Positions 1 to 64,000 of a DNA stretch of 64,000 bases are shown here, in pieces. The stretch is from Sphingopyxis sp. YR583 (GTDB lineage: Bacteria > Pseudomonadota > Alphaproteobacteria > Sphingomonadales > Sphingomonadaceae): positions 1,116,001 to 1,180,000 of the forward strand of contig NZ_FNWK01000001.1 in assembly GCF_900108295.1 (NCBI RefSeq), given 5' to 3'. How positions within the stretch are numbered: position 1 is the stretch's first letter; each line of letters begins with the position of its first letter. The notes under the pieces are model-generated. The model saw only the letters and a program-made list of their open reading frames with translations. It made no database searches and was not told where the DNA came from. Made by a program: the position numbers and the translations under genes.

Positions 1-1033
1 CGGTCAACTCGACACCGATACGGCCTAGCACCTCGGTCCAGCCGTCGTGTACCAGGTCGATCTCCGGCGCCCGGCCGTTGAAGATATAATCGAAGTTCAT
101 CATCCGCTCACGCTGCCACCCCGCATCGAGCGACGCTGCCCAGCCCATGTCGGTCGTCCGGTTATCGCGAACGGGCACTGCGGCAGGAGTGCGCTGGAAG
201 ACATAGAGATGACCAGCGCTCGCACCGAGATGCGGGATGCACTGAACGGCGGTGGCCCCGGTCCCGATAATGCCGACGCGTTTGTCGGCCAGCCCGGTGA
301 GGCCACCGCTCGCATCACCGCCGGTGTAGGCATAGTCCCAACGGCTTGTGTGAAAGCTGTGCCCCGTGAAGCTTTCGATGCCGGGGATCGCCGGGAGGCG
401 CACGCTCTGGAGCACACCGGTGGCGACCATGACGTAGCGCGCCCCAATTCTGTCACCTTCGCTCGTTGTGATGAGCCAGCGACCCGCCGTCTCGTCCCAC
501 GTCAGCGCCTCGACCAGCGTCTGCAGCAACGCCTTTTCATAAAGGCCAAAACGCTCCGCGATCGAACGCGCATAGGAAAAAATCTCCGGGCCGCGCGCAT
601 ATTTGAGCGAGGGAACGTAGCCCATGTCCTCGAGCATCGGCATGTAGATATAGGATTCGATGTCGCACGAAGCGCCCGGGTAGCGGTTCCAGTACCAGAC
701 GCCGCCGAAGTCGCTGGCCTTGTCGATGACGATGAAGTCCGTGATGCCGCGCTTGGTCAGTTCCGCCGCCGTTTGCAGGCCCCCGAACCCCGCGCCGATG
801 ATCGCGACCTCAACGTCGCGAATGACGGGCGCGCGCTCAGACGCGTGGTCGGCATAGGGATCATCCAGATAGCGGGCGAGTTCTCCCTCGGGAGCCACAT
901 ATTGCCCGACCCCTGCCGCCGCGAGTCGCTTGTCGCGCTCGGTCCGGTAGCGATCCAGGAGATCGCCCTCACTAGCCACCGTCGATGCGGCCAAATCCGG
1001 ATCTCTTGCCAAGGATTCTGTGCCTTCGGTCAT
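1..1033 (-). CDS. Flavin-containing monooxygenase, Baeyer-Villiger type (3' end beyond window)
   Basis: This reads leftward from an ATG at 1033 and runs off the window, so only the first 344 residues are visible. An FAD dinucleotide-binding GAGFGG lies at residues 80-85, a second (NADPH) GTGATA at 257-262, and between them FTGHSFHTSRWD at 222-233, which fits the Baeyer-Villiger fingerprint FxGxxxHxxxW(P/D). Enzymes of this family use NADPH and O2 to turn ketones into esters or lactones. About 70 residues precede the FAD fold, as in cyclopentadecanone- or steroid-type enzymes rather than short cyclohexanone ones. GGGAGCGAGAG precedes the start. It has its own promoter carrying the CTCAWATGTAAAAA motif shared with the receptor gene beyond the TetR gene. 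The substrate is unknown; a cyclic ketone is an inference. Confidence 0.93.
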   Translation of the reverse strand, partial: MTEGTESLARDPDLAASTVASEGDLLDRYRTERDKRLAAAGVGQYVAPEGELARYLDDPYADHASERAPVIRDVEVAIIGAGFGGLQTAAELTKRGITDFIVIDKASDFGGVWYWNRYPGASCDIESYIYMPMLEDMGYVPSLKYARGPEIFSYARSIAERFGLYEKALLQTLVEALTWDETAGRWLITTSEGDRIGARYVMVATGVLQSVRLPAIPGIESFTGHSFHTSRWDYAYTGGDASGGLTGLADKRVGIIGTGATAVQCIPHLGASAGHLYVFQRTPAAVPVRDNRTTDMGWAASLDAGWQRERMMNFDYIFNGRAPEIDLVHDGWTEVLGRIGVELT

Positions 1034-1073
1034 CTCTCGCTCCCATCTGGAAAGCGCCGTATCAGCGCTTCAT

Positions 1074-1122
1074 GTTTTTACATATGAGTGCAGTGATAAC
1101 CGTATATGAATAATCGAGTCAA
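1074..1122 (-). promoter_or_regulatory. Predicted promoter and operator of the monooxygenase gene
   Basis: On the minus strand TTGACT (1122-1117) is followed after 18 bases by TATCAC (1098-1093), a fair sigma-70 promoter. Four bases further on is CTCATATGTAAAAAC (1088-1074), which nearly repeats CTCAAATGTAAAAAG at 2535-2549 in the receptor promoter at almost the same distance from its -35 box (34 versus 35 bases). The motif would cover the transcription start, as a repressor site often does. Binding by the neighbouring double-TetR protein is inferred. Confidence 0.55.
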
Positions 1123-1186
1123 GCAGGCACGCTTTCGGGACCATCGCGGCGCGATGCCAGAGAGGCGAATCAATCGAGGAATTGGG

Positions 1187-2434
1187 TTAGATCGGGAGGA
1201 GACCCACGCGGTATAGCTCGGCGAGTTCGAGCGGCGCAGCGGCACGCTCCGCCTCACTAAGCGTATCGAACCACTTCGGCAGCCATTCAAAACCGCCCGG
1301 ATTGGCTGCAACGAGGGCGCGGGCATCGAGCGACCGCACCGTTTGCTCGGCCTGACCCTGCGCATGAATGTCGAGGAAGGTATCCATGAGGAAGTTCGTC
1401 GACTGGTCGATTTCCTCGCGCACCGAGACCGGAAGGGCTTCGATGCCGGTCAACGGCGACAGCGGGGCGCTCCCTTCCATCAGGCTGGCTTGGGCAAACG
1501 CATAATTGGCGGCCATGATCGCCGCGATCCGGGGGCCGTCATAATCGCGTGCCGCGCGCATAACCGCCTCGTAATGACGAAAGGAGCGTCGATAGCATTC
1601 GGCGACCAAGGTCTCCTTGTCGCCCAGATTATGATAGATCACCTTCTTCGTGACCCCGACGCGCGTGGCGATTTCGTCGAGTGAGGTCGCATCGACCCCC
1701 TTCAGGTTGAAGAGCCACGAGGCCGCGCCCAACAGCGCCTCCTGCTTCGCCGCAGCCACCGCCTGCCCGTCGAACAGATTCACGTCGGGGACGTGGCCGA
1801 GAGCAATATCGATCGGACGAAATTCAACAGTCGAGCGGCGATCGGTCGCAACACCCTCGCGAAGGATGGCTTTCAGCGCCTCGACCAGATCGCGGTGGGA
1901 GAGGCTCTCGTTGCTCCGCCACTGGCGCGCGATCGGAACCCACAATACGAGTCCCAAGATGGCGGGGGCGATGATGCTGGCGCGGCATTCGCGTAGTTCT
2001 CCGCGGGCCGCGCCCGCCGCGAGCAGAGCCGCGATGCCGGCTTTGACGGTTTGGAAACGGCTACTGATGACGGCACGCCGCTCGGGTGCGAGATAGGCGA
2101 GATCGCTGATCGCAGCGAGTTCGGGCGCATCATCTGCCAGCAGCGAATCGACAAAGCGCAGCAGCTTTACCGTGGCATCGCCGCCAGCCGCTTCCGCAGC
2201 GGCAAGTTCCTTCCCCATCGCCTCGCACGTGCGCTGATAGCTTTGGAATACGAGATCTTCCTGATCTTCGAAATAATAATAAAGGGCGGCGCGCGATACC
2301 CCCAGGCGGGCCGCGACCACCGGAAGCGATGCGTTTGAAACGCCGTGACTGTTCAGCGTCCGCGCCGCTTCCTCCATAACGCGCTCGCGCTTCGAACCCT
2401 TGGATACACGGACCTTGGCGGTTTGGCTGGACAT
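1187..2434 (-). CDS. Tandem (double-unit) TetR-family transcriptional regulator
   Basis: The product of about 415 residues is roughly twice the normal TetR length and has two TetR DNA-binding segments. The first (about residues 10-60) ends in the recognition-helix signature SRAALYYYF; the second (about 225-275) has the corresponding TKKVIYHNL. Each is followed by a helical region of ligand-domain size, so a single chain may mimic a TetR dimer. The start at 2434 is chosen because AAGAG precedes it and the protein begins MSSQTAK; an in-frame ATG at 2449 has no ribosome site. It lies between the monooxygenase and the first TonB receptor, whose promoters share a motif, so it is the obvious candidate regulator of both. 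The effector is unknown. Confidence 0.9.
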   Translation of the reverse strand: MSSQTAKVRVSKGSKRERVMEEAARTLNSHGVSNASLPVVAARLGVSRAALYYYFEDQEDLVFQSYQRTCEAMGKELAAAEAAGGDATVKLLRFVDSLLADDAPELAAISDLAYLAPERRAVISSRFQTVKAGIAALLAAGAARGELRECRASIIAPAILGLVLWVPIARQWRSNESLSHRDLVEALKAILREGVATDRRSTVEFRPIDIALGHVPDVNLFDGQAVAAAKQEALLGAASWLFNLKGVDATSLDEIATRVGVTKKVIYHNLGDKETLVAECYRRSFRHYEAVMRAARDYDGPRIAAIMAANYAFAQASLMEGSAPLSPLTGIEALPVSVREEIDQSTNFLMDTFLDIHAQGQAEQTVRSLDARALVAANPGGFEWLPKWFDTLSEAERAAAPLELAELYRVGLLPI

Positions 2435-2481
2435 GCTTCTCTTCACCATAAGCGGGCTTTTACGTCAATCGCTCAGGCGGC

Positions 2482-2550
2482 ACCCATTTGTAAAAACTAT
2501 TGACTCATATTTTGCGTTGTGATGTAGATGTGCCCTCAAATGTAAAAAGT
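2482..2550 (+). promoter_or_regulatory. Predicted promoter of TonB receptor with two copies of a candidate operator
   Basis: TTGACT (2500-2505), a 17-base spacer and a weak TGTAGA (2523-2528) form a likely promoter. A copy of the motif, CCATTTGTAAAAAC, lies just upstream of the -35 box (about 2484-2496) and a second, CTCAAATGTAAAAAG, just after the -10 box (2535-2549). The second matches the site in the monooxygenase promoter at 13 of 15 bases and sits at the same relative position. Two sites flanking the promoter would suit repression by a protein with two DNA-binding units. Confidence 0.55.
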
Positions 2551-2596
2551 CGGGGATGCATCATCATCCGACACTTCGGGTGAGGAGAATTCGACC

Positions 2597-4777
2597 ATGC
2601 CAAGTTTCCGCAATCGCCTTCTGTGCGCCGCCGCTGCGATGGCGCTCCCCTTTCCAGTCTTCGCGCAGGAGGCGGATACCGGTGCCGAAGACGTCAACGC
2701 GGGCGATATCGTCGTCACGGCGCAGAAGCGCTCGCAGTCCATCCAGCAAGTCCCCGCCGCCATCTTGGCGCTGAACTCGGAGATGCTCGAAGACCGCGGC
2801 ATTTCAACCGCCGCAGGGCTGCAGTTCAGTGTGCCCAGCACCCAGATCGGTAATCTGCTTGGCCAGACATCGGTGACGATCCGCGGTGTTGGCCTCAACC
2901 AAGGCGCGCCTGGCGTGGCGATCCATGTCGATGGCGTCTATCAGCCGCGCCCCTCGATGGGCGATTTGCTCCAGATCGATCTCGAGCGGGTCGAAGTTTT
3001 GCGCGGCCCCCAAGGAACGCTCTACGGCCGCAACGCCAATGGCGGGGCGGTAAATTTCATCACCAAAGCACCGACCGACGAATATGAAGGCTATCTGCTC
3101 GCAAGCTACGCCAACTATGACGAGGCGCGTGTGCAGGGAATGGTCAATGTTCCGCTTGGCGAGAACATTCGGGGCCGCGTTGTACTCGACTGGAACCGGC
3201 GCGGCGACGGCTTCGTCAAGAATATCGTCGCCGGCGGGCAGGATCTCGATCGCGGGCGCACCTTTTCGGGCCGTGTGCGCTTCGACATGGATATCACGCC
3301 CGATTTCGAGCTGAGCCTCGCCACAACCTTTCTCGACGGCACGGGCCCGACGCAATATTTCGTTCTCCACAACCCGCCGACGACACCGGTGGTGTCGGTC
3401 AATCCGGCGCTCGCCTCCGCCTCCTATTCGTTCGAGCCGTGGCGCACGGCCGCCAACGATCCGGTCAACACCGAACGAAGGCTGTCGATGAGTTCGGCGA
3501 CCGCGACCTGGTCGCTCGGCGATGTCACGCTGAAATCGATCAGCGCCTACACGACGCTTCGCGACGACTCGCTGGCCGATGACGACGGGATCAACGTCTC
3601 GATCTTCCCGGCGCGCCGCTTCTATGACTCGAAGAGCTTTTCGCAGGAACTGAATGTCGGCGCGAGCTTCGACGCTGCCGATGTCGTCGCGGGCCTTTAC
3701 TATCTCAAGGACAGCTACAAGCACATCCTCGACTACGACCTGCTGGAAGGCGTGGCACCGCTGTCACCGCTCGGCCTGCCGCCGGGAAGCGACCTCGTGT
3801 TCGACGTTCGCGATTACGACACGAGCGTCAACGCGGCCTTCGCCGACGTCACGGTCCGGCCGGTCGGCGATCTCAGCCTGATCGCCGGCATCCGCTACTC
3901 CGAGGAAAAGCAGACGCAGGTCCAGCGCAACACGATCTCAATCGGCACGTTTGCGACGATCGAGACCTGTCCGCTGACGACAAACGAAGCAAAATTCACC
4001 TCGACGACGCCGCGCATCGGCGCGCGCTATGAATTTTCGCCATCGGCCAACGCCTATGCGACGTTCTCGAAAGGCTACAAGGCGGGCGGCTTTAACCTCA
4101 ATGCGTGCAGCAACCAGTTCAATCCCGAAAAGCTCGATTCCTATGAGGTCGGGCTGAAGACCCGGCTTCTCGACCGCACGCTGACGCTCAACCTCTCGGC
4201 CTTCTATTACGATTATACCGATCTCCAGATCAGCCAGGTCGTCGGGCTTGCCCGCTTCATCACCAACGCGGCTGCGGCAACGATCAAGGGCGCCGAGCTC
4301 GAAGCCGACTGGCAGCCGAACGAGCATTGGTCGATCAACGCCAATGCGACCTATCTTGATGCGACCTACAAGCGCTTCTCGAACACCGACGGGCTCGATC
4401 CTGCCGCCGGCGTGCAGCTGCTCGACGGCAATCGGCTCAACGAAGCGCCAAAATTCTCGGGCAATCTCGGCATCGCCTACCGTACCGCCGCGAGCGATCA
4501 CGGCCGCTTCACGATCCGCACCGACTTGAGCTACCGCAGCAAATATTATCTCCGCGAGTTCAACGGCCCGCTCGACACCCAGGAAGCCTTCGCGCTGATC
4601 AATGCCGGGCTCATCTGGGACAGCCCGGACGAGCGTTTCCGCGTCCGGCTCTTCGTCAACAACCTGACGAACAAGGCCTATGTCGCACGAATGGACTCGT
4701 CCGACAATTTTGGCGCGCGCTTCATCTCGTGGAACGCGCCGCGCCAATATGGTGTCGAACTCCGCACCAACTTCTGA
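2597..4777 (+). CDS. TonB-dependent outer-membrane receptor (no signalling domain)
   Basis: A 726-residue receptor. It begins with a signal peptide (cleavage near VFAQ, residue 24), then a TonB-box-like DIVVTAQKR (about 37-45), a plug domain with the conserved RGPQGTLYGRNANGGAVNF segment, and a 22-strand-type barrel ending in phenylalanine (RTNF). GAGGAG lies nine bases before the ATG. It lacks the N-terminal STN domain of the receptors at 18-28 kb, so it probably does not signal to an ECF sigma factor. Sphingomonads use such receptors for carbohydrates, aromatics and other bulky substrates as well as iron chelates. Linkage to the monooxygenase, double TetR and acyl-CoA dehydrogenase suggests it imports the substrate of that pathway. 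Confidence 0.93.
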   Translation: MPSFRNRLLCAAAAMALPFPVFAQEADTGAEDVNAGDIVVTAQKRSQSIQQVPAAILALNSEMLEDRGISTAAGLQFSVPSTQIGNLLGQTSVTIRGVGLNQGAPGVAIHVDGVYQPRPSMGDLLQIDLERVEVLRGPQGTLYGRNANGGAVNFITKAPTDEYEGYLLASYANYDEARVQGMVNVPLGENIRGRVVLDWNRRGDGFVKNIVAGGQDLDRGRTFSGRVRFDMDITPDFELSLATTFLDGTGPTQYFVLHNPPTTPVVSVNPALASASYSFEPWRTAANDPVNTERRLSMSSATATWSLGDVTLKSISAYTTLRDDSLADDDGINVSIFPARRFYDSKSFSQELNVGASFDAADVVAGLYYLKDSYKHILDYDLLEGVAPLSPLGLPPGSDLVFDVRDYDTSVNAAFADVTVRPVGDLSLIAGIRYSEEKQTQVQRNTISIGTFATIETCPLTTNEAKFTSTTPRIGARYEFSPSANAYATFSKGYKAGGFNLNACSNQFNPEKLDSYEVGLKTRLLDRTLTLNLSAFYYDYTDLQISQVVGLARFITNAAAATIKGAELEADWQPNEHWSINANATYLDATYKRFSNTDGLDPAAGVQLLDGNRLNEAPKFSGNLGIAYRTAASDHGRFTIRTDLSYRSKYYLREFNGPLDTQEAFALINAGLIWDSPDERFRVRLFVNNLTNKAYVARMDSSDNFGARFISWNAPRQYGVELRTNF

Positions 4778-4792
4778 TCCCTGTCGCCTCTA

Positions 4793-4820
4793 GCGGGGGA
4801 GCGGTGAGCTCCCCCCCGCA
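4793..4820 (+). terminator. GC-rich hairpin after the receptor gene
   Basis: GCGGGGGAGC pairs with GCTCCCCCCCGC across a GGTGA loop, with a small bulge. There is no T run, so it may be an attenuator, an mRNA-stabilising hairpin or a weak terminator between the receptor and the acyl-CoA dehydrogenase 24 bases further on. Confidence 0.4.
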
Positions 4821-4843
4821 GCTAAGCGGATGATCTCATACAA

Positions 4844-6022
4844 ATGACGACAACAGCCTTCGACTGGGCCGACCCGTTCGGTTTTGATGCCCAGCTTTCA
4901 AGCGAAGAGCGCATGATGCGCGAAGTGGCGCAGGACTATGCCCATGATCGGCTGCTGCCTCGGGTAGTCGATGCCTTCGCCAACGAAACGACCGACGTCG
5001 AAGTCTTTCGCGAACTGGGATCGCTCGGCCTGCTCGGCTCGACCGTTCCGGTCGAATATGGCGGAGCGGGCGCTTCCTATGTTGGATATGGGCTGATCGC
5101 GCGCGAGATCGAGCGGATCGATTCCGGCTACCGCTCGATGTTTTCGGTTCAGTCGAGCCTGGTGATGCACCCGATCCTTGCCTACGGCACGGAAGCACAG
5201 AAGCGGCGCTATCTCCCGAAACTTGCGGCCGGCGAATGGATCGGCTGTTTCGGCCTTACCGAACCCGATGCGGGATCGAACCCGTCGCAGATGCGATCGC
5301 GGGCCGATCGGGTCGATGGCGGCTACATCCTGAATGGCAGCAAGACATGGATCAGCAATGCGCCGATAGCCGATGTCTTCATTGTCTGGGCAAAGTGTAG
5401 TGAGACGAATGTCATTCGTGGCTTCGTCCTCGATCGCGGCGCCAAGGGCCTGTCAGCGACGAAGATCGACGGGAAGCTCAGCCTTCGGACTTCGATTACC
5501 GGCAGTATCCATCTCGACGGCGTGGAGGTGAGCGACGATGCGCTGCTTCCTAGCGTGACCGGCCTCGCAGGGCCGTTCGGCTGCCTCAACCGTGCCCGGT
5601 TCGGAATTGCCTGGGGCGCGGTCGGCGCAGCCGAAGCCTGCTATGCCGCCGCGCGCCAATATGGCCTCGAACGCGAGCAGTTCGGCCGGCCACTCGCCGC
5701 GACGCAGCTTTTCCAGAAGAAGCTCGCCGATATGGCGACACAGATCGCCTTCAATCTAGAAGCCTGCCTGCGCGTCGGCCGGAACATCGACGCGGACCGC
5801 ATGGTGCCCGAGCAGATTTCGATGATCAAGCGGGCCAATGTCGAACATGCCCTCGATATCGCGCGGGCGGCGCGTGACATGCACGGCGGCAACGGAATCG
5901 CCGGAGAATATCATGTGATGCGCCATCTGATGAACCTTGAGACTGTCAATACTTACGAGGGAACGCATGACGTTCACGCGCTTATCCTCGGGCGAGCAAT
6001 CACTGGAATATCAGCCTTTTAG
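4844..6022 (+). CDS. Acyl-CoA dehydrogenase, glutaryl-CoA dehydrogenase-like
   Basis: A 392-residue FAD-dependent acyl-CoA dehydrogenase of full family length. The [10 protein letters not shown] stretch (about residues 90-100) and the C-terminal [19 protein letters not shown] are typical of glutaryl-CoA dehydrogenase; the Glu in YEGTHD is the expected catalytic base. Such enzymes oxidise, and often decarboxylate, glutaryl-CoA using electron-transfer flavoprotein. Here it follows a TonB receptor by 66 bases and lies in a catabolic cluster, so it may act on a dicarboxylyl-CoA or ring-cleavage product rather than in lysine breakdown. The start has only a weak GCGGA upstream, so translation may depend on the preceding gene. 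Family assignment is firm, substrate is not. Confidence 0.9.
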
Positions 6023-6335
6023 ATGGTGGTTTCTGGCCGTTTTCGGACTGACCGCTATTGGGAAGCCAAAGCGGATAGCGGTCATTCAAGATCCGTTGAC
6101 AGATCGATTCTCTGCCTGGGGAAATTGGAATTATCCCTCCCAGCAAGATGCGCATAGACACGCTCTCTTATTTTGGTCAGGCTGTTAAAAGCAGACCAGG
6201 CAAAACGGTCTCGGCAGGAAAGCAAGGGCATCTGGACTAAGTGTTCGAACGTGATGGAGTGCGCATTTTAATGGTGATGGTGTCACGCCAGCCTTACCGA
6301 GAAGCTGGCCCTGCATATACGAAAGGGAACCGCCG
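6023..6335. other. Gene-free stretch between dehydrogenase and regulator
   Basis: No convincing coding frame lies here. It contains a dispersed repeat (6034-6065) and an overlapping inverted repeat with 9-base arms, GACCGCTAT (6050-6058) and ATAGCGGTC (6075-6083). That hairpin could act as a weak terminator for the dehydrogenase gene, though no T run follows. Confidence 0.5.
6034..6065 (+). repeat. Intergenic dispersed repeat, copy 1
   Basis: This 32-base segment starting TGGCCGTTTTCGGACTGACC matches 16052-16083 at 27 of 32 positions. Both copies are followed by an AAGCGGA...CATTC tail and both lie directly after the last gene of a leftmost or rightmost run in the catabolic region. The same type of sequence may recur elsewhere in the genome; it encodes nothing visible. 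Confidence 0.6.
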
Positions 6336-7196
6336 TTGACCGTCGCCCGGATCGATCGAGAAACGCTGTTCCGGCAGGTGTGGGACGTGCCGCTTCACGA
6401 GGTTGCAAAATCGCTCCGGATGACGGCGGGCGGCGCGGCAAAGCTTTGCGACCGGTTGCAGGTTCCGCGGCCGAACCGCAACTATTGGCGCCTTTCGGCG
6501 GCCGAGCGATGCGAAGCGCGACCGCCATACCTGCCCTCGCTCCAGTCGCCCACCGCGCCCGGCAGCGAGGCGGTGCCAGCGAACGGATTGGCCGGGAGGC
6601 GGCGGCTGCCGATCGAGGCGCGGCGCGCGCAAATGCTCGGCATCGCCGGCCGCATCTGCCTCGCGGAAGGGATCGACGAGGTCAGCCTCAATCGCGTCGC
6701 ACGCGAGGCGGGCATTTCCGAAGCGCAGGCGCATAATTGTTTCGCGCGGCGGATCGACATGCTGTCGGCGCTCGCGCGCCGCGAGATCGACGAATATGAG
6801 CGCTCGCGCCGCGGGGTCGTCCTGCGCGGGCGTGACCGCAATACGCAGATTGTCATGTCGACGGTCAATTATCTGAGCGAAGCGGGGCGCCGCGGGGCGC
6901 TTCTCCAGACGCTGCTGCTCGATCCCGAGGTGCGCGAGATCATGCGCGAGGAATTCGAGCGAACCCGCATTTCAGTGTCGAAGCCGATCGTCCAGGCGAT
7001 GGCATCGAGCTACGGCATGAGCGAGGAAGAGGCGTTCGGCAGCAACTGGATCGTCACTGCAATCAGCCTGCGCGCCGGCAGCCTCGTGTCCGCCGGGCGC
7101 CTGACGACGGAAAATGCGATCCGACTGTGCCTGCCGATGGTCATGGGTAGCATTCGAAGCCACGCCAAGTCGCATCCCCGCAGCCGCGACGCCTAG
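6336..7196 (+). CDS. TetR-family regulator with an extra N-terminal HTH-like domain
   Basis: A 286-residue protein with a TTG start at 6336, supported by AAAGGGA seven bases upstream. Residues about 8-52 (TLFRQVWDVPLHEVAKSL ... RPNRNYWRL) resemble a small HTH-like domain, common in alphaproteobacterial hypothetical proteins, with the pattern LYxxVWxxP...VA...G...L...C...IPxPxRxYW. Residues about 90-140 are a TetR DNA-binding domain (RMAGRICLAEG-like helix, then VAREAGISEAQAHNCF), followed by a TetR ligand region. The two domains in one chain are unusual. It converges on a second TetR gene and the two stop codons share the palindrome CTAG at 7193-7196. The target is unknown, but the neighbouring symporter and receptor are plausible. 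Confidence 0.82.
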   Translation: MTVARIDRETLFRQVWDVPLHEVAKSLRMTAGGAAKLCDRLQVPRPNRNYWRLSAAERCEARPPYLPSLQSPTAPGSEAVPANGLAGRRRLPIEARRAQMLGIAGRICLAEGIDEVSLNRVAREAGISEAQAHNCFARRIDMLSALARREIDEYERSRRGVVLRGRDRNTQIVMSTVNYLSEAGRRGALLQTLLLDPEVREIMREEFERTRISVSKPIVQAMASSYGMSEEEAFGSNWIVTAISLRAGSLVSAGRLTTENAIRLCLPMVMGSIRSHAKSHPRSRDA

Positions 7197-7804
7197 TTCG
7201 CGGGCCGGAGCTCGTCGATCGAGGCGGCGATCAGGCGCCGGCAAAGGCTCTCCGCCATATCGAACGAGACCTCGCCATTGCGGACGAGCCGCGCCCCCTC
7301 TTCGGGCACCGCCTGCAATATCTGCACGACCCCAAGCGCGTCATGCGCCGAATAGTTGAGTTCGCGCTGCGCCTTGCGCGCCAGACGACGATAGATGCTG
7401 TTTCCCAACCTGTGCATCGCCCCGTCGAGATTGCGCGCCAGCCACTTGTCGCGAAAGCAGAGCTCGATCGCAGCGCCATGGGCCACCACATGCTTAAGGT
7501 AGATCAGCGAACAATCGGTCATCGCGGACGCGAAGTCGGGGCGCTCGACGGCCGCCTCGATACCGGCAGCCGTCAGCAGTTCGGCATGTCGATCGAGCAC
7601 CGCCCGCAGGAGCGCCGCCGGATCGGCAAAATAGGAATAGACGAGCGAACGGCTGGTCCCGAGATCTCCCGCGATGTCGGCGGGCGAAATCCGGGCCGAG
7701 CGGCGAAGGTTGATCTGCCGGTCCGCCTCCTCGATCATCGTGACGGCGCGGTCCGCCGCCTTCATCCGCGTATGCCCCTCGCTGCGTTGCCCCATATCGT
7801 CCAT
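7193..7804 (-). CDS. TetR-family transcriptional regulator
   Basis: A regulator of about 203 residues. Its N-terminal HTH includes ISPADIAGDLGTSRSLVYSYFADPAALLRAV in pieces consistent with TetR (SRSLVYSYF recognition helix). The ATG at 7804 is preceded by AGGA at seven bases; a GTG three bases upstream is less likely. It starts 41 bases after the end of the symporter gene on the same strand and may be co-transcribed with it. Its end overlaps the convergent regulator by four bases. Confidence 0.88.
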   Translation of the reverse strand: MDDMGQRSEGHTRMKAADRAVTMIEEADRQINLRRSARISPADIAGDLGTSRSLVYSYFADPAALLRAVLDRHAELLTAAGIEAAVERPDFASAMTDCSLIYLKHVVAHGAAIELCFRDKWLARNLDGAMHRLGNSIYRRLARKAQRELNYSAHDALGVVQILQAVPEEGARLVRNGEVSFDMAESLCRRLIAASIDELRPAN

Positions 7805-7845
7805 CACCGGTTCCTAGCGCGGCGACCGCGCAATGCAAATTCCGC

Positions 7846-9369
7846 TCAGAAGGTCGTCGACGTCACGCCCGCGTCCTGAAGCTGACGGGCATTTTCCTCG
7901 GCCTCCAGCGCGCGCAACTTCTGGATATTCGCGCGGTGCCTGTCCTGATCGATATTGTAGAAGAGCAGGAAGAGGCATCCCGCGAGCCACAGGAGCACGA
8001 TCGTCGGGACATAGTGGACGAGCAACGACAACTCCATCTCGCGGGTGACCGTCGCCGGGCTCGCCTTTTCGGGAAAGGCTGACCAGGTGAGGACGAGCCC
8101 GGCGGCGAACACGCCGAGCGCGGCCGAGCATTGCTGCATGAAGCTCGACGCCGAGAAGAAGACCCCGGAGAGGTGCTTGCCCGACTTCACGGCATAATCC
8201 TCGACCACATCGGCCAGCATCGAACTGGTGTTGATGAGCGAGATCGCGATGAAACCGCCGCCGATCGTGCCGACCAAAAGAAGGGTCGGAACCACCATGG
8301 GGTGGCCGCTCGGCAGGAAGATGCCGAAATAGACGAGCGCGAGCGGTATATTGTTGATTACGATTCCGAGAATTGCCATCCACATCGCGGTCTGGCGCTT
8401 GCCGAGCCGCCGCGAAAAGAGCGGCGCAAGGGGTGCCGCCAACGTCGCCGCGGTGACCGCTTCGAGCGCGAGCAGCGCGACCTGCTTCGCCGAGAGGTCG
8501 AAGACATAGGTGTTGAAATAGATCGCCATGGCGCTGGCCATACCGATCGCCGTGAACTTCAGGACGCCGAACGCGAAGATGGCGAGGAAGCTCCGGTGGC
8601 GGAAGGCCGCGCCGATCTCGCGCAAATGGCCGCCCATGCTCATGCGTACGGGGGCCGGCGCGTCGGCCTGACGCATCCGCGACACCTGCCCGAGCGTTCC
8701 GAGTCCGCAAGCCAAGATCGAGAAGAGCATCGCGAATCCGCCTGCAAACGCGAATTTCACATAGCCGTCGGGATTGAGCTGCCCGACCGGATGCTCGGGC
8801 GTCTTCACAAAGAACAGCGACAGGCTGAGTGCAACAAAAGCGAAGGTCCCCGCATATCCGAACCAGAAACGGAGCGAGAAAAGCTTGGTGCGTTCGGCAT
8901 AGTCGCGGGTCAGTTCGGGCACCATCGCGGTCGACGGAATGTCGTAGGCACTGACGGCAACGCGGGTGAGCGACGCGACCGCGAAGATCCAGATGCCGGT
9001 CTGGATATCCGTCAGCCCGTCAGGCGGGAACCAGAGTAGAATGAAGAAAAGCGCGGTCGGGATCGCCGACCCGAGGATGAATGGGTGGCGCCTGCCGATA
9101 CGCGAGCGCGTCACATCGGACCAGCGCCCGATCAGCGGGTCGACGAGGGCATCGACAATCAATGTCGCCGCGATCGCGGTTGACACGATCGCGGCCGGGA
9201 TGCCCATGACCTGGTTATAATAGAGGAGCAGATAGGCAAAGGCGGCATTCTTGACCGCGGTCGAAATCGCGCCAGACCCGTAAGCGAACCGTGCCCAGAA
9301 TGGCATTTTGGCCCCGGCACCCTCCCCGTAGGCGGGCGCCTCGGTATTCGCGACCGCACCTCGTGCCAT
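7846..9369 (-). CDS. MFS transporter, GPH:cation symporter (MelB-type)
   Basis: A 507-residue inner-membrane carrier with about 12 hydrophobic segments. The N-terminal half carries DALVDPLIGRWSD (residues about 60-72 of the mature frame) and SRIGRRHPFI, the cation- and sugar-site hallmarks of the glycoside-pentoside-hexuronide symporter family. The ATG at 9369 (MARGAVAN) is chosen because AAAGGA lies eight bases upstream; an in-frame ATG at 9387 and a longer open frame to 9525 lack support. A TTGACA occurs on the minus strand at 9455-9450, but a good -10 partner was not identified. In sphingomonads this family often pairs with TonB receptors for glycosides or related substrates; it could serve the divergently transcribed receptor at 9798. 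Confidence 0.9.
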   Translation of the reverse strand: MARGAVANTEAPAYGEGAGAKMPFWARFAYGSGAISTAVKNAAFAYLLLYYNQVMGIPAAIVSTAIAATLIVDALVDPLIGRWSDVTRSRIGRRHPFILGSAIPTALFFILLWFPPDGLTDIQTGIWIFAVASLTRVAVSAYDIPSTAMVPELTRDYAERTKLFSLRFWFGYAGTFAFVALSLSLFFVKTPEHPVGQLNPDGYVKFAFAGGFAMLFSILACGLGTLGQVSRMRQADAPAPVRMSMGGHLREIGAAFRHRSFLAIFAFGVLKFTAIGMASAMAIYFNTYVFDLSAKQVALLALEAVTAATLAAPLAPLFSRRLGKRQTAMWMAILGIVINNIPLALVYFGIFLPSGHPMVVPTLLLVGTIGGGFIAISLINTSSMLADVVEDYAVKSGKHLSGVFFSASSFMQQCSAALGVFAAGLVLTWSAFPEKASPATVTREMELSLLVHYVPTIVLLWLAGCLFLLFYNIDQDRHRANIQKLRALEAEENARQLQDAGVTSTTF

Positions 9370-9797
9370 CGGATTATCCTTTCCCATGTCCCGACCTGCC
9401 CTCGGCGTGGCAGCATCACGGCCGGCAAAAGAGATTTTTATAGTATGCCTGTCAATATAAATCGACGTGCCGGCGGAACACCCATTGCTGCGCGGCCCCT
9501 TCGCCTCCTTGCTGAGAAACGTCACGGCACGATGCGCTGGCGCGCCGGACCGGCCGGCGAGGAGTCAGCGGGGCCCATCGGCTCCGAGGTTTGAAAACAC
9601 GAAGAAGGCATTGGGCCAAGTGGAGACCTCCAACGGCGGCTTCATACAAAATAACTGACTCTCCATATTTTATGACATTCCGGCACAAGATCGCGTCACT
9701 TTACCGCTATGTCGACATTTCTTGTTGACACACTCCCCAATTATAACCAGCCTTAGTGCAAATCTCGGAAAGAGATGCTGACTGCGGGAGAGAAATT
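9370..9797. other. Intergenic region between divergent symporter and receptor genes
   Basis: 428 bases with no credible gene. It should hold the promoters of both flanking genes. AT-rich tracts lie at about 9430-9470 and 9640-9760; a TTGACA at 9724-9729 precedes the receptor gene, but spacing to the nearby TATAAC is too short for a canonical promoter. No copy of the TGTAAAAA motif from the 1-2.5 kb promoters was seen. Confidence 0.5.
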
Positions 9798-12122
9798 ATG
9801 CGTAAAGCGACGCTTGCGAGTTCGGTCTGCCTGACCATTTGCGCGGCCATGGGTGCCGGAGCGCCGTCGGCAGCCTTTGCGGAGACGTCCGACGAGGCCG
9901 CCGCGACTCGCGTAGGCGACCGCGACGACGATGCAATCATCGTGACCGCCCGCAAGCGGGTCGAAAATGTCCAGGATGTTTCGGAGTCGATCACCGTCGT
10001 AAGTGGTGAGTCTATCGATACGATGCAGATCGTCCAGCCGAGCGATCTGACGCGCATCGCGCCGGCGCTCACCTTCCGCGACAATCCGATTCCGACCTCC
10101 TCGGGTTTCGCGGTACGCGGGATCGGCACCTCGACCTTTTCCTCGACAGTCGAGCAAAGCGTCTCGACCGTGGTCGACGGTGTTGTGCTCGGCCAGCCGC
10201 AATCGGCCGCGTCGCTGATCGACATCAGCCGCGTCGAGGTACTCGAGGGACCGCAAGGACTGCTGTTCGGCAAGAACGCGTCAGCCGGCCTCGTGAACAT
10301 CGTCACCAACACGCCACGGCTCGGCGCTCTCGCCGCCGAAGCATCGGTCACGTACGGCAGCGACGGCGAGCTGCGCAACACCGGCGTGCTGAACGTCCCG
10401 ATCGGCGACAGACTGGCGGTGCGTCTCGTCGGCTTCCGCAACCGCACCGACGGCTTCATCCACAACAAGTTCCTCAACGAGGATTATAACGGCGAGAAGA
10501 ACTACGGCTTCCGCGGCAAGCTCCTGTTCGAGCCGACAGACAAGGTCAGCCTGCTGGTTTCGGCGGACTATGCCAAGGACACGTCGGCGTGCTGCTTCTC
10601 GACGGCGCGCACGCTCGGCACCAACGCAAATCTCGCGAACTATTTCAATCTCTACGGGGTAACTCCGGGACCCGACAATCTCGATGTCGTCGCCGGCAAG
10701 CCGTTCGGCACCCTTCCGGGTGCACCGCTTCGCGTGTACAAGGGCATCAGCGGCCAGCTCGACATCGACGTGGGCGAACTCGAGCTCACTTCGATCACCG
10801 GTTACCGGAACAATCACTATATTCTGGATTTCGATGGCGACCAAACGCCGCTCGATCGATTTGATTATAACGGCGGCGACTATGATTATAAGCAGTTCAG
10901 TCAGGAACTGCGGCTTGCATCGCCCACCGGGCAGACAATCGAATGGCTTGCGGGCCTCTTCTACTTTCGCAGCACCAACAATGTTTTCTACCAAGCCGGC
11001 GGACGGCTGCTCGGCCCGGCGCCGCTGCCACTCGTCGTCGGCGTGATCGAGACCGACTTCCGCTCGAAAAGCTATGCCGGCTTCGGCTCGGTAACCTGGA
11101 ATGCGTCCGACGCGCTGCGCCTGCGCGTCGGGGGCCGCCTGACCCGCGACGATCTTCGCGCCCGCCGCCTCGCATATGACCTCCCCGGGGCCCGGCCGGG
11201 TTCGTCGGCGCTGATCGGAAGCGTCGCCGGGGACACCACCGAAACGGGCCGGACGACCAATTTCTCGTGGAAGGTGACGGGCGAATATGACGTTGCGCCG
11301 GATGTCATGGTTTATGCCAATGCCGCGCGCGGCTACAAGGGGCCGGGCCTCGCATCGAGCGGTATCATCCAGCCGGGCGTCGATCCGATTATCCGACCGG
11401 AAAAGGTCTGGTCCTACGACCTCGGCATCAAGGCGAGCTTCCTCGACAATCGCGCGACCTTCAACGCGGCGCTCTTCTACGAGGATTTCACCGACTTCCA
11501 GACCCAGATCTACGACACCAGCACCAATCCTCCCGGGTTCCGCACCACCAATGCCGGCGGGCTCAAGACCAAGGGCGTGCAGGCGCAATTCTCGATCCGT
11601 CCGGCAGTCGGGCTGACGCTCAGCGCCAACGGCATCTATGTCGATGCCAAATATCACGACCTCGACGGCCTCTCCTGCCCCTACGCCTGGACCGTGCCGA
11701 CGCCCTCGAACGGTTGCCGGATCGTCGCCGGCCGACCTGTGATCGACGCCTCCGGCAACCGCCTCGCCAACGCGCCGAAGTTCAAATTCAACCTCGCGGC
11801 CAACTACCAGGCGCCGGTCGCCGATGGCGTCGACCTGCTCTTCGCCACCGACTATTCGTGGCGCAGCGACGAGCAATTCTCGGCCAATGGCGATCCGCTG
11901 ACGATCCAGCCCGCCTTCGGCATCTGGAACGGCTCGATCGGCCTGTCGCTGGATGGCGGCAAATGGGAATTGCGTGCATTCGTCCGCAACCTGCTCGACA
12001 AGCAATATGTCACCCTTCTCTCGCCAAACTCGGCCGACACGTCGGGCGGCTATTCCCAATATCTCTCGCGCTACAGCCAGCGCCAGGTCGGCCTGACAAT
12101 GCGCGTCCGCCTTGGCAACTGA
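9798..12122 (+). CDS. TonB-dependent outer-membrane receptor (no signalling domain)
   Basis: A 774-residue receptor. The start MRKATLASS at 9798 gives a proper signal peptide (cleavage near AFAE, residue 29) and has GGGAGAGAAATT directly upstream; an in-frame ATG at 9756 would add a hydrophilic leader. A TonB box DAIIVTARKR (about 44-53) is followed by a plug with EGPQGLLFGKNASAGLVN and a barrel ending in a hydrophobic, non-aromatic MRVRLGN, which departs from the usual terminal aromatic residue. It faces the GPH symporter and precedes an amidohydrolase and an acyl-CoA synthetase, suggesting import of a substrate for those enzymes. Confidence 0.92.
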   Translation: MRKATLASSVCLTICAAMGAGAPSAAFAETSDEAAATRVGDRDDDAIIVTARKRVENVQDVSESITVVSGESIDTMQIVQPSDLTRIAPALTFRDNPIPTSSGFAVRGIGTSTFSSTVEQSVSTVVDGVVLGQPQSAASLIDISRVEVLEGPQGLLFGKNASAGLVNIVTNTPRLGALAAEASVTYGSDGELRNTGVLNVPIGDRLAVRLVGFRNRTDGFIHNKFLNEDYNGEKNYGFRGKLLFEPTDKVSLLVSADYAKDTSACCFSTARTLGTNANLANYFNLYGVTPGPDNLDVVAGKPFGTLPGAPLRVYKGISGQLDIDVGELELTSITGYRNNHYILDFDGDQTPLDRFDYNGGDYDYKQFSQELRLASPTGQTIEWLAGLFYFRSTNNVFYQAGGRLLGPAPLPLVVGVIETDFRSKSYAGFGSVTWNASDALRLRVGGRLTRDDLRARRLAYDLPGARPGSSALIGSVAGDTTETGRTTNFSWKVTGEYDVAPDVMVYANAARGYKGPGLASSGIIQPGVDPIIRPEKVWSYDLGIKASFLDNRATFNAALFYEDFTDFQTQIYDTSTNPPGFRTTNAGGLKTKGVQAQFSIRPAVGLTLSANGIYVDAKYHDLDGLSCPYAWTVPTPSNGCRIVAGRPVIDASGNRLANAPKFKFNLAANYQAPVADGVDLLFATDYSWRSDEQFSANGDPLTIQPAFGIWNGSIGLSLDGGKWELRAFVRNLLDKQYVTLLSPNSADTSGGYSQYLSRYSQRQVGLTMRVRLGN

Positions 12123-12184
12123 CAACAATTCAACTTAGTAATTGTGAAATCCTGATCTTTGTCTGAAATCAAGGATTCGAATCG

Positions 12185-12214
12185 TTGACAGGCGCACTTT
12201 CTAATTGATATTCT
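12185..12214 (+). promoter_or_regulatory. Predicted promoter of the amidohydrolase operon
   Basis: A perfect -35 TTGACA (12185-12190), an 18-base spacer and TATTCT (12209-12214) lie 33 bases before the GTG start at 12248. An imperfect inverted repeat (AATCCT ... AGGATT, about 12149-12177) lies just upstream and could be an operator. Confidence 0.55.
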
Positions 12215-12247
12215 TTTGAAACTGAACCGAAACTGAGGAGACTAGCA

Positions 12248-13420
12248 GTGGCTTTTGCATATGGCCGCGTCATCAACGACGCTGACAGTCACACCATGGA
12301 GACCGACGACTGGATCTATGAATTTCTAGACGACCGGCTGCGCGAGAAATTTGGCCTGCTCTACAAGGCCGACAAGTCGGGCCGCGTCGTCGGCATGATC
12401 GACAAGGCGAAATCGCGCGCGACCGACGCCGAGGCCGATGCCGCCGCCGCCGAAAACCCGATTGCCGGTGACAAGGGCTGGCTTGCTTTCGGCGCCTTCG
12501 ACGCCAGCGAACGCACGCGCATGCTCGACCAATATGGCTTCGTCAGTCAGCTCGTCTTCACCACCGCCTGCCTCGCCGGCATGGCTCGCGCCGAAACCCC
12601 CGAGGACAAATATGCCATCGCGCGCGCCGCGAACATGGCGCAGCAGAAATTTTCGAACGGCGACAAGCGCCTCGTCAATGTCGCCTATATTCCGCTCGAC
12701 GATCCGGACATGGCCTTCGCCGAAGCCAGGCGCGCGATCGACGCGGGCGCAGGCGCGGTGGGCATCGCACCCATGCCGTCGGGCGATCGTTCGCCGGGGC
12801 ACCCCGATCACGACCGCCTCTGGCAGATGCTGTCCGACCGCAAGATCCCGTTCATGGTCCATATCGGCACGGGCACCAAGACGCAGCCGAAGGGTTATCA
12901 CAACAACGGTCGACCGCGCTCGGCCGACCTGCACGGCGGCGGCGAGAACCTCCGCTTCGACGATTTTACCGCGCTGTGCTTCGCACCGCAGGAATTCCTG
13001 ACCGCGATGGTCTATGACGGCATCTTCCACCGCTTCCCGGACCTTCGCGGCGGCGTGATCGAATCAGGCGCGGGCTGGGTGCCCGATTTCCTCCGCCGCA
13101 TCGACTATGCGTACAAGAGCTTCTCGCGCACCGACACCTATCTCCAGCAGCTTGACAAGCTGCCGTCGGATTATATCCGCCGCGCGGTCAAGTTCACGCC
13201 CTTTCCGGGCGAAGATGTCGGGCAGATGATCGCCGACGCCGGCGCCGAGCTCTTCATGTTCTCGAGCGACTATCCGCATCCCGAAGGGACCAAGGACCCG
13301 GTCGGCAAGTTCGAAAAGTCGCTCGATGGCGTCGACGAGGCGGTCAAGGACATGTTCTATCGCACCAATTACGATGCGATGATGAACTATAGCTCGGACG
13401 CGTCGCTGGCAGCGGCCTGA
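12248..13420 (+). CDS. Amidohydrolase family protein (amidohydrolase_2, ACMSD-like fold)
   Basis: A 390-residue protein with a GTG start backed by GAGGAG eight bases upstream. The N-terminal DADSHTMET, a central MVHIG (about 210) and a C-terminal SSDYPHPEG (about 340) are the metal-site regions of the COG2159 amidohydrolase family, which includes decarboxylases (ACMSD, gamma-resorcylate type) and hydrolases of carbon-carbon bonds. The first motif is the DxDSH variant rather than the HxH of classic members. Followed by an acyl-CoA synthetase, it may release a carboxylic acid that is then activated. The actual reaction cannot be read from sequence. Confidence 0.88.
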   Translation: MAFAYGRVINDADSHTMETDDWIYEFLDDRLREKFGLLYKADKSGRVVGMIDKAKSRATDAEADAAAAENPIAGDKGWLAFGAFDASERTRMLDQYGFVSQLVFTTACLAGMARAETPEDKYAIARAANMAQQKFSNGDKRLVNVAYIPLDDPDMAFAEARRAIDAGAGAVGIAPMPSGDRSPGHPDHDRLWQMLSDRKIPFMVHIGTGTKTQPKGYHNNGRPRSADLHGGGENLRFDDFTALCFAPQEFLTAMVYDGIFHRFPDLRGGVIESGAGWVPDFLRRIDYAYKSFSRTDTYLQQLDKLPSDYIRRAVKFTPFPGEDVGQMIADAGAELFMFSSDYPHPEGTKDPVGKFEKSLDGVDEAVKDMFYRTNYDAMMNYSSDASLAAA

Positions 13421-13429
13421 TCCTCTCCT

Positions 13430-13462
13430 GGAGGGCGGCCAGCGCACGACGCCCCGCCCTCC
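13430..13462 (+). terminator. Rho-independent terminator-like hairpin
   Basis: GGAGGGCGG pairs perfectly with CCGCCCTCC across 15 bases and is followed by GTCTTTTC. It lies between the amidohydrolase and the acyl-CoA synthetase and may limit read-through. Confidence 0.6.
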
Positions 13463-13483
13463 GTCTTTTCAGACGAGTCATTT

Positions 13484-15079
13484 ATGACTGATAGCGCGGC
13501 GGCCATTACGGCCCCGGTAGAACCGACCGCCGAAGAGCTTTTCGCTCTTGCCGGAAAGGGCATGTTGTTCAGCCATTGGGCCCGGCGGAACCGCGATCGC
13601 ACCGCGCTTCTATCACCGCGCGGCAATCGCAGCTTCGCCGAACTCAACGGCAACGCCAACCGGCTGCTCGCCCATTTTCACGCGGTCGGCCTCGTCCCCG
13701 GCGACGGCGTCGCGTTGCTCTGCGGCAATATACCCCAATTCATCGAGACTTATCTCGCCTGCCAGCGCGGCGGCCTGCGCCTGACCCCGATCAACTGGCA
13801 TCTTTCGCCGCGCGAGGCTTCGTATATCTTGGCAGATTGCGAGGCGAAGGCATGGGTCGTCCAGGGCGAGTTCGTCGACCTGACCGCACTCGCCCCGACC
13901 GCAATTGTCACGACACGTTTGACGACCGGCGTCGCGCGCGCCGGATTCGAAAGCTATGCACGCGCGCTCGACCGGCACGACGCGTCCGACCCAATCGACC
14001 CGGTCATCGGCACCGTCATGCTCTACACCTCGGGAACGACCGGTCAGCCCAAAGGAGTGGTCAGGCAGAATCCGATCATACTCATGCCACAGCGCGAGAA
14101 CAGCCTCTGCGATTATCGCGACGGCGATCTCAACCTGCTCTGCGGCCCCGCCTATCACGGCGGCCCGCTGACCTTCGACATCGCCTTTGCGATCGCCTCG
14201 GGCATTCCGCTGCTGATGATGGAGCGTTTCGACGCCGCGCAGTGGCTGTCGCTCGTCGGCAAATATCACGTCACCCATTCGCATATGGTGAGCACGATGT
14301 TCCGCCGGCTGCTTGCGCTCCCGGAAGAGGTGCGCAGAGCCGCGAACCTCGATAGCCTCAAGCGGATATTCCATGGCGCCGCGCCGACCTCGCCCGAGGT
14401 CAAGCGCGCGATGATCGACTGGTTTGGCCCGGTCCTCCACGAGTATTATGGCGCGACCGAGGCCTCGCCGGGGATCGGCATCACATCGGAAGACTGGCTC
14501 AAAAAGCCCGGAAGCGTTGGCCGCATTCCCGAAGGCTCGCCGGCATCGATCCGCGATGCCGATGGCAACTTGTGCGCGCCCGGAGAAATCGGGTTCGTCA
14601 GCTTCCCTTATAATCCAGCAACCAGCGCGAGCTATTTCCGCGCGCCCGAAAAGAACGCCGAAACCTTCGGGCGGAGCCATTTCAGCATCGGCGATCTCGG
14701 CTATGTCGACGAAGACGGCTATCTCTATCTCACCGGCCGCTCGGCCGAGGTGATCATCTCGGGCGGGGTCAACATCTACCCGCAAGAAGTCGACAATGCG
14801 CTCGCCAGTCATCCTGCGGTGCGCGAGGTCTGCACCGTCGGCGTGCCAAACGAAGAGTGGGGCGAGGAAGTAAAGGCGGTGGTCGCGCTCGCCGATGGCT
14901 TTGCCGCCTCGCCCGAACTCGAACGGCACCTGCTCGCCTATGCGCGCGAGCAGCTCGCCTCATTCAAAATCCCCCGTTCGATCGATTTCGTCGAGACGGT
15001 CCCGCACAGCGAAGCAGGCAAGGTCCTCCGTGCCGAGGTCCGCCGCGCCTATTGGGCCACGGCGACGCGGCAGATCTGA
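13484..15079 (+). CDS. AMP-binding acyl-CoA synthetase
   Basis: A 531-residue member of the ANL superfamily that activates a carboxylic acid to its CoA thioester through an acyl-adenylate. It shows the phosphate loop YTSGTTGQPKG (about 184-194), the YGATEA motif (about 325), the hinge GYLYLTGRSAEVIISGG region (about 415-430) and a C-terminal SEAGKVLR that supplies the adenylation lysine. It resembles long-chain or aryl/cyclic-acid ligases rather than acetyl-CoA synthetase. The flavin reductase begins within nine bases of its stop, so the two are surely co-transcribed. Substrate unknown. Confidence 0.92.
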   Translation: MTDSAAAITAPVEPTAEELFALAGKGMLFSHWARRNRDRTALLSPRGNRSFAELNGNANRLLAHFHAVGLVPGDGVALLCGNIPQFIETYLACQRGGLRLTPINWHLSPREASYILADCEAKAWVVQGEFVDLTALAPTAIVTTRLTTGVARAGFESYARALDRHDASDPIDPVIGTVMLYTSGTTGQPKGVVRQNPIILMPQRENSLCDYRDGDLNLLCGPAYHGGPLTFDIAFAIASGIPLLMMERFDAAQWLSLVGKYHVTHSHMVSTMFRRLLALPEEVRRAANLDSLKRIFHGAAPTSPEVKRAMIDWFGPVLHEYYGATEASPGIGITSEDWLKKPGSVGRIPEGSPASIRDADGNLCAPGEIGFVSFPYNPATSASYFRAPEKNAETFGRSHFSIGDLGYVDEDGYLYLTGRSAEVIISGGVNIYPQEVDNALASHPAVREVCTVGVPNEEWGEEVKAVVALADGFAASPELERHLLAYAREQLASFKIPRSIDFVETVPHSEAGKVLRAEVRRAYWATATRQI

Positions 15080-15087
15080 TCGTGACG

Positions 15088-15594
15088 ATGGTCCCCACTC
15101 TCAACGCCTTTCGCGAATCGATGGCGCGGCTCGCAGCAACAGTTCATATCGTCACCGCCGAAGCCGAAGGGCAACGTCACGGCATGACGATGACCGCTGC
15201 CTGCTCGCTGTCGGTCGATCCGATGTCGATGATCCTCTCGATTCATCGCGGATCGGCGACGCACTACGCGATCATCGCATCGCGGCGCCTTTGCCTCAAC
15301 ATGCTCGCCCCCGGCGACGACATGCTGGCGATGCGCTTCGCGGGCGCGCTCGGGCATCGCGGCGAAGACCGCTTCAACGAAGGTGACTGGCTCTGCCGTC
15401 CGGGCGCGCCTCCCCTGCTCCGCAGCGCCGCCGCGGCGCTGCAATGCGAGCTTGTCGAGGCGCATGGCTTCGGCACACACAGCGTCCTGCTCTGCGCGGT
15501 TCGCGACGTGCAACTCGGCTCGGGCGACGCCTCGCTCGTTTATGCCAACCGGCGCTACGGCGCCGTCCACCACCCCGCCGAAACAGAGATTTGA
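15088..15594 (+). CDS. Flavin reductase-like protein (HpaC/FMN-binding split barrel)
   Basis: About 168 residues of the flavin reductase domain family. The segment HGMTMTAACSLSVDPMSMILSI is the FMN-binding region, and a second conserved HRGEDRF-like stretch lies near residue 90. These proteins make free reduced FMN or FAD for a separate monooxygenase. No matching two-component oxygenase lies in the window; the monooxygenase at the left edge carries its own FAD/NADPH sites and should not need it. ATG at 15088 is preferred; a GTG at 15082 is possible, and neither has a strong ribosome site, fitting coupling to the ligase gene that ends at 15079. Confidence 0.85.
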   Translation: MVPTLNAFRESMARLAATVHIVTAEAEGQRHGMTMTAACSLSVDPMSMILSIHRGSATHYAIIASRRLCLNMLAPGDDMLAMRFAGALGHRGEDRFNEGDWLCRPGAPPLLRSAAAALQCELVEAHGFGTHSVLLCAVRDVQLGSGDASLVYANRRYGAVHHPAETEI

Positions 15595-15595
15595 C

Positions 15596-15997
15596 ATGCA
15601 AGCAGAAGAAATCGTCATCGAGACCGCTCCCGCCTTCTACAAGATTTTCGTCGGCGACCTCGAACGTTCGATCGGCTTTTATTCCGACTGCCTTGGCTTT
15701 CGCGAGCAGCGCCGCATCGACGCAGGCAAGTTCGACGAAGTGGTCCTCGCGCCGGGAAAGCAGGGCGCCAGCGTCGTGCTCTGCCGCTGGAAAGACGGGC
15801 GAGCGGTCGAAGCCGGCGCAGCGAACGGACCGACCGGGTATTTCGTTGCCGATGTCGACGCGATAGCGGCCCGGATGTCCGACCGGGGAGCCAAGATGGT
15901 GTTAGGTCCGCTGGACTATGCAGGAATGCGAATTGCCGTACTTGCTGATCCCGACGGCCACCAAATTGAACTTTTGGGTCGCAGGGCAGCCGGCTAG
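15596..15997 (+). CDS. VOC-family (glyoxalase/extradiol dioxygenase-like) protein
   Basis: A 133-residue single-domain protein with the vicinal oxygen chelate pattern: FVGDLERSIGFYSDCLGF near the N-terminus and ADPDGHQIELLG near the C-terminus, where the Glu is a usual metal ligand. The position of the first metal His in typical members appears to be another residue, so metal binding is uncertain. It starts two bases after the flavin reductase stop and closes the operon of ligase, reductase and VOC protein. Longer frames upstream overlap the reductase and are not credible. Confidence 0.85.
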   Translation: MQAEEIVIETAPAFYKIFVGDLERSIGFYSDCLGFREQRRIDAGKFDEVVLAPGKQGASVVLCRWKDGRAVEAGAANGPTGYFVADVDAIAARMSDRGAKMVLGPLDYAGMRIAVLADPDGHQIELLGRRAAG

Positions 15998-16051
15998 CTA
16001 AACTGACTGCGAAAGCAGCGCTCTGATCTTCATTCATCGCGACGCCGACTT

Positions 16052-16083
16052 TGGCCGATTACGGACAGACAGCTATCGGGAAG
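16052..16083 (+). repeat. Intergenic dispersed repeat, copy 2
   Basis: The 32-base partner of 6034-6065 (27 of 32 identical), beginning TGGCCGATTACGGACAGACA and followed by GCGAAGCGGACATTCG at about 16091-16106. It fills the short gap between the convergent VOC and isopeptidase genes. Confidence 0.6.
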
Positions 16084-16107
16084 AAATAGGGCGAAGCGGA
16101 CATTCGA

Positions 16108-18195
16108 TCATGGCCCTTGCCAGGCCGACTTCATCGCGCTCCAATCGTCGTATTGAAGCTTTGCCATTGGATCGACCGCTTTCAGGTCGCGAAGCCAAAA
16201 ATCGAACCATTGAATGTTTCGCTTGAACACTGCGAGTTTGTGGGCGGGTTGCCACTTGATATGATGCTCGCCTGGGAAGACATACAGGTCAGCCGGAACT
16301 CGGGCAGCCCGAAGCGCAGTGAAGCTCTCCAATGCCGTGAGATATTCCCGATCCGCAGCCTGGAAGAGCATCGGGAAGGCGACGCGATGGGCATTTTGAG
16401 CCAAGGACATTCGGTCCCAAATGGCCGAGCCGCGGTCCGCAAGTCGCGGCCAACCAGCGTCCGCGAACGCCTCTGACACTCTCTCCCCGAGAAGAAAATC
16501 CTGCGACCGCTCCCAGCAGCACCCGCTCACCACCCCTGCGGCAAAACGTTTGCTGTTGAGAGCCGCAAATTGCACCGTCGACGAACCGTCGCTGAGCCCC
16601 GTTATCCCGATCTTCACCGGATCGACGTCCTCCTGCGCGACCAAGCGATCGATTGCCGCATCTATGACCGAGAGGACGTTCCGGCGATCGGTAAAGTCGT
16701 GAAGCAGCAATCGTTCGGCTTCAGCGACATTACGCGCGCCCGCTGCAAGCGCGATCCCGCTCGGGCGCTGGAGACTGATCACGACATAGCCGGCGTTTGC
16801 AAACGGTTGGATCGGAAACTCGTTTCCGGTCCCGCCGCGCAGGAAGCCGCGCGAGCTATATTGGACTATGACGGCAGGATAACGGGCACCGGGACGGTAG
16901 CCCACGGGATAGACGATATCCGTCCACGCTGCGACGCCAGACAGGCTCTTGAAATGCCAGCGCTCCACCCGTCCAAGGGAATAGGCCGCCATCTCGGGGT
17001 TGGGATCGACCAGCACCGACACGGTCCGGCGCTTCAAATCGATGCTCGCGATGTGGCGCGGCATCTGCGCAGTTTCGCGCGCACAGATCAGCCGGTTATT
17101 GGCCACGCGGCACCCGAAGAGGGCATCGATGGTCGCATAAAGTCGATGCGGCGTCCTCTGCCCCGGGCGCCATTCATAAATGGCAGTCTGCTCATCCGCC
17201 CATCCTTCGCGCCGAATGAAAAGAAGGCCGCGCATGTCCTGCGTCCAACCTAGAAGCTGTCCGACCCCTTGGCAGGCGGAGGCCATACAAGCAGTCCTCT
17301 TCCCCGACGGATCGATGATCGCCGGCCGCATCTTCGGCAAAAGCGACTGATCCTCATTTCGCTCGAGCAGCGCCCGCCGGCCACCCGCAGATTGAAGAGA
17401 CGTCTGGCCAGCGTCCAGACGTGCGACCTCGCCATCGCTGGCCGGGCGCGCTGCGCCGCTCGCGATGTCGAGCGAAACATCGCGAAGACTTCCCGCAACC
17501 GCCGGGTTGGGCCGGCTACCGGCAATGGGATAGAAGCGATCGTCATAGCGGAAGCCGGTCAGACCCTCGCGATCGATCTCGTCGCGTACGGCGAGAGTAC
17601 CTGCGGACGCGGAGTATATCAGCCGGCGTCCGTCGGCCGAAAAGGCGAAGCGTTCAATGTCGTCTTCGTCTGGCGAAAGCGGGACACTTGGCCGTCCGTC
17701 GATAAAGGCGCGCCAAATCCGGACGGCACCCCCAACCTGCTTCAGGAAGGCAAAACTCTGACCGTCGGGCGCCCATATCGGCGAGATCGCGCGCGCGCTG
17801 CCCGACGGCCCCGCGTCGAGCCGGCCGATGATCGTGCGCGTCCGGATGAGCTCGCCGCCTTCATCGACCTGAATAGCCGCAGCGCCCGGCCGGACGTCGG
17901 AAACGAACATTCCGATGCAGTGCCGGTTGGCTGCGGCATCGGCGCGGACGAGTTGATAAGCGATCCGTGAACCGTCCGGCGAGAGTGCGAAGAGGTTCGC
18001 GCCCTGCTCGGCATCCGTCGGGCCGATATCGCGAAGCGCCACAAGCTCTTCGCTGCCGAACGGCCTCAAGGTTCCGGCGGGCCGTTCCGCCGCCCGCGGA
18101 GCGAGCGCGGAACAGGTCTCCGCCGCCTGCGCCGCTCCCGGCAAGGCGACGAGAAGCAGCGTCGCCCATGCGGCGCGCAAATGAATGGCGCTCAC
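16108..18195 (-). CDS. Lasso-peptide isopeptidase, Atxe2-like (S9 prolyl-oligopeptidase family)
   Basis: A 695-residue S9-fold hydrolase with a signal peptide (cleavage near AQAAE, residue 23). The N-terminal part is a beta-propeller. The middle carries the CxxxxCQGVGQLLGW region, then DPNPEM and YSSRGFLRGGTGNEFPI, which I recognise from characterised lasso-peptide isopeptidases (AtxE2 of Asticcacaulis, SpI-IsoP of Sphingopyxis). The C-terminal hydrolase domain has Ser535 in GLSDG, an acid in ADREY (615-617) and His644/645 in GEHH. Such enzymes cut the isopeptide bond that closes the lasso ring. The GTG start overlaps the receptor stop by four bases (GTGA), indicating coupled translation; a second GTG lies just upstream. 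Longer frames overlapping the receptor are spurious. Confidence 0.9.
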   Translation of the reverse strand: MSAIHLRAAWATLLLVALPGAAQAAETCSALAPRAAERPAGTLRPFGSEELVALRDIGPTDAEQGANLFALSPDGSRIAYQLVRADAAANRHCIGMFVSDVRPGAAAIQVDEGGELIRTRTIIGRLDAGPSGSARAISPIWAPDGQSFAFLKQVGGAVRIWRAFIDGRPSVPLSPDEDDIERFAFSADGRRLIYSASAGTLAVRDEIDREGLTGFRYDDRFYPIAGSRPNPAVAGSLRDVSLDIASGAARPASDGEVARLDAGQTSLQSAGGRRALLERNEDQSLLPKMRPAIIDPSGKRTACMASACQGVGQLLGWTQDMRGLLFIRREGWADEQTAIYEWRPGQRTPHRLYATIDALFGCRVANNRLICARETAQMPRHIASIDLKRRTVSVLVDPNPEMAAYSLGRVERWHFKSLSGVAAWTDIVYPVGYRPGARYPAVIVQYSSRGFLRGGTGNEFPIQPFANAGYVVISLQRPSGIALAAGARNVAEAERLLLHDFTDRRNVLSVIDAAIDRLVAQEDVDPVKIGITGLSDGSSTVQFAALNSKRFAAGVVSGCCWERSQDFLLGERVSEAFADAGWPRLADRGSAIWDRMSLAQNAHRVAFPMLFQAADREYLTALESFTALRAARVPADLYVFPGEHHIKWQPAHKLAVFKRNIQWFDFWLRDLKAVDPMAKLQYDDWSAMKSAWQGP

Positions 18196-20783
18196 CACTT
18201 CTTGCTGATGGTAAAGCTTATCGTCCGGCCAAGGCTCGAGTGATTGGTCGAATCGTAAGGGGTCGAGACCGGGCTGCTCGTGCGAATGGGCGCCGGCTTC
18301 TCGTTGAGGAGATTGAGGATGGCCATATCGAATGAAAAGCCCGAGACAAAGGCCTGTCCCGGCGCCGTGCCGATTTGCGCGGTGAGATCGACCGTCTGAA
18401 AATCGCCGACCCGGGCGGTGGTCGGGAAGCGCGTATCGGTCGTCTTGCCGATGTAGTTCCATGCCGCGCCAAAACGGAAGGCGTCGCGCTTCCAGTTCAA
18501 CGAAGCGCGAGCGCGCCAATGCGGCGGATTGAAAATGATCCCCGACAGATCCTGCCAGGCCTGTCCCTCAACAAGCATCTGCTTGCTGTCGAGATAACTT
18601 GCCGAGCTCGCCAGCTCGAGCCGATCACGGGCGCTGACATTGCCCTCCCAGGTCGCGGTGAGATCGACACCCTGGATCGACTGGCGTGCGGCGTTAGCGA
18701 GGCTGCTGTCGACGATTGCGGAGATATTGGACGGATCGAACGGCGTGCCGGTCTGGTTGATGATGCCATAGGGCAAGCGCGATGCGATCGCGAGGACATC
18801 GGCGGCGCTCGGATTGAGAAGCACATAATCGGCATTCTGGGGAGCGAAGGCAGCCAGAACATTGCTTATCGGGGTTACGACGCGGTCGCGGTAGCGCGTC
18901 CTGAAATAGCTGGCCTCGAGCTTCAGCCCGTTAGCGAAGGCCGGTGTGTAGGTCGCCGTCGCGGTCCAGGTGTCCGCTTTCTCGGCGGTGAGCGCGGGGT
19001 TACCGCCGGCGAGATAGAAAACGGTCTGACCGCCGGGCGGGGTGAAGATCGCACCGGGAAAGAGATAACCCTCAAGCGGCTTGCCAAGCTGGAACAGGGT
19101 TGGCGCCTTGAACGACCGGCCCCAAGTCGCGCGAAGCGCAAGGTCGGAAACCGGGCGATAGATGATCCCGACCTTCGGCGTCGCAATGTCGCCGAAGCCG
19201 CTGTTATCCTCATAGCGAAGCGCTGCCGACAGCTGCAGTTCGCGCAGGCCCGCCGAACCGTTCGCCGCGCCCACGAGCGGCAGCGCCAGCTCGCCATAGG
19301 CGAAGCGGGTCTTGCGCTTCTCCTTGTAGACCCAGACCGGGGTCGTCGCGCCGCCAATGATCTGTCGATAGTCTGTATTCTGATCGTTCGCCCGGTAGCC
19401 GCCGCCGAAAGCGAGCCGCGCCGCACCGCCGGGCGCATCGAAGAGTCGCCCCTCGAACCCGAGCTCGACGGCATGGAAGCTGTTGTCATAATTGGGCAGG
19501 TAGAGCGCGGTCGGGTTGCCGCCCGCATAGACCTGCGTCACGATTTCAGTATCGCTGCGCGCATAGGTCCCCGAGAGCGTAGCCTGCCATCCGCCTGCGA
19601 GATCGGCGACAAGCGACGGCGTGACCGCGAAGGAGCGCACCCCGCGCCGCGCCTCCTGTCCCTGCGTCCGGCAATCGAGCGTGCCGACCGCGGACGAGCA
19701 GCGACGCGATGTGCGGTCGCTATATTGCCCGTCGATCTCCAGCCCGAGCCAGTCGCCGAGACGCTGATGACCGGCAACGACGATGCTCACTTGCCTGTAG
19801 CCCGGGATGAGCGTGGCGTCGGCATCGTCCCCTTGCGTGTAGCTTCGCTGACCGGCGCGAACCGGGGTTGCGCGATTATATTCGATCGTTGCGACCGCAC
19901 CGCCGCCCGACCAGCGGCTGCCGCCGGTCAGCACATATTGCTGTTCGGCCGCACCGCCGTCGGTTGCGGCGCCGAAGCGCGCCGACGTCTGAATTCCGTC
20001 GAAATCACGGCGCAAGATCAGGTTCACGACACCAGCGACCGCATCCGAGCCATAAAGAGCCGAAGCGCCATCGGTCACCACTTCTACCCGTTCGACGGAG
20101 GCGAGCGGAATGGCCGAAACGTCGACGCCCTGGAACACGCCATCGTAAGCGCTGCGATGGCCGTTGACGAGCGTCAGCGTCGCGTCGGAACCAAGCCCGC
20201 GCAAGTTGAAGGCGGAAGATCCCGTGGTGTCCTCGGAGCCTCCCTGCGAACCGCGCACACCGGGGTTCTGCCCGCCGTTGAAATTCTGGGTAAGCGTCCG
20301 CGCGAATTCGCCGAGATCGCTCGCGCCGCTTTCGGCAATCTGGTCGCGCTGACGTGTTAGCGTCGGCGACGGCGTCTGGGTGCCGCGAATGCGCGACCCG
20401 GTGACGACGATTTCCGCGTCCGCCATGACGACCTCGGGCGCGGTACCCGCGGTGTCAGTCGAAGCGCCGTTTCCCACCGCGCTCACGACGAAGGCACCCC
20501 CGCGCCCCCGCACCGCAGCGAGGCCCGACCCTCGAAGTAATACAGCAAGGCCCTGCTCCGCGCTGTAGCTCCCCTTGAGGACCGGCGCGCGTTTGCCGCG
20601 AACGAGCGCGCCATCGAACAGGATTTGCTGACGCGTCGTGCGCGCAAAAGCGCGGAGCGATGCGTCAAGCGGCTGGGCGGGCAGATCGAAACGGTAAGTC
20701 TGCGCCTGCGCGATCGCGGGCGCCGCCACCATGACCGCCGCCGATATCCCGAGGATCATCCCACCTGTCACGCGCCCCGTCAT
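18192..20783 (-). CDS. TonB-dependent transducer with STN domain (lasso-peptide module 1)
   Basis: An 863-residue receptor. After the signal peptide (cleavage near IAQAQ, about residue 28) comes an STN signalling domain (about 30-105, FDLPAQPLDASLRAFARTTRQ and YSAEQGLAVLLRGSG regions), a TonB box AEIVVTGSR, a plug with RGLGSDATLTLVNGHR and ASALYGSDAVAGVVN, and a barrel ending in SISKKW with a C-terminal aromatic residue. GGGGGACTGAT precedes the ATG. STN receptors pass ligand binding to a FecR anti-sigma factor, and the fecR-like gene is immediately upstream. The receptor probably imports lasso peptides for the isopeptidase encoded next. It is clearly a paralogue of the receptor at 25049. Confidence 0.93.
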   Translation of the reverse strand: MTGRVTGGMILGISAAVMVAAPAIAQAQTYRFDLPAQPLDASLRAFARTTRQQILFDGALVRGKRAPVLKGSYSAEQGLAVLLRGSGLAAVRGRGGAFVVSAVGNGASTDTAGTAPEVVMADAEIVVTGSRIRGTQTPSPTLTRQRDQIAESGASDLGEFARTLTQNFNGGQNPGVRGSQGGSEDTTGSSAFNLRGLGSDATLTLVNGHRSAYDGVFQGVDVSAIPLASVERVEVVTDGASALYGSDAVAGVVNLILRRDFDGIQTSARFGAATDGGAAEQQYVLTGGSRWSGGGAVATIEYNRATPVRAGQRSYTQGDDADATLIPGYRQVSIVVAGHQRLGDWLGLEIDGQYSDRTSRRCSSAVGTLDCRTQGQEARRGVRSFAVTPSLVADLAGGWQATLSGTYARSDTEIVTQVYAGGNPTALYLPNYDNSFHAVELGFEGRLFDAPGGAARLAFGGGYRANDQNTDYRQIIGGATTPVWVYKEKRKTRFAYGELALPLVGAANGSAGLRELQLSAALRYEDNSGFGDIATPKVGIIYRPVSDLALRATWGRSFKAPTLFQLGKPLEGYLFPGAIFTPPGGQTVFYLAGGNPALTAEKADTWTATATYTPAFANGLKLEASYFRTRYRDRVVTPISNVLAAFAPQNADYVLLNPSAADVLAIASRLPYGIINQTGTPFDPSNISAIVDSSLANAARQSIQGVDLTATWEGNVSARDRLELASSASYLDSKQMLVEGQAWQDLSGIIFNPPHWRARASLNWKRDAFRFGAAWNYIGKTTDTRFPTTARVGDFQTVDLTAQIGTAPGQAFVSGFSFDMAILNLLNEKPAPIRTSSPVSTPYDSTNHSSLGRTISFTISKKW

Positions 20784-20874
20784 ATCAGTCCCCCTGTTTG
20801 ACGCCGCGATCCAGCGGCATGGAGGATAAGACGCGCATGTTCAAAAGACTCACATCGACGAATTCATAAAATTG

Positions 20875-21927
20875 TCATCGCGGCCTGCTCGCGAGGATCA
20901 CCGCACCGCCTTCGCGGCGGACCTCGAGCGGATAGGCCATCTGCGCCGCGTCGAGGAAGGCGTCCGTATCGCCGGCATTGAACACGCCATTAATCTCGAT
21001 CGCGGCCGCACGCGCATCGCCTATGGTGACCTTCGCGCGGCTGTAGCGATTGAGCCGTTCAGCAACAGCGCTCAAGGGTTCATCGACGAAACTGAGCTGC
21101 CCCCCTTCCCAGGCGAGCGAACGCGCCACATCGGCCTCGACGATGGTCGGCGCCACGGGAGCCTTGACTGGCGCGACAAGTTCGCGGCCCGGCACGAGCG
21201 CGATCGCATCCTTGCCGGGCGTCCGTTTGAGCGCGAGGAGCCGCGGCGCCGAGGGCGGCTCGCCGCGCACCACCGCCACGCTGCCTTCGTAAAGGATGAC
21301 ATGAAGCTTGTCGCCTAGCAGTTCGACGCTGAACGCGGTGCCCGTTGCCACCACGGTCCGTCCGCCTGCGGTGACCGAGAAGGGCCGCGCAGCGTCCTTT
21401 TCGACATCGAACTTGGCGCGGCCTGCCAGCAGGTGGAGCATGCGCCGATCATCCGCGAGGTCGACCGCGACGCGCGTCTCCGCATCAAGTGACAGACGCG
21501 ACCCATCGGAGAGCACGAAAGTTCGCCGCTCACCGAGCCCGGTCGCATATTCCACCGGCCCGCCGCGGCCCGGAAAAAAGGCGATCGTCAGCGCGAGCAG
21601 CAGGCAAGCCGCCGCGACCATCGCCCAACGCCATCCGCGGCGCGGGGCACCTCGCGTCCATCGCTTAGCATTCGCTTCGCGCATCGCCTCCAGCGCTTCG
21701 GCACGCATGGCGATGACCTCAGCGTCCGCCTCCATCGCGTGGAGACCGCCCCACACCGCGAGCGCCCGCTCGAACGCCGGCGGATGCGCCGCATCGGCCG
21801 CAAGCCAGGCATCGAAGTCCGCCTGCTCAGCCGGATCCAGCGGAGCGCCGGCCATGCGAATGCACCACGCTCCCGCCGCCTCGCTGCTGCCAGTTCCCGC
21901 TTCCCGGCTCGATAGATCGTCGTTCAT
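20875..21927 (-). CDS. FecR-family anti-sigma factor (module 1)
   Basis: 350 residues. The N-terminal cytoplasmic part has the DUF4880 pattern (AAGAWCIRMAGAPLDPAEQ, FDAWLAADAAHPPAFERAL), followed by one membrane segment (about 95-115, WAMVAAACLLLALTIAFF) and a periplasmic FecR domain with LSDGSRLSLDAETRV and GTAFSVE. The last 90 residues resemble an STN-like fold. It should hold the ECF sigma factor inactive until the STN receptor signals. The start overlaps the sigma-factor stop by four bases (ATGA at 21924-21927). Confidence 0.92.
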   Translation of the reverse strand: MNDDLSSREAGTGSSEAAGAWCIRMAGAPLDPAEQADFDAWLAADAAHPPAFERALAVWGGLHAMEADAEVIAMRAEALEAMREANAKRWTRGAPRRGWRWAMVAAACLLLALTIAFFPGRGGPVEYATGLGERRTFVLSDGSRLSLDAETRVAVDLADDRRMLHLLAGRAKFDVEKDAARPFSVTAGGRTVVATGTAFSVELLGDKLHVILYEGSVAVVRGEPPSAPRLLALKRTPGKDAIALVPGRELVAPVKAPVAPTIVEADVARSLAWEGGQLSFVDEPLSAVAERLNRYSRAKVTIGDARAAAIEINGVFNAGDTDAFLDAAQMAYPLEVRREGGAVILASRPR

Positions 21928-22430
21928 TCGGCCTCCCCCAGCCTGTCGACCAGATAAGCCATCGCGCGGTAGACATGTTTTTGCACGGCGCTGCTGGATA
22001 TCCCGAAGCTCTCGGCGATCGTCCGGTAGTCGAGCTGCTCGTACCGAAACAGAAGAAATATCTGGCGCGTCCTCTCGGGCAGATCTTCGAGCCCGGCCCG
22101 CAGGATGTGGACGGCCTCACGTCCGGCGGCGACGCGGTGCGGGTCGATCGGATCGACGCCTCTTCCATCGATCGCGCGCGCTCCCGCCGCGAAATCGCGG
22201 CGCACCGCCATACGGCGCGCCCTGTCGCGCAAGAGGTTGGCCGCAACCTGGAAGATATAGGCGTCGGCCCGCCGCATCTCTACATCATCCATAGCTGCGA
22301 TCCGCGCGAAGACCTCCTGCGTCAGATCCTCGGCCTCGCTGTGATTGTGCACGCGGCGAAGGAAGAAGGCGAGCAGGCCGGGACGGTGATCCCGGTGCAT
22401 GTCCGCCAATGCTTCCTGCCTGTCGCCCAC
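21924..22430 (-). CDS. ECF sigma factor, FecI-like (module 1)
   Basis: 168 residues with sigma-70 region 2 (RRVHNHSEAEDLTQEVFARI, about 25-45) and region 4 (LPERTRQIFLLFRYEQLDYRTIAESFGISSSAVQKHV, in parts, about 115-150). I prefer the GTG at 22430, which has AGGAG at five bases; the GTG at 22436 overlaps that site. It would direct transcription of the receptor and isopeptidase genes when released by FecR. It heads the leftward run of module 1; 190 bases of featureless sequence separate it from module 2. Confidence 0.9.
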   Translation of the reverse strand: MGDRQEALADMHRDHRPGLLAFFLRRVHNHSEAEDLTQEVFARIAAMDDVEMRRADAYIFQVAANLLRDRARRMAVRRDFAAGARAIDGRGVDPIDPHRVAAGREAVHILRAGLEDLPERTRQIFLLFRYEQLDYRTIAESFGISSSAVQKHVYRAMAYLVDRLGEAE

Positions 22431-22619
22431 CTGCACTCCTGCATTCTTCCGGGCTGAAAATTCTCCCGAACGATATTAGACGCACGAGCCGAGCCAAGTC
22501 ACACCACGCTCCCCAATTTTATTTTCGGCGCTGCTCGATAGTGGGGCAGATATTGGAGGCAGAAGGGGATAAGCGGACGCAAAGCACTGCGCTTGAATTC
22601 TGCGACTGCAGGGTCGCGA

Positions 22620-25016
22620 CTAGGGACTGACTGCGTTCGCCACCGACGAGCCCGGTTCTCGTGCCGGTTTCACATAGCGATCCAGAAAGTCGATCGCCCG
22701 CCGCCCCAGGTCTGCGGCATTTGCAGTCGACCAGTGACTCGGCACATGGGCTTCACCGGCATATTCGGCAAATTCCGCAGTCTTTCCTGCAAAGCGCAAA
22801 GCATTGAACATCTTCCGGGCGTCCTCAATCGGAATGAGGTCGTTCGAACCATGTGCGATCAGGATCGGCGCTTGCATTCTTCCCGCCTGAAAGAATGGCG
22901 AAAGCTGGATGTAGCTGTCCATGTTCGCCCATGGCAGGCCTTTGATGTTCCAATACTGCTCGATTGCCCCGGGCGGATAGCCGAAATCCCGGTTCTTGCC
23001 CATGAATGCGGTCAGATATGTCAAATCATAGGCTCCCGCGAGCGCGATGCCGCCGCGAAACAGGTCGCTCTCTATCAGCAGCGACGCGGTCGTGTATCCG
23101 CCAAAGGACTGTCCCATGACCGCGAGACGCGACATATCGACATAGCCGAGATCGGAGGCATGCCGGATCTGCGGCGTCAGCAGCCCCTTGACGTCGTCGA
23201 CCACCGATGGGCTGATTTCACCGAGCGGCCGGACCGGCAGTTCTGTCACCAGAACCGCATAACCGCGGGTCGTAAAAATCGACGCCGGCATGGTTTGTTG
23301 AAAGCCTCCCCCGAACTTGCCCACCCGCGTGGTTGAGCGCGGATAGACCGTGACCACCGTCGGCAAACGGTCGCCGCGCTTCGCGCCGGGCGGAAGGTAA
23401 AGCGCCGATTTCACGCTGTTCCCCGCGCCATCGAGACGATTGACCGGTGTATCAAACAACACGGGGGGAGCGAAAGTGAACCCGTCGAGTCTGGGTTCGA
23501 CATGGGAAACCCGCTGTTTGATCGAGAGATCCGGATTGAACCGGATAATATCCTCTGGCGTGGAGTTATCCTCGTAGATCGCGAGCAGGTCCTGCGAGCC
23601 ACGCACCTGACCGACAGGATCGATCGTAGCGAAATCGGTCCACATCGACGAGACTGCCCCCGACAAAATATCGAGGCGCAGCACGGCAGTCTTGCCCGTC
23701 GCCCTTTCCCGAGCGCGCGCCGCAACCGAATTCGCATCGGGTTGCCACAACCGTCCATCCCCGTCGCGAACGAGGTTGTCTGCGAGAAACCCGGAAGGAA
23801 TTTCGATACGCCGTCCCGCCCGGCCATCGAGACGAACCAGCTCGAAGGCGCCCGGATGCGGTTCGAGATAAGCCGGGTCGTCGAGGGGATCGATCCCGAC
23901 CACGAGCGCATTTCCATCGTTCATCAGACCCAGCGCATCGGGAATCGCCGTCGACAGCTTGGCCGATACGCGGTGCGGCGTGAAGCCGTCGTCGGCTCCG
24001 GCTGTCCACAGCCCGCCATCCTGGACCCAGAAAATCTCGTCGCGGACAGGATGCCAGAAATGCGAACCCTTCAGATAATGGGACTCCATCCGCGTGAGCC
24101 GCTCCGCGACAAGCTTCGCGGCCCCGCCGCCGACCGGCGCGACGCCGAGGTCAATATTGGGCCTGGCGCCGCCTGTCTCGTTGCCGACATGCGAAATAAA
24201 GGAAATCCAGCGCCCGGATGGTGACAGCAGCATTGCGCTCGGGGGCTTTGCATAATCGTGAGACACGATCGTTCGGACCCGTCCGCCCGCGACGTCGATA
24301 GCCGCGAGGTCGGCGTGAAACAGGGTCTCGACATGCTTGGCCAAGGCTATAGCGGAGGCATCGGAGGCCGGTGCAGCGCCTGACGAAGCACCGCCCGTAG
24401 TTTGAAAAGTCACTGCCGCTGCCGGTCCGGACTCCGGTCGCGCTCCGGACGACAATGGCTCGGGCACGAGCGGCGCAAGCAGCTGCTCGCCGCCGGGCAG
24501 CCAGATCGGCTCGTCGCCCGTCCATAGACTCGCCTTGATGCGCGCTTCCGAAATCCGGCGACTCTTGCCCGAGGCCAGGTCATGGATCCACAATTGAGGC
24601 GCGTCGCCGCCGTCGCAGTAGGACGCGATGCTCTTCTCGTCCGGCGAAAAGACCGGGCGCCAGCAATTCCCCACCCCTTGCCCGATTGCCTTCGTCTCGC
24701 CGCTGACCAGATCGACCAGCCATATTGCGGTGTTGGGGATTTGCCCTGGCACGCCATTGCTCATGAACCGGTCAGCGCCCGAAGACGTAATCGGCCGTTC
24801 CCCCACCGTATAGGCCAGCAGATGCCCCGAGTGCGAAAGGACCGGTCGATGTCCCGACTTGAGCTCGCGGGCACTGACGGGCAGATCGAAAGGCATGACC
24901 TTGCCTTCAGCTTCCGCAGCACTGGCTGCGACCGGGATAAATAGCGGGCCCAGCAACACAGATGTGGCGGCAAGGAGGGTGCGCTTCCGGAAGCACCGGA
25001 CAGGATTTGACGTCAT
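22620..25016 (-). CDS. Secreted S9-family peptidase (DPP IV/acylaminoacyl-peptidase-like; module 2)
   Basis: 798 residues with a signal peptide (cleavage near SAAEA, about residue 34), a beta-propeller and a C-terminal alpha/beta hydrolase domain. The triad is Ser637 in GQSFGG, Asp726 in HGSNDL and His757 in GEAHVPSH. It lacks the DPNPE and RGFLRGGTG signatures of the Atxe2-like enzyme at 16108, so it belongs to another S9 branch. It follows its STN receptor by 32 bases, with GGAG before the ATG. By position it should cleave whatever that receptor imports, presumably a peptide; whether it opens lasso rings is unknown. Confidence 0.9.
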   Translation of the reverse strand: MTSNPVRCFRKRTLLAATSVLLGPLFIPVAASAAEAEGKVMPFDLPVSARELKSGHRPVLSHSGHLLAYTVGERPITSSGADRFMSNGVPGQIPNTAIWLVDLVSGETKAIGQGVGNCWRPVFSPDEKSIASYCDGGDAPQLWIHDLASGKSRRISEARIKASLWTGDEPIWLPGGEQLLAPLVPEPLSSGARPESGPAAAVTFQTTGGASSGAAPASDASAIALAKHVETLFHADLAAIDVAGGRVRTIVSHDYAKPPSAMLLSPSGRWISFISHVGNETGGARPNIDLGVAPVGGGAAKLVAERLTRMESHYLKGSHFWHPVRDEIFWVQDGGLWTAGADDGFTPHRVSAKLSTAIPDALGLMNDGNALVVGIDPLDDPAYLEPHPGAFELVRLDGRAGRRIEIPSGFLADNLVRDGDGRLWQPDANSVAARARERATGKTAVLRLDILSGAVSSMWTDFATIDPVGQVRGSQDLLAIYEDNSTPEDIIRFNPDLSIKQRVSHVEPRLDGFTFAPPVLFDTPVNRLDGAGNSVKSALYLPPGAKRGDRLPTVVTVYPRSTTRVGKFGGGFQQTMPASIFTTRGYAVLVTELPVRPLGEISPSVVDDVKGLLTPQIRHASDLGYVDMSRLAVMGQSFGGYTTASLLIESDLFRGGIALAGAYDLTYLTAFMGKNRDFGYPPGAIEQYWNIKGLPWANMDSYIQLSPFFQAGRMQAPILIAHGSNDLIPIEDARKMFNALRFAGKTAEFAEYAGEAHVPSHWSTANAADLGRRAIDFLDRYVKPAREPGSSVANAVSP

Positions 25017-25048
25017 GAAAGTCTCCGTCGGATTGGGAGGTGCGCGCG

Positions 25049-27607
25049 TTACCAGCGCTTGGAGATACTGAAGCTCACGAAGCGGCCCACCGGCGAATAG
25101 TTCGTCGAGTCATACGGCGGCTGATAGACGATCGTCGTCGCGATCGCGGACGGCTTGGTGTTGAACATATTCTCAAGCGAGAGGCTGAGATCGAGCCCGC
25201 GTAGTAACGAAGCCCCTTCTTCGAACCGGTAGCGGGCGATGAGATCGACCGTCGTCATCCCGTCGATCGCGAGCGACGTTGCCGTGCGCGCGTCGGATAC
25301 GCCGCCGGTGTAATTGACGAAGGAAGAGAGGGTGAAGCCGCGATCGGAATAGGCCGCGCCGCCCCGGACCCGAAAATGCGGCGGATTGAAAAGATATCCC
25401 GCAAGCGGTTGTTCAGGTTGGAGCGCACTCAGCACCTGCTTGCTATGGATATAGCTTCCATAGAGTGACAGATCGATCTTGCGCGCGCCGCCGACATCGA
25501 AGCCATAGCGCGCATCGATGTCGACACCGCGGATCGACTGCGTGCTCGCGTTGACGCGTCGATTGTCGATGATGGCTACTACCTTCGCAGGATCATAGGG
25601 AACCGTCGTGGCATTGGTGTAGGTGCCTGCTGCCAAGGCAGCCGCCAGTTTCGCTGCGTTCGGCGATAGAGTCACCTGCTCGCCATATATCGGATTGGAT
25701 AGCGACGTGCTGCTGTAGAGGATCGGCACGACAACACGGTCGCGGTAATCCACCTCATAATAGGTCACCTCAAGTCGCGCGCCGGCAAGCGCCACGGGAT
25801 GGGCGACGAACGATGCCGACCAACTCGTCGCTCGCTCCGGTTTCAGTGACAGGTTCCCGCCGGCAAGAAAGAGGACGGTCGCATCCGCGGGATAGGCCGA
25901 GCCGCCTAGTCGCGACGCCTGATAGAGGATGGTCGAATTTCCGCTCAACTGTTCGTAGAAAGTTGGCGCGCGGAATGATTTTCCCCAAGTCGCCTTCAGT
26001 TCGAAATCGGCGCTCGGCGCATAAATGAGCCCGAACTTGGGCGTAGTAACCCGATACTCGCCGGTATAATCTTCGTACCGAAGCGCGGCGGCCAGGTTGA
26101 GACTGTGAAGTCCCGCAATATCCTGAGCGGGGGATGCTATCGGAACATTAATCTCGCCGAATGCATAGACGGTGTCCCGTGTCAGCCTGATATCGCGCGC
26201 CGACGCGGCCGGGATAGTCCGCTGGTCATGCCAGTAGTTCGCACGATACCCCCCACCGACGGCAACCCGAATGTCGCCCGACGGCAGGGTAAACAACGGT
26301 CCGTCCGCCGCGAGTTCGGCCGACATCCCTTCATTGCAATAGCACCCCGAACCCGCAACCGAAGTAACCCCCGAGATCGTCTGGACCGATCGATAGTCCG
26401 AGGAATTCATCGAATAGGTTCCGCTCAGCGACACGGCCCAGCCGGGCGAGACTTTCCAGTCGAGCGACGACGCCAGCGACAGACCTTCGATCTCATATCG
26501 CTCGTCGAGGTTGTAGGGCATTGTCGGCACGATCGGGATGATCCGGTTGCTTGAGCGCCGGTTGTACAGGGCATCCAGGCGGATCGAGAGATCGGGAACG
26601 ATCTGTTGTTCGGCGCCGAACGCAACCGCGTGCCATTTCTGGTTCGGCTGGTACATCAACTCGTCGGCGGGGCCCGTCCCCAGATCGCGTTGCGACGCCT
26701 TGATCGCGGTCGTCCGCCCGAATTCGTAAGCGAGCCAGACGCCGCCGCTGTCCCAGCTCGTACCGCCGATCAAGCCATATTGCTGCTGCTCGTTACCGCC
26801 GTCCGTCGACGCACCCCAGCGCGCCGAGGCTTCGAGGCCATCAAAGCGCTTTTTCAGCAGGATGTTCGCAACCCCGGCGACCGCGTCCGATCCGTACAGC
26901 GCCGATGAACCGTCAGGAACGACCTCGATCCGGTCGAGTGCCAGAAACGGGATAGCCGATACGTCGATCCCCTGCTGCGCGCCACCATAGGCGACGCGGT
27001 GACCGTTAAGCAGGGTGAGTGTTGCGTCGCTACCGAGGCCGCGCAGGTTGATGGTCGCCGCCCCGCCAAAGCCGGTACCGCGGCTCTCGGGAACACCATA
27101 GCCGACACCGGCGTTGCTACCGCCGCCGAAGTTCTGGGGGATGGTACGGATCACGTCAGCGACGCTCGCCTGCCCGGCGTTGCGCATATCCTCGGCAGTC
27201 CGCACAACGACCGGAGATGCGACACTGTTCCCGCGGATACGCGACCCGGTGACAATGATTTCAGCGTCCTCGCTATCGGCCGCGGCGCTTCCGGCCTCGC
27301 TTTCCCCCGCGACGATGGCAATCGCGCCCGAGGTGTCGATCCGGTAGCTGAAGCCGGTGCCGCGGAGCAGCGCCGCGAGCGCCGCTTCTGCAGAAAGCGA
27401 TCCCCGAACGCCGGCCGAACGCGCCCCTCGAATATCGTCCGCCTTGTAGATGATCTGCCGACCGGACTGGCGGCCATAGGCATCGAGCGCCGACTTCAGA
27501 CTCCCCGCTGCGATATTATAGGCTCGGGTCTGAGCCTGCGCCGGCGTCGCCATCGCGACCACACACACGCCTGTAGCAAGCGTCGCAGCAAGGCTTCTCA
27601 TCTTCAT
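25049..27607 (-). CDS. TonB-dependent transducer with STN domain (module 2)
   Basis: 852 residues from the ATG at 27607, which has GGGGGAAACG upstream and starts MKMRSLAATLATG; an in-frame upstream start at 27640 is less likely. It has a signal peptide (cleavage near AQAQT), an STN domain (about 28-100, YNIAAGSLKSALDAYGRQSGRQ), a TonB box AEIIVTGSR, a plug with RGLGSDATLTLLNGHR and SSALYGSDAVAGVAN, and a barrel ending SISKRW. It is closely paralogous to the module 1 receptor throughout the plug and barrel ends. It likely senses and imports a peptide and signals through the FecR/FecI pair upstream. Confidence 0.93.
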   Translation of the reverse strand: MKMRSLAATLATGVCVVAMATPAQAQTRAYNIAAGSLKSALDAYGRQSGRQIIYKADDIRGARSAGVRGSLSAEAALAALLRGTGFSYRIDTSGAIAIVAGESEAGSAAADSEDAEIIVTGSRIRGNSVASPVVVRTAEDMRNAGQASVADVIRTIPQNFGGGSNAGVGYGVPESRGTGFGGAATINLRGLGSDATLTLLNGHRVAYGGAQQGIDVSAIPFLALDRIEVVPDGSSALYGSDAVAGVANILLKKRFDGLEASARWGASTDGGNEQQQYGLIGGTSWDSGGVWLAYEFGRTTAIKASQRDLGTGPADELMYQPNQKWHAVAFGAEQQIVPDLSIRLDALYNRRSSNRIIPIVPTMPYNLDERYEIEGLSLASSLDWKVSPGWAVSLSGTYSMNSSDYRSVQTISGVTSVAGSGCYCNEGMSAELAADGPLFTLPSGDIRVAVGGGYRANYWHDQRTIPAASARDIRLTRDTVYAFGEINVPIASPAQDIAGLHSLNLAAALRYEDYTGEYRVTTPKFGLIYAPSADFELKATWGKSFRAPTFYEQLSGNSTILYQASRLGGSAYPADATVLFLAGGNLSLKPERATSWSASFVAHPVALAGARLEVTYYEVDYRDRVVVPILYSSTSLSNPIYGEQVTLSPNAAKLAAALAAGTYTNATTVPYDPAKVVAIIDNRRVNASTQSIRGVDIDARYGFDVGGARKIDLSLYGSYIHSKQVLSALQPEQPLAGYLFNPPHFRVRGGAAYSDRGFTLSSFVNYTGGVSDARTATSLAIDGMTTVDLIARYRFEEGASLLRGLDLSLSLENMFNTKPSAIATTIVYQPPYDSTNYSPVGRFVSFSISKRW

Positions 27608-27684
27608 CGTTTCCCCCTGTACGGCCGCACCCTGTTGCAACCCTCAGGAATAACGACAAACCGGCGTCACATAACCGTAACGCA

Positions 27685-28656
27685 TCAGCTCGAGATTTTT
27701 ATCGCGTCGGGCGTGACATCGACGCGGAGGCCATAGGCATCGCGCAGCAGCCGGGCGAAGGCCTCCACATTCGAGGCCTGAAACGTGCCGCCGATACGAA
27801 TGCTCGCAGCCTCGGGATCGGTCACGAGAATCGGGCGCTGGTGGTAACGGCTGAACTCCGCCGCCGCGTCGGCAAGGCTCGTCTGGTCGAAACTGAGCAT
27901 ACCGTCGCGCCAGGCGAGCGCGTTTCCGACACGCTCTTCGGAGCGTTCGGCAACGAGGATCGAGCGGCCATCGCTGATGGCTGACATGCCGCCCGTGATC
28001 GTCGCAGACGCCGGGCGCGCGCCTCCGCCGGGAACCTCGTCAATCCGGACCCTGCCCTCGATCACCGATACCGATACCCTCTCACCGTCACGCCGGACCG
28101 AAAATTTCGTGCCGAGCACGGTCACCGTCCGGGTTCCTGCATGTACGACAAAGGGCCGGCCCGCATCATGGGCCACCTCGAAATAGGCTTCGCCATCCTC
28201 GAGCCATATATCCCGGCGTCCCGAGGACGCCGACGACCGGATCACGCTGCGGGTGTTGAGTTCAACATGGCTGCCGTCGGCAAGCTCGACATTCTTGCGC
28301 TCGCCCACGGGAGACCGGAAGGTCAGGGCGACCTGCTGCCGCGCTGCCGGCCGCGGCACGATCTGGATCGAGCCGATCCAGACAGCGACCGCGAGCGAGG
28401 CAGCAAGCGCGAAGGGTTTCCAATGTCGGCGCAACGGGCCTTCGATGGGTGGAACCGTCTCCGGCTCAACCCCGAGCGAGCCGATGCGGTCTGCCTCACG
28501 CCAGCTATGCTTCAATCGCCAGTAGGCTGCCTTGTTGCCGTCGGATTCGGCAAGCCAGGCGTCGAGATCGACCTGGTCGCTTTCCGACCAGTCACCGTTT
28601 TCGCGGCGTATGATCCAGGCGGATGCCTTGTCGGACGCCTCCGCTGCGCGGCTCAT
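27685..28656 (-). CDS. FecR-family anti-sigma factor (module 2)
   Basis: 323 residues. The N-terminal DUF4880 part (ASAWIIRRENGDWSESDQ, DAWLAESDGNKAAYWRLKHSW) precedes one membrane segment (about 83-100) and a periplasmic FecR domain (LADGSHVELNTRSVI, AYFEVAHDAGRPFVV, GTKFSVR). It ends with an STN-like region. It overlaps the sigma-factor gene by four bases (28653-28656) exactly as in module 1, and is followed after 77 bases by its receptor. Confidence 0.92.
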   Translation of the reverse strand: MSRAAEASDKASAWIIRRENGDWSESDQVDLDAWLAESDGNKAAYWRLKHSWREADRIGSLGVEPETVPPIEGPLRRHWKPFALAASLAVAVWIGSIQIVPRPAARQQVALTFRSPVGERKNVELADGSHVELNTRSVIRSSASSGRRDIWLEDGEAYFEVAHDAGRPFVVHAGTRTVTVLGTKFSVRRDGERVSVSVIEGRVRIDEVPGGGARPASATITGGMSAISDGRSILVAERSEERVGNALAWRDGMLSFDQTSLADAAAEFSRYHQRPILVTDPEAASIRIGGTFQASNVEAFARLLRDAYGLRVDVTPDAIKISS

Positions 28657-29225
28657 ATCTCTCTCCCCTGCCGCCCTTTCCGGGCAAGTTTCTGTCTTAT
28701 GATCTTGCCAGTTCCGCCCAGCATGAAGTCGGCAAGCGCCTTCATACCCATGGAAAGCTGACGCTCGACGGCATCGATGCCGATGCCGAGATGCGCCGCC
28801 GTCTCGCGCGTGTTCATGCCTTCGATCTTGCGGAGCAGGACGATCTGGCGGACGCGCGGCGAAAGCCGGTCGATCCCTTCCTGCGTGCGCCGGAGCGCCT
28901 CGCGGGCCAGGACATGCCGTTCGGCGGTCAGCAGGTCGGCGTCATGTTGCACGGCCTCGAGATCGGCAACGAGTTCGAACGAAACGATGCGCGCCCGCTT
29001 GGCACGGTTGATCAGATGGTTGCGGGCAACCGTAAACAGATAGGGCCTGACCTCGTCCGGCAGGCAGCGGCGGGCACCGGCAATGACCTGCTCGTAAATG
29101 TCGTGCCGCAGATCGACGACGTCATCCGCGACCCGCCAGTTGCGCCGGATAAACTGGGTCAGCGCCGCCTCATTCGGCAGCACCTCGCGGCAGAACCAGC
29201 TCTCGAGAATATCGTCATCCACCAT
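28653..29225 (-). CDS. ECF sigma factor, FecI-like (module 2)
   Basis: 190 residues from the ATG at 29225 (MVDDDILESW), with GGGAGG about 12 bases upstream; longer in-frame starts extend into sequence without similarity. Region 2 (DLRHDIYEQVIAGARR, YLFTVARNHLINRAKR) and region 4 (LSPRVRQIVLLRKIEGMNTRETAAHLGIGIDAVERQL, in parts) are clear. It should be released by the adjacent FecR to transcribe the receptor-peptidase pair. It is divergent enough from the module 1 sigma factor to suggest distinct promoter preferences. Confidence 0.9.
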   Translation of the reverse strand: MVDDDILESWFCREVLPNEAALTQFIRRNWRVADDVVDLRHDIYEQVIAGARRCLPDEVRPYLFTVARNHLINRAKRARIVSFELVADLEAVQHDADLLTAERHVLAREALRRTQEGIDRLSPRVRQIVLLRKIEGMNTRETAAHLGIGIDAVERQLSMGMKALADFMLGGTGKIIRQKLARKGRQGREI

Positions 29226-29629
29226 CGGCGCGCCTGCCTCCCGGGCGATCGTCTGCCCTTCTACCGAAGGAAGACAATTGGTGACAGAAAAGCCGTAACG
29301 ACTTTTTTTGAAGGCGCGGGCCGCGCCTTCCGTGCGATTCACTACCTAACCCGGTTCATCGATTCTGGCCGATAACAGCCAGTCTGCTTTTTCTTCTGGA
29401 AACCCCCAAAGCCGACGGCACCTCATCAGTTAGGGGCAGCGAGAAAGGGCCTTCTGTCGAACTCCCGCCCCTGCAAAGCAAAAACGGCAAACTTCCGTGA
29501 TTATTGGGGGTCAGACCTAGTATTTTTCCGCATGCCGCACCAGATAGCACTGATCGCATCCCTCAGTTCTGAGCGCCGATGCGACTGAGAGATGCGTCGA
29601 AGCTCCCGCTCATTTTGTGGAGCTGCGCC
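29226..29629. other. Intergenic region left of small protein A
   Basis: About 400 bases without a convincing gene; short frames on both strands lack ribosome sites. I looked for a lasso precursor (a 40-60 residue frame with a Thr two before a Gly-started core and an acid at core position 7-9) and saw none. The right part (29560-29629) is the leader of the small protein gene, related to 36665-36733. Confidence 0.45.
29571..29595 (+). repeat. Shared leader element, copy A
   Basis: GAGCGCCGATGCGACTGAGA and the five following bases match 36676-36700 at 23 of 25 positions. It lies 34 bases before the start of small protein A, as copy B lies 33 bases before its paralogue. Similarity continues weakly to the start codon (CTCCCGCTC in both), so a conserved promoter or untranslated leader is likely. 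Confidence 0.6.
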
Positions 29630-29977
29630 ATGCCAAAGGTATCGACTTTTTCGAAGACCGCGCTTTCCTCCTTCGCTTCCGTTCGCCAAGTTCGAAGAGT
29701 TCTTTCAAAGCCGGAGATGGAGCGACAATCAGCTGTCGAGAATTGGGAAAATGAAGGCGGTCGTTTCCCCGAGTTTGCTCCACTACGACACCCGTCTTCT
29801 GTGGTCGTCACAGGCCCTGAGCAGCTGGCTAACGAGATAGATCAGCTGACAAAAGCTCTCGCCAGCGATTTTGCGAATGGGTGTGTTGGGAAGCGCTACA
29901 ATACCTATCAGCATCGTTCGCGAGTGATCCGGCAATTGACGGCGTGCAGGGCCGCGCTGTGTTCTGGTCCTCTATAA
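29630..29977 (+). CDS. Small conserved protein of unknown function, paralogue A
   Basis: 115 residues from the ATG at 29630. I do not recognise a named domain. The middle has WENEGGRFPEFAPLRHPS (about 38-55) and the C-terminus LASDFANGCVGKRYNTYQHR followed by RVIRQLTA, both almost repeated in the protein at 36734. It is soluble, basic, without signal peptide or membrane segment. There is no clear Shine-Dalgarno site (GTGGAGCTGCGCC is the nearest). A longer frame from 29579 overlaps the shared leader and is less likely. A role linked to the neighbouring surface genes is possible but not shown. Confidence 0.7.
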   Translation: MPKVSTFSKTALSSFASVRQVRRVLSKPEMERQSAVENWENEGGRFPEFAPLRHPSSVVVTGPEQLANEIDQLTKALASDFANGCVGKRYNTYQHRSRVIRQLTACRAALCSGPL

Positions 29978-30047
29978 CTCGAACTCAACCGTCAGCGTGA
30001 CTGCCGATTGCCCTGAGGGCATGGAAGACCCCTTATAAGCAAAGACT

Positions 30048-30386
30048 TTATTGTTCGGAGATACCTCGCGAAATGGCGACACTTCCGTCTGCCAAGGCAC
30101 TCCTGCCGCCCTTTCGAGGCTTCGTTTCGACCGGCGCTATGCTAGCGACAACTCCCAAAGTGACATGGCATGGGTTGTCGATGAGCCCTTCTTCCAGCGC
30201 CATCGCCACAAGGTGGGCGCGATTGCGCGAACGGGTTTTCAGTTTGAGGTGGCTGATATGGGACTCGACGGTACGCGAATTGATCTCGAGCTCTCGACCG
30301 ATCTCCTTCGCGGAGGCACCCGAAGCAACGAGCGTCAGCACTTCGAGCTCCCGCGCCGTCATAGGCTGCATCAATATATAAGGCAT
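30048..30386 (-). CDS. LuxR/NarL-type HTH protein without receiver domain
   Basis: 112 residues. A GerE/LuxR DNA-binding domain fills about residues 8-68 (TARELEVLTLVASGASAKEIG, RTVESHISHLKLKTRSRNRA pieces), followed by a short non-conserved tail. There is no phosphoreceiver or ligand domain. GGAGGGAAATC precedes the ATG, an excellent ribosome site. It faces away from the fimbrial operon across a 554-base AT-rich gap and is the likely local regulator of it, by analogy with small LuxR-type regulators of fimbriae. Confidence 0.9.
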   Translation of the reverse strand: MPYILMQPMTARELEVLTLVASGASAKEIGRELEINSRTVESHISHLKLKTRSRNRAHLVAMALEEGLIDNPCHVTLGVVASIAPVETKPRKGGRSALADGSVAISRGISEQ

Positions 30387-30940
30387 GATTTCCCTCCGGG
30401 GATCGCTCTTGCTGGGTCTTCAGCAAATTTGCGATCCTGGGCAGGCCCACGTGCGGGAATTGCGATTTCCCTTGTTCGACTGCGACTCGGAGTTCATCGA
30501 CCGGCCCTCTTAGCCTTTGATTAAGATTCATTCAACGAATTAAGCCTCCCATGCTTGCAATAGCTTGCCTGAAATAGATTGCCTGCTGCCCCATCCTGAG
30601 AATGACGGCCCAAGCGATCCGAAATCTCGTACCCCTAGAGTACGGGCTAGATCAGAAATGCACATACGTAAAAATACAGACGTATTAACCTGAGTTGTAA
30701 CATGAATGATATGGTGACATAAAAATCTCATCGGGCATTCACAACAATTCCAAAGTCCTATCTATATTACTTCATGTAGATGAGGATTATTGAGTGATAT
30801 TGTAAAAACACTTTTCACTATTTTGAAGTTGCTATGAATTTTCGATTTCGATTCACCAATGGATCGAATTCCTTTGCTCGATCATCGGGCATACGAAGCC
30901 GGAAATCCCCGGTAACCACTTAAAATCAAGGGAATTATTC
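30387..30940. other. AT-rich regulatory region before the fimbrial operon
   Basis: No gene was found. GC content falls well below the surroundings from about 30640 to 30940. Short inverted repeats that could bind the LuxR-type regulator are GTACCCCTAGAGTAC (about 30630-30644) and TACGT...ACGTA (about 30665-30684). The fimbrial promoter must lie in the right part. Confidence 0.5.
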
Positions 30941-31495
30941 ATGCGCAATTCACTATTCCTCGCTTCCGCAGCTATCGCATTGGTCGGCTTCAACGCCGCC
31001 CCCGCTATGGCGGAAACACTCAGTGTGCAGGGCGTCGTTGCCCCCTATTGCAACGTCAATCTCACCAATGTCTCGAGCGGCACCGCCTCGATCGCCTTCA
31101 CCGACAACCAGAAGGTCGCGAACCTGCGCCTTTCGTGCAATGCCGCTTCGGGAACGAAGATGGTCACCGATCCGCTGAACGGTGACTTGCTCAGCGCTGC
31201 CGGCAATCGCATCAACTATGCGATGACGCTGAAGTCGCCCACCAATGCCAATTTCGTGATCAATGAAACCGACACGGCGCCGGGCAATGCCGAAGCCGTT
31301 GGCCTCTTCACGCGGCAGCAGGCCGGCTATGCGCAGAGCGTCGCCAACGGCCTTCCGCTCGAGCTCTGGCTCAATGTGAACGTCGAGAACGCCAATACCC
31401 AGCCGGATTTCTCGACCCCCAACGTGTTCCCGGCTGATGCGGCGCCTGCTGGCACCTATACCGAGGTGTTCAGCTTCACCGCTTCGTCCATCTGA
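30941..31495 (+). CDS. Fimbrial major subunit-like secreted protein
   Basis: 184 residues with a signal peptide (cleavage near AMAET, residue 24) and a beta-rich body with two cysteines (APYCNVNL, about 37, and LSCNAA, about 66) placed like the disulfide of chaperone-usher pilins. AAGGGA precedes the ATG. It is the first gene of a four-gene operon with chaperone, usher and a tip-like protein, so it is most likely the repeating shaft subunit. Confidence 0.82.
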   Translation: MRNSLFLASAAIALVGFNAAPAMAETLSVQGVVAPYCNVNLTNVSSGTASIAFTDNQKVANLRLSCNAASGTKMVTDPLNGDLLSAAGNRINYAMTLKSPTNANFVINETDTAPGNAEAVGLFTRQQAGYAQSVANGLPLELWLNVNVENANTQPDFSTPNVFPADAAPAGTYTEVFSFTASSI

Positions 31496-31567
31496 TCGGA
31501 CGGGTCATGCATGGGATCGCCTTCACGGGCGGTCCCATGCTGCATTTTGACGGCGGGAACATGTCTC

Positions 31568-32314
31568 ATGCGTATCGCATATTCACTTTGTGCCGCAGCT
31601 ATCGGGCTTCTCGCCAACGCCTCGCCGGCGCAGGCGCAGGGCTATCAAATCCAGCCCATGCTCGCGACGATCCGCCCCTCGGGCCCCGATTCCCGGCTGA
31701 CATTGTCGATCAAGAACACCGGCGAAGTGCCGATCATGCTCGAAATGATCCCCTTTCGTGCGAGTGTCGACGAGGCCGGAACGCCGACCCGGGCACCGGA
31801 GGACAAGGACCTGCTGGTCTATCCCGCGCAGACGGCCATTCCCCCCGGGCGCGAACAGACCGTACAGATACGCTATATCGGCGATGCCGCCCTCGCCGAG
31901 GCGCGGATGTATGGTGTGCGCGTGGCGCAATTGCCGATCGATTTTCGCACCGGCGCCGCGAAGGGCGACGCCAATGCTCAGGCGGATGTGAAGGTCAGCT
32001 TCAATTTCCTCAGCCATATCATCGTCTCGCCGGAGTCCGCCCGGTCCGACATCGTTGTCGAGGTCGTCGAGCACAAAGCCGATGGTGGTCTGGCGCTGCG
32101 GCTCCGCAATCCCGGAACGGGAATTGCGGTGCTCAACTCGGCGCGTTGGACCTTCACCGACGCCGCAGGAAAGAGCGTGGAGCTCGATACCGACCATGTT
32201 CAACTCGGAGATTTTTCGGCGCTCTTGCCGCACCAGGACCGGCTGGCGTCGGTCGCTGCGAAGGATGTCCCCGGACTGACGGGCACGATTACGTCCAAGC
32301 TGGAAATACCGTGA
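31568..32314 (+). CDS. Periplasmic fimbrial chaperone
   Basis: 248 residues with an N-terminal signal peptide (MRIAYSLCAAAIGLLANA; cleavage near AQAQ) and the two-domain immunoglobulin-like pattern of pilus chaperones. The strand RLTLSIKNTGEVP and the PPGREQTVQIRYIG segment correspond to the subunit-binding edge. The ATG at 31568 gives a correct signal peptide; the open frame upstream is unlikely. It should hold subunits in the periplasm and hand them to the usher, whose gene starts three bases after its stop. Confidence 0.87.
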   Translation: MRIAYSLCAAAIGLLANASPAQAQGYQIQPMLATIRPSGPDSRLTLSIKNTGEVPIMLEMIPFRASVDEAGTPTRAPEDKDLLVYPAQTAIPPGREQTVQIRYIGDAALAEARMYGVRVAQLPIDFRTGAAKGDANAQADVKVSFNFLSHIIVSPESARSDIVVEVVEHKADGGLALRLRNPGTGIAVLNSARWTFTDAAGKSVELDTDHVQLGDFSALLPHQDRLASVAAKDVPGLTGTITSKLEIP

Positions 32315-32317
32315 CGC

Positions 32318-34795
32318 ATGGAGCACTCGCTGCGACACCTTTCAATCTGCCTGTGCGGATCGATGCTCGGCGCCGTCTCCGGCCCGGCATCTGCAACCGT
32401 TCAGCCTTCGGACGCGTCGCCCGCAATTACCGCAGACTCAGAGGGCGCAGTGCCCGCTCCGGCAGGCGGTGCTTCGGCCCGGGTTCCGCTCGATGTTCCG
32501 CTGACGCTGAACGGAAAGTTCCTCGGCACCATTTCCATCTCGGTTGACGGCAAGGGCGATGGCGAGATCGACGCCAAGCGCTTGCTTGAGCTCCTTGGTC
32601 CGGTCATCACCCCGAAAATCAAGGCCCTGATCGAAGCCCGCATCGCGGGGCGCAATATCGTAGCCTTTGCCGCATTCGACGGCGACGGGCTGAGCATCGC
32701 CTTCGATACGCTGAGCCTGAGCGTCACGGCGACTTTACCGACCGACGCAACCAGCGCAACCGCGGTGCGCGTGGTCGAGCGCGACGGCGCGCCCGTCCCG
32801 CAGACCTTTGATCAGCCCGCCGGTTTTGCTGTTGGCGCCAATATCTCCGCCACCCAGCGCTATGTCCATGACGGGGGTCAGGGCTTCCAGCCACTCAGCG
32901 TCGATGTCGACGGCATCATGAACATCGGCGGCTTCGACGGCGTCACCGTGACAGGCGGCATGCGTTATGACGGCAACAATCGCGAACATCCTTGGGAGCG
33001 CCGCGAGATCCGGGCCACGCGCGATTTCTATGATAGCGCAGTCCGCGCCACGCTCGGCGAGTTCACCCCGGGCAGCACATCTTTTCAGGGCTCGGGCCGC
33101 ATCCTCGGCTTCGGAGTCGAACGGGCCTTTTCGACGATACGCCCCTTTCAGAATGTGCGTCCGATCGGCCGCCAGGACTTTGTTCTCGATCGCGAGTCGA
33201 GCGTCGAAGTCTATGTCAACGATATCCGTGTCCAGACACTGAGGCTCGCGGCGGGCCGTTACGATATCGGGGACTTTCCCTTCGCCGCAGGACCCAACAA
33301 TGTGCGGCTGGTCGTCGACGATGTCGGCGGACGCCGCGAGATTCTCGATTTCAACATCTTCAGCGGCGCCGATCTGCTCAATCCGGGGGTCACGGAATTC
33401 GGGGGCGCAATCGGGCTTCGCGAGGGTGACACGCGGCTACATTATGGAACGCCCGCCGCGACCGGCTATATCTACCGCGGCATTTCCAATGCTCTGACGT
33501 TGGGGGTCAACGCGCAGGCGACGAGTTTCTCGGTCCAGGCCGGCGGGTCGGCGCTATGGGGCTCGCCGCTCGGCTTCATCCAGGTGGAGGCATCGGCGAG
33601 CCGGAGCCTCAACGGTTTCGGGTTCGGAACAGCGCTTTCGTTCGACTATCGCGGTGAATTCTCGTTGCTGCGCGAGCGCGATCTGCGACTGAACATCTCT
33701 TCGGTGCTGCGTAGCGCCAATTTCCAGGACGCCTTCACGCGCGAAGCCCGCAATCCCCAGGCATGGCAGTCGGCGGTGCTACTCCAGTGGCGCGCGCCGT
33801 TCGAGATCAGCATGGGGCTGGGATATGGATATACGAAGATGCGCGGCGACGGGCGCGACATCCAGCGGTTCGATGCGAATATCGGACGCACTTTCGGGCG
33901 GTTCAGCGTGAACAGCACAGCGTCGCATATCAACGACGATCGTGGCGGTGATTGGCGCGTGTCGGTCGGCGTCTCGGTGCGCCTCGGCCCGGGCTGGTAT
34001 GGCGATGTGCGTTACGACAGCAGCACGCAGCGCAAGGAGGTCGAGATCAGCCGGTCGTCCGAAGGCAGGCTCGACGAACTGAGCGGTAATCTCCGCTTTA
34101 CCGACGAGCGCGAGGGCACCGCCTTGGCGGGGCGGCTCGCCTATATCAACAATCGTTTCGACCTTGTTGTGAACCACAACCGGATCGAATCGCGCAGTCC
34201 CGATGGCCCGAGTTCGACCATTTCCGACTGGAATCTCCGCGGATTTATTGGCTTCGCCGACGGAGCGATCGGACTAGGGCGGACGGTGAACGACGGTTTC
34301 ATCATCGCGCCGGTCCATGACACATTGGCAGGAAGCCAGGTGCGCATCCAATCGGGGGACCGGATCGTGGCGCGATCGGGCCTGTTCGGACCGGCAGTCA
34401 TTCCCGTAAACCGGGCCTATGGCATCAACCGCTATGAAGTGAAGGTCGATCCGCTCCCCGTCGGCTATGATATCGGCAGCGGCGTCATCAACACATTCCC
34501 CGGCTTCGGCTCGGGTTACCGCGCCGAGATCGGCAGCGATGCCTCTCGCATCGCGACCGGGTATCTCGTCGGGCCGCAAGGCCCGCTTTCGCTCGTCGGC
34601 GGCACCGTCGAGGCGGTGGACGACAAGAAGCTAGAGCCGCGGCCTTTCTTCACCAACCGCAGCGGCCGCTTCGTCGCCGACCGGCTGGCGCCTGGACATT
34701 ATCGACTGATCGTCGGCGGCGCCGTCGTCGCCACATTCGAAATCACCCGAGACTCCAAAGGATTGATCGATGTCGGTACGCTCAACACGCCATAG
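32318..34795 (+). CDS. Fimbrial outer-membrane usher
   Basis: 825 residues with a signal peptide (cleavage near ASATV) and a long beta-barrel that passes subunit-chaperone complexes through the outer membrane. Typical usher segments are LGEFTPGSTSFQGSGRILGF and VEVYVNDIRVQTLRLAAGRYDIGDFPF, the latter from the plug/barrel region. The C-terminal part ends with GRFVADRLAPGHYRL, as in usher C-terminal domains. It overlaps the last operon gene by 26 bases. Confidence 0.9.
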   Translation: MEHSLRHLSICLCGSMLGAVSGPASATVQPSDASPAITADSEGAVPAPAGGASARVPLDVPLTLNGKFLGTISISVDGKGDGEIDAKRLLELLGPVITPKIKALIEARIAGRNIVAFAAFDGDGLSIAFDTLSLSVTATLPTDATSATAVRVVERDGAPVPQTFDQPAGFAVGANISATQRYVHDGGQGFQPLSVDVDGIMNIGGFDGVTVTGGMRYDGNNREHPWERREIRATRDFYDSAVRATLGEFTPGSTSFQGSGRILGFGVERAFSTIRPFQNVRPIGRQDFVLDRESSVEVYVNDIRVQTLRLAAGRYDIGDFPFAAGPNNVRLVVDDVGGRREILDFNIFSGADLLNPGVTEFGGAIGLREGDTRLHYGTPAATGYIYRGISNALTLGVNAQATSFSVQAGGSALWGSPLGFIQVEASASRSLNGFGFGTALSFDYRGEFSLLRERDLRLNISSVLRSANFQDAFTREARNPQAWQSAVLLQWRAPFEISMGLGYGYTKMRGDGRDIQRFDANIGRTFGRFSVNSTASHINDDRGGDWRVSVGVSVRLGPGWYGDVRYDSSTQRKEVEISRSSEGRLDELSGNLRFTDEREGTALAGRLAYINNRFDLVVNHNRIESRSPDGPSSTISDWNLRGFIGFADGAIGLGRTVNDGFIIAPVHDTLAGSQVRIQSGDRIVARSGLFGPAVIPVNRAYGINRYEVKVDPLPVGYDIGSGVINTFPGFGSGYRAEIGSDASRIATGYLVGPQGPLSLVGGTVEAVDDKKLEPRPFFTNRSGRFVADRLAPGHYRLIVGGAVVATFEITRDSKGLIDVGTLNTP

Positions 34796-35684
34796 GCTCG
34801 CCATCGCCACCCTATGGGGAATGACCGCGGCCGGCACCGCCAATTCTGCCGCAGCTTGCGACGCTTTGGTCGTCGAACAGCCATCGGTGCTACGCCTCGA
34901 CTATGACGCGTTCGCAAGCGCCCCGGCGGCGGGAAGAATGAATTTTAGCATCGAGAGCCGCTCGGCCGAGCGCTGCGCGATGGACATCGCCTTGCTCGGC
35001 CCCGACCGTCTGCCACTCGACGAAACCGAAGTCGGCGATACCGGCGTGCGGGTCCGTTTCAATGCCGGCGCCGGCGACACCGCGATGGCAGCGACCGCGA
35101 CACCCGGAATCTGGCGCATTCAACTGGATCCCGGCAAACGATACCGCCTATCACTTGAGGTCGTGGCAATTCGCGATGCGGTCGCCGAGGCGGGCGAGCA
35201 TTCCCAGACGCTCGAAATGGAGCTTCGCGACAGCGGCGCAATTTCGTCCAGCCACGCAGGGAATCCCGTGACTTTTAAGCTTGTCTCGCCGCCGCGGGCT
35301 CAGATGAACATTGCCGGCGCGGCGGGCGCTTTCGGCCAGGGGGCCGCGGTGAGCCGCGTCGACTTCGGCGAAATGACGGCGAATGAAGCGCGCCGCGTCT
35401 TTCTCCAGGTCCGCGCCAATACCATCTCGCGGCTCACCATCGATTCCGCCAACCGGGGCTTCCTCAAACTGGAAAACGGCAGTCCCGCGGCAGATTCGAT
35501 CGGCTATTATGCCATCCTGAACGGCATCGAGATCGATTTGCGCCAGCATTATGACGCCATGTTCGATCTGCCGCGCACCCTTGCGGGATCGTCGCTGCCC
35601 TTCGATCTGCGGCTGGGCGAAGTGGGGGCGCATGTGGCCGGGACATACAGCGATCTCATCACGATCGAATTCAGCCCGTTATGA
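34770..35684 (+). CDS. Putative fimbrial tip protein (two-domain, spore-coat-U-like C-terminus)
   Basis: 304 residues with a signal peptide (cleavage near NSAAACD). It is longer than the shaft-type subunit and appears to have two beta-rich domains; the second (about 165-304) has a strand pattern like spore coat protein U/pilin domains, ending YSDLITIEFSPL. As the last, larger subunit gene in a chaperone-usher operon it is a candidate adhesin at the tip. The ATG lies inside the usher gene, so translation is coupled. Confidence 0.75.
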   Translation: MSVRSTRHRLAIATLWGMTAAGTANSAAACDALVVEQPSVLRLDYDAFASAPAAGRMNFSIESRSAERCAMDIALLGPDRLPLDETEVGDTGVRVRFNAGAGDTAMAATATPGIWRIQLDPGKRYRLSLEVVAIRDAVAEAGEHSQTLEMELRDSGAISSSHAGNPVTFKLVSPPRAQMNIAGAAGAFGQGAAVSRVDFGEMTANEARRVFLQVRANTISRLTIDSANRGFLKLENGSPAADSIGYYAILNGIEIDLRQHYDAMFDLPRTLAGSSLPFDLRLGEVGAHVAGTYSDLITIEFSPL

Positions 35685-36057
35685 TGGTTGATATGGACTG
35701 GCAGGATGGAACGCGAGTTCAGGAACGGGGTTGCGGCAGCCACCGATCGATACGCCGCCTGCAAGCCACGAAAAGTTCAGCGCGGTAGACATTCGTGAAA
35801 TGGCCGCTAGCAGACGTTGAAGTCGTCAAATACAAGCACGACTTTCAATGGTTTGCGCGTGAAACCGAACGTCCGATTCGAGGCCCATTGCAGACTTGCA
35901 CTTGCTTGATGCGAAATGTTCTCCAAGCTAGTAGCGATTTAGACGGGGCACCGAATGTCTGATTTCGGGCGCATAGATGCCCGAAACAGTGAGCAAAACG
36001 AAACCGGACCACGTATCGACACGCGGCCCGGCTTGGGAACGATCGGTTAGCCGGAGG
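35685..36057. other. Gene-free stretch after the fimbrial operon
   Basis: Only short frames occur, none with a ribosome site or familiar composition. No strong terminator hairpin with T run was seen right after the operon. Confidence 0.45.
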
Positions 36058-36228
36058 CTAGCTGCTCTGCTTGCCCGGCTTTGCCGCTTCTCCGCCCTGC
36101 TGAGGCCGCTTGTCGCGGTCCGGCTGGCCGGGCTGACGGCGATTGCCATCTTCCTGCTGGGGCTGGCGCTCGCCTTCCGGTTTGCGGCCCGGCTGGTTGC
36201 CGGTCTGGTTCTGGTCGGGGTTGACCAT
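36058..36228 (-). CDS. Small low-complexity hydrophilic protein
   Basis: 56 residues rich in Gln, Pro, Arg, Gly and Asp (MVNPDQNQTGNQPGRKPEGE and similar), with no hydrophobic stretch, probably disordered. GGAG lies seven bases before the ATG at 36228; another ATG six bases upstream sits too close to that site. Proteins of this composition are frequent in sphingomonads, with no function assigned that I know. The strong ribosome site is the main reason to accept it. Confidence 0.65.
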   Translation of the reverse strand: MVNPDQNQTGNQPGRKPEGERQPQQEDGNRRQPGQPDRDKRPQQGGEAAKPGKQSS

Positions 36229-36733
36229 GACCATTCTCCTCTCTTCAAATGCCCGGTAGTGGGCATGGAGAAGACGCGCGGGATAGGGCATTGTTCCTGT
36301 TTATCATGCCGGGTCGCGAATTAGGCGATTCCGTCCGGTCGAGCGGCAGCACAGTTTCAGCCTGCTCGCGATAAGCCCGCCGATGAAGGCGAGGACCAGT
36401 CTCATTACGAGCATGGAGAGAGACAGGTATCATGGGGCAATAACGATCCTTCCGGAAAGGGCCGCCATACAGAAGACGGCCGCGCCACCAGCGATGGCAG
36501 AAGGTCGATCCTACAACGGCGACGGACCAAAGCACGCAGCAGCTTGGATCGCACGTCAGCAAACTAGACACGAAGTTCCCCAAAGCTCCATCCGGGCCGT
36601 CGACGAATATGATCGCTCTGCTTTAGCATTGGACATGCATCATCCCCAGATGGGGGATATTGCATCCCCTGCCTTGAGCGCCGGTGCGACTGAGAGATAC
36701 CTCCATACTCCCGCTCTACGACGGAGCCGGATA
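36229..36733. other. Intergenic stretch with leader of paralogue B
   Basis: Open frames exist in this 505-base stretch but none has a supported start. The right end (36665-36733) resembles 29560-29629 and probably contains the promoter or leader of the following gene. Confidence 0.45.
36676..36700 (+). repeat. Shared leader element, copy B
   Basis: GAGCGCCGGTGCGACTGAGA and the next five bases match 29571-29595 at 23 of 25 positions and occupy the same place before a paralogous gene. Confidence 0.6.
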
Positions 36734-37078
36734 ATGCCGAATATATCAGAAGTTTTGAAAGGCAGGCGGGCCGCGGCCGCGCCTCGCGTGATAACGCTGC
36801 CTTCGCGGCACGAAGCGGACAGGCGATCCACAGTCGAGAGTTGGGAAAATGAAGGCGGCCACTTCCCCGAGTTCGCACCCATCCGAAACCCGAGCGCCGC
36901 AGTTCCCGAACCGGCGGTCACCGAATCCGAAATGCAGAGAGCGGAGATAGAGAGCCTCACCCGTAAACTCGCCGACGACTTCGCCAACGGGCGCGTCGGC
37001 AAACGGTACAGCACCTATCAACATCGCACACGGGTCATTCGCCAACTGACGGCGATATGGGCCGCAGGGCGCCACTGA
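36734..37078 (+). CDS. Small conserved protein of unknown function, paralogue B
   Basis: 114 residues. WENEGGHFPEFAPIRNPS (about 37-54) and LADDFANGRVGKRYSTYQHR with RVIRQLTA near the end match the protein at 29630; the regions between differ. There is no signal peptide or membrane segment, and no known domain that I recognise. CGGAGCCGGATA before the ATG gives a possible GGAG ribosome site. A longer frame back to 36383 runs through the conserved leader and is unlikely to be translated. The two copies flank the fimbrial operon. Confidence 0.72.
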   Translation: MPNISEVLKGRRAAAAPRVITLPSRHEADRRSTVESWENEGGHFPEFAPIRNPSAAVPEPAVTESEMQRAEIESLTRKLADDFANGRVGKRYSTYQHRTRVIRQLTAIWAAGRH

Positions 37079-37400
37079 TCACCCCCGGCAGGCTGCTTGG
37101 TGTCCAAGGCCAGCGGCGCATCCACTCCAGTCCGTCATTGCTGTCCGAGCTTCGCGTAGCGGCCCAGGCAGCGAGGGCGCATTTCGCGCGCGTCTCATCA
37201 AATTTTCCAGTCGCCCTAAGTCCGTTGATAAAATCCCGATTAAAATAATAAATATTACCGATACAATTTATCACGATAGGAAGAAATGTATCGAATCTTG
37301 AAAATATTATTTCATAAAATATAAATATAGAGGAACAATGTCAAATGCGGAGTGTTCATCAATAGAGAGCGGCATCTTGCCAGCTCCAGGAGCCTCCCAA
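37079..37400. other. Intergenic region with AT-rich promoter segment
   Basis: No gene was found. From about 37210 to 37340 the sequence is very AT-rich (runs such as AAAATAATAAATATTACC), in contrast to the GC-rich genes. It lies before the repeat-protein gene and probably holds its promoter. Confidence 0.45.
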
Positions 37401-38738
37401 ATGTACAGGTTTATTCTCGCGGCGAATATCGCCGCCATCGCCCTTGTTCCGTCCATCGCCGGCGCACGAACGCAGTCGCAGGCGACCTGCGAAGAACAGC
37501 GCTCTACGCGTGTCGTCGCCACCATCGGAGGTGCCGCAGCCGGCGGCGTGCTCGGCAATGTCGCCGCCGGTCGTGGCGACAAGACGGTCGGAACCGTGAT
37601 CGGCGCCGCCGCAGGAGCCGTTCTCGCCAACCAGATCGCCAAACCGACGCGCGATTGCCGCGATGCCTTTGGCTATTACGACAATGAAAATCGCTGGCAC
37701 GCCACCGGCGTGAACTCCTCCGATGCCCGGGGCTATTATAATCGTGACGGGATATGGGTCGATGGTCCCCCCAACGGTCGATATGGCAGCGATGGCCGCT
37801 GGGTCACTTACGCGGCGTCCGGTCGCGGAGAAGGCGACTATCGACCGGGCGGCGAATGGGTGCCCGCATCGGCGAACGGCTATTACGACCGCGACGACCT
37901 CTGGGTGCCGGGTTCGGCAGGTGGCCGGTATGACGATCGCGGGCGTTGGATCGGAAACACCGCTTCAAACCCGCCAACTCGCCGCGACGACGCCTATGGC
38001 TATTACGACACCGCCGGCGCCTGGCACACGACATCGACCGCGCGCGGCCGGGCTACCGGCTATTATGACCGCGACAACAAGTGGGTCACCGGAACGCCGA
38101 ACGGCTATTATGACGAGCGGCGCAACTGGATTCCCCAGCGCGAGGACGGAACGGCGAGCGGCAGTTATGACGGCCAGAATCGCTGGATACCGGCCTCTTC
38201 GGCCGGTTATTATGATGACAACAACCGCTGGATATCCGGTGCGGCAAGCGGTCACTATGATCAGCGCGGCCGCTGGGTCGCAGGCGTAACCGTCGGCCAT
38301 TATGACACGAATGGCCAGTGGATTGCCGGCGCCGCGAGCGGGCGCCGCGACGCGAACGGCCAGTGGATCGCCGATCCGCATCCGGGCTATTATGATCGGA
38401 ATGGCCGATGGAACGCCGGTACGACGACGGGCTATTACGACGCCCGCGGGCGCTGGGTTCCTACCGGGCGCGATGGCATGGGCAGCGACTATGGGGCGAA
38501 CCGCCCCGCTATCCTCTCGCAGCTCGCCAACCTCGACCAATATGTCCGCACCGCCCGATCGGAACGCACGATCGACAACCGGACGGCCATGAGTGCCAGC
38601 CGCGAGCTGCAATCCATTCGCGCCAGCGAGCGGGCCATGCGTCATGACCGTATGGACCGCCTGTCAGCGCGCAATGAAGCCGCGCTTCAGTCGAGGATCG
38701 ATCGCCTGAATCTTCGCCTGCGGCTCAGCCCGCAGTAA
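37401..38738 (+). CDS. Secreted glycine-zipper protein with about sixteen GYYD...W repeats
   Basis: 445 residues from the ATG at 37401 (AGGAG eight bases upstream; a start at 37338 would spoil the signal peptide). Residues 1-22 are a signal peptide (cleavage near AGAR). Residues about 42-80 are a glycine zipper (GGAAAGGVLGNVAAGRGD, GTVIGAAAGAVLANQIA) like outer-membrane 17-kDa antigen proteins. From about 90 to 345 come about sixteen repeats, mostly 15 residues, with consensus GYYDxxGRWVxGxxx; the Tyr-Tyr-Asp and the Trp are nearly constant. The last 80 residues are charged and helical. It is probably periplasmic or surface-exposed; function unknown. A GC-rich hairpin follows. Confidence 0.85.
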   Translation: MYRFILAANIAAIALVPSIAGARTQSQATCEEQRSTRVVATIGGAAAGGVLGNVAAGRGDKTVGTVIGAAAGAVLANQIAKPTRDCRDAFGYYDNENRWHATGVNSSDARGYYNRDGIWVDGPPNGRYGSDGRWVTYAASGRGEGDYRPGGEWVPASANGYYDRDDLWVPGSAGGRYDDRGRWIGNTASNPPTRRDDAYGYYDTAGAWHTTSTARGRATGYYDRDNKWVTGTPNGYYDERRNWIPQREDGTASGSYDGQNRWIPASSAGYYDDNNRWISGAASGHYDQRGRWVAGVTVGHYDTNGQWIAGAASGRRDANGQWIADPHPGYYDRNGRWNAGTTTGYYDARGRWVPTGRDGMGSDYGANRPAILSQLANLDQYVRTARSERTIDNRTAMSASRELQSIRASERAMRHDRMDRLSARNEAALQSRIDRLNLRLRLSPQ

Positions 38739-38762
38739 AACGAACGCCCATTAAAAGGGGAT

Positions 38763-38793
38763 CTGCCGCCTCCGCTCAATGCGGGGGCGGCAG
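38763..38793 (+). terminator. Strong hairpin after repeat protein
   Basis: CTGCCGCCTCCGC and GCGGGGGCGGCAG form a 13-base stem (one G-T pair) with a TCAAT loop. There is no T run in either direction. It lies between the converging repeat-protein and kinase genes and may end both transcripts. Confidence 0.6.
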
Positions 38794-38853
38794 CTTATCG
38801 TCTCGATCATGGCGGAGTTGGCAGGCCGATCTTGTCAACCGGCCGTGCCCGCT

Positions 38854-39885
38854 TCAGCCCGCACCGACCGGCGCGTCGTGCACGATCGAAACCCTGGTTC
38901 CGGGATTGGCGCCCACCGTTTCGACGGTCGCGTGAAGCTGTCTCGCCAGGGCTTCGACAATACTGGTCCCGAGGCCGGGCTTGGCCGCAGCCAGCTTGCG
39001 CGGTGTACCTATGCCGTCGTCACGGACCGTCAGCTTCCATGCCTCGCCCAGCGCATGATAATCCACCAGGATCGTTCCACCGCGTTCGCCCGGGAACGCA
39101 TGCTTGAGCGCATTGATGACGAGTTCGGTCACGATTAACCCGAGGCTGACCGAGATGTCGGCATTCACCATGCTGTCGTCGGCGCTCACCTTGAGCGAGA
39201 CAAGATTCGGGTCGCGGATCATCGAGGCGCCGAGGCTCTGGCAAAGCTGCGTGAAGTAGGCACGCAATTGGACCTCGCCCAGCCGCGACGCCGCCAGTTG
39301 TTGCTGGACTGTGGCAATCGACATCACGCGATTATGTGCATCGCGAAGATGGCTTCTCGTCTCTTCCGACTGCACCCGCCTCGCGCTCTGCATGAGCACG
39401 CTGGCGATGATCTGAAGGCTATTGGCGACGCGATGCTGAAGCTCCTGAAGCAGGATCGCCTTCTCGCGCAACAGGTCATCCTTCAACTTTTCGCTGATCC
39501 GCGCTTCGGTCACGTCCGAAATGGTCAGCAGCAAGCGCGGCTGGGCGAGATCGCCATAGTCGAGCATTTTCGCACGGAGCACGAGCCGGCGGGGCGCGCC
39601 CGGGCCATCGAGGTCCATTTCATAACATTCTATCTCTGCGTCGCCGTGAAAGGTGACGCCGAGCAATGTCCGAAGTTGCGGCACGTCCCACTCGCCGTCT
39701 CCCAGTTCCATCGGCTTCCGCCCAACGGCTTGCCGCCGGTCGAGCGCGAAGGCGCGGCAGAAGGACGTGCTGGCCGCAATGATCGTGAAATTCTGGTCGA
39801 GCAGAAGGGCGGGTGCGTCGGAGGCGGTAATGACGGCAAGCGCCAGATTGAGCGCGACGTCGGGGTGGGTGGTGCGGATCATCAT
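38854..39885 (-). CDS. PAS-domain sensor histidine kinase (HisKA_2/HWE type)
   Basis: 343 residues from the ATG at 39885, with GAAAGGGG upstream. A PAS domain fills about 20-135 (LDQNFTIIAASTSFCRAF at its start). It is followed by a HisKA_2 dimerisation region with the phosphorylatable His in LLQELQHRVANSLQII (about 150) and an HATPase domain with VTELVINALKHAFPGE (N box) and DDGIGTP (G box). There is no membrane segment, so it is a soluble sensor. No response regulator is adjacent. Kinases of this class in alphaproteobacteria often feed the PhyR general stress response; that link is inference. The longer frame to 40086 lacks support. Confidence 0.9.
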   Translation of the reverse strand: MMIRTTHPDVALNLALAVITASDAPALLLDQNFTIIAASTSFCRAFALDRRQAVGRKPMELGDGEWDVPQLRTLLGVTFHGDAEIECYEMDLDGPGAPRRLVLRAKMLDYGDLAQPRLLLTISDVTEARISEKLKDDLLREKAILLQELQHRVANSLQIIASVLMQSARRVQSEETRSHLRDAHNRVMSIATVQQQLAASRLGEVQLRAYFTQLCQSLGASMIRDPNLVSLKVSADDSMVNADISVSLGLIVTELVINALKHAFPGERGGTILVDYHALGEAWKLTVRDDGIGTPRKLAAAKPGLGTSIVEALARQLHATVETVGANPGTRVSIVHDAPVGAG

Positions 39886-40327
39886 GGCCCCTTTCGGGGA
39901 GACCGGAGAGCTGACGGGCTTGAAAGCCGGGTCCGGGGAGAAACGGCGCGCTCGCGAATACGACAAGGGCGCCCTGAACATGGAGAGTATATCATGAATG
40001 CAGGCGCGGTGCGCGAAGATTCCGTTCCATCGGCGGTTACGCGCGATTGATTGAGCAAGGGGTTCGGTATCGCCTCGTGTCGCCATCGCTCACTAAATCC
40101 AAGCGACCGCTTTTAAGTGGCGAGTGACTCGGGCCGAAAGGCTGAAATCGGGGCGCAATGCCGAACGGCCGCTTCCGGAAACCCGAATAAAACCAAGAAA
40201 GAGGCAGAATAGGATTGTCCGTCTTCCGACAAAGATTGCCGAGTTAGCTGAGGCGCTGCTAATGTGTATTGAGGCGCTCTTAGGCTGCATTTGCGGCAGT
40301 TATAGTGGGTTTCGACATCGAAGGAAA
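39886..40327. other. Gene-free stretch between kinase and tRNA
   Basis: About 440 bases without a supported gene. Short frames cross the kinase promoter or the tRNA and are not credible. No clear terminator for the tRNA was identified. Confidence 0.45.
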
Positions 40328-40404
40328 ATGGCGCGCCCGGCAGGATTCGAACCTGCGACCACCCGCTTAGAAGGCGGGTGCTCTATCCAGCTGAGCTACG
40401 GGCG
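40328..40404 (-). tRNA. tRNA-Arg (anticodon TCT)
   Basis: On the minus strand the transcript starts GCGCCCG and ends CGGGCGC, discriminator G, and an encoded CCA. The D arm (GCTCAGCTGGATAGAGC), the anticodon stem-loop CCCGC-CTTCTAA-GCGGG and the T arm with GGTTCGAATCC are all intact, for 77 nt with CCA. The loop places TCT as anticodon, reading AGA. A possible promoter lies upstream on the minus strand (TTGCAG, 16 bases, TATTCG) within the gap to the transporter gene. Confidence 0.97.
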
Positions 40405-40476
40405 CGTGCACGAGGCTGTCCGCCGCGCGAATAGCGCGGTTTGCGTATGCTGCAAAGCGCGTTAAGCAGCGGCGGC

Positions 40477-41226
40477 ATGTCAGACTCTTCTCCCCCGACG
40501 AACCGGCCGGTCGCGGTCAGCGCCGCCAGCGTACGCCATTTCCGCTATTATGATCTGCTGATGGCCGCCTTCGTCGCGATATTGCTGTTGTCGAACATCA
40601 TCGGGGCCTCGAAACCAAGCTATATCGCCTTGCCCGATGGGACCCAATGGGCGTTCGGCGCGGGCGTCCTGTTTTTCCCGATCAGCTACATCATCGGCGA
40701 CGTACTGACCGAGGTCTATGGTTATGCCCGCGCCCGGCGCGTCATCTGGACCGGATTCGCCGCGCTCGCCTTCATGGCCTTCATGGCGTGGATCGTCGTT
40801 GCCCTGCCGCCCGCCGACGGCTGGCCCGGGCAGGCGAGTTATGAATTCGTCTTCGGCAACAGCTGGCGCATCGTCATCGCATCGATGACGGCCTTTTGCA
40901 TCGGCGAATTTGCCAATTCCTATGTGCTGGCGCGGATGAAGCTGTGGACTGGCGGCAAGCAATTATGGGCGCGGACGATCGGGTCGACGATCGTCGGTCA
41001 GGGCCTCGACAGCCTGATTTTCTATCCGCTCGCCTTCTACGGCCTCGCCGGCTGGCCGCCCGAGCAGCTTTACGAAGTCGTGCTGTCACAATGGCTGATC
41101 AAGACGCTGTGGGAAGCGGCGCTGACCCCGGTCACCTATATCGTGGTCGGCGCGTTGAAACGGCGCGAGGGCGTCGACGTGTTCGACGAGGGCACCGATT
41201 TCAGTCCGTTCAAGGCAAAGGTCTAG
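40477..41226 (+). CDS. yhhQ: Queuosine-precursor transporter (YhhQ/VUT family)
   Basis: 249 residues with six or so membrane segments. LLLSNIIGASKPS, FPISYIIGDVLTEVYGYARAR and IGEFANSYVLARMK match the YhhQ family of inner-membrane carriers that import 7-deazaguanine precursors of queuosine. The conserved GDVLTEVYG is present. ATG at 40477 (MSDSSPPTN) is preferred over upstream alternatives near the tRNA. No preQ1 riboswitch was seen in the short leader. The following small membrane gene starts ten bases after the stop. Confidence 0.9.
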   Translation: MSDSSPPTNRPVAVSAASVRHFRYYDLLMAAFVAILLLSNIIGASKPSYIALPDGTQWAFGAGVLFFPISYIIGDVLTEVYGYARARRVIWTGFAALAFMAFMAWIVVALPPADGWPGQASYEFVFGNSWRIVIASMTAFCIGEFANSYVLARMKLWTGGKQLWARTIGSTIVGQGLDSLIFYPLAFYGLAGWPPEQLYEVVLSQWLIKTLWEAALTPVTYIVVGALKRREGVDVFDEGTDFSPFKAKV

Positions 41227-41235
41227 ACCGGCGCG

Positions 41236-41595
41236 ATGATCGAGACCTCGGCCGCCTATCAGCAGATCAAGCTGTGGCTGATCGACGGCACCGGGCTCGG
41301 CAAGGACGCGCTTCACATCTATGCCGGGCTGGCCGTTTTCCTGAGCGTGCGCGGCCTGTGGCGCTGGCGCCGCCCGGGCCTTGCGGCATGGATCGCGACG
41401 CTGCTTGTCGCGTGCGCGGCCGAATGGATCGACCTGCAGGGCGAGGTGCTGCGCGGCCGGCTCGCGCCCGATGCCGCGCACTGGCACGACATCTGGAACA
41501 CGATGTTCTGGCCGACGATATTGGCGCTGATCGACGGCTGGCGCCGCCGCAAGGCGTCAGGCGAGGACGCCGAGCGCCGCCTCGAACAGGCGTAG
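41236..41595 (+). CDS. Small membrane protein of unknown function
   Basis: 119 residues with two or three hydrophobic segments (about 27-40, 47-62 and 87-100). [11 protein letters not shown] and the late [18 protein letters not shown] are reminiscent of VanZ/YjdF-type small membrane proteins, but I do not recognise the family. It is probably co-transcribed with the transporter gene. Its last 39 bases overlap the 3' end of the convergent purQ gene. Confidence 0.75.
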
Positions 41596-42222
41596 CCCGT
41601 CGGTGCCGCCATGCGCGCGGTCGATCGCGCGTTCGGGATGCGGCATCATGCCAAGCACATTGCCCGCATCGTTCAGCACCCCGGCGATATCGCGCGCCGA
41701 TCCGTTGACGCTATCGGCATAGCGGAAAGCCACGCGCCCCTCGCCCTCGATCCGGTCGAGCGTCGCTGCGTCTGCGAAAAAATTGCCGTCGTGATGCGCG
41801 ACCGGAATGTCGATCGCTTCGCCCGCCTTGTAGCCCGCCGTGAACAGCGACTTGCTGTTCTCAACCGTCAGCGGCACGGTGCGGCAGACGAAGTTGAGCC
41901 CCGCATTGCGCATCAGCGCGCCCGGCAGCAGCTGCGCCTCGGTCAGAACCTGGAAACCGTTGCAGACGCCCAGCACGGGAACACCGCGGCCCGCCGCGTC
42001 GGACACCGCGCGCAGGATCGGCGACCGCGCCGCCATCGCGCCAGAGCGCAGATAATCGCCATAGGAGAAGCCGCCGGGCAGCGCGATGAAATCGACGCCG
42101 TCCGGCAGTTCGGTCTCGCGGTGCCACACCATCGCGGGCTTGACGCCGGTAACCTGTTCCAGCGCAACCGCCATGTCGCGATCGCAGTTGGAGCCCGGAA
42201 AGACGATGACGGCGGTCTTCAT
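41557..42222 (-). CDS. purQ: Phosphoribosylformylglycinamidine synthase subunit PurQ
   Basis: 221 residues of the glutaminase subunit for the fourth step of purine synthesis. FPGSNCDRD opens the protein, the nucleophile Cys lies in GVCNGFQ (about 87-93), and the MMPHPER motif near the end carries the catalytic His. ATG at 42222 has AGGGGAG upstream; an extended frame to 42294 overlaps purS. It follows purS by 14 bases; the large purL gene is not in the window. Confidence 0.97.
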
Positions 42223-42236
42223 GGCTCGGGCTCCCC

Positions 42237-42467
42237 TTACGGCCGTTCGATGCGGTAGTTTTCGATCACCGTATTGGCGAGCAGCTTGGCGCACATCGCG
42301 TCGAGGTCGGCGTCGCTCGTCCCGTCGGCGACATCCAGCTCGATGAAGCGGCCCGCGCGAACGTCGGCCACACCGCCGAAACCAAGACCCTCGAGCGCAT
42401 GATGGATCGCCTTGCCCTGCGGATCGAGCACCCCCGGCTTGAGCGTCACATAGACATTCACTTTCAT
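42237..42467 (-). CDS. purS: Phosphoribosylformylglycinamidine synthase subunit PurS
   Basis: 76 residues, normal PurS size. [20 protein letters not shown] at the start and the [11 protein letters not shown] region are diagnostic. PurS bridges PurQ and PurL so that ammonia can pass between them. The start MKVNV at 42467 is family-typical; the open frame upstream to 42587 is not. The gene precedes purQ in an operon. Confidence 0.96.
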
Positions 42468-42569
42468 GGGGTCGGACCTTTGCTTTGGCGGGCGGGGAAT
42501 ATGGGCGCGCCTATGCCCGCGAATCACTTTTCGGGCAAGGCCCGGAACGGCGAAAATGTCGCTGTTCAC

Positions 42570-42650
42570 ATTGCGAACCAGTCGCATCTTTCCTGTTGCG
42601 AATCCTTCGCACTATCCCTAAATCGGAATTGCTGAGAAGGATTCGCACAT
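42570..42650 (+). promoter_or_regulatory. Candidate iron-responsive sites and hairpin before bfd
   Basis: Two related palindromic sequences, TTGCGAACCAGTCGCA (about 42571-42586) and TTGCGAATCCTTCGCA (about 42596-42611), look like Fur-type boxes. In addition TGCGAATCCTT (42597-42607) and AAGGATTCGCA (42637-42647) are an exact 11-base inverted repeat. The right arm includes the AAGGA ribosome site of bfd, so the transcript could hide its own start. Both ideas are inferred. Confidence 0.5.
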
Positions 42651-42822
42651 GGTCGTCTGTGTCTGCAACGCAATAAGAGAAAGCCAGCTGCGCGATGTTG
42701 CGCGCGACGGCCAATTGCGGTGTGCCAAGGCGGCCTATGCGCAACTGGGTCGCAAACCCAAGTGCGGCCAATGCCTGCCTTTCGCTCGCAATATCATCAG
42801 CGACGTCACCGCGACCGCCTGA
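42649..42822 (+). CDS. bfd: Bacterioferritin-associated ferredoxin
   Basis: 57 residues beginning MVVCVCNAIRES, with four cysteines in the CVC...C...CGQC arrangement (CxC near residue 4-6, then KCGQC near 40) of the [2Fe-2S] BFD family. It reduces bacterioferritin cores to release iron. GAGAAGGA precedes the ATG. The bacterioferritin gene lies 101 bases downstream with its own promoter. It was too short for automated listing but is clear from its motif and neighbours. Confidence 0.93.
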   Translation: MVVCVCNAIRESQLRDVARDGQLRCAKAAYAQLGRKPKCGQCLPFARNIISDVTATA

Positions 42823-42851
42823 TTTTTCTTGGTTTTCCGCCATTTTTGACC

Positions 42852-42881
42852 TTGGCCTGATGGGGCCGGGGCGCCTATAAT
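42852..42881 (+). promoter_or_regulatory. Predicted promoter of bfr
   Basis: TTGGCC (42852-42857), an 18-base spacer and a perfect TATAAT (42876-42881) precede the bacterioferritin ATG by 42 bases, so bfr can be transcribed without bfd. Confidence 0.6.
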
Positions 42882-42923
42882 GCGCCCACTCCATTCCAAG
42901 ACAAAAATGACAGGACTGACACC

Positions 42924-43406
42924 ATGAAGGGCGACGAAAAAGTCATCGATTTCCTCAACGAGGCGCTCAAGAACGAGCTGACCGCGATCAACCAATATTG
43001 GCTGCATTACCGCATGCTCGACAATTGGGGCGTCGCGCGCCTCGCTGCATTCGAACGCGAAGAGTCGATCGACGAGATGAAGCACGCCGACAAGCTGGCC
43101 GATCGCGTCCTCTTCCTTGGCGGCCTTCCCAACTTCCAGCTTCTCGGCCGCCTGCGCGTGGGTGAGACGGTCGAGGAAATCCTGCGCGCAGACCTCGCGG
43201 TCGAGGAAGAAGCGATCCCGCTGCTCAAGGATGCGATCGCCCATTGTGAGAGCGTGCGCGACTATGTCAGCCGCGACCTGTTCGCCGACATCCTCGAAAG
43301 CGAAGAGCATCATGTCGACGAACTGGAAAAGCAGTTCGAGATGATCGAGCGCATGGGCATCGAAAATTATATCCAGCTCCAGTCGAAGCCCGTGAGCGAC
43401 GACTGA
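42924..43406 (+). CDS. bfr: Bacterioferritin
   Basis: 160 residues, standard for the 24-subunit iron-storage protein. Ferroxidase-site residues are visible: Glu18 in NELTAINQYW, Glu/His in EREESIDEMKHADK (Glu about 47-51, His54), Glu94 in VEEEAIP and EEHH (about 127-130). Met52 of DEMKHA is the expected haem ligand between subunits. The partner ferredoxin is encoded upstream. Two terminator hairpins follow. Confidence 0.97.
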   Translation: MKGDEKVIDFLNEALKNELTAINQYWLHYRMLDNWGVARLAAFEREESIDEMKHADKLADRVLFLGGLPNFQLLGRLRVGETVEEILRADLAVEEEAIPLLKDAIAHCESVRDYVSRDLFADILESEEHHVDELEKQFEMIERMGIENYIQLQSKPVSDD

Positions 43407-43457
43407 CAGCGATTCGGCGGCACATGGGCAAGTCAACGCCCATAAGTCGTTGATAAG

Positions 43458-43484
43458 AGAGGCGCTTTCTGGCGCCTCTTTTTT
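43458..43484 (+). terminator. Rho-independent terminator of bfr
   Basis: AGAGGCGC and GCGCCTCT form a perfect 8-base stem with a short loop, followed by TTTTT. Confidence 0.92.
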
Positions 43485-43533
43485 GCTTGTATTTGCGAAT
43501 AATTCTCAATAGCAAGGTGGGGCAGTCCCCTCC

Positions 43534-43577
43534 TGCCGGCCGCTGCAACTTAAAGCTGCGCTTTAAAGCGGCCGGCA
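43534..43577 (+). terminator. Second hairpin terminator
   Basis: TGCCGGCCGCT and AGCGGCCGGCA form an 11-base stem with an inner CTTTAAAG-type pairing, followed by TCTTTTTC. It doubles the bfr terminator. Confidence 0.75.
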
Positions 43578-43642
43578 TCTTTTTCGAAAATCGATGAGAG
43601 CGATGGACGGACGGACTGCATGGGCCGGGAGAAACGAACCTC

Positions 43643-44062
43643 ATGCAAAGCAGCGAGCTGATCCGCATATTGTCCGAACAGCCCTTGGTGCGCGACTTGT
43701 CGGTCGATGCGGCGCAGGCCGTGCTCGCCCTCAGATACTGCATCCTCTGCCGCCGCAGCGAACGCGACCCGATGCCCGAACTTGAACGGCGATGGGGGAA
43801 TATCCTTGCGGCGCGCCGTTACCGCCTTGTGGTCGAGGCGATCGGCCACGTCTGGCCCGAACCCTTTGCGGTTGCTCCGCCCTGCTGCCCGCGCGTCAGC
43901 TTCGACGAGGCGCTGCTCGCCGCGATCGTCGGCGCGGCGTCCCGTCGCGACCGCGTCCAGTTCGACTGGCTGACCGCCGAAATGCTCGGCAGCGACGCAC
44001 GCGAGATGCTTTTCGTCGCGCTCGAAAACTTCGTTCGCGCGCGGGCGCCCGGACGGGTCTGA
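43643..44062 (+). CDS. Conserved hypothetical protein (DUF6628-like)
   Basis: 139 residues, helical, no signal peptide. The core APPCCPRVSFDEALLAAIVG (about 78-97) and LTAEMLGSDAREML resemble small sphingomonad proteins of the DUF6628 type with a conserved PxCCxR(M/V)(S/T)xDE motif. GGGAGAAACGAACCTC precedes the ATG. The function is unknown. Antisense frames across this gene are less protein-like. Confidence 0.7.
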   Translation: MQSSELIRILSEQPLVRDLSVDAAQAVLALRYCILCRRSERDPMPELERRWGNILAARRYRLVVEAIGHVWPEPFAVAPPCCPRVSFDEALLAAIVGAASRRDRVQFDWLTAEMLGSDAREMLFVALENFVRARAPGRV

Positions 44063-44163
44063 TTTCCGTGTCGGGCTGGTCGGCCGACTGCCCCATACCG
44101 CGGCCATTCGGGGCCGCGATAACCGAAAGGGCGGCCTTCGTCGGTCGACCGTCCTTCCGCACC

Positions 44164-44967
44164 TCAGACCGCTTCGTTCACCCGATAACGCGGCGCCACA
44201 TCGCGCTTCGACAGGTTCGGCGCCATCGCAAGCCGAGCGGCATGATAATCCTTCCACTGGCCTTCGTCGGCGAGCGGCGGGATCGTCACTTCCTCGCCGC
44301 GATCGAGCCCGAGGAGCGCCGCGTCGACAAGGTCGCCCGCACCCATCACCATCTCGGCGGGAAACGCATCGACATCCTTGCCCGAACGCTCCCAGATTTC
44401 GGTGCGCGTCGCACCAGGGAGCACGGCCTGTACATGGAACCCCTTCTCACGGCCTGTGGTCGCGAGCGCGTGGCTGAGGTTGAGCAGAAACGCCTTCGAT
44501 CCGCTGTACACGCCCTCGAACGTCTCGGGCGCGAGCGCGAGGACCGAAGCGATGTTGACGATCGCACCCTTGCCGCGCGCACCGAACGCCTTGCCCGCCG
44601 CGATCGCGAGCCGCGCCGCGGCGGTGATGTTGAGCGCGACGATCGTCTCGATCTCGGCCGCGCTATTCTCCAGCGTGCTGCCGTTCAGCGACATGCCGGC
44701 ATTATTCACGAACAGCGTGATGGCGGCATCGTCGATCAGCCGCTGTTCGATGCGCGTCACATCGTCGCTTTTGGTCAGGTCGGCGGCGATCACATCGACC
44801 GCCACGCCATATTCGGCGCGAAGCTTGACCGCGAGTTCCTCCATCTGCGCGCCATTGCGCGCGACGAGGATCAGGTCGTGTCCGCGCTTCGCGAGGCGGT
44901 CGGCATAAACGGCACCAAGGCCGGTCGAGGCGCCCGTTATCAGGGCCGTTCCAGTGGGAATAGTCAT
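44164..44967 (-). CDS. Short-chain dehydrogenase/reductase
   Basis: 267 residues of the classical SDR family. The cofactor loop TGASTGLG (11-18), NNAG (about 88-91), an active-site Ser in NIASVL (about 140) and YSGSK (Tyr/Lys about 154-158) are present. The loop sequence with a following basic residue suggests NADP preference. AAAGGAG precedes the ATG. It is transcribed away from an HxlR-type regulator 72 bases away, which probably controls it. Substrate unknown. Confidence 0.93.
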   Translation of the reverse strand: MTIPTGTALITGASTGLGAVYADRLAKRGHDLILVARNGAQMEELAVKLRAEYGVAVDVIAADLTKSDDVTRIEQRLIDDAAITLFVNNAGMSLNGSTLENSAAEIETIVALNITAAARLAIAAGKAFGARGKGAIVNIASVLALAPETFEGVYSGSKAFLLNLSHALATTGREKGFHVQAVLPGATRTEIWERSGKDVDAFPAEMVMGAGDLVDAALLGLDRGEEVTIPPLADEGQWKDYHAARLAMAPNLSKRDVAPRYRVNEAV

Positions 44968-45004
44968 TGTCTTTCTCCTTTGCAGGCGGCCCGCTACGGG
45001 TCAC

Positions 45005-45033
45005 TTGCAAAATGATAGTGACTGCATCATATG
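45005..45033 (+). promoter_or_regulatory. Divergent promoter/operator of SDR and HxlR genes
   Basis: For the HxlR gene, TTGCAA (45005-45010) and CATATG or TCATAT (about 45027-45033) lie so close to ATG 45040 that the message may start at the start codon. Inside it, ATGAT ... ATCAT (45012-45030) is an inverted repeat with 5-base arms, a candidate operator. Confidence 0.45.
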
Positions 45034-45039
45034 AGTTCA

Positions 45040-45477
45040 ATGAGCGACGATGAAAATAGTTCGGGCACCTGCCCTGTCGATCGCGGGCTGACGCGCGTCG
45101 GCGACCGCTGGAGCATGCTGGTGCTGCGCGATATCGAGCGCGGGCTGACGCGTTACGAGCAGTTGCGCACAAGTCTCGGCATCGCGCCGAACATCCTGTC
45201 GCGGCGTCTGTCGGCGCTTGTCGAGGCCGGGCTAATTATAAAGAAGCGCTACAGCCAGCGCCCGCCGCGCGACGAATATCTGCTCACCGATGCGGGACGC
45301 GATTTCCTGCCGATCCTGATGGCGATCGGCGCGTGGGGACGGAAATATAACGGCGGGGGCGCGCTCAGCCAGCATCTCGATGTAGCGACCGGTGAGGTCG
45401 TGCGCCCCGTGGTGGTCGACGCCAACACCGGTGCCCCGATCGGCACCCGCCCACTCAAAATGGAATATCCCGACTGA
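45040..45477 (+). CDS. HxlR-family transcriptional regulator
   Basis: 145 residues of winged-helix HxlR type. CPVDRGLTRVGDRWSMLVLRDI (Cys about 11) and FxxLRxxLGIAPNILSRRLSAL-like segments are diagnostic, followed by the EYLLTDAGRDFLP wing. Neither ATG 45040 nor ATG 45031 has a ribosome site; the promoter position favours a leaderless start at 45040. The conserved N-terminal Cys suggests redox or electrophile sensing, as in some family members. It likely represses the divergent dehydrogenase gene. Confidence 0.9.
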   Translation: MSDDENSSGTCPVDRGLTRVGDRWSMLVLRDIERGLTRYEQLRTSLGIAPNILSRRLSALVEAGLIIKKRYSQRPPRDEYLLTDAGRDFLPILMAIGAWGRKYNGGGALSQHLDVATGEVVRPVVVDANTGAPIGTRPLKMEYPD

Positions 45478-45483
45478 CGGCCG

Positions 45484-45966
45484 CTACTTGTACATGCCCT
45501 CGCGCAGGTTGATTCCGTGTTCGATCCAGACCTTGAGCGCACACAGCATCTGCGACCAGCCCTGACAATTGCCATAGGAGGCGCCCAGCGCGCCCTGATT
45601 CTCGCGCCAGCCTTCCTCGGCGATCTCGACTAGCGTGCGCCCGTCGTCGAGGCCCTTGAAGCTCATCGTCACGCGCGTGCGGTAATCGGCGTCTTTCAAC
45701 TCGCCGCCTTCGACATTCGGCGCTTCGCCTTCGTTCGCCTGCCATTCGAGAACGATTTTTTCGTCCGCGACGACTTCGATCACATAAACGGGAAATGCGC
45801 CGGGAAAATCGTGGAAATCCCATTCGACCGTCGCGCCGGTCTCCAGCCGCCCTTTCGCACCGCCGGTGGTGAAATAGTTCGACAACTTCGCGGGGTCGGC
45901 GACCGCCTCGAACACCTCATGCACCGGCTTCGCGATCCGCGCTGCGACCCTGAATTTCAGTTCCAT
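45484..45966 (-). CDS. SRPBCC/AHSA1-domain protein
   Basis: 160 residues of the START-like AHSA1 fold (KFRVAARIAKPVHEVFEAVADPAKLSNYF at the start in pieces; a late GWSQMLCALKVWIEHG helix). These proteins bind hydrophobic ligands in a deep cavity; many lie next to ArsR regulators, as here. The ATG at 45966 has GGAG at seven bases; the ATG at 45972 is too near that site. The promoter carries the shared palindrome at 45998-46017. Confidence 0.88.
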   Translation of the reverse strand: MELKFRVAARIAKPVHEVFEAVADPAKLSNYFTTGGAKGRLETGATVEWDFHDFPGAFPVYVIEVVADEKIVLEWQANEGEAPNVEGGELKDADYRTRVTMSFKGLDDGRTLVEIAEEGWRENQGALGASYGNCQGWSQMLCALKVWIEHGINLREGMYK

Positions 45967-45992
45967 CGACATTCTCCGCTTGAGTCGGCTGG

Positions 45993-46022
45993 ATTTTATG
46001 TTATAAATTTATAACATGTCAA
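45993..46022. promoter_or_regulatory. Divergent promoters sharing a 20-bp palindromic operator (ArsR/SRPBCC)
   Basis: 45998-46017 is a perfect palindrome, ATGTTATAAATTTATAACAT. On the minus strand TTGACA (46022-46017) and TAAAAT (45998-45993) with 18 bases between them form the SRPBCC promoter, and the palindrome fills that gap. On the plus strand TTGAGT (45980-45985) and TATAAA (46002-46007) form the ArsR promoter; its transcription start would fall at the ATG at 46016. One bound repressor would block both. Confidence 0.75.
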
Positions 46023-46342
46023 TCCACGAAGAATATGACAAAGTTTTCAAGGCACTGGCGTCGTACATCCGCCGCCAGATCCTCGACACGCTTCGCGACC
46101 AGCCGATGACCACAGGTGCGATGTGCGCAATGTTCGAGAAAATCGACCGCTGCACCGTAATGCAGCATCTGAAAGTGCTGGAAGACGCTGGCCTGGTGAT
46201 TGCCGAACGCCGCGGCCGCGAACGCTGGAACCATCTCAACGCGATGCCGATCCAGGATATTCACGATCGCTGGATCGGCCCCCACGCCGCAGCGGCCAGC
46301 GCGAAACTCGCACGCTTCAAGCAGGCAGTCGAAGCACAATGA
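46016..46342 (+). CDS. ArsR-family transcriptional regulator
   Basis: 108 residues of winged helix-turn-helix ArsR type (FKALASYIRRQILDTL, CTVMQHLKVLEDAGLVIAER in parts, then GRERWNHLN). No metal-binding Cys cluster of the ArsR/SmtB type is apparent, apart from two Cys. The first codon lies inside the operator palindrome and there is no ribosome site, so a leaderless message is likely. It should repress itself and the divergent SRPBCC gene. Confidence 0.92.
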   Translation: MSIHEEYDKVFKALASYIRRQILDTLRDQPMTTGAMCAMFEKIDRCTVMQHLKVLEDAGLVIAERRGRERWNHLNAMPIQDIHDRWIGPHAAAASAKLARFKQAVEAQ

Positions 46343-46344
46343 AA

Positions 46345-46372
46345 AAAGGCCGGGGCGTCCACCCCGGCCTTT
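46345..46372. terminator. Bidirectional terminator
   Basis: AAAGGCCGGGG and CCCCGGCCTTT form an 11-base perfect stem with a 6-base loop. It lies between the ArsR gene and the convergent peptidase gene; A and T tracts suit both directions. Confidence 0.85.
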
Positions 46373-46395
46373 CTGCTTTCAGTTGATCGCCCGGC

Positions 46396-48210
46396 TTACC
46401 AGCCCTGCGGCTTACCCTTGTTCTGAGCGTCGAGCCACTTCTTCAGCGGCGCGAAATAGTCGGCCATAGCCTTGCCTGACATTTCGCGACTACCGGTGAA
46501 GGCCTGCAGCGCATCGGGCCACGGTTTCGACGCGCCCATTTCGAGCATCGCGTTCAGCTTCGCTCCGACTTCCTTGTTACCATAAAAGGAGCAGCGGTGG
46601 AGCGGGCCCTTCCAGCCTGCCTGCTTGCACGCCGCCCGATAGAATTGGAACTGCAGCACGCGCGCGAGGAAATAGCGCGTATAGGGCGTGTTGCCCGGGA
46701 TATGGAATTTCGCGCCCGCGTCGAACGCGTTCGCCGGCCGCTCCCCCGGCGGGACGATGCCCTGATATTGGGTGCGCAGTTCGGTCCATTTCTTGTTGTA
46801 GTCGGCGGGCTGGATCGAGCCATCGAAAACGCCCCAGCGCCAGCGATCGACGAGCAGGCCGAAGGGCAGGAAAGCGACCTTGTCCATCGCCTGGCGGAGC
46901 AGCAGCCCGATATCCTTGTCGGCGCTGGGCACCTTGGCCTTGTCGAGCAGGCCGATGTCGACCAGATATTGCGGCGTGATCGACAGCGCGACGAAATCGC
47001 CGATCGCTTCGTGGAAGCCGTCGTTCGCGCCGTTGAGGTACAGGAACGGCTGCTTGTTATAGGCACGCTGGTAATAATTGTGGCCGAGTTCGTGGTGGAT
47101 CGTGATGAAGTCGTCGGCATTCACCTTGATGCACATCTTGATCCGGATATCGTCCTTGTTATCGACGTCCCATGCCGAGGCATGGCAGACGACTTCACGG
47201 TCGGCGGGCTTCAGGAACTGGCTGCGCTTCCAGAAGGTTTCGGGCAGCGGCGCCATGCCGAGCGACGAATAGAAATTCTCACCCGCCTTGACCATGTCGA
47301 GCGGCCCCTTGCCCTTTGCGGTGAGCAGATCTCCAATATCATAGCCGAGGTCGCCGGTTCCCGCGGGTGCGACGAGCGGGTAGATATTGCCCCATTCCTG
47401 CGCCCACATATTGCCGAGCAGGTCGGCACGGATCGGGCCGGTCTTCGGCTGCACCGCATCGCCATATTTCTCGTTGAGCTTCGAGCGGACATAGGTGTGG
47501 AGCGCCATGTAGAGCGGCTTCATGTCGTTCCAGATCTGCTCGGTGACCTTCGCGAATTCCTCGGGCGGCATGTCGTAACCCGAACGCCACATCGCGCCGG
47601 TGTCGGCGAAGCCAAGCTCCTTCGCGCCGGCATTCGCGATGCCGACCATCTTGGCATAATCGTCCTTCATCGGCGCGCCGACCTTGTCGTGCCAGCTCGT
47701 CCACATTTCGGCGAATTGCGTCGGCGTATTCGACAGATTGCCCATCTCGGCCTCGATGTCGGAGCCCGAGATTTCCTTGCCGTTCAGCGTGCCGCGGCCC
47801 TTGCCGTACTGCGACTGCAGATCGGTCGCGATCGTGTTGAGCTCGGTCGCGGCACCCGGCGTCGTCGGTGCTGGCAGGACGATACCGGTGCGCAAGATGT
47901 CGAGCTTGCGCTTCGTATCGGCGCTGAGCCCTGCAACATCCTTATATTTCGCGGCCTCGAGCGCATATTTGACCGATTTCTCGGTGCCGACGGCGTTGAT
48001 CCGCGATGCCATCGCATCGGTGTCTTCGGTCAGATAGGTGCTGTTGACCCAGTTCACCTGGCTCGCCTCGACCGTATAGTCGAACAGGTCCTTTTCGACC
48101 GACGCGATAAAGGCATCGGCATCGGCGGCGGTCGGCGCGGCTTGCGCAAGCGCGGGGGTCGCGACCACAAGCGACAGGGCAAGCGACAGCGTGGAAATCA
48201 TGGCTTTCAT
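46396..48210 (-). CDS. M2-family metallopeptidase (angiotensin-converting-enzyme-like dipeptidase)
   Basis: 604 residues with a signal peptide (cleavage near ALAQA, residue 23). The zinc motif HELGH (373-377) and the third ligand Glu401 in NDGFHEAIGD are intact, and the length matches bacterial peptidyl-dipeptidases related to ACE. It removes C-terminal dipeptides from peptides in the periplasm. AGAGGA precedes the ATG. A very long antisense frame crosses this gene and the next two; it is an artefact of codon bias. Confidence 0.95.
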   Translation of the reverse strand: MKAMISTLSLALSLVVATPALAQAAPTAADADAFIASVEKDLFDYTVEASQVNWVNSTYLTEDTDAMASRINAVGTEKSVKYALEAAKYKDVAGLSADTKRKLDILRTGIVLPAPTTPGAATELNTIATDLQSQYGKGRGTLNGKEISGSDIEAEMGNLSNTPTQFAEMWTSWHDKVGAPMKDDYAKMVGIANAGAKELGFADTGAMWRSGYDMPPEEFAKVTEQIWNDMKPLYMALHTYVRSKLNEKYGDAVQPKTGPIRADLLGNMWAQEWGNIYPLVAPAGTGDLGYDIGDLLTAKGKGPLDMVKAGENFYSSLGMAPLPETFWKRSQFLKPADREVVCHASAWDVDNKDDIRIKMCIKVNADDFITIHHELGHNYYQRAYNKQPFLYLNGANDGFHEAIGDFVALSITPQYLVDIGLLDKAKVPSADKDIGLLLRQAMDKVAFLPFGLLVDRWRWGVFDGSIQPADYNKKWTELRTQYQGIVPPGERPANAFDAGAKFHIPGNTPYTRYFLARVLQFQFYRAACKQAGWKGPLHRCSFYGNKEVGAKLNAMLEMGASKPWPDALQAFTGSREMSGKAMADYFAPLKKWLDAQNKGKPQGW

Positions 48211-48285
48211 GGGGTGCGTCCTCTGGATTATTCTGGCCGCGCTCTGCGGCGCATGGCGACAGCTAGGCGCTTGCCGCGAGTCCGG

Positions 48286-49038
48286 TCAAGCGGTCAGGAA
48301 GGCAGCGATCGCCTCGCCGAGTTCGGGCTGTGTCACGCTCGACATATGCGTCCCCGGAATCGTCGCCAGCCGCGCATCGGGAAGCGCCGCGACCAGCTCT
48401 TCGGCCGATCCATTGTCCTGATCCTGCTCGCCGCACACGACAAGCGTCGGCATCGTAAGCGCCGCCAGCATCTCCGGCGTCGTGTCGGTAAAGCTGTCGA
48501 GCAGATGCCCCGCGGCGATGCGGTCGACCTTCATCGTCTTCATGAACTGGATCGACAGCCATGTGTCGTCGCCGCGCTTCGCCGTTTCATATTCGGCGAT
48601 CACCCGCTTGAAGAAGCGCCCGCGCCGCTGCCACCCGGCGAGCCCCGCCAGCCCCATGCCTCCGAGGATCAGCCGTTGCGGCTTCATCCCCGCCACCACC
48701 GCCCGCGCGCTCGTCCGCGCACCCAGCGAAAAGCCTCCAAGGTCGAAATCGCCGAGACCGAGGTGTACGACCAGATCATTGAGGTCGTGGACCAGCACGT
48801 CCGCCGGATAATGCTCCTCCTCGTGCGGCGCGTCGCTCGACCCGTGGACGCGCAGGTCGGGCATGATCACGCGATACCCTTCGGCTGCGACGCGCGCCGC
48901 GGTTCCGAACTTGATCCAGTTGACCTCCGCATTCGAAAACAGGCCATGAAGCAGGACGATGGGACGCCCTTCGCCGAGTTCGCGCCACGCCAGTCGCACG
49001 CCGTCGCGCGCCTCGAAAAATTGGGGTTGGTTCGTCAT
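48286..49038 (-). CDS. Alpha/beta-hydrolase
   Basis: 250 residues of alpha/beta-hydrolase fold. VLLHGLFSN carries the oxyanion HG motif (about 29-31), the nucleophile is the Ser of GFSLGA (about 100), the acid is probably Asp in GEQDQ and the base His in GTHMS near the end. There is no signal peptide, so it is cytoplasmic. The substrate is unknown; esterase or lactonase is possible. Confidence 0.9.
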   Translation of the reverse strand: MTNQPQFFEARDGVRLAWRELGEGRPIVLLHGLFSNAEVNWIKFGTAARVAAEGYRVIMPDLRVHGSSDAPHEEEHYPADVLVHDLNDLVVHLGLGDFDLGGFSLGARTSARAVVAGMKPQRLILGGMGLAGLAGWQRRGRFFKRVIAEYETAKRGDDTWLSIQFMKTMKVDRIAAGHLLDSFTDTTPEMLAALTMPTLVVCGEQDQDNGSAEELVAALPDARLATIPGTHMSSVTQPELGEAIAAFLTA

Positions 49039-49080
49039 GCGCCGCGCTATGCGCTCTTCGCGGCCTGTTCGGCAAGCGCC

Positions 49081-49728
49081 TCAACGCGGGCGCAGCCCCT
49101 TTTGCTCCATGCGCCACTTCGCCATTTCGATCCGATCCTGCCCAAAAAAGGGCTCTCCATCGAACACCAGGGTCGGCACGCCCCAATGGCCCGCGATCTC
49201 CAGCGCGACCTGATTGGCAGCAATCTCGTTATCGAGCGTTTCGGCATCGCTGACCGCTTCGGCGTCGAGTTCGGCAAGATCGAGGCCCGCGCGTTTCGCT
49301 GCGCCCGCCAGATGGTCGCCCAAATGCCAGTCCTGCGCCCCGCCCCATATGAGCTGCGCGGCCTCATGCGCGAAGGCGAGACTCTTCCCGCGCCGCGATG
49401 CGGCCTGCCCCAGCCGAGTCAGGCGATAGATATAGGGCTGCTCGGCCGCGATTGCGCGTGTCGCCAGATCCTGAACGATCGGGTCGGGGCGCGGCGGGCC
49501 GAAGGGAATGCCGTGAAACTGCGCCACGCGGATCATGTCGCGCACGGTGTAGCTCAACCAGTTGGGATGGTTGCGTTCGAAGAAGTCGGGCTGGCGGATC
49601 GCCAGCGGATAGACCGGCCGCAGATTGATCGTCAGGTCGTGGCTCGCGGCAAGAGCGCGATAGCGGCCGATAGCGAGGTAGCTGTACGGCGAACGAAAGG
49701 ACCAGAAGAGGTCGGCGGTCAATGTCAT
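49081..49728 (-). CDS. DsbA-fold 2-hydroxychromene-2-carboxylate isomerase family protein
   Basis: 215 residues of the thioredoxin/DsbA-like GST-kappa group. FWSFRSPYSYLA near the start (Ser in place of the active Cys, as usual for the isomerase branch) and the late WGVPTLVFDGEPFFGQDRI are diagnostic. Such enzymes are glutathione-dependent isomerases of aromatic catabolism, though many homologues have unknown roles. ATG at 49728 (MTLTADLFW) fits the family; the open frame beyond it does not. It is divergent from the MarR-efflux operon. Confidence 0.87.
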   Translation of the reverse strand: MTLTADLFWSFRSPYSYLAIGRYRALAASHDLTINLRPVYPLAIRQPDFFERNHPNWLSYTVRDMIRVAQFHGIPFGPPRPDPIVQDLATRAIAAEQPYIYRLTRLGQAASRRGKSLAFAHEAAQLIWGGAQDWHLGDHLAGAAKRAGLDLAELDAEAVSDAETLDNEIAANQVALEIAGHWGVPTLVFDGEPFFGQDRIEMAKWRMEQKGLRPR

Positions 49729-49803
49729 GACGTCATCCTGCCGCAAGGATTTGCGGGCGGCAAGAGTCTGGGCAAGCGATGGTCGGATGCGCAACTTCTC
49801 GAT

Positions 49804-49835
49804 CATTGCGCACATCGCGCATTGCGCACATCGCG
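49804..49835 (+). repeat. Perfect 16-bp tandem duplication
   Basis: CATTGCGCACATCGCG occurs twice in a row (49804-49819, 49820-49835) just upstream of the marR promoter. It may be a recent slippage event or a duplicated binding site. Confidence 0.8.
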
Positions 49836-49841
49836 GCGTTA

Positions 49842-49870
49842 TTGAATATAGTAGCAATTGCTATTATATC
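49842..49870 (+). promoter_or_regulatory. MarR operon promoter with palindromic operator
   Basis: TTGAAT (49842-49847; TTGAAT read from T at 49842), a 17-base spacer and TATATC (49865-49870) form the promoter. Inside the spacer TAGCAATTGCTA (49852-49863) is a perfect palindrome, of the kind bound by MarR/EmrR/SlyA repressors. The predicted transcription start falls at about the ATG at 49878. Confidence 0.65.
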
Positions 49871-49877
49871 TTATGAC

Positions 49878-50324
49878 ATGAGTGAAACGATCGGATTCCT
49901 GCTGAACGATACCGCGCGCCTGTTCCGGCGCTCGTTCAACGCGCGCACGCGCGATAGCGGGATCACCGCGCTGCAATGGCGGCTGATCACCTACCTCAAG
50001 CGCCACGAGGGCATCCGGCAGGGTCCGCTTGCCGAACTGATTGAGGTCGAGCCGATCACGCTGTCGCGGATGGTCGACCGGCTGGTCGAGGCGGAGCTGG
50101 TCGAGCGCCGCGCCGATCCTGCCGACCGCCGCGCCTGGCAGCTTTACCTGACGCCGCGCGCGGGCGAGCTGCTGGGCGGAATGCGCCCGATCGCCGACGC
50201 GCTGACCGCCGAAGCGATGGAAGGGCTGAGCCCTGCCGAAATCGACCAACTGCTCGGCCTCGTCGAACGCGTCCGCGCCAACCTGTCCCGCCGCATATGC
50301 CAAAAAGAAAAAGAGACCGCCTGA
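49878..50324 (+). CDS. MarR-family transcriptional repressor
   Basis: 148 residues beginning MSETIGFLLND. The winged helix includes ITALQWRLITYLKRHEG, EPITLSRMVDRL and the wing VERRADPADRRAWQLYLT, with the family DxR motif. The longer frame to 49779 runs through the promoter. The stop overlaps the next ATG (TGATG), so it is co-translated with the efflux genes and probably represses them through the palindrome in its promoter. No ribosome site is visible. Confidence 0.93.
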   Translation: MSETIGFLLNDTARLFRRSFNARTRDSGITALQWRLITYLKRHEGIRQGPLAELIEVEPITLSRMVDRLVEAELVERRADPADRRAWQLYLTPRAGELLGGMRPIADALTAEAMEGLSPAEIDQLLGLVERVRANLSRRICQKEKETA

Positions 50325-51424
50325 TGGACCAGCTCTCCCCGTCCCGCCCGAAAGCCGAAAACGCGGCCCCTCCCAAAGCGGCGCCGAAGGCCGACCCCTT
50401 GCCTGCCCCCGCTCCGGCGGCCGAAGCCGCGCCCAAGGCAAGCTGGCGCACACGCATCCTGATGTTCGGCCTGCCTGCGCTGCTGATCGCGGGCGGCGCC
50501 GGCTGGTGGCTGACGAGCGGCGGGTCGGTGTCGACCGACAATGCCTATGTCCAGATGGACAAGGTGTCCGTCGCCGCCGAGGTCGGCGGACGGATCACCG
50601 AAGTTGCCGTTCGCGACGGCCAGCAGGTGACGAAAGGCCAGCTGCTGTTCCGCATCGACGGCGAACCCTATGCGCTGACCGTCGCGCAGGCGACTGCGGC
50701 AATCGATGCCGCCGAGGTCGAGGTCGGCAACCTGTCGGCGAGCGCGAACACGTCGAGCGTCGACATTGCCGCGGCGCGCGAGGACGTCAAATTCGCGCAG
50801 GTGACCTTCGACCGACAGGCGGCGCTGATGGAAAAGGGTTTTACGACCAAGGCCGCCTATGACGCCTCGCGCCACGCGCTCAGCCAAGCACGCGAGAGCG
50901 TGCGCCAGGCCGAAGCCGCCGCCGCCGAAGCACGAACCAAGCTGGCCGCCGGCCCCTCGAGCGGGATCAATCCACAGGTCGAGGCGGCGCGTGTCCAGCG
51001 CTCGCAGGCCGAGGTCAATCTGGGGCGCACGACAGTCCGCGCGCCGAGCGCCGGCCGCGTCGCCCAGTCGGACCGGCTGCAGATCGGCCAGATGATGGTC
51101 GCGGGGCTGCCCGCGGTCACGCTCGTCGACACGGCGCATCCGTGGGTCGAGGCCAATTTCAAGGAAACCGACCTTGCCGACATGCGCGTCGGGCAGCGCG
51201 CCGAAATCAGCTTCGATGCCTATCCGGGCGTCAAGGTGCGCGGCCATGTGCTGACGATCGGCGCGGGCACGGGCAGCGAATTTTCGGTGCTGCCGGCGCA
51301 GAATGCCACGGGCAACTGGGTCAAGGTGACGCAGCGCGTGCCGGTGCGCATCGCCTTCGACGAAAAGCCCGCGCGTGACATGATCGCGGGGCTGTCGGCC
51401 GACGTCCGGGTGTTTACGAAGTAA
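50324..51424 (+). CDS. HlyD/EmrA-type membrane fusion protein
   Basis: 366 residues with a Pro/Ala-rich cytoplasmic start, one membrane anchor (about 45-62, FGLPALLIAGGAGWWL) and the periplasmic adaptor pattern: STDNAYVQMDKVSVAAEVGG (lipoyl half), a coiled-coil hairpin (about 125-215), GRTTVRAPSAGRV (second lipoyl half) and a beta-barrel. It links the inner-membrane pump to an outer-membrane channel not encoded here. Its ATG overlaps the MarR stop by one base. Confidence 0.93.
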   Translation: MDQLSPSRPKAENAAPPKAAPKADPLPAPAPAAEAAPKASWRTRILMFGLPALLIAGGAGWWLTSGGSVSTDNAYVQMDKVSVAAEVGGRITEVAVRDGQQVTKGQLLFRIDGEPYALTVAQATAAIDAAEVEVGNLSASANTSSVDIAAAREDVKFAQVTFDRQAALMEKGFTTKAAYDASRHALSQARESVRQAEAAAAEARTKLAAGPSSGINPQVEAARVQRSQAEVNLGRTTVRAPSAGRVAQSDRLQIGQMMVAGLPAVTLVDTAHPWVEANFKETDLADMRVGQRAEISFDAYPGVKVRGHVLTIGAGTGSEFSVLPAQNATGNWVKVTQRVPVRIAFDEKPARDMIAGLSADVRVFTK

Positions 51425-51450
51425 AACGATGGCGCTTGCCTCCTATCCTT

Positions 51451-51522
51451 CGTCATTCCCGCGAAAGCGGGAACCCAGTTGCGACGTCTGCTCGCTGGGT
51501 TCCCGCTTTCGCGGGAATGACG
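51451..51522. repeat. Palindromic intergenic repeat between efflux genes
   Basis: Two perfect 28-base arms (51451-51478 and 51495-51522) built on CATTCCCGCGAAAGCGGGAA surround a 16-base loop. A second copy with the same arms lies at 53180-53264. Such repeats are common in sphingomonad genomes and resemble REP/MITE-like elements. Within the operon the hairpin could attenuate emrB-type expression. Confidence 0.93.
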
Positions 51523-51550
51523 AGGTTGGTTTGAAGACGAACGGCCGCTG

Positions 51551-53140
51551 ATGGCCAGCCGCTCCCTCCCCCGCCGCTCGGCCGCCGCGGCTCTTCCCGA
51601 CGATGACAGCATCCCGCTGCACGAACGCGTGCGATATCGCGGGCTGCTGACGGTCGCCGTCATGGGCGCGTCGATCATGCAGATCCTCGACACGACGATC
51701 GCCAATGTCGCCATCCCGCATATGCAGTCGGCACTGGGCGCGACAAGCGAGACGGTGACGTGGGTGCTGACGAGCTATATTCTCGCCTCGGCAGTCGCGA
51801 TGCCGATCACCGGCTGGCTTGCCGACCGCATCGGGCGGCGCGAATTGTTCATGGCAGCGGTCGTCGGTTTCATCATCGCGTCGATGGCATGCGGCGCCGC
51901 GCAATCGCTCGAGCAGATGGTCGCCTTTCGCTTCCTGCAGGGAGTCAGCGCCGCCTTTATCGGGCCGCTGTCGCAATCGGTGATGCTCGACATCAACCCG
52001 CCCGAACGCCACGCGCGCGCGATGTCGATCTGGGGCATGGGGATCATGATCGGGCCGATCCTGGGGCCGATATTGGGCGGCTGGCTGACCGAAAGCGTCA
52101 ACTGGCGCTGGGTCTTTTACGTCAACCTGCCCGTCGGGCTGCTGACGCTCGCGATGATGTGGGCGCTGCTGCCCAAGACAAAAAGCGTCACGCGCCGGTT
52201 CGACCTGTTCGGTTTCTCGATGCTCGCGCTGGGGCTTGCCGCCTTGCAGCTCATGCTCGACCGCGGCGCGCATCTCGACTGGTTCGACAGCATCGAAATC
52301 TGGATCGAACTAGGCGTCGCGGTCTCGTGCCTGTGGATGTTCATCGTCCACATGTTCACCGCGCGCGCGCCCTTGTTCAGCCGGCTGATGTTGGCCGACC
52401 GCAACCTCGTCACCGCGATGGGGTTCATGATCGTGATCGGCGTCGTGATGTTCGCATCGATGGCGCTGCTGCCGCCGATGCTGCAGAATCTGTTCGGCTG
52501 GCCGGTGATCGACACCGGCGTCATCCTCGCGCTGCGCGGGATCGGTATCCTTGCGAGCATGTGGGTCGCTGGACAATTGCTCGGCAAGATCGACGCGCGC
52601 TGGATGGTCGGAACCGGGCTGCTCATCGCGGCTTATTCGCTGTGGCAGATGAGCCACTGGTCGCTGGAAATGGGAATGCAACCGGTGATCATCAGCGGGC
52701 TGGTGCAGGGGCTGGGCATGGGGCTGATCTTCATTCCGCTGAACACCATGGCGTTCGCGACGATCCAGCCGCAATATCGCACCGACGGATCGAGCCTGCT
52801 CAACCTGTTCCGCAGCATCGGCGCGTCGGTCGGCATCTCGATCGTGACCACCCTGCTCGGCGCGAATATCCAGACGAGCCACGAGGATCTGGCTGCGCAT
52901 GTCACCAACAGCTCGGTCGCGCTGCTCGACCCGTCGACCGCCGACCGTTTCGGGATCGCGGGCGATACCGCGATGGCGATGGTCAATGCCGAGATCAACC
53001 GGCAGGCGGCAATGGTCGCCTATATCGACGATTTCTGGCTGATGATGTGGGTGACGCTGGCGTCGGTGCCGCTGGTGCTGTTGCTACGCCCGCCGAAGCC
53101 GGGTGGGCCGCGGGCGTCGGCGGCGGATATGGGGCATTAG
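51551..53140 (+). CDS. DHA2-family MFS multidrug efflux transporter (EmrB/QacA type)
   Basis: 529 residues with about 14 membrane segments. LDTTIANVAIPHMQ in the first segment (motif D1), GWLADRIGRRELF (motif A) and GPILGGWLTESVNWRWVFYVNLP (motif C and following) define the DHA2 drug:proton antiporters. With the upstream adaptor it forms an Emr-type tripartite pump. It is separated from that gene by a 127-base gap that contains the palindromic repeat. Confidence 0.95.
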   Translation: MASRSLPRRSAAAALPDDDSIPLHERVRYRGLLTVAVMGASIMQILDTTIANVAIPHMQSALGATSETVTWVLTSYILASAVAMPITGWLADRIGRRELFMAAVVGFIIASMACGAAQSLEQMVAFRFLQGVSAAFIGPLSQSVMLDINPPERHARAMSIWGMGIMIGPILGPILGGWLTESVNWRWVFYVNLPVGLLTLAMMWALLPKTKSVTRRFDLFGFSMLALGLAALQLMLDRGAHLDWFDSIEIWIELGVAVSCLWMFIVHMFTARAPLFSRLMLADRNLVTAMGFMIVIGVVMFASMALLPPMLQNLFGWPVIDTGVILALRGIGILASMWVAGQLLGKIDARWMVGTGLLIAAYSLWQMSHWSLEMGMQPVIISGLVQGLGMGLIFIPLNTMAFATIQPQYRTDGSSLLNLFRSIGASVGISIVTTLLGANIQTSHEDLAAHVTNSSVALLDPSTADRFGIAGDTAMAMVNAEINRQAAMVAYIDDFWLMMWVTLASVPLVLLLRPPKPGGPRASAADMGH

Positions 53141-53179
53141 GGGCGGGGTCGGCTTGGGGTGGGGAGCTGCCATCTCTAT

Positions 53180-53264
53180 CTTCGTCATTCCCGCGAAAGC
53201 GGGAACCTAGAGCGGCCGTCGGCTGGCCTATCGCTGGGTTCCCGCTTTCGCGGGAATGACGAAG
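53180..53264. repeat. Palindromic intergenic repeat, second copy
   Basis: Arms of 31 bases with one mismatch (start CTTCGTCATTCCCGCGAAAG, end complementary) enclose a 23-base loop. It lies between the convergent pump and GFA genes and may serve as a terminator for both. Confidence 0.92.
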
Positions 53265-53305
53265 TATAGGAGGCCGAGCGTCCGCAATCGGTCGTTAGCT
53301 GCCGC

Positions 53306-53761
53306 TCAGACCTTCCGACGCGCCATCGCGAGCCGCATGAACTCCGCCGGGTCGGGCGTTTCCTCGAAGGTCGGCACCGCCGGGTCGATCGCGATCCAGC
53401 CGCGTTTCCGGCTGGTCCACATATGCGCGAAGGGTTCGAGGCCCGAGGGGTCATCGAGCGTCCCGCCGCGCACGATCGTCATCGCCGGGTAGACGGTGTT
53501 CGCATTGCACACGCGGCTGAAACAGTCGGGGCAATGCTGGTTGTTCGTCGTCCCGCCCGACGGGCGCTCGGTCGAAAAGATCACGCTGCGCCCGGTCAGC
53601 GTCAGCGCGTCCGTCGACACGATCACCTGATCGGCAAAGGCGCTCGCGGTCGATTTCTGGCAGTCGAGGCAGTGGCAGCAATAGTTGAGCAGCGGGCCGT
53701 CCTGATCGAAGCGGTAGCGCAATTGGCCGCAGCGGCAGCCGCCGGTGATTTCCCGCGCCAT
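53306..53761 (-). CDS. GFA-family (glutathione-dependent formaldehyde-activating-like) zinc protein
   Basis: 151 residues with the zinc-binding cysteines of the GFA/CENP-V domain: GGCRCG (8-13), CCHCLDC (about 28-34) and HCPDC (about 76-80). Family members bind zinc; a formaldehyde-glutathione role has been proposed for the founder but is not general. It starts one base after the stop of the lipoprotein gene, in a tight four-gene run. Confidence 0.9.
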   Translation of the reverse strand: MAREITGGCRCGQLRYRFDQDGPLLNYCCHCLDCQKSTASAFADQVIVSTDALTLTGRSVIFSTERPSGGTTNNQHCPDCFSRVCNANTVYPAMTIVRGGTLDDPSGLEPFAHMWTSRKRGWIAIDPAVPTFEETPDPAEFMRLAMARRKV

Positions 53762-53762
53762 A

Positions 53763-54368
53763 TCAGCGGAAGAAGCAGTTGGTGCCCGCGAACAGCGCGT
53801 CGATCTTCGCCGTTTCGCCGGGCGCCGCGAACATGCCGCCGATGACAGTGTCGCCGGTGCCGATGCTGAATTCCTCGCCCAGCGTGCTGTCCTCGAGATC
53901 GACGATCGACACCGATTCCTTCGCCTTGGCGCGCGTCGTGCCGATGGCGATGCCGCTCATCGTCGAATAGATGTTCGCGCCGGGTTCGTTGCCGAGAAAC
54001 CAGCCGGCGAATTTGCCGTCCTGGAAGTTGAGCGTCATCGCGTCGTAGCGGGTGAATTCCATCGTGCCGGCGCCGCATTCCTCGTTGGTGCTGCGGTCAT
54101 CCTCCTTGCCCGCGACATTGGCAAGCGCGGTTTCGGCCTGCGCGCGCGGGACGCCGAAGGCGAGCAGGCTGGTCTTGCCGCTGGTCTTGTCGACGAAGCG
54201 CAGTCCCTCGCCATCGAGGCTGACCGCGGTGGTCGCGGCGTTCGGGCCGTCGGCCTTTGCCTCGGGCACCGCGGGCGCGACGGGGTCGGCGTCCGCGGGG
54301 GCCTGTTCGGCGGCGGGTTTGCAGGCGGCGAGCAAGCCGATCATCGCGAGAGTGGTGAACTTGCGCAT
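53763..54368 (-). CDS. Lipoprotein of unknown function
   Basis: 201 residues from the ATG at 54368 (AGGAGATAAT upstream). MRKFTTLAMIGLLAAC carries a lipobox (LLAAC), so it is a lipid-anchored periplasmic or outer-membrane protein. A Pro/Ala/Asp-rich linker (about 20-45) precedes a mixed domain with GNEPGANIYSTMSGIAIGTTRAKAK-type repeats of a beta-rich fold and two further cysteines. I do not recognise the domain. Confidence 0.85.
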   Translation of the reverse strand: MRKFTTLAMIGLLAACKPAAEQAPADADPVAPAVPEAKADGPNAATTAVSLDGEGLRFVDKTSGKTSLLAFGVPRAQAETALANVAGKEDDRSTNEECGAGTMEFTRYDAMTLNFQDGKFAGWFLGNEPGANIYSTMSGIAIGTTRAKAKESVSIVDLEDSTLGEEFSIGTGDTVIGGMFAAPGETAKIDALFAGTNCFFR

Positions 54369-54369
54369 A

Positions 54370-54987
54370 TTATCTCCTGTCGCGGCGCGGGATCGCCAGC
54401 ACCAGTATCGCACCCAGCGTCGCGAGCGCCATATCCTTTTGCGCGTCCCAGATGTCGCCCTGTTGCCCGTTATAGCGGTCGGCGGTCTCGCCCGCCGCGA
54501 CGATGGTGAGCAGCCATTCGAAGATTTCATAGAGGCACGAAATGGCGAGAACCCACGCCAGCACGGTCAAGGCCGCGCCGCGCGCGCCGAGCCCACCCCA
54601 GCGCCGTGCGATCTCGGTAACGGGGATCACCGACAGCGCACCGAAGGCGAAATGGACGAGACGGTCATAGTGGTTGCGCGTCCAGCCGAAGGCTTCGGAG
54701 AGGCTCGTGCCCGCCAGTGCGCGCGTCCATTCGTCGTAGGGGACATTGCTGTACGCGTAGCGCCCGCCGAGCGTGTGGAGCGCCATGAATGCCACGATGC
54801 ACGCGACCGACGCGGTCGACAGCGGCCAGCGGCGGAGCAGCGCGGGCGATGCGACGATCAGCAGCATCGTCGGGATATGCTGGAGCAGCGCGATCTCGGG
54901 ATAGGGCTGGTCGATTTGCGCGAGCAGCAGGAGGATGAGAAGCAGGCCGGTCAGGCGGCGCTGCGCGGGCGGGGTCGCGGCGCTCAC
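54370..54987 (-). CDS. DUF2238 (YjdF-type) membrane protein
   Basis: 205 residues with five or six membrane segments. LHTLGGRYAYSNVPYDEW, NHYDRLVHFAFG and GQQGDIWDAQKDMALATLGA are the conserved blocks of DUF2238/YjdF inner-membrane proteins. Function unknown. It overlaps the DDAH gene by four bases and the lipoprotein gene follows within two bases. Confidence 0.93.
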   Translation of the reverse strand: MSAATPPAQRRLTGLLLILLLLAQIDQPYPEIALLQHIPTMLLIVASPALLRRWPLSTASVACIVAFMALHTLGGRYAYSNVPYDEWTRALAGTSLSEAFGWTRNHYDRLVHFAFGALSVIPVTEIARRWGGLGARGAALTVLAWVLAISCLYEIFEWLLTIVAAGETADRYNGQQGDIWDAQKDMALATLGAILVLAIPRRDRR

Positions 54988-55763
54988 CAGCGGAGCGACA
55001 TGCAGCTGAGTCCCGCATCGATATGCGCGATCTGGTCGGTCGGCAGCGGACGGATTTCGATGCCGCGCGCGCCAAGCAACGCGTGCGTCGCGGGCCAGCG
55101 GTCGCCGACGAGGACGGTATCGCGGATGCGCAGGATGTTGGCGGCGGGTTCTTCGCCCGGCGGGGTCGTTACCACCTCGAGCCCGGCGAACTCGGGGCAG
55201 TCGGCGAGCGCGGGGACGGCGAGGATGGTCGATTCATCGATCAGCCCGCAGCCGGTCTTGAAGTGGAGCACGCCGGGCGGCGTTTCGGCGATTTCGGCGC
55301 GGGTGCCGAGTTGGCCGAGCAGCCCGGCGAGTTCTTCCGCCCCTGTGCGGTCGGTACGCGCCGAGAGGCCGATGATCACGCGGTCGGCGAGGCGCAAGAT
55401 ATCGCCGCCGTCGGCATAGCCGGGGCCGGTCATTTCGAGGAGGCGGCTGTGATGTGTCGCGAGCGGTTCGCGGATATGCGCGACCTCGCCCGCGCGGCTC
55501 GGCGCGCCGGGGCGGAGCAGGATCGCTCCCTCCGGAAAGGTCAGCGCGACGTCTTCGGTAAAGAGCGCGTCGGGGAAATCATTGAGCGGCGGCAGGACTT
55601 CGACCGCAAGGCCGAGGTCGCGCAGCGTCGCGACATAGGCTTCATGTTCGGCGAGGAGGCCGTAGAAATCCGGATCGGGGCCGCCGTCGGCGCGGATGCC
55701 CTTAACCGCCGAGCGGGCGGGGGCGCGGCAGAGGGCATGGGTGAAGGCATAGGGGCTGGTCAT
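54984..55763 (-). CDS. Dimethylarginine dimethylaminohydrolase/arginine deiminase-like
   Basis: 259 residues of the amidinotransferase (beta/alpha-propeller) superfamily. NDFPDALFTEDVAL (substrate Asp), the His in LHFKTGCG (about 170) and Cys254 in DAGLSCMSLRW make up the catalytic set. The length and Cys position match DDAH, which hydrolyses methylated arginine to citrulline. It begins the leftward run DDAH-DUF2238-lipoprotein-GFA. Confidence 0.9.
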   Translation of the reverse strand: MTSPYAFTHALCRAPARSAVKGIRADGGPDPDFYGLLAEHEAYVATLRDLGLAVEVLPPLNDFPDALFTEDVALTFPEGAILLRPGAPSRAGEVAHIREPLATHHSRLLEMTGPGYADGGDILRLADRVIIGLSARTDRTGAEELAGLLGQLGTRAEIAETPPGVLHFKTGCGLIDESTILAVPALADCPEFAGLEVVTTPPGEEPAANILRIRDTVLVGDRWPATHALLGARGIEIRPLPTDQIAHIDAGLSCMSLRW

Positions 55764-55775
55764 GCCTCATCCCTA

Positions 55776-55809
55776 CCCGTTCGCATCCCGAAGTCGAGAT
55801 GCGAACGGG
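55776..55809. repeat. 12-bp inverted repeat
   Basis: CCCGTTCGCATC and GATGCGAACGGG are exact complements across 10 bases, in the 59-base gap between asd and the DDAH gene on the same strand. There is no T run, so a terminator role is uncertain. Confidence 0.7.
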
Positions 55810-55822
55810 GAGAGGTTCGGGC

Positions 55823-56848
55823 TCAGCCCTTCTTGAGGTGCCGGCGGCCAAGCAGTTCGGCGATCTGCACCGCGTTCAGCGCCGCGCCCTTGCGGAGGTT
55901 GTCGCTGACGCACCAGAGGTTGAGGCCGTTCTCGACCGTCGGGTCTTCACGCACGCGCGAGACGAAGGTCGCGAAATCGCCGACGCATTCGACGGGGGTG
56001 ATGTAGCCGCCGTCCTCGCGCTTGTCGTGGAGCACGACGCCGGGCGCCTCGCGCAGGATGCGCTGCGCGTCCTCGGCCGACAATTCATCCTCCATCTCGA
56101 TGTTGATCGCTTCCGAGTGGCCGACGAAGACGGGGACGCGGACGCAGGTCGCGGTGACCTTGATCTTCGGATCGAGGATCTTCTTGGTCTCGACGACCAT
56201 CTTCCACTCTTCCTTGGTCGAACCGTCGTCGAGGAATTTGTCGATGTGCGGGATGACGTTGAAGGCGATCTGCTTGGTGAATTTCTGCACGTCCTTTTCG
56301 TCGCCGACGAAGATCTGGCGCGTCTGGTTCCACAGCTCGTCCATGCCCGCCTTGCCCGCGCCCGACACCGACTGATAGGTCGAGACGACGACGCGCTTGA
56401 TCTTGGCGGCATCGTGGAGCGGCTTCAGCGCGACGACCATCTGCGCGGTCGAGCAGTTCGGGTTCGCGATGATGTTGCGCTTGGTATAGCCGTCGATCGC
56501 ATCGGGGTTCACCTCGGGCACGATCAGCGGCACGTCGGGGTCCATGCGATAGAGCGAGCTGTTGTCGATCACGACGCAGCCGGCGGCGGCGGCCTTTGGC
56601 GCGTGGATCGCGGTCGCGTCGCTGCCGATCGCGAAAATCGCCATGTCCCATCCCGACCAGTCGAAATTCTCGATATTCTGGCACTTCACGGTTTTACCGG
56701 TATCGCCGATTTCGATCTCGTCGCCCTGGCTGCGCGACGATGCTACCGCCGCCAGTTCGTCGTAGGGAAATTCGCGCTCGGCGAGAATGGCGAGCACTTC
56801 GCGCCCGACATTGCCCGTGGCTCCGGCGACTACGATACGATAACCCAT
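55823..56848 (-). CDS. asd: Aspartate-semialdehyde dehydrogenase
   Basis: 341 residues. The N-terminal GATGNVGRE (9-17) binds NADP, Cys132 in NPNCSTAQ is the catalytic nucleophile, and the substrate His lies in FVGHSEAI (about 245). It makes aspartate semialdehyde for lysine, threonine, methionine and diaminopimelate synthesis. No partner genes of the pathway are adjacent. Confidence 0.97.
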   Translation of the reverse strand: MGYRIVVAGATGNVGREVLAILAEREFPYDELAAVASSRSQGDEIEIGDTGKTVKCQNIENFDWSGWDMAIFAIGSDATAIHAPKAAAAGCVVIDNSSLYRMDPDVPLIVPEVNPDAIDGYTKRNIIANPNCSTAQMVVALKPLHDAAKIKRVVVSTYQSVSGAGKAGMDELWNQTRQIFVGDEKDVQKFTKQIAFNVIPHIDKFLDDGSTKEEWKMVVETKKILDPKIKVTATCVRVPVFVGHSEAINIEMEDELSAEDAQRILREAPGVVLHDKREDGGYITPVECVGDFATFVSRVREDPTVENGLNLWCVSDNLRKGAALNAVQIAELLGRRHLKKG

Positions 56849-56895
56849 TACTTCACTCCTCAGTGCAAATACTCGGTTGAAAACGTTACGATAAT

Positions 56896-57507
56896 TCAGA
56901 CTTTCCAGCGGAAATGGCCGGTCAGCTTATGCTTGAACAGCGCATCCTCCTCGCGCGTCCCGCCGCCGATATTGTGGAGCACGAGCGGCACGCCGGTCGT
57001 GTCCTTGCGGTCGGACACGATGCCGGTATGCGGCAGCCGGCCGCCGACCACAGAGGTGAAGATGTCGCCCGGCCGCCAGTCGGCGGGATCGTCGGTGACG
57101 GGCAGCGCCGCGCCGTGCCGCCGCCAGTAGGTCGCGAGGTTGGGAACACGGCGATGGTCGATGTTGCGGTCGGGGCGGCCGAGGCCCCAATTCTTGGGAT
57201 AGGCCCCGAAATTGGCCTTCATATCGGCGTTTACAAGGGCCTGAAGGTCGAGAGCCAGCGCGTCGCGAAAAGCGCGGATCACGACGTCGGTGCATACGCC
57301 CTTGGCGCGGTCGACATCGCCGTTGGGGAAACGCAGCACCGTATAGGCGGGGTCATAGGTCAGCGTGACGCCGACCTGCCGCCGCGCCGCCGCGACCACG
57401 CGCTGCGCATTGGTGAGCGCCATCGCCTCGCCCGACACGCCAAAGGCGAGCACCGCGCCAAGGAAGGCGCGGCGCGTCGGCTGGAAGGGGAGGACGGACT
57501 GGTGCAT
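56896..57507 (-). CDS. DUF1287-family secreted protein
   Basis: 203 residues from the ATG at 57507; a TTG at 57525 is possible but less likely. TRRAFLGAVLAFGVSG near the start looks like a signal sequence (with a twin-Arg-like element). DUF1287 blocks follow: VCTDVVIRAFRDA, DRNIDHRRVPNLATYWRRHG and DIFTSVVGGRLPHTGIVSD, with the Cys and His expected of a papain/NlpC-like fold. A peptidoglycan role has been suggested for related proteins; I cannot confirm it. Confidence 0.87.
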   Translation of the reverse strand: MHQSVLPFQPTRRAFLGAVLAFGVSGEAMALTNAQRVVAAARRQVGVTLTYDPAYTVLRFPNGDVDRAKGVCTDVVIRAFRDALALDLQALVNADMKANFGAYPKNWGLGRPDRNIDHRRVPNLATYWRRHGAALPVTDDPADWRPGDIFTSVVGGRLPHTGIVSDRKDTTGVPLVLHNIGGGTREEDALFKHKLTGHFRWKV

Positions 57508-57528
57508 CAAATTCGCTTTGCCCAAAAG

Positions 57529-57568
57529 AAAACGACCGGCTCTGCCTGTTGGCGGAACCGGTCGTTTT
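57529..57568 (-). terminator. Rho-independent terminator of rplS
   Basis: AAAACGACCGG and CCGGTCGTTTT form an 11-base perfect stem; on the minus strand CTTTT follows. It lies 37 bases after the rplS stop. Confidence 0.88.
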
Positions 57569-57605
57569 TGAAAGCTGTTTCGGCTTTGTAGAGGAGAAGC
57601 TCTCC

Positions 57606-57983
57606 TTAGCCTTCGCCGGCTTCCGACCGATATTCGCGGCGCTCCGCAATACGCGCCGATTTACCAGTGCGGCCACGAAGATAGTAAAGCTTCGCACGAC
57701 GCACGGCACCCTTGCGGATGACGGTAATGCTGTCGATGTTGGGCGAATAGAGCGGGAACACGCGCTCGACACCTTCGCCGAACGACATTTTGCGCACGGT
57801 GAAGTTGGAGCCCATGCCCTTGTTCGAGCGTGCGATGCACACGCCTTCGAAATTCTGGACGCGGGTGCGTTCGCCTTCGACCACCTTCACGCCGACTTTC
57901 AGCGTGTCGCCGGGACGGAAGGTCGGAATGGTCTTTGCCGCTTTGGCGATTTCTTCGGCTTCAATCGTCTGGATGAGGTTCAT
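57606..57983 (-). CDS. rplS: 50S ribosomal protein L19
   Basis: 125 residues. [40 protein letters not shown] and [11 protein letters not shown] are universal L19 segments. It has its own terminator. In most proteobacteria rplS directly follows trmD; here trmD lies 1.7 kb upstream with a gene on the opposite strand between them. Confidence 0.98.
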
Positions 57984-58315
57984 GTCCTCTAGTCCTTTTC
58001 TTGTCGCCGCGCGCCAGAGGCAGGTCGGTCCCGAGCACCCTCATGGCGCTCCCAAAGGTCCGGCCTGCGTAACCGTTTCTATCGACAAGGCTTCCCGATC
58101 GCAGCACTTCGGAAACCCTGCGCCCTGTCCGCAAAGCGATCAGGGATAAGCGGATGACAGGCACATGCGATGAACGCGATTCGCCTGGTTCCACTTGAAG
58201 CCGGGGCCACTACGCCGGAAAGGCGCCAAATGCAAGGGGTTCGGCAGACCGGCGGCGGCGGCGATTTAAACAGCCATTAACCAAAATCCGCCATGGACGG
58301 CATCGAAGGGGACCG
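57984..58315. other. Divergent intergenic region of rplS and the sulfatase-family gene
   Basis: About 330 bases without a gene. It must contain an rplS promoter, since trmD cannot read into it directly. I could not assign a clear promoter or leader structure. AGGGGACCG precedes the ATG at 58316. Confidence 0.45.
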
Positions 58316-59686
58316 ATGCTGTACATGAATGCCATAAAGCCGCTGGCGAGCCGCGCTTTTGCGCCGGCCGGCGGCGTGGGGCTGGCCGCGTTCCTCAACT
58401 GGGCCTTGTGCTGGATCATATTGCCCAACCTGCCCTTCTTGCCGATCACGGTGATGGGCGGCCCGATGCGGGCGTCGGAGATCATGCTGTGCGGCGCGGT
58501 CGGCTTCGCCGCGAGCTGGTTCGGCTATTGGGTCCGCCTCACGGCCTTTTTCGGCCTGCTTTTCTACCTGACGCTCGTCTTTATCGCCAACATGTTCAAC
58601 ATGCATATCAGCATGATCCTGTCGGTGATCGCGCTGGTGCTCGACCTTCGCCCCGCCGCCTCGCCCGAATATATGGTCGGCGGCGGCCTGCTGATCCTCG
58701 TCCTTGCCTTTGCCGCACGGCAGCTCCGCAAGCCGCAGACCCTGCACGGACTGCAATGGATCATCGCGGCGGCCGCGCTGACCTATACGCTGGCGCAGGC
58801 CGACTATATCTGGGCGCGCGACGGTTCGACCGCCTATAACCGGATGGCGCCCGTCGGCGCGCCCTTCACCTCCGCAACCCGTCAGACCGGTTTCCTGACG
58901 CTTGCCGACGGCAAGCGCAATGTGATGATCGTCGTGGTCGAGGCGATGGGGCTTCCCACCGAGGCGACGCTGCGCGAGCGGCTCGACGCGATCTGGACGC
59001 GCCCCGAACTGTCGGAGCGGTTCGCGATCAGCCAGGGCAGCACGACCTTCTATAATTCGACGACCAAGGGCGAGATTCGCGAGCTATGCCAGCGCTGGGG
59101 CGACTATGGGGAAATTACCGGTCCCCAGCCCGATTGCCTGCCCGCCATATTGGCGCGGCGCGGCTATCGGACGCACGCCTTCCACGGCTTTTCGCCGAAA
59201 TTCTTCGATCGCGACCAATGGTATCCGCTGATCGGTTTCGAACAGACGAGCTTTCGCGATACGATCGAGGCCGAGGGCGCGGGGCATTGCCCCAATGTCT
59301 TTCCCGGCGCGTGCGACCGCGACATCCCGCGCCTGATCGGGCGCGATCTGGCCGCGGCAAAAGAGCCGCAGTTCATCTATTGGCTGACGCTCAATTCGCA
59401 CCTGCCGGTCGTTGCCAACGCCGAGCTGCGCACCGAGAATTGCCGTCAGCTCGGCGCCGTTCTCGATAGCGACTATCCGCAGGTCTGCCGTCTTTTCGCG
59501 GTCTGGGACGATACCGCCGCGGCGCTCGCCGCGATGGCGAGCCGGCCCGATTTCCCGCCCACGGACATCCTCATCGTCGGCGATCATATGCCGCCCTTTA
59601 CCCAGCAGAAAAGCCGGCTGATGTTCGACAGCGCAAAGGTGCCGTGGGTGCTGCTGCGCTATCGCCCGTCGCGCGCAGCGACATAA
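58316..59686 (+). CDS. Membrane-bound sulfatase/phosphoethanolamine-transferase superfamily protein
   Basis: 456 residues. Four or five membrane segments fill about 20-165. The C-terminal domain is of the alkaline-phosphatase/sulfatase superfamily: MIVVVEAMG (metal Glu, about 205), the nucleophile Thr in [12 protein letters not shown] (about 248) and VGDHMPPF (metal Asp/His about 425). Relatives add or remove phospho-groups on cell-surface glycans or lipids (LtaS, EptA, OpgB). The exact acceptor is unknown. Its last 28 bases overlap the 3' end of trmD. Confidence 0.85.
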
Positions 59687-60366
59687 GCCGCCCACAGGTC
59701 GGGGCGGCGCGCCCTTGTATCGCGCTCGGCCTGCTCGCGGCGCCAGGCGGCGATCTTTTTGTGGTCGCCCGATCGCAGCACATCGGGAATATCCTGTCCC
59801 TCCCAACTTACCGGGCGGGTATAGTGCGGATATTCGAGCAGCCCCTGCTCGAACGATTCATCGTCGCCGCTCGCCGCCGCGCCCATCACGCCGGGGAGCA
59901 GCCGGATGCAGGCGTCGAGCAGCAGCAGCGCGCCCATTTCGCCCCCCGACAGGATGATGTCGCCCATCGACACCTCCTCGATCGCGCGCGCAGCGAAGAT
60001 GCGCTCGTCGAACCCCTCGAAGCGGCCGCAGAGAATGATCGCGCCGGGACCGGCCGAAAGAGAGCGCACGCGCGCCTGCGTCACCGGTGCCCCGCGCGGC
60101 GTCATGGCAAGGATCGGCAAGCCCGGATGCGCCGCGACGGCATGGTCGATCGCCGCGCCTAGCACATCGGCCTTCAGCACCATGCCCGCACCGCCGCCCG
60201 CGGGCGTGTCGTCGACGGTACGGTGCTTGTCGGTCGCGAAATCACGGATCTGCACCGGCGCGCAATGCCATGTGCCGCTTTCGAGCGCGCGCCCCGCCAT
60301 GCTGTGCCCCAGCGGGCCGGGGAACATGTCGGGATAGAGGGTCAGGGGGACAGCAGTGAAGGTCAT
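59659..60366 (-). CDS. trmD: tRNA (guanine-37-N1)-methyltransferase
   Basis: 235 residues of SPOUT fold. [40 protein letters not shown] and [17 protein letters not shown] are diagnostic, the last two forming the knot that binds S-adenosylmethionine. The ATG overlaps the stop of the LysR gene by four bases (ATGA), so it is translated with that gene unless an internal promoter exists. Longer open frames upstream are antisense-like artefacts. Confidence 0.97.
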
Positions 60367-61286
60367 GATGGCGGCTCCCATACCGCGTCGGGGAGCAGGT
60401 GGCGATCCTTCTCGATCTCCGCATGCAGCCATTCGCGGAAGCGTTCGATCTTGCGCACCCCCACCCGATTGTCGCGGTGGACGAGCCACATGCCCGACGT
60501 CGCCGACACATAGAATGTGTCGAAGGGCTGGACCATGCGGCCGCTCGCGAGTTCGCCCTGCCAGTAGAGCGGGGTCATCATCGCGACGCCGAAGCCCGCC
60601 TGTACCGCGCTCCCTTCCTGCAACTGGCTGTCGAGTTCGATCCCGCGGCGCGACGGCACCAGCGGCGTTTCGACGCCAGCAAGGGTGAACCAGTCGGCCC
60701 ACCAGCTATCGTTCGGCGCGAGCCGCTGGACGCGCAGCAGGTCGGCGGGTTCGCTTATGCCATGCTCTTCGATAAACGCCGGCGAGGCGATCGGCGCGAG
60801 ATATTGGCGCATCAGGAAATCGGCGCGCAGCCCGGGCCACACACCCCGGCCGATGCGGATCGCGACGTCGACGTTCGAGGCGTCGAAGTCGACCAGATCG
60901 TTGCTCATCGCCATGCGCACCGCGAGCTCGGGATATTGGAGCTGGAAGCTGCCGATGCGCGCGCTGAGCCAGGTGCCGCCGAAGCTGGTCGAGGCGTTGA
61001 TCGTCAGCACATCGGCCTCGTCGCTGCCGAGCGCGGCGAAGGCATCGCCCATCGTCGCGAAGGCGTTGCTGATCGCGGGGAGCAGCCGTCGCCCGGTTTC
61101 GGAGAGGCGAACCCGCCCCTTTTCGCGCACGAAGAGCGCGCGTCCGAGCCGGTCCTCCAATTGGCGGATTTGATAACTGACCGCCGCCTGCGTCAGTCCC
61201 AGCTCTTCGGCGGCGCGCGAAAAATTCTGCAAACGACCGGCGACTTCGAAGGTGCGTATGGCAGCGAGGGGCGGCAGGCGGGACAT
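60363..61286 (-). CDS. LysR-family regulator, GcvA-like
   Basis: 307 residues. The N-terminal winged helix has [29 protein letters not shown] and [13 protein letters not shown] (in pieces), typical of the GcvA/AmpR branch. The effector domain follows ([29 protein letters not shown]). It overlaps trmD and is divergent from a small gene at 61389 across 102 bases. AmpR-type regulators often sit near beta-lactamase genes, and a beta-lactamase-family gene lies 0.4 kb upstream; the connection is speculative. Confidence 0.93.
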
Positions 61287-61388
61287 ACGACCTTATAAGT
61301 CAGCCTTATATCATGGTCTACGCCTTTTGTTGGCGGCGCGGCGCCAATGGGCGCATTCAGGCTGTACCGAAGCGAAAGGAGATGAACG

Positions 61389-61589
61389 ATGAAAGACGAG
61401 CAGTTCATGCGCGTTTGGAATGACGGTCATGATCATTTCAGCGCCGATATCGCCCGCGGCCTTCACTGGCTCGCGACCCCGTTCCGCCGCCTCGGCGAAT
61501 GGATCGCCCTGCCGAGCGCGCCCGGCGAAGACAGCGCCTTTACCCGCGTCGCCCAGCGCTGCGGCGTCCGCCCGCGCCGGGCACGATAA
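61389..61589 (+). CDS. Small conserved protein of unknown function
   Basis: 66 residues with an excellent ribosome site (AAAGGAGATGAACG before ATG) and a terminator 34 bases after its stop, so it is very likely translated. It is basic at the C-terminus (GVRPRRAR), with no signal or membrane segment. DHFSADIARGLHWLATPFRRLGEW is the most regular, amphipathic part when read in segments. I do not recognise it. Confidence 0.75.
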   Translation: MKDEQFMRVWNDGHDHFSADIARGLHWLATPFRRLGEWIALPSAPGEDSAFTRVAQRCGVRPRRAR

Positions 61590-61622
61590 TTTCCCTGTCC
61601 GTCCCCTAGGGTCAGGGTGAAA

Positions 61623-61659
61623 CGGGGTGAGGCTGTCCCTTGCATAAAGCCTCACCCCG
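61623..61659. terminator. Bidirectional hairpin terminator
   Basis: CGGGGTGAGGC and GCCTCACCCCG form an 11-base perfect stem with a 15-base loop, between the small gene and the convergent beta-lactamase-family gene. Confidence 0.8.
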
Positions 61660-61665
61660 TCGACA

Positions 61666-63180
61666 TTATCGCGCCTCGGGCGGGACGACGCGTAAGCGTA
61701 GCGCCTGGATCGTCGCTGGTGTCGTTGGCGCGAGCAGCAATTGCCCGTCGAGCTTTCCCTTTTCGCAGTTGAGGCGAAACGCACTCGACATCGCGCCGGT
61801 TGGCGCCAGCGGTTCGTCGGTCGGGCATTCGCCGACCTCGGCCTTCAGCTTGGCGAATTCGACCTTCCAGTTATCGGCCGAGCGGTCGAGCAGGAAGTTC
61901 ATCGCGAGCCGGCCCTGAAGCGGACCGACATCGCCCGCAGCATAGGCCGCCTTCGCCGCCGCATAGGCGTCCGCGACCGCCGGCGACACGGGGATCGCAC
62001 GCGCCTCGAGCAGCCCCGCCTTGTCCAGCGCGACCGCGGTGTCCCATGCCGGGCCCGACGGACCGGCATAAGTGCGGTTCGACAGCGCGAACACCCCGAC
62101 GCCATGATCGGGCATCAGCATCACATGGCTGCCATAACCCGGATAGCCGCCGCCATGCGCGAGCGTGAGGCCGAGGTCGCAATCCTGTGCGACGCGCCAG
62201 CCCATGCCATAGGCGGCGGCCTGTTTGCACGCGGTCGCGCCGCTGGCGCCGATGCGGTTCGTGACCGAGACGAAGTTCGATCCCTGCGCGATCTCGCGTA
62301 CCGTCGACCGCTTGACCGGGCCATTATCGGCATCATCGCGCGCGGGCCATGCCGAGAGCAGGAAGGCGACCCATTTGGCATAATCGTTGGCGCTGACCTG
62401 CAACCCGCCCATCGCATTGAACGCGCCATCGACCATCTCGGGCTCGGCGGTCCATTTGTCATTTTCCCAGCGATAGCCGAGCGCATAGCGCGTCTTCGGA
62501 GCCTTCGGCGCGTCGAAGCCGCTGCTCGTCATGCCGAGCGGGGTCAGGATCGTCTTCTGGACATAATCGGTATAGGCCATGCCCGACGCATTGGCGACGA
62601 TGCGGCCAAGCAGCGCATAGCCGAAGTTCGAATATTCATGTTGGCTCTGCGGCACGCGACTGAACGGCACGCCCGTCGCGATCATTTTGGTGAAGTCGTC
62701 CTGCGGCAGCACCTGCTGCCGGTCGCCCCACGGATCGTCGGTAACGAAGCCGCCGACATGCTGGAGCAAATCCCTGACCCGTATGCGCGGGCTGTCCTTG
62801 GTCGGATAGGTCCAGCCCCTCATTTCGGGCACATATTGTTCGGCAAGATCGTCGAGGCGGAGTTTGCCGTCGTCGCGCAGTTTGAGGATCGACAGCGCGG
62901 TGAACGCCTTGGTCATCGAGGCGATGCGGAACAGGCTGTCGGGCGTGACGGCGCGCTTGTCGGCGATGTTCTGGACGCCGATGCCCTTCACATAGGCGAG
63001 CTTGCCGTCCTCGACGACGCCGTAGACGAGGCCGGGGATATGCTGCTCGGCCTGGAATTTCGCGAAGAGCGCATCGATTTCGGGGGCGAGCTGGTCGAGC
63101 GCCTTGGGGGCGTCCTGCGCCTGCGCAGGTGACGACACGGCCAAAATAGCCGCGAAAGCAAAAGCCGATCTCGAACGCAT
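61666..63180 (-). CDS. Serine hydrolase of the class C beta-lactamase/esterase family
   Basis: 504 residues from the ATG at 63180 (GGAGAATCGTG upstream), with a signal peptide (cleavage near AQAQD). The SxxK motif is SMTK (about 88-91), the Tyr motif is YSN (about 183), and HGGG near 330 replaces KTG. It is longer than AmpC and has a C-terminal extra domain (about 375-500). Such proteins include D-aminopeptidases, esterases and penicillin-binding-like enzymes; true beta-lactam resistance is not implied. Confidence 0.9.
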   Translation of the reverse strand: MRSRSAFAFAAILAVSSPAQAQDAPKALDQLAPEIDALFAKFQAEQHIPGLVYGVVEDGKLAYVKGIGVQNIADKRAVTPDSLFRIASMTKAFTALSILKLRDDGKLRLDDLAEQYVPEMRGWTYPTKDSPRIRVRDLLQHVGGFVTDDPWGDRQQVLPQDDFTKMIATGVPFSRVPQSQHEYSNFGYALLGRIVANASGMAYTDYVQKTILTPLGMTSSGFDAPKAPKTRYALGYRWENDKWTAEPEMVDGAFNAMGGLQVSANDYAKWVAFLLSAWPARDDADNGPVKRSTVREIAQGSNFVSVTNRIGASGATACKQAAAYGMGWRVAQDCDLGLTLAHGGGYPGYGSHVMLMPDHGVGVFALSNRTYAGPSGPAWDTAVALDKAGLLEARAIPVSPAVADAYAAAKAAYAAGDVGPLQGRLAMNFLLDRSADNWKVEFAKLKAEVGECPTDEPLAPTGAMSSAFRLNCEKGKLDGQLLLAPTTPATIQALRLRVVPPEAR

Positions 63181-63408
63181 CACGATTCTCCACAAGCAAG
63201 CTGGACGAGTCCGGCTGCGACATCACCCGAACCTGATCCGGGGTGGCGCGCTCGCGGTCAAGCCTCGCGTTGATCGCCATCGCCGGGAAACCGGAAACCC
63301 GGGCCGTGTCCGGGCAATGACAGGGCATCCCCAAATTACCCGGGCTTGCTTTGGCGGGCGATATCAGCAGGGTGGCCGCGCGCCGACCGGGCGCACGGGG
63401 GACCAGAC

Positions 63409-63795
63409 ATGCGAAAATTCATTTGCGCGATAGTGGCGGTATCGACGCTGGGCGTGGCGGCGCCAGCGGCGGCCGAATGGACCCGGCTTACCGACGACGA
63501 CCGCGGCGTGTTTCATTATTACGACCCGGCGACGGCGAAGCGGAGCGGACCGCTCGTGCAATATCGCTCCCGCGCGGACGGACGTAACGCCACACTCGAC
63601 GAAGACGAACCGCCGCTGAGCGTTATGCTGGAAGAAATGGATTGCAAGGGCAACCGGATGCGGCCGATCGAGATCATCGATTATGACGCGAGCGGCGCAG
63701 AGATCCAACGTTTCGACATGAGCGACGAGGAACATTGGTTCGATATCGCGCCCGATTCGATCGCGGCGCGGAAACGAGAGACACTCTGCCGCTAA
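63409..63795 (+). CDS. Small secreted protein (surface-adhesin-E-like)
   Basis: 128 residues with a signal peptide (cleavage near AAAEW, residue 22). The pattern EWTRLTDDDRGVFHYYDPATA followed later by VQYRSRAD and a pair of late Cys (DCKGNRM, ETLCR) resembles small periplasmic proteins annotated as surface-adhesin E. It lies seven bases from the 3' end of rimM in convergent orientation. Function unknown. Confidence 0.8.
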   Translation: MRKFICAIVAVSTLGVAAPAAAEWTRLTDDDRGVFHYYDPATAKRSGPLVQYRSRADGRNATLDEDEPPLSVMLEEMDCKGNRMRPIEIIDYDASGAEIQRFDMSDEEHWFDIAPDSIAARKRETLCR

Positions 63796-63802
63796 GCCGA
63801 CG

Positions 63803-64000
63803 CTAGTCCGCGTCGGCAAAGGCCTGGGCGACGACCAGCCGTTCGGCGTTCCATTCGGGCACCGCCTCGACACGCATCGGCACCATGAAACGCTTGCCGG
63901 TCGGGCGTTCGATTTCGACGATGTCGCCGGCGCCGAAATTGTCGATCGCGACAACGGTGCCGATCGCGCTGCCGTCGGTCGATACGCACGGCAAGCCGAG
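63803..64000 (-). CDS. rimM: Ribosome maturation factor RimM (C-terminal part; 5' end beyond window)
   Basis: The last 65 residues of RimM are visible, reading LGLPCVSTDGSAIGTVVAID and then NFGAGDIVEIERP, with GKRFMVPM; this is the PRC-barrel domain that binds ribosomal protein S19. In most proteobacteria trmD follows rimM directly; here about 3.4 kb separates them. The start lies past the right edge. Confidence 0.92.
   Translation of the reverse strand, partial: LGLPCVSTDGSAIGTVVAIDNFGAGDIVEIERPTGKRFMVPMRVEAVPEWNAERLVVAQAFADAD

Follow-up and report, generated by a model that had tools for sequence, protein, structure and literature searches.

On the minus strand of the window (the whole 64,000-nucleotide stretch of Sphingopyxis sp. 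YR583 DNA that was analysed), two modules of four genes follow one another from position 29225 to 16108: FecI2, FecR2, TBDT2 and peptidase 2, then FecI1, FecR1, TBDT1 and peptidase 1. All eight genes are as described in the initial annotation, which reported two consecutive runs of an ECF sigma factor, a FecR, an STN TonB receptor and an S9 peptidase in the same order and orientation. The four-base overlap of FecI and FecR that it saw is also present in both modules (21924-21927 and 28653-28656), and the TBDT1 and peptidase 1 genes likewise overlap by 4 bases (18192-18195). The features are:

28653..29225, minus strand: FecI2, ECF sigma factor of module 2 (Sigma70_r4_2); open frame to 29342 with a GTG start
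27685..28656, minus strand: FecR2, anti-sigma/sigma regulator of module 2 (FecR PF04773); 4-bp overlap with FecI2
25049..27640, minus strand: TBDT2, with STN (62-110), a TonB-box-like EIIVTGSRIRG at residue 127, plug and barrel
22620..25016, minus strand: S9 peptidase 2 (PEP2), 798 aa (Peptidase_S9); putative Ser637-Asp726-His757
21924..22436, minus strand: FecI1, ECF sigma factor of module 1 (Sigma70_r2/r4)
20875..21927, minus strand: FecR1 (FecR, DUF4880); 4-bp overlap with FecI1
18192..20783, minus strand: TBDT1, with STN (53-102), a TonB-box-like EIVVTGSRIRG at residue 124, plug and barrel
16108..18195, minus strand: peptidase 1, Atxe2-family lasso isopeptidase, 695 aa (NF033523); putative Ser535-Glu617-His645

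Pfam assigns FecR, STN with Plug and barrel, and Peptidase_S9 to each run. Of the sigma-70 regions it recognises 2 and 4 in FecI1; FecI2 has region 4, together with Sigma70_ECF. The parts of FecIRA-type signalling, an ECF sigma factor, a FecR and an STN-bearing TonB receptor, are present by Pfam in both modules. The frame of TBDT2 starts with TTG, and its first ATG is at 27607.

The two peptidases and their receptors

Peptidase 1 scores 720 bits on NF033523, 'Atxe2 family lasso peptide isopeptidase', for which the cut-off is 400, and thus carries the AtxE2-type signature first noticed in it. Its match to AtxE2 (5txc) is of 469 bits and takes in residues 18-691 of 695, with Ser535 aligned to the serine that is replaced by alanine in 5txe. 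The catalytic serine, glutamate and histidine are near-invariant in 104 lasso-cluster isopeptidase rows and are all kept in peptidase 1. None of the 25 near-invariant columns, those at least 97% identical across the 104 isopeptidases of complete lasso loci, is violated. The initial annotation had seen signatures of both AtxE2 and SpI-IsoP; the first stands, and the match to chain 5jrk, which we take to be SpI-IsoP although the entry name does not state it, is weak at 77 bits. By this conservation peptidase 1 is likely to be specific for lasso peptides, at 46% identity to its closest isopeptidase relative among the matches listed; nearer relatives may exist. Isopeptidases are said in a review (PMC9266682) to cut only the peptides of their cognate clusters. 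Given that statement and the 46% identity, the substrate of peptidase 1 may have drifted.

The second module differs. Peptidase 2 reaches 86 bits on NF033523, below the cut-off of 400, and we reject it as an isopeptidase on this family test. The earlier picture of two like modules is corrected accordingly: modules 1 and 2 are not equivalent, since only module 1 has a recognised isopeptidase. The putative catalytic residues of peptidase 2, Ser637, Asp726 and His757, are invariant in a 3-row alignment, and in the PDB its sequence comes closest to an S9 family peptidase (8wt1), a chloroplast glutamyl endopeptidase and PH0594. Homologues at E<=1e-50 occur in 3 of 347 genomes, its own included (two candidates per genome scored), and both of those beyond its own sit behind a FecI-FecR-TBDT run.

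The receptor of module 2 has other affinities. At E<=1e-40 the relatives of TBDT2 in its own genome are only TBDT1 and the receptor of a further isopeptidase module on contig C3 (89 of 89 candidates scored). Its plug/barrel branches nearest the complete lasso loci L083, L171 and L167, and the best barrel identity to a complete lasso locus is 51% for TBDT2 (L082) and 49% for TBDT1 (L144). We read module 2 as probably a lasso-type receptor with an exchanged peptidase.

Biosynthetic genes and orphan loci

The initial annotation found no biosynthetic genes in the window, and this holds more widely. Profiles of the cyclase (C) and the leader protease (B2) match nothing in the window or in the 20 kb that flank it on each side, and a tblastn search of the window with 271 C/B2 proteins gave no match at E<=0.01. 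The genome-wide check for B, C and precursor that had been proposed was run on the host genome (G000; 4.31 Mb, 5 contigs, rated 100% complete), and no B2, precursor or lasso cyclase was found. B2 (PF13471) had no match with 29 of 29 candidates scored, and precursor A none at E<=1 with 24 of 24 scored. The three Asn_synthase matches are an XrtA/PEP-CTERM amidotransferase, MnmA and QueC by NCBIfam, not a lasso cyclase. A precursor and cyclase pair just outside the window, which had been named as contrary evidence, is accordingly not there by this search. The precursor profile was built on 44 frames, drawn from 91 that resemble precursors and lie upstream of B2 genes; 9 of 12 genomes matched it at E<=7.1e-6, some of these matches being rows of the profile itself. 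G162 gave no match, and G245 matched at E 0.69 only.

The host genome holds a second Atxe2-family isopeptidase on contig C3 (L012; 728 bits on NF033523), behind its own FecI, FecR and receptor. Neither C nor B2 is matched in the 20 kb surrounding that module or in a further 20 kb on each side (L263, L264). There are 11 FecR genes in the genome, and the 8 outside these three modules were inspected; none of them lies within about 6 kb of a strong S9 match or a lasso-type receptor. At one of them, L280, a single 22-bit S9 match lies nearby.

How common are such modules? We surveyed 347 genomes spread evenly over the family, applying the NF033523 cut-off. The isopeptidase is over the cut-off in 51 genomes at 63 loci, all of which were examined, and B2 is over its cut-off in 155 (12 candidates per genome scored). 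C and B2 adjoin the isopeptidase in 51 of the 63 loci, mostly tail to tail. Six loci are partial, some of them at contig ends (L089, L090, L094, L095, L109 and L114), and six have no C or B2 nearby. One of the latter, L084, is a split cluster with its C and B2 about 24 kb away (L243), and we rejected it as an orphan and reclassed it as 'unsure'. With L084 set aside, the orphans number five, in four genomes: the window, L012, L088, L120 and L125. Wider sampling, in which all of the 24 genus matches except G356:C36 and G391:C211 were fetched, adds L225, the second module of L229, L190, L184 and L195.

Some orphan hosts, G000 and G245, have no B2 match, and others have at least one (G110, G164, G396 and the genomes of L190 and L184); L229 itself holds one. 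The multi-genome searches scored the top candidates of each genome, 12 for B2 and 3 for NF033523, which makes absences in single genomes soft; B2 was scored in full for G000 and 15 other genomes. In G245, 29 kb from the orphan, two adjacent weak tblastn matches at L257 are B2-like and C-like (E 0.006 and 0.0007). We rejected these as a cluster because the C-like match falls in a frame that, read by eye, begins like MnmA.

Islands with orphan modules recur. The orphan isopeptidase module of G110 is divergent from two further modules, one with a peptidase 2 homologue (34% identity); that of G396 lies beside another receptor-S9 module; and L190, from a Kordiimonadaceae MAG, is a tandem of two modules.

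Ancestry of regulators, receptors and isopeptidases

A quick tree of FecI and FecR together contains a clade (support 100) with most of the complete loci and no generic module. This lasso FecI/FecR clade, which was picked after the tree had been seen, takes in 84 of the 85 complete loci and 8 of the 9 'unsure' ones; the 8 orphans all lie outside it, as do both window modules. The count is for loci with both matches and so omits 19 of 104 complete loci and the orphans L184 and L195, and the generic FecR loci in the tree are the 7 of 8 that have a FecI match. A more careful tree of 49 rows places 31 of 32 lasso rows together at 100/99, and the orphan label needs 2 changes on it, where shuffled labels need 6.7 on average and none of 500 shuffles reaches so low a count. 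The orphans fall into three groups there, each at 100/100: window module 1 with L012, the first module of L242 and two generic modules of its own genome; window module 2 with L120, L125 and L252; and L088, L225 and L229. Early clustering had suggested one dedicated orphan regulator lineage, and this was undone when seven generic modules of the host genome were seen to interleave. We have therefore reduced the claim to one of regulators that are not of the lasso-type lineage.

The other half of the module gives a different picture. Separating orphan from complete loci takes 2 changes in FecI for 8 orphans, 3 in FecR for 9 and 2 in STN for 8, against 9 in the plug/barrel for 9 and 8 in the whole receptor for 9. 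The isopeptidase needs 10 changes for 11 orphans, a count that still includes L084, where shuffled labels need 10.6-10.7 on average and 131 of 500 shuffles are as low. Ten 'unsure' rows (11 with L084) were not counted in the changes. A single dedicated isopeptidase clade of orphans is rejected, since they are scattered; one clade of 7 is rejected with p-AU 2.4e-51. Over 200 pairings of 8 independent pairs from the isopeptidase tree, regulator type went the same way in 7.9 pairs on average and never in the opposite one (paired sign test, median p 0.0078, range to 0.016). This tree omits matches below 250 bits or 600 aa, and for that reason SpI-type enzymes are missing from it.

From the regulator, STN and plug/barrel trees together, orphans have non-lasso regulators and STN domains under lasso-type receptors. 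Their regulator lineage differs from that of lasso clusters, and their ancestry is a mosaic. There are three exceptions, none labelled sphingomonad. The complete locus L192 is outside the lasso FecI/FecR clade; the complete Brevundimonas locus L165_3052 groups with orphans in FecR and STN only; and L165_12371, whose cyclase is cut by a contig or locus end, groups with orphans.

A relative shows one clean recombination seam. L229 (G349) is a complete lasso cluster back to back with a second FecI-FecR-TBDT-isopeptidase module, and its DNA is also found in the record of Sphingopyxis sp. GW247-27LB (L154). A stretch of 4,289 bp in the second module, starting around TBDT codon 126 at the STN-plug junction and running almost to the isopeptidase's end, has 95.8% DNA identity to the complete cluster that Sphingopyxis sp. 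LC363 carries (L153). In 50-residue windows the plug/barrel is 94-100% and the isopeptidase 86-100% identical (68% in the last stretch), whereas FecI, FecR and STN are at 10-44%. A 5,362-bp piece across the junction is identical in L154 and in an uncultured-Sphingopyxis MAG record (L181), which may stem from the same strain as L229. The next 35 kb beyond the second module (L275, L278) have no C, B2 or isopeptidase match. Precursor matches in the L229 host are at L229:2089-2226, at L214:13672-13812 (the G349:C4 match, assigned to L214 by coordinates) and at one weak site (E 0.015); the precursor of L153 was not found there by the precursor profile search. Because its plug/barrel and isopeptidase are near-identical to a lasso-cluster pair, the ligand of the second module should be unchanged.

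In the window, identity drops at the STN-plug junction (28% versus 62%) no more sharply than in some control pairs. We rejected segment identity as proof of a seam there, since control pairs drop similarly. The window modules may have arisen by the same kind of event as L229. The plug/barrel-isopeptidase half of a lasso cluster would then have been joined, at the STN-plug junction, to the FecI-FecR-STN of a generic module. The initial annotation recognised the modules and missed that their regulators and STN are of another lineage than those of lasso clusters.

Proposed receivers of lasso peptides

Our preferred reading, to which we give a probability of about 0.6, is that receptor-isopeptidase pairs have repeatedly been joined to a new signalling chassis and so made into stand-alone receivers of the lasso peptides of other cells. 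In the proposed mechanism, a lasso peptide from another cell would bind the plug/barrel of the TonB receptor, whose STN would signal through FecR to FecI and raise expression of the receptor operon. The peptide would be imported, the isopeptidase of module 1 would cut its isopeptide bond, and the opened knot would allow degradation or release of a cargo. For module 2, with a lasso-type receptor and a different S9 peptidase, the peptide taken up is probably a related one. The proposed steps of sensing, induction, import and opening rest on what is established for the FecIRA and AtxE2 families. The earlier proposal that the modules detect, import and open foreign lasso peptides is partly supported: module 1 is of the lasso-type receptor and isopeptidase kind, and peptidase 2 fails the isopeptidase family test. 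With the receiver half moved onto a general signalling module, uptake would be uncoupled from production, and the host would presumably benefit from peptides made by others.

Might the modules instead have been repurposed for the uptake and hydrolysis of peptides of another kind, be they linear, cyclic or isopeptide-linked, with lasso peptides no longer recognised? The two orphan isopeptidases of G000 are on long end branches (0.86 and 0.98, against a median of 0.45), the S9 peptidase of module 2 is a different one, and the chassis is of the generic kind. However, the near-invariant isopeptidase columns are kept, and the plug/barrel and isopeptidase of the second L229 module still closely match those of a lasso cluster. 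We consider such a change of substrate unlikely.

Or is this a genome that once made lasso peptides and lost A, B and C, leaving a receiver half that has not decayed? Incomplete clusters do occur in relatives: L095 has a cyclase fragment 99.5% identical to the L092 cyclase and no B2, L090 has a cyclase with no B2 found, and the cyclase frame of L094 is in two pieces. Yet no C/B2 match at E<=0.01 is seen in the window or in L012, the L263 flank gives only one chance-level B2 match (E 0.004), and the isopeptidases of both loci are intact, with 0 of 25 near-invariant columns changed. Moreover, lasso-type FecI/FecR is seen in those incomplete or split loci where both regulators are present (L084, L090) and in none of the 8 orphans. 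No other evidence speaks as strongly for rewired modules, as opposed to leftovers, as this difference in regulator and STN lineage. As judged from sequence, orphans do not look like decayed clusters, a point that we present as new here, and the loss of a former cluster, already weakened as an explanation, strikes us as improbable. A partner in trans, with the modules serving lasso peptides whose genes lie elsewhere in the genome, is barely credible: the G163 cluster, split over about 24 kb, shows that such separation can happen, but no B2, precursor or lasso cyclase was found in G000, whose assembly is rated 100% complete.

The modules can be set beside three kinds of known system. The isopeptidase-bearing lasso clusters, of the astexin-2/3 (AtxE2) and benenodin (BenE) type, have the same order of FecI, FecR, TonB receptor and isopeptidase in the examples examined here, and an Atxe2-family enzyme. 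They differ from the window in that its genome has no precursor, B2 or cyclase that we found and its FecI, FecR and STN are of another lineage. The signalling systems FecIRA and PupIR-PupB likewise have an ECF sigma factor, a FecR and an STN receptor; in contrast, the window receptors have a plug/barrel that falls among those of lasso clusters, and there is a linked isopeptidase. The genes of isopeptidase clusters resemble a siderophore circuit. Strains with only the receptor pirate siderophores, having kept or gained a receptor without the pathway for its ligand. In the window, by comparison, the ligand would be a knotted ribosomal peptide, and the enzyme that opens it travels with the receptor.

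According to the review (PMC9266682), the isopeptidase clusters known in 2022 are almost constant in their architecture, of which the precursor gene is a part. Among the matches listed, titles and abstract openings report no isopeptidase modules without biosynthesis; the primary AtxE2 papers may mention them. Swapping the N-terminal part in PupB/PupA (PupBA) chimeras redirects signalling and keeps the choice of ligand, as given in a review (PMC9249621). We regard the engineered PupBA chimera as the laboratory equivalent of the seam that arose naturally in L229.

A broader version of our preferred reading is offered tentatively, at somewhat less than even odds. Receivers of foreign lasso peptides would be a recurrent kind of locus, in which plug/barrel and isopeptidase are re-plugged at the STN-plug junction into a general sigma/anti-sigma chassis. 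Cells that make no lasso peptide, or a different one, would use them to sense and consume the peptides of their neighbours, and islands may combine receivers with interchangeable peptidases. The mosaic rule makes a prediction: the peptide whose gene lies beside L153 should elicit a response from the L229 orphan. What lasso peptides from isopeptidase clusters do is described as enigmatic in print (PMC9266682). Stand-alone rewired receivers would point to a role for these peptides between cells, whether as signals, as carriers or as food, and would mean that they are worth stealing.

Stand-alone isopeptidase modules and their neighbours in the Sphingopyxis sp. YR583 genome

The genome that holds the window (G000) carries a second stand-alone Atxe2-family isopeptidase module, in which the gene order FecI-FecR-TonB receptor-isopeptidase is the same as in the window. 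Neither a lasso cyclase nor the leader protease B2 was found near it on contig C3.

L012:12432-19114 (contig C3), second stand-alone isopeptidase module of G000

The genes beside the two modules of the window were read by eye.

9756-15997, forward strand, operon-like run convergent with module 1
within 9756-15997, forward strand, TonB receptor without FecI or FecR
within 9756-15997, forward strand, amidohydrolase-like protein
within 9756-15997, forward strand, putative acyl-CoA ligase
within 9756-15997, forward strand, flavin-reductase-like and glyoxalase-like proteins
30941-35684, forward strand, run resembling spore-coat-U/Csu-type fimbrial genes, including chaperone and usher

Variant lasso clusters

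FecI is present and a FecR match is absent in the complete lasso clusters L092, L093, L098, L099, L106-L108, L110, L111 and L237, and their receptors are shorter (783-833 aa). Together these features suggest a variant without the anti-sigma factor and the STN domain.

Another type of isopeptidase occurs in lasso clusters L202, L203, L205 and L208-L219, mainly of Sphingopyxis and Blastomonas.

L217:8834-11029, example of the second-type isopeptidase, in a lasso cluster

This enzyme, the only one of its type scored, is overlooked by the Atxe2-family model NF033523 because it reaches 167 bits against a cut-off of 400. The L217 precursor is similar to sphingopyxin I. In the precursors of the lasso clusters (precursor alignment A3) the leader has a common motif resembling IDLGxASxETKG, and the C-terminus is frequently GLSDD.

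Decay, splitting and possible insertion

Lasso clusters have decayed or been rearranged at L095 (G162), which retains a cyclase fragment and lacks B2, at L194, where genes are fragmented throughout, and at L139 and L143 (G201), whose two partial isopeptidase matches, approximately 87 kb apart, may be a single broken gene. On contig C17 of G163, L084 and L243 form one split cluster, the isopeptidase module lying approximately 24 kb from the precursor, leader protease and cyclase genes.

At L229, where an orphan module lies back to back with a complete cluster, the DNA beyond that module (L229:18475-19054) is an 86% match to the DNA that precedes FecI in L230, a related cluster. Judged from this match, the module looks as if it had been inserted next to the resident lasso cluster.
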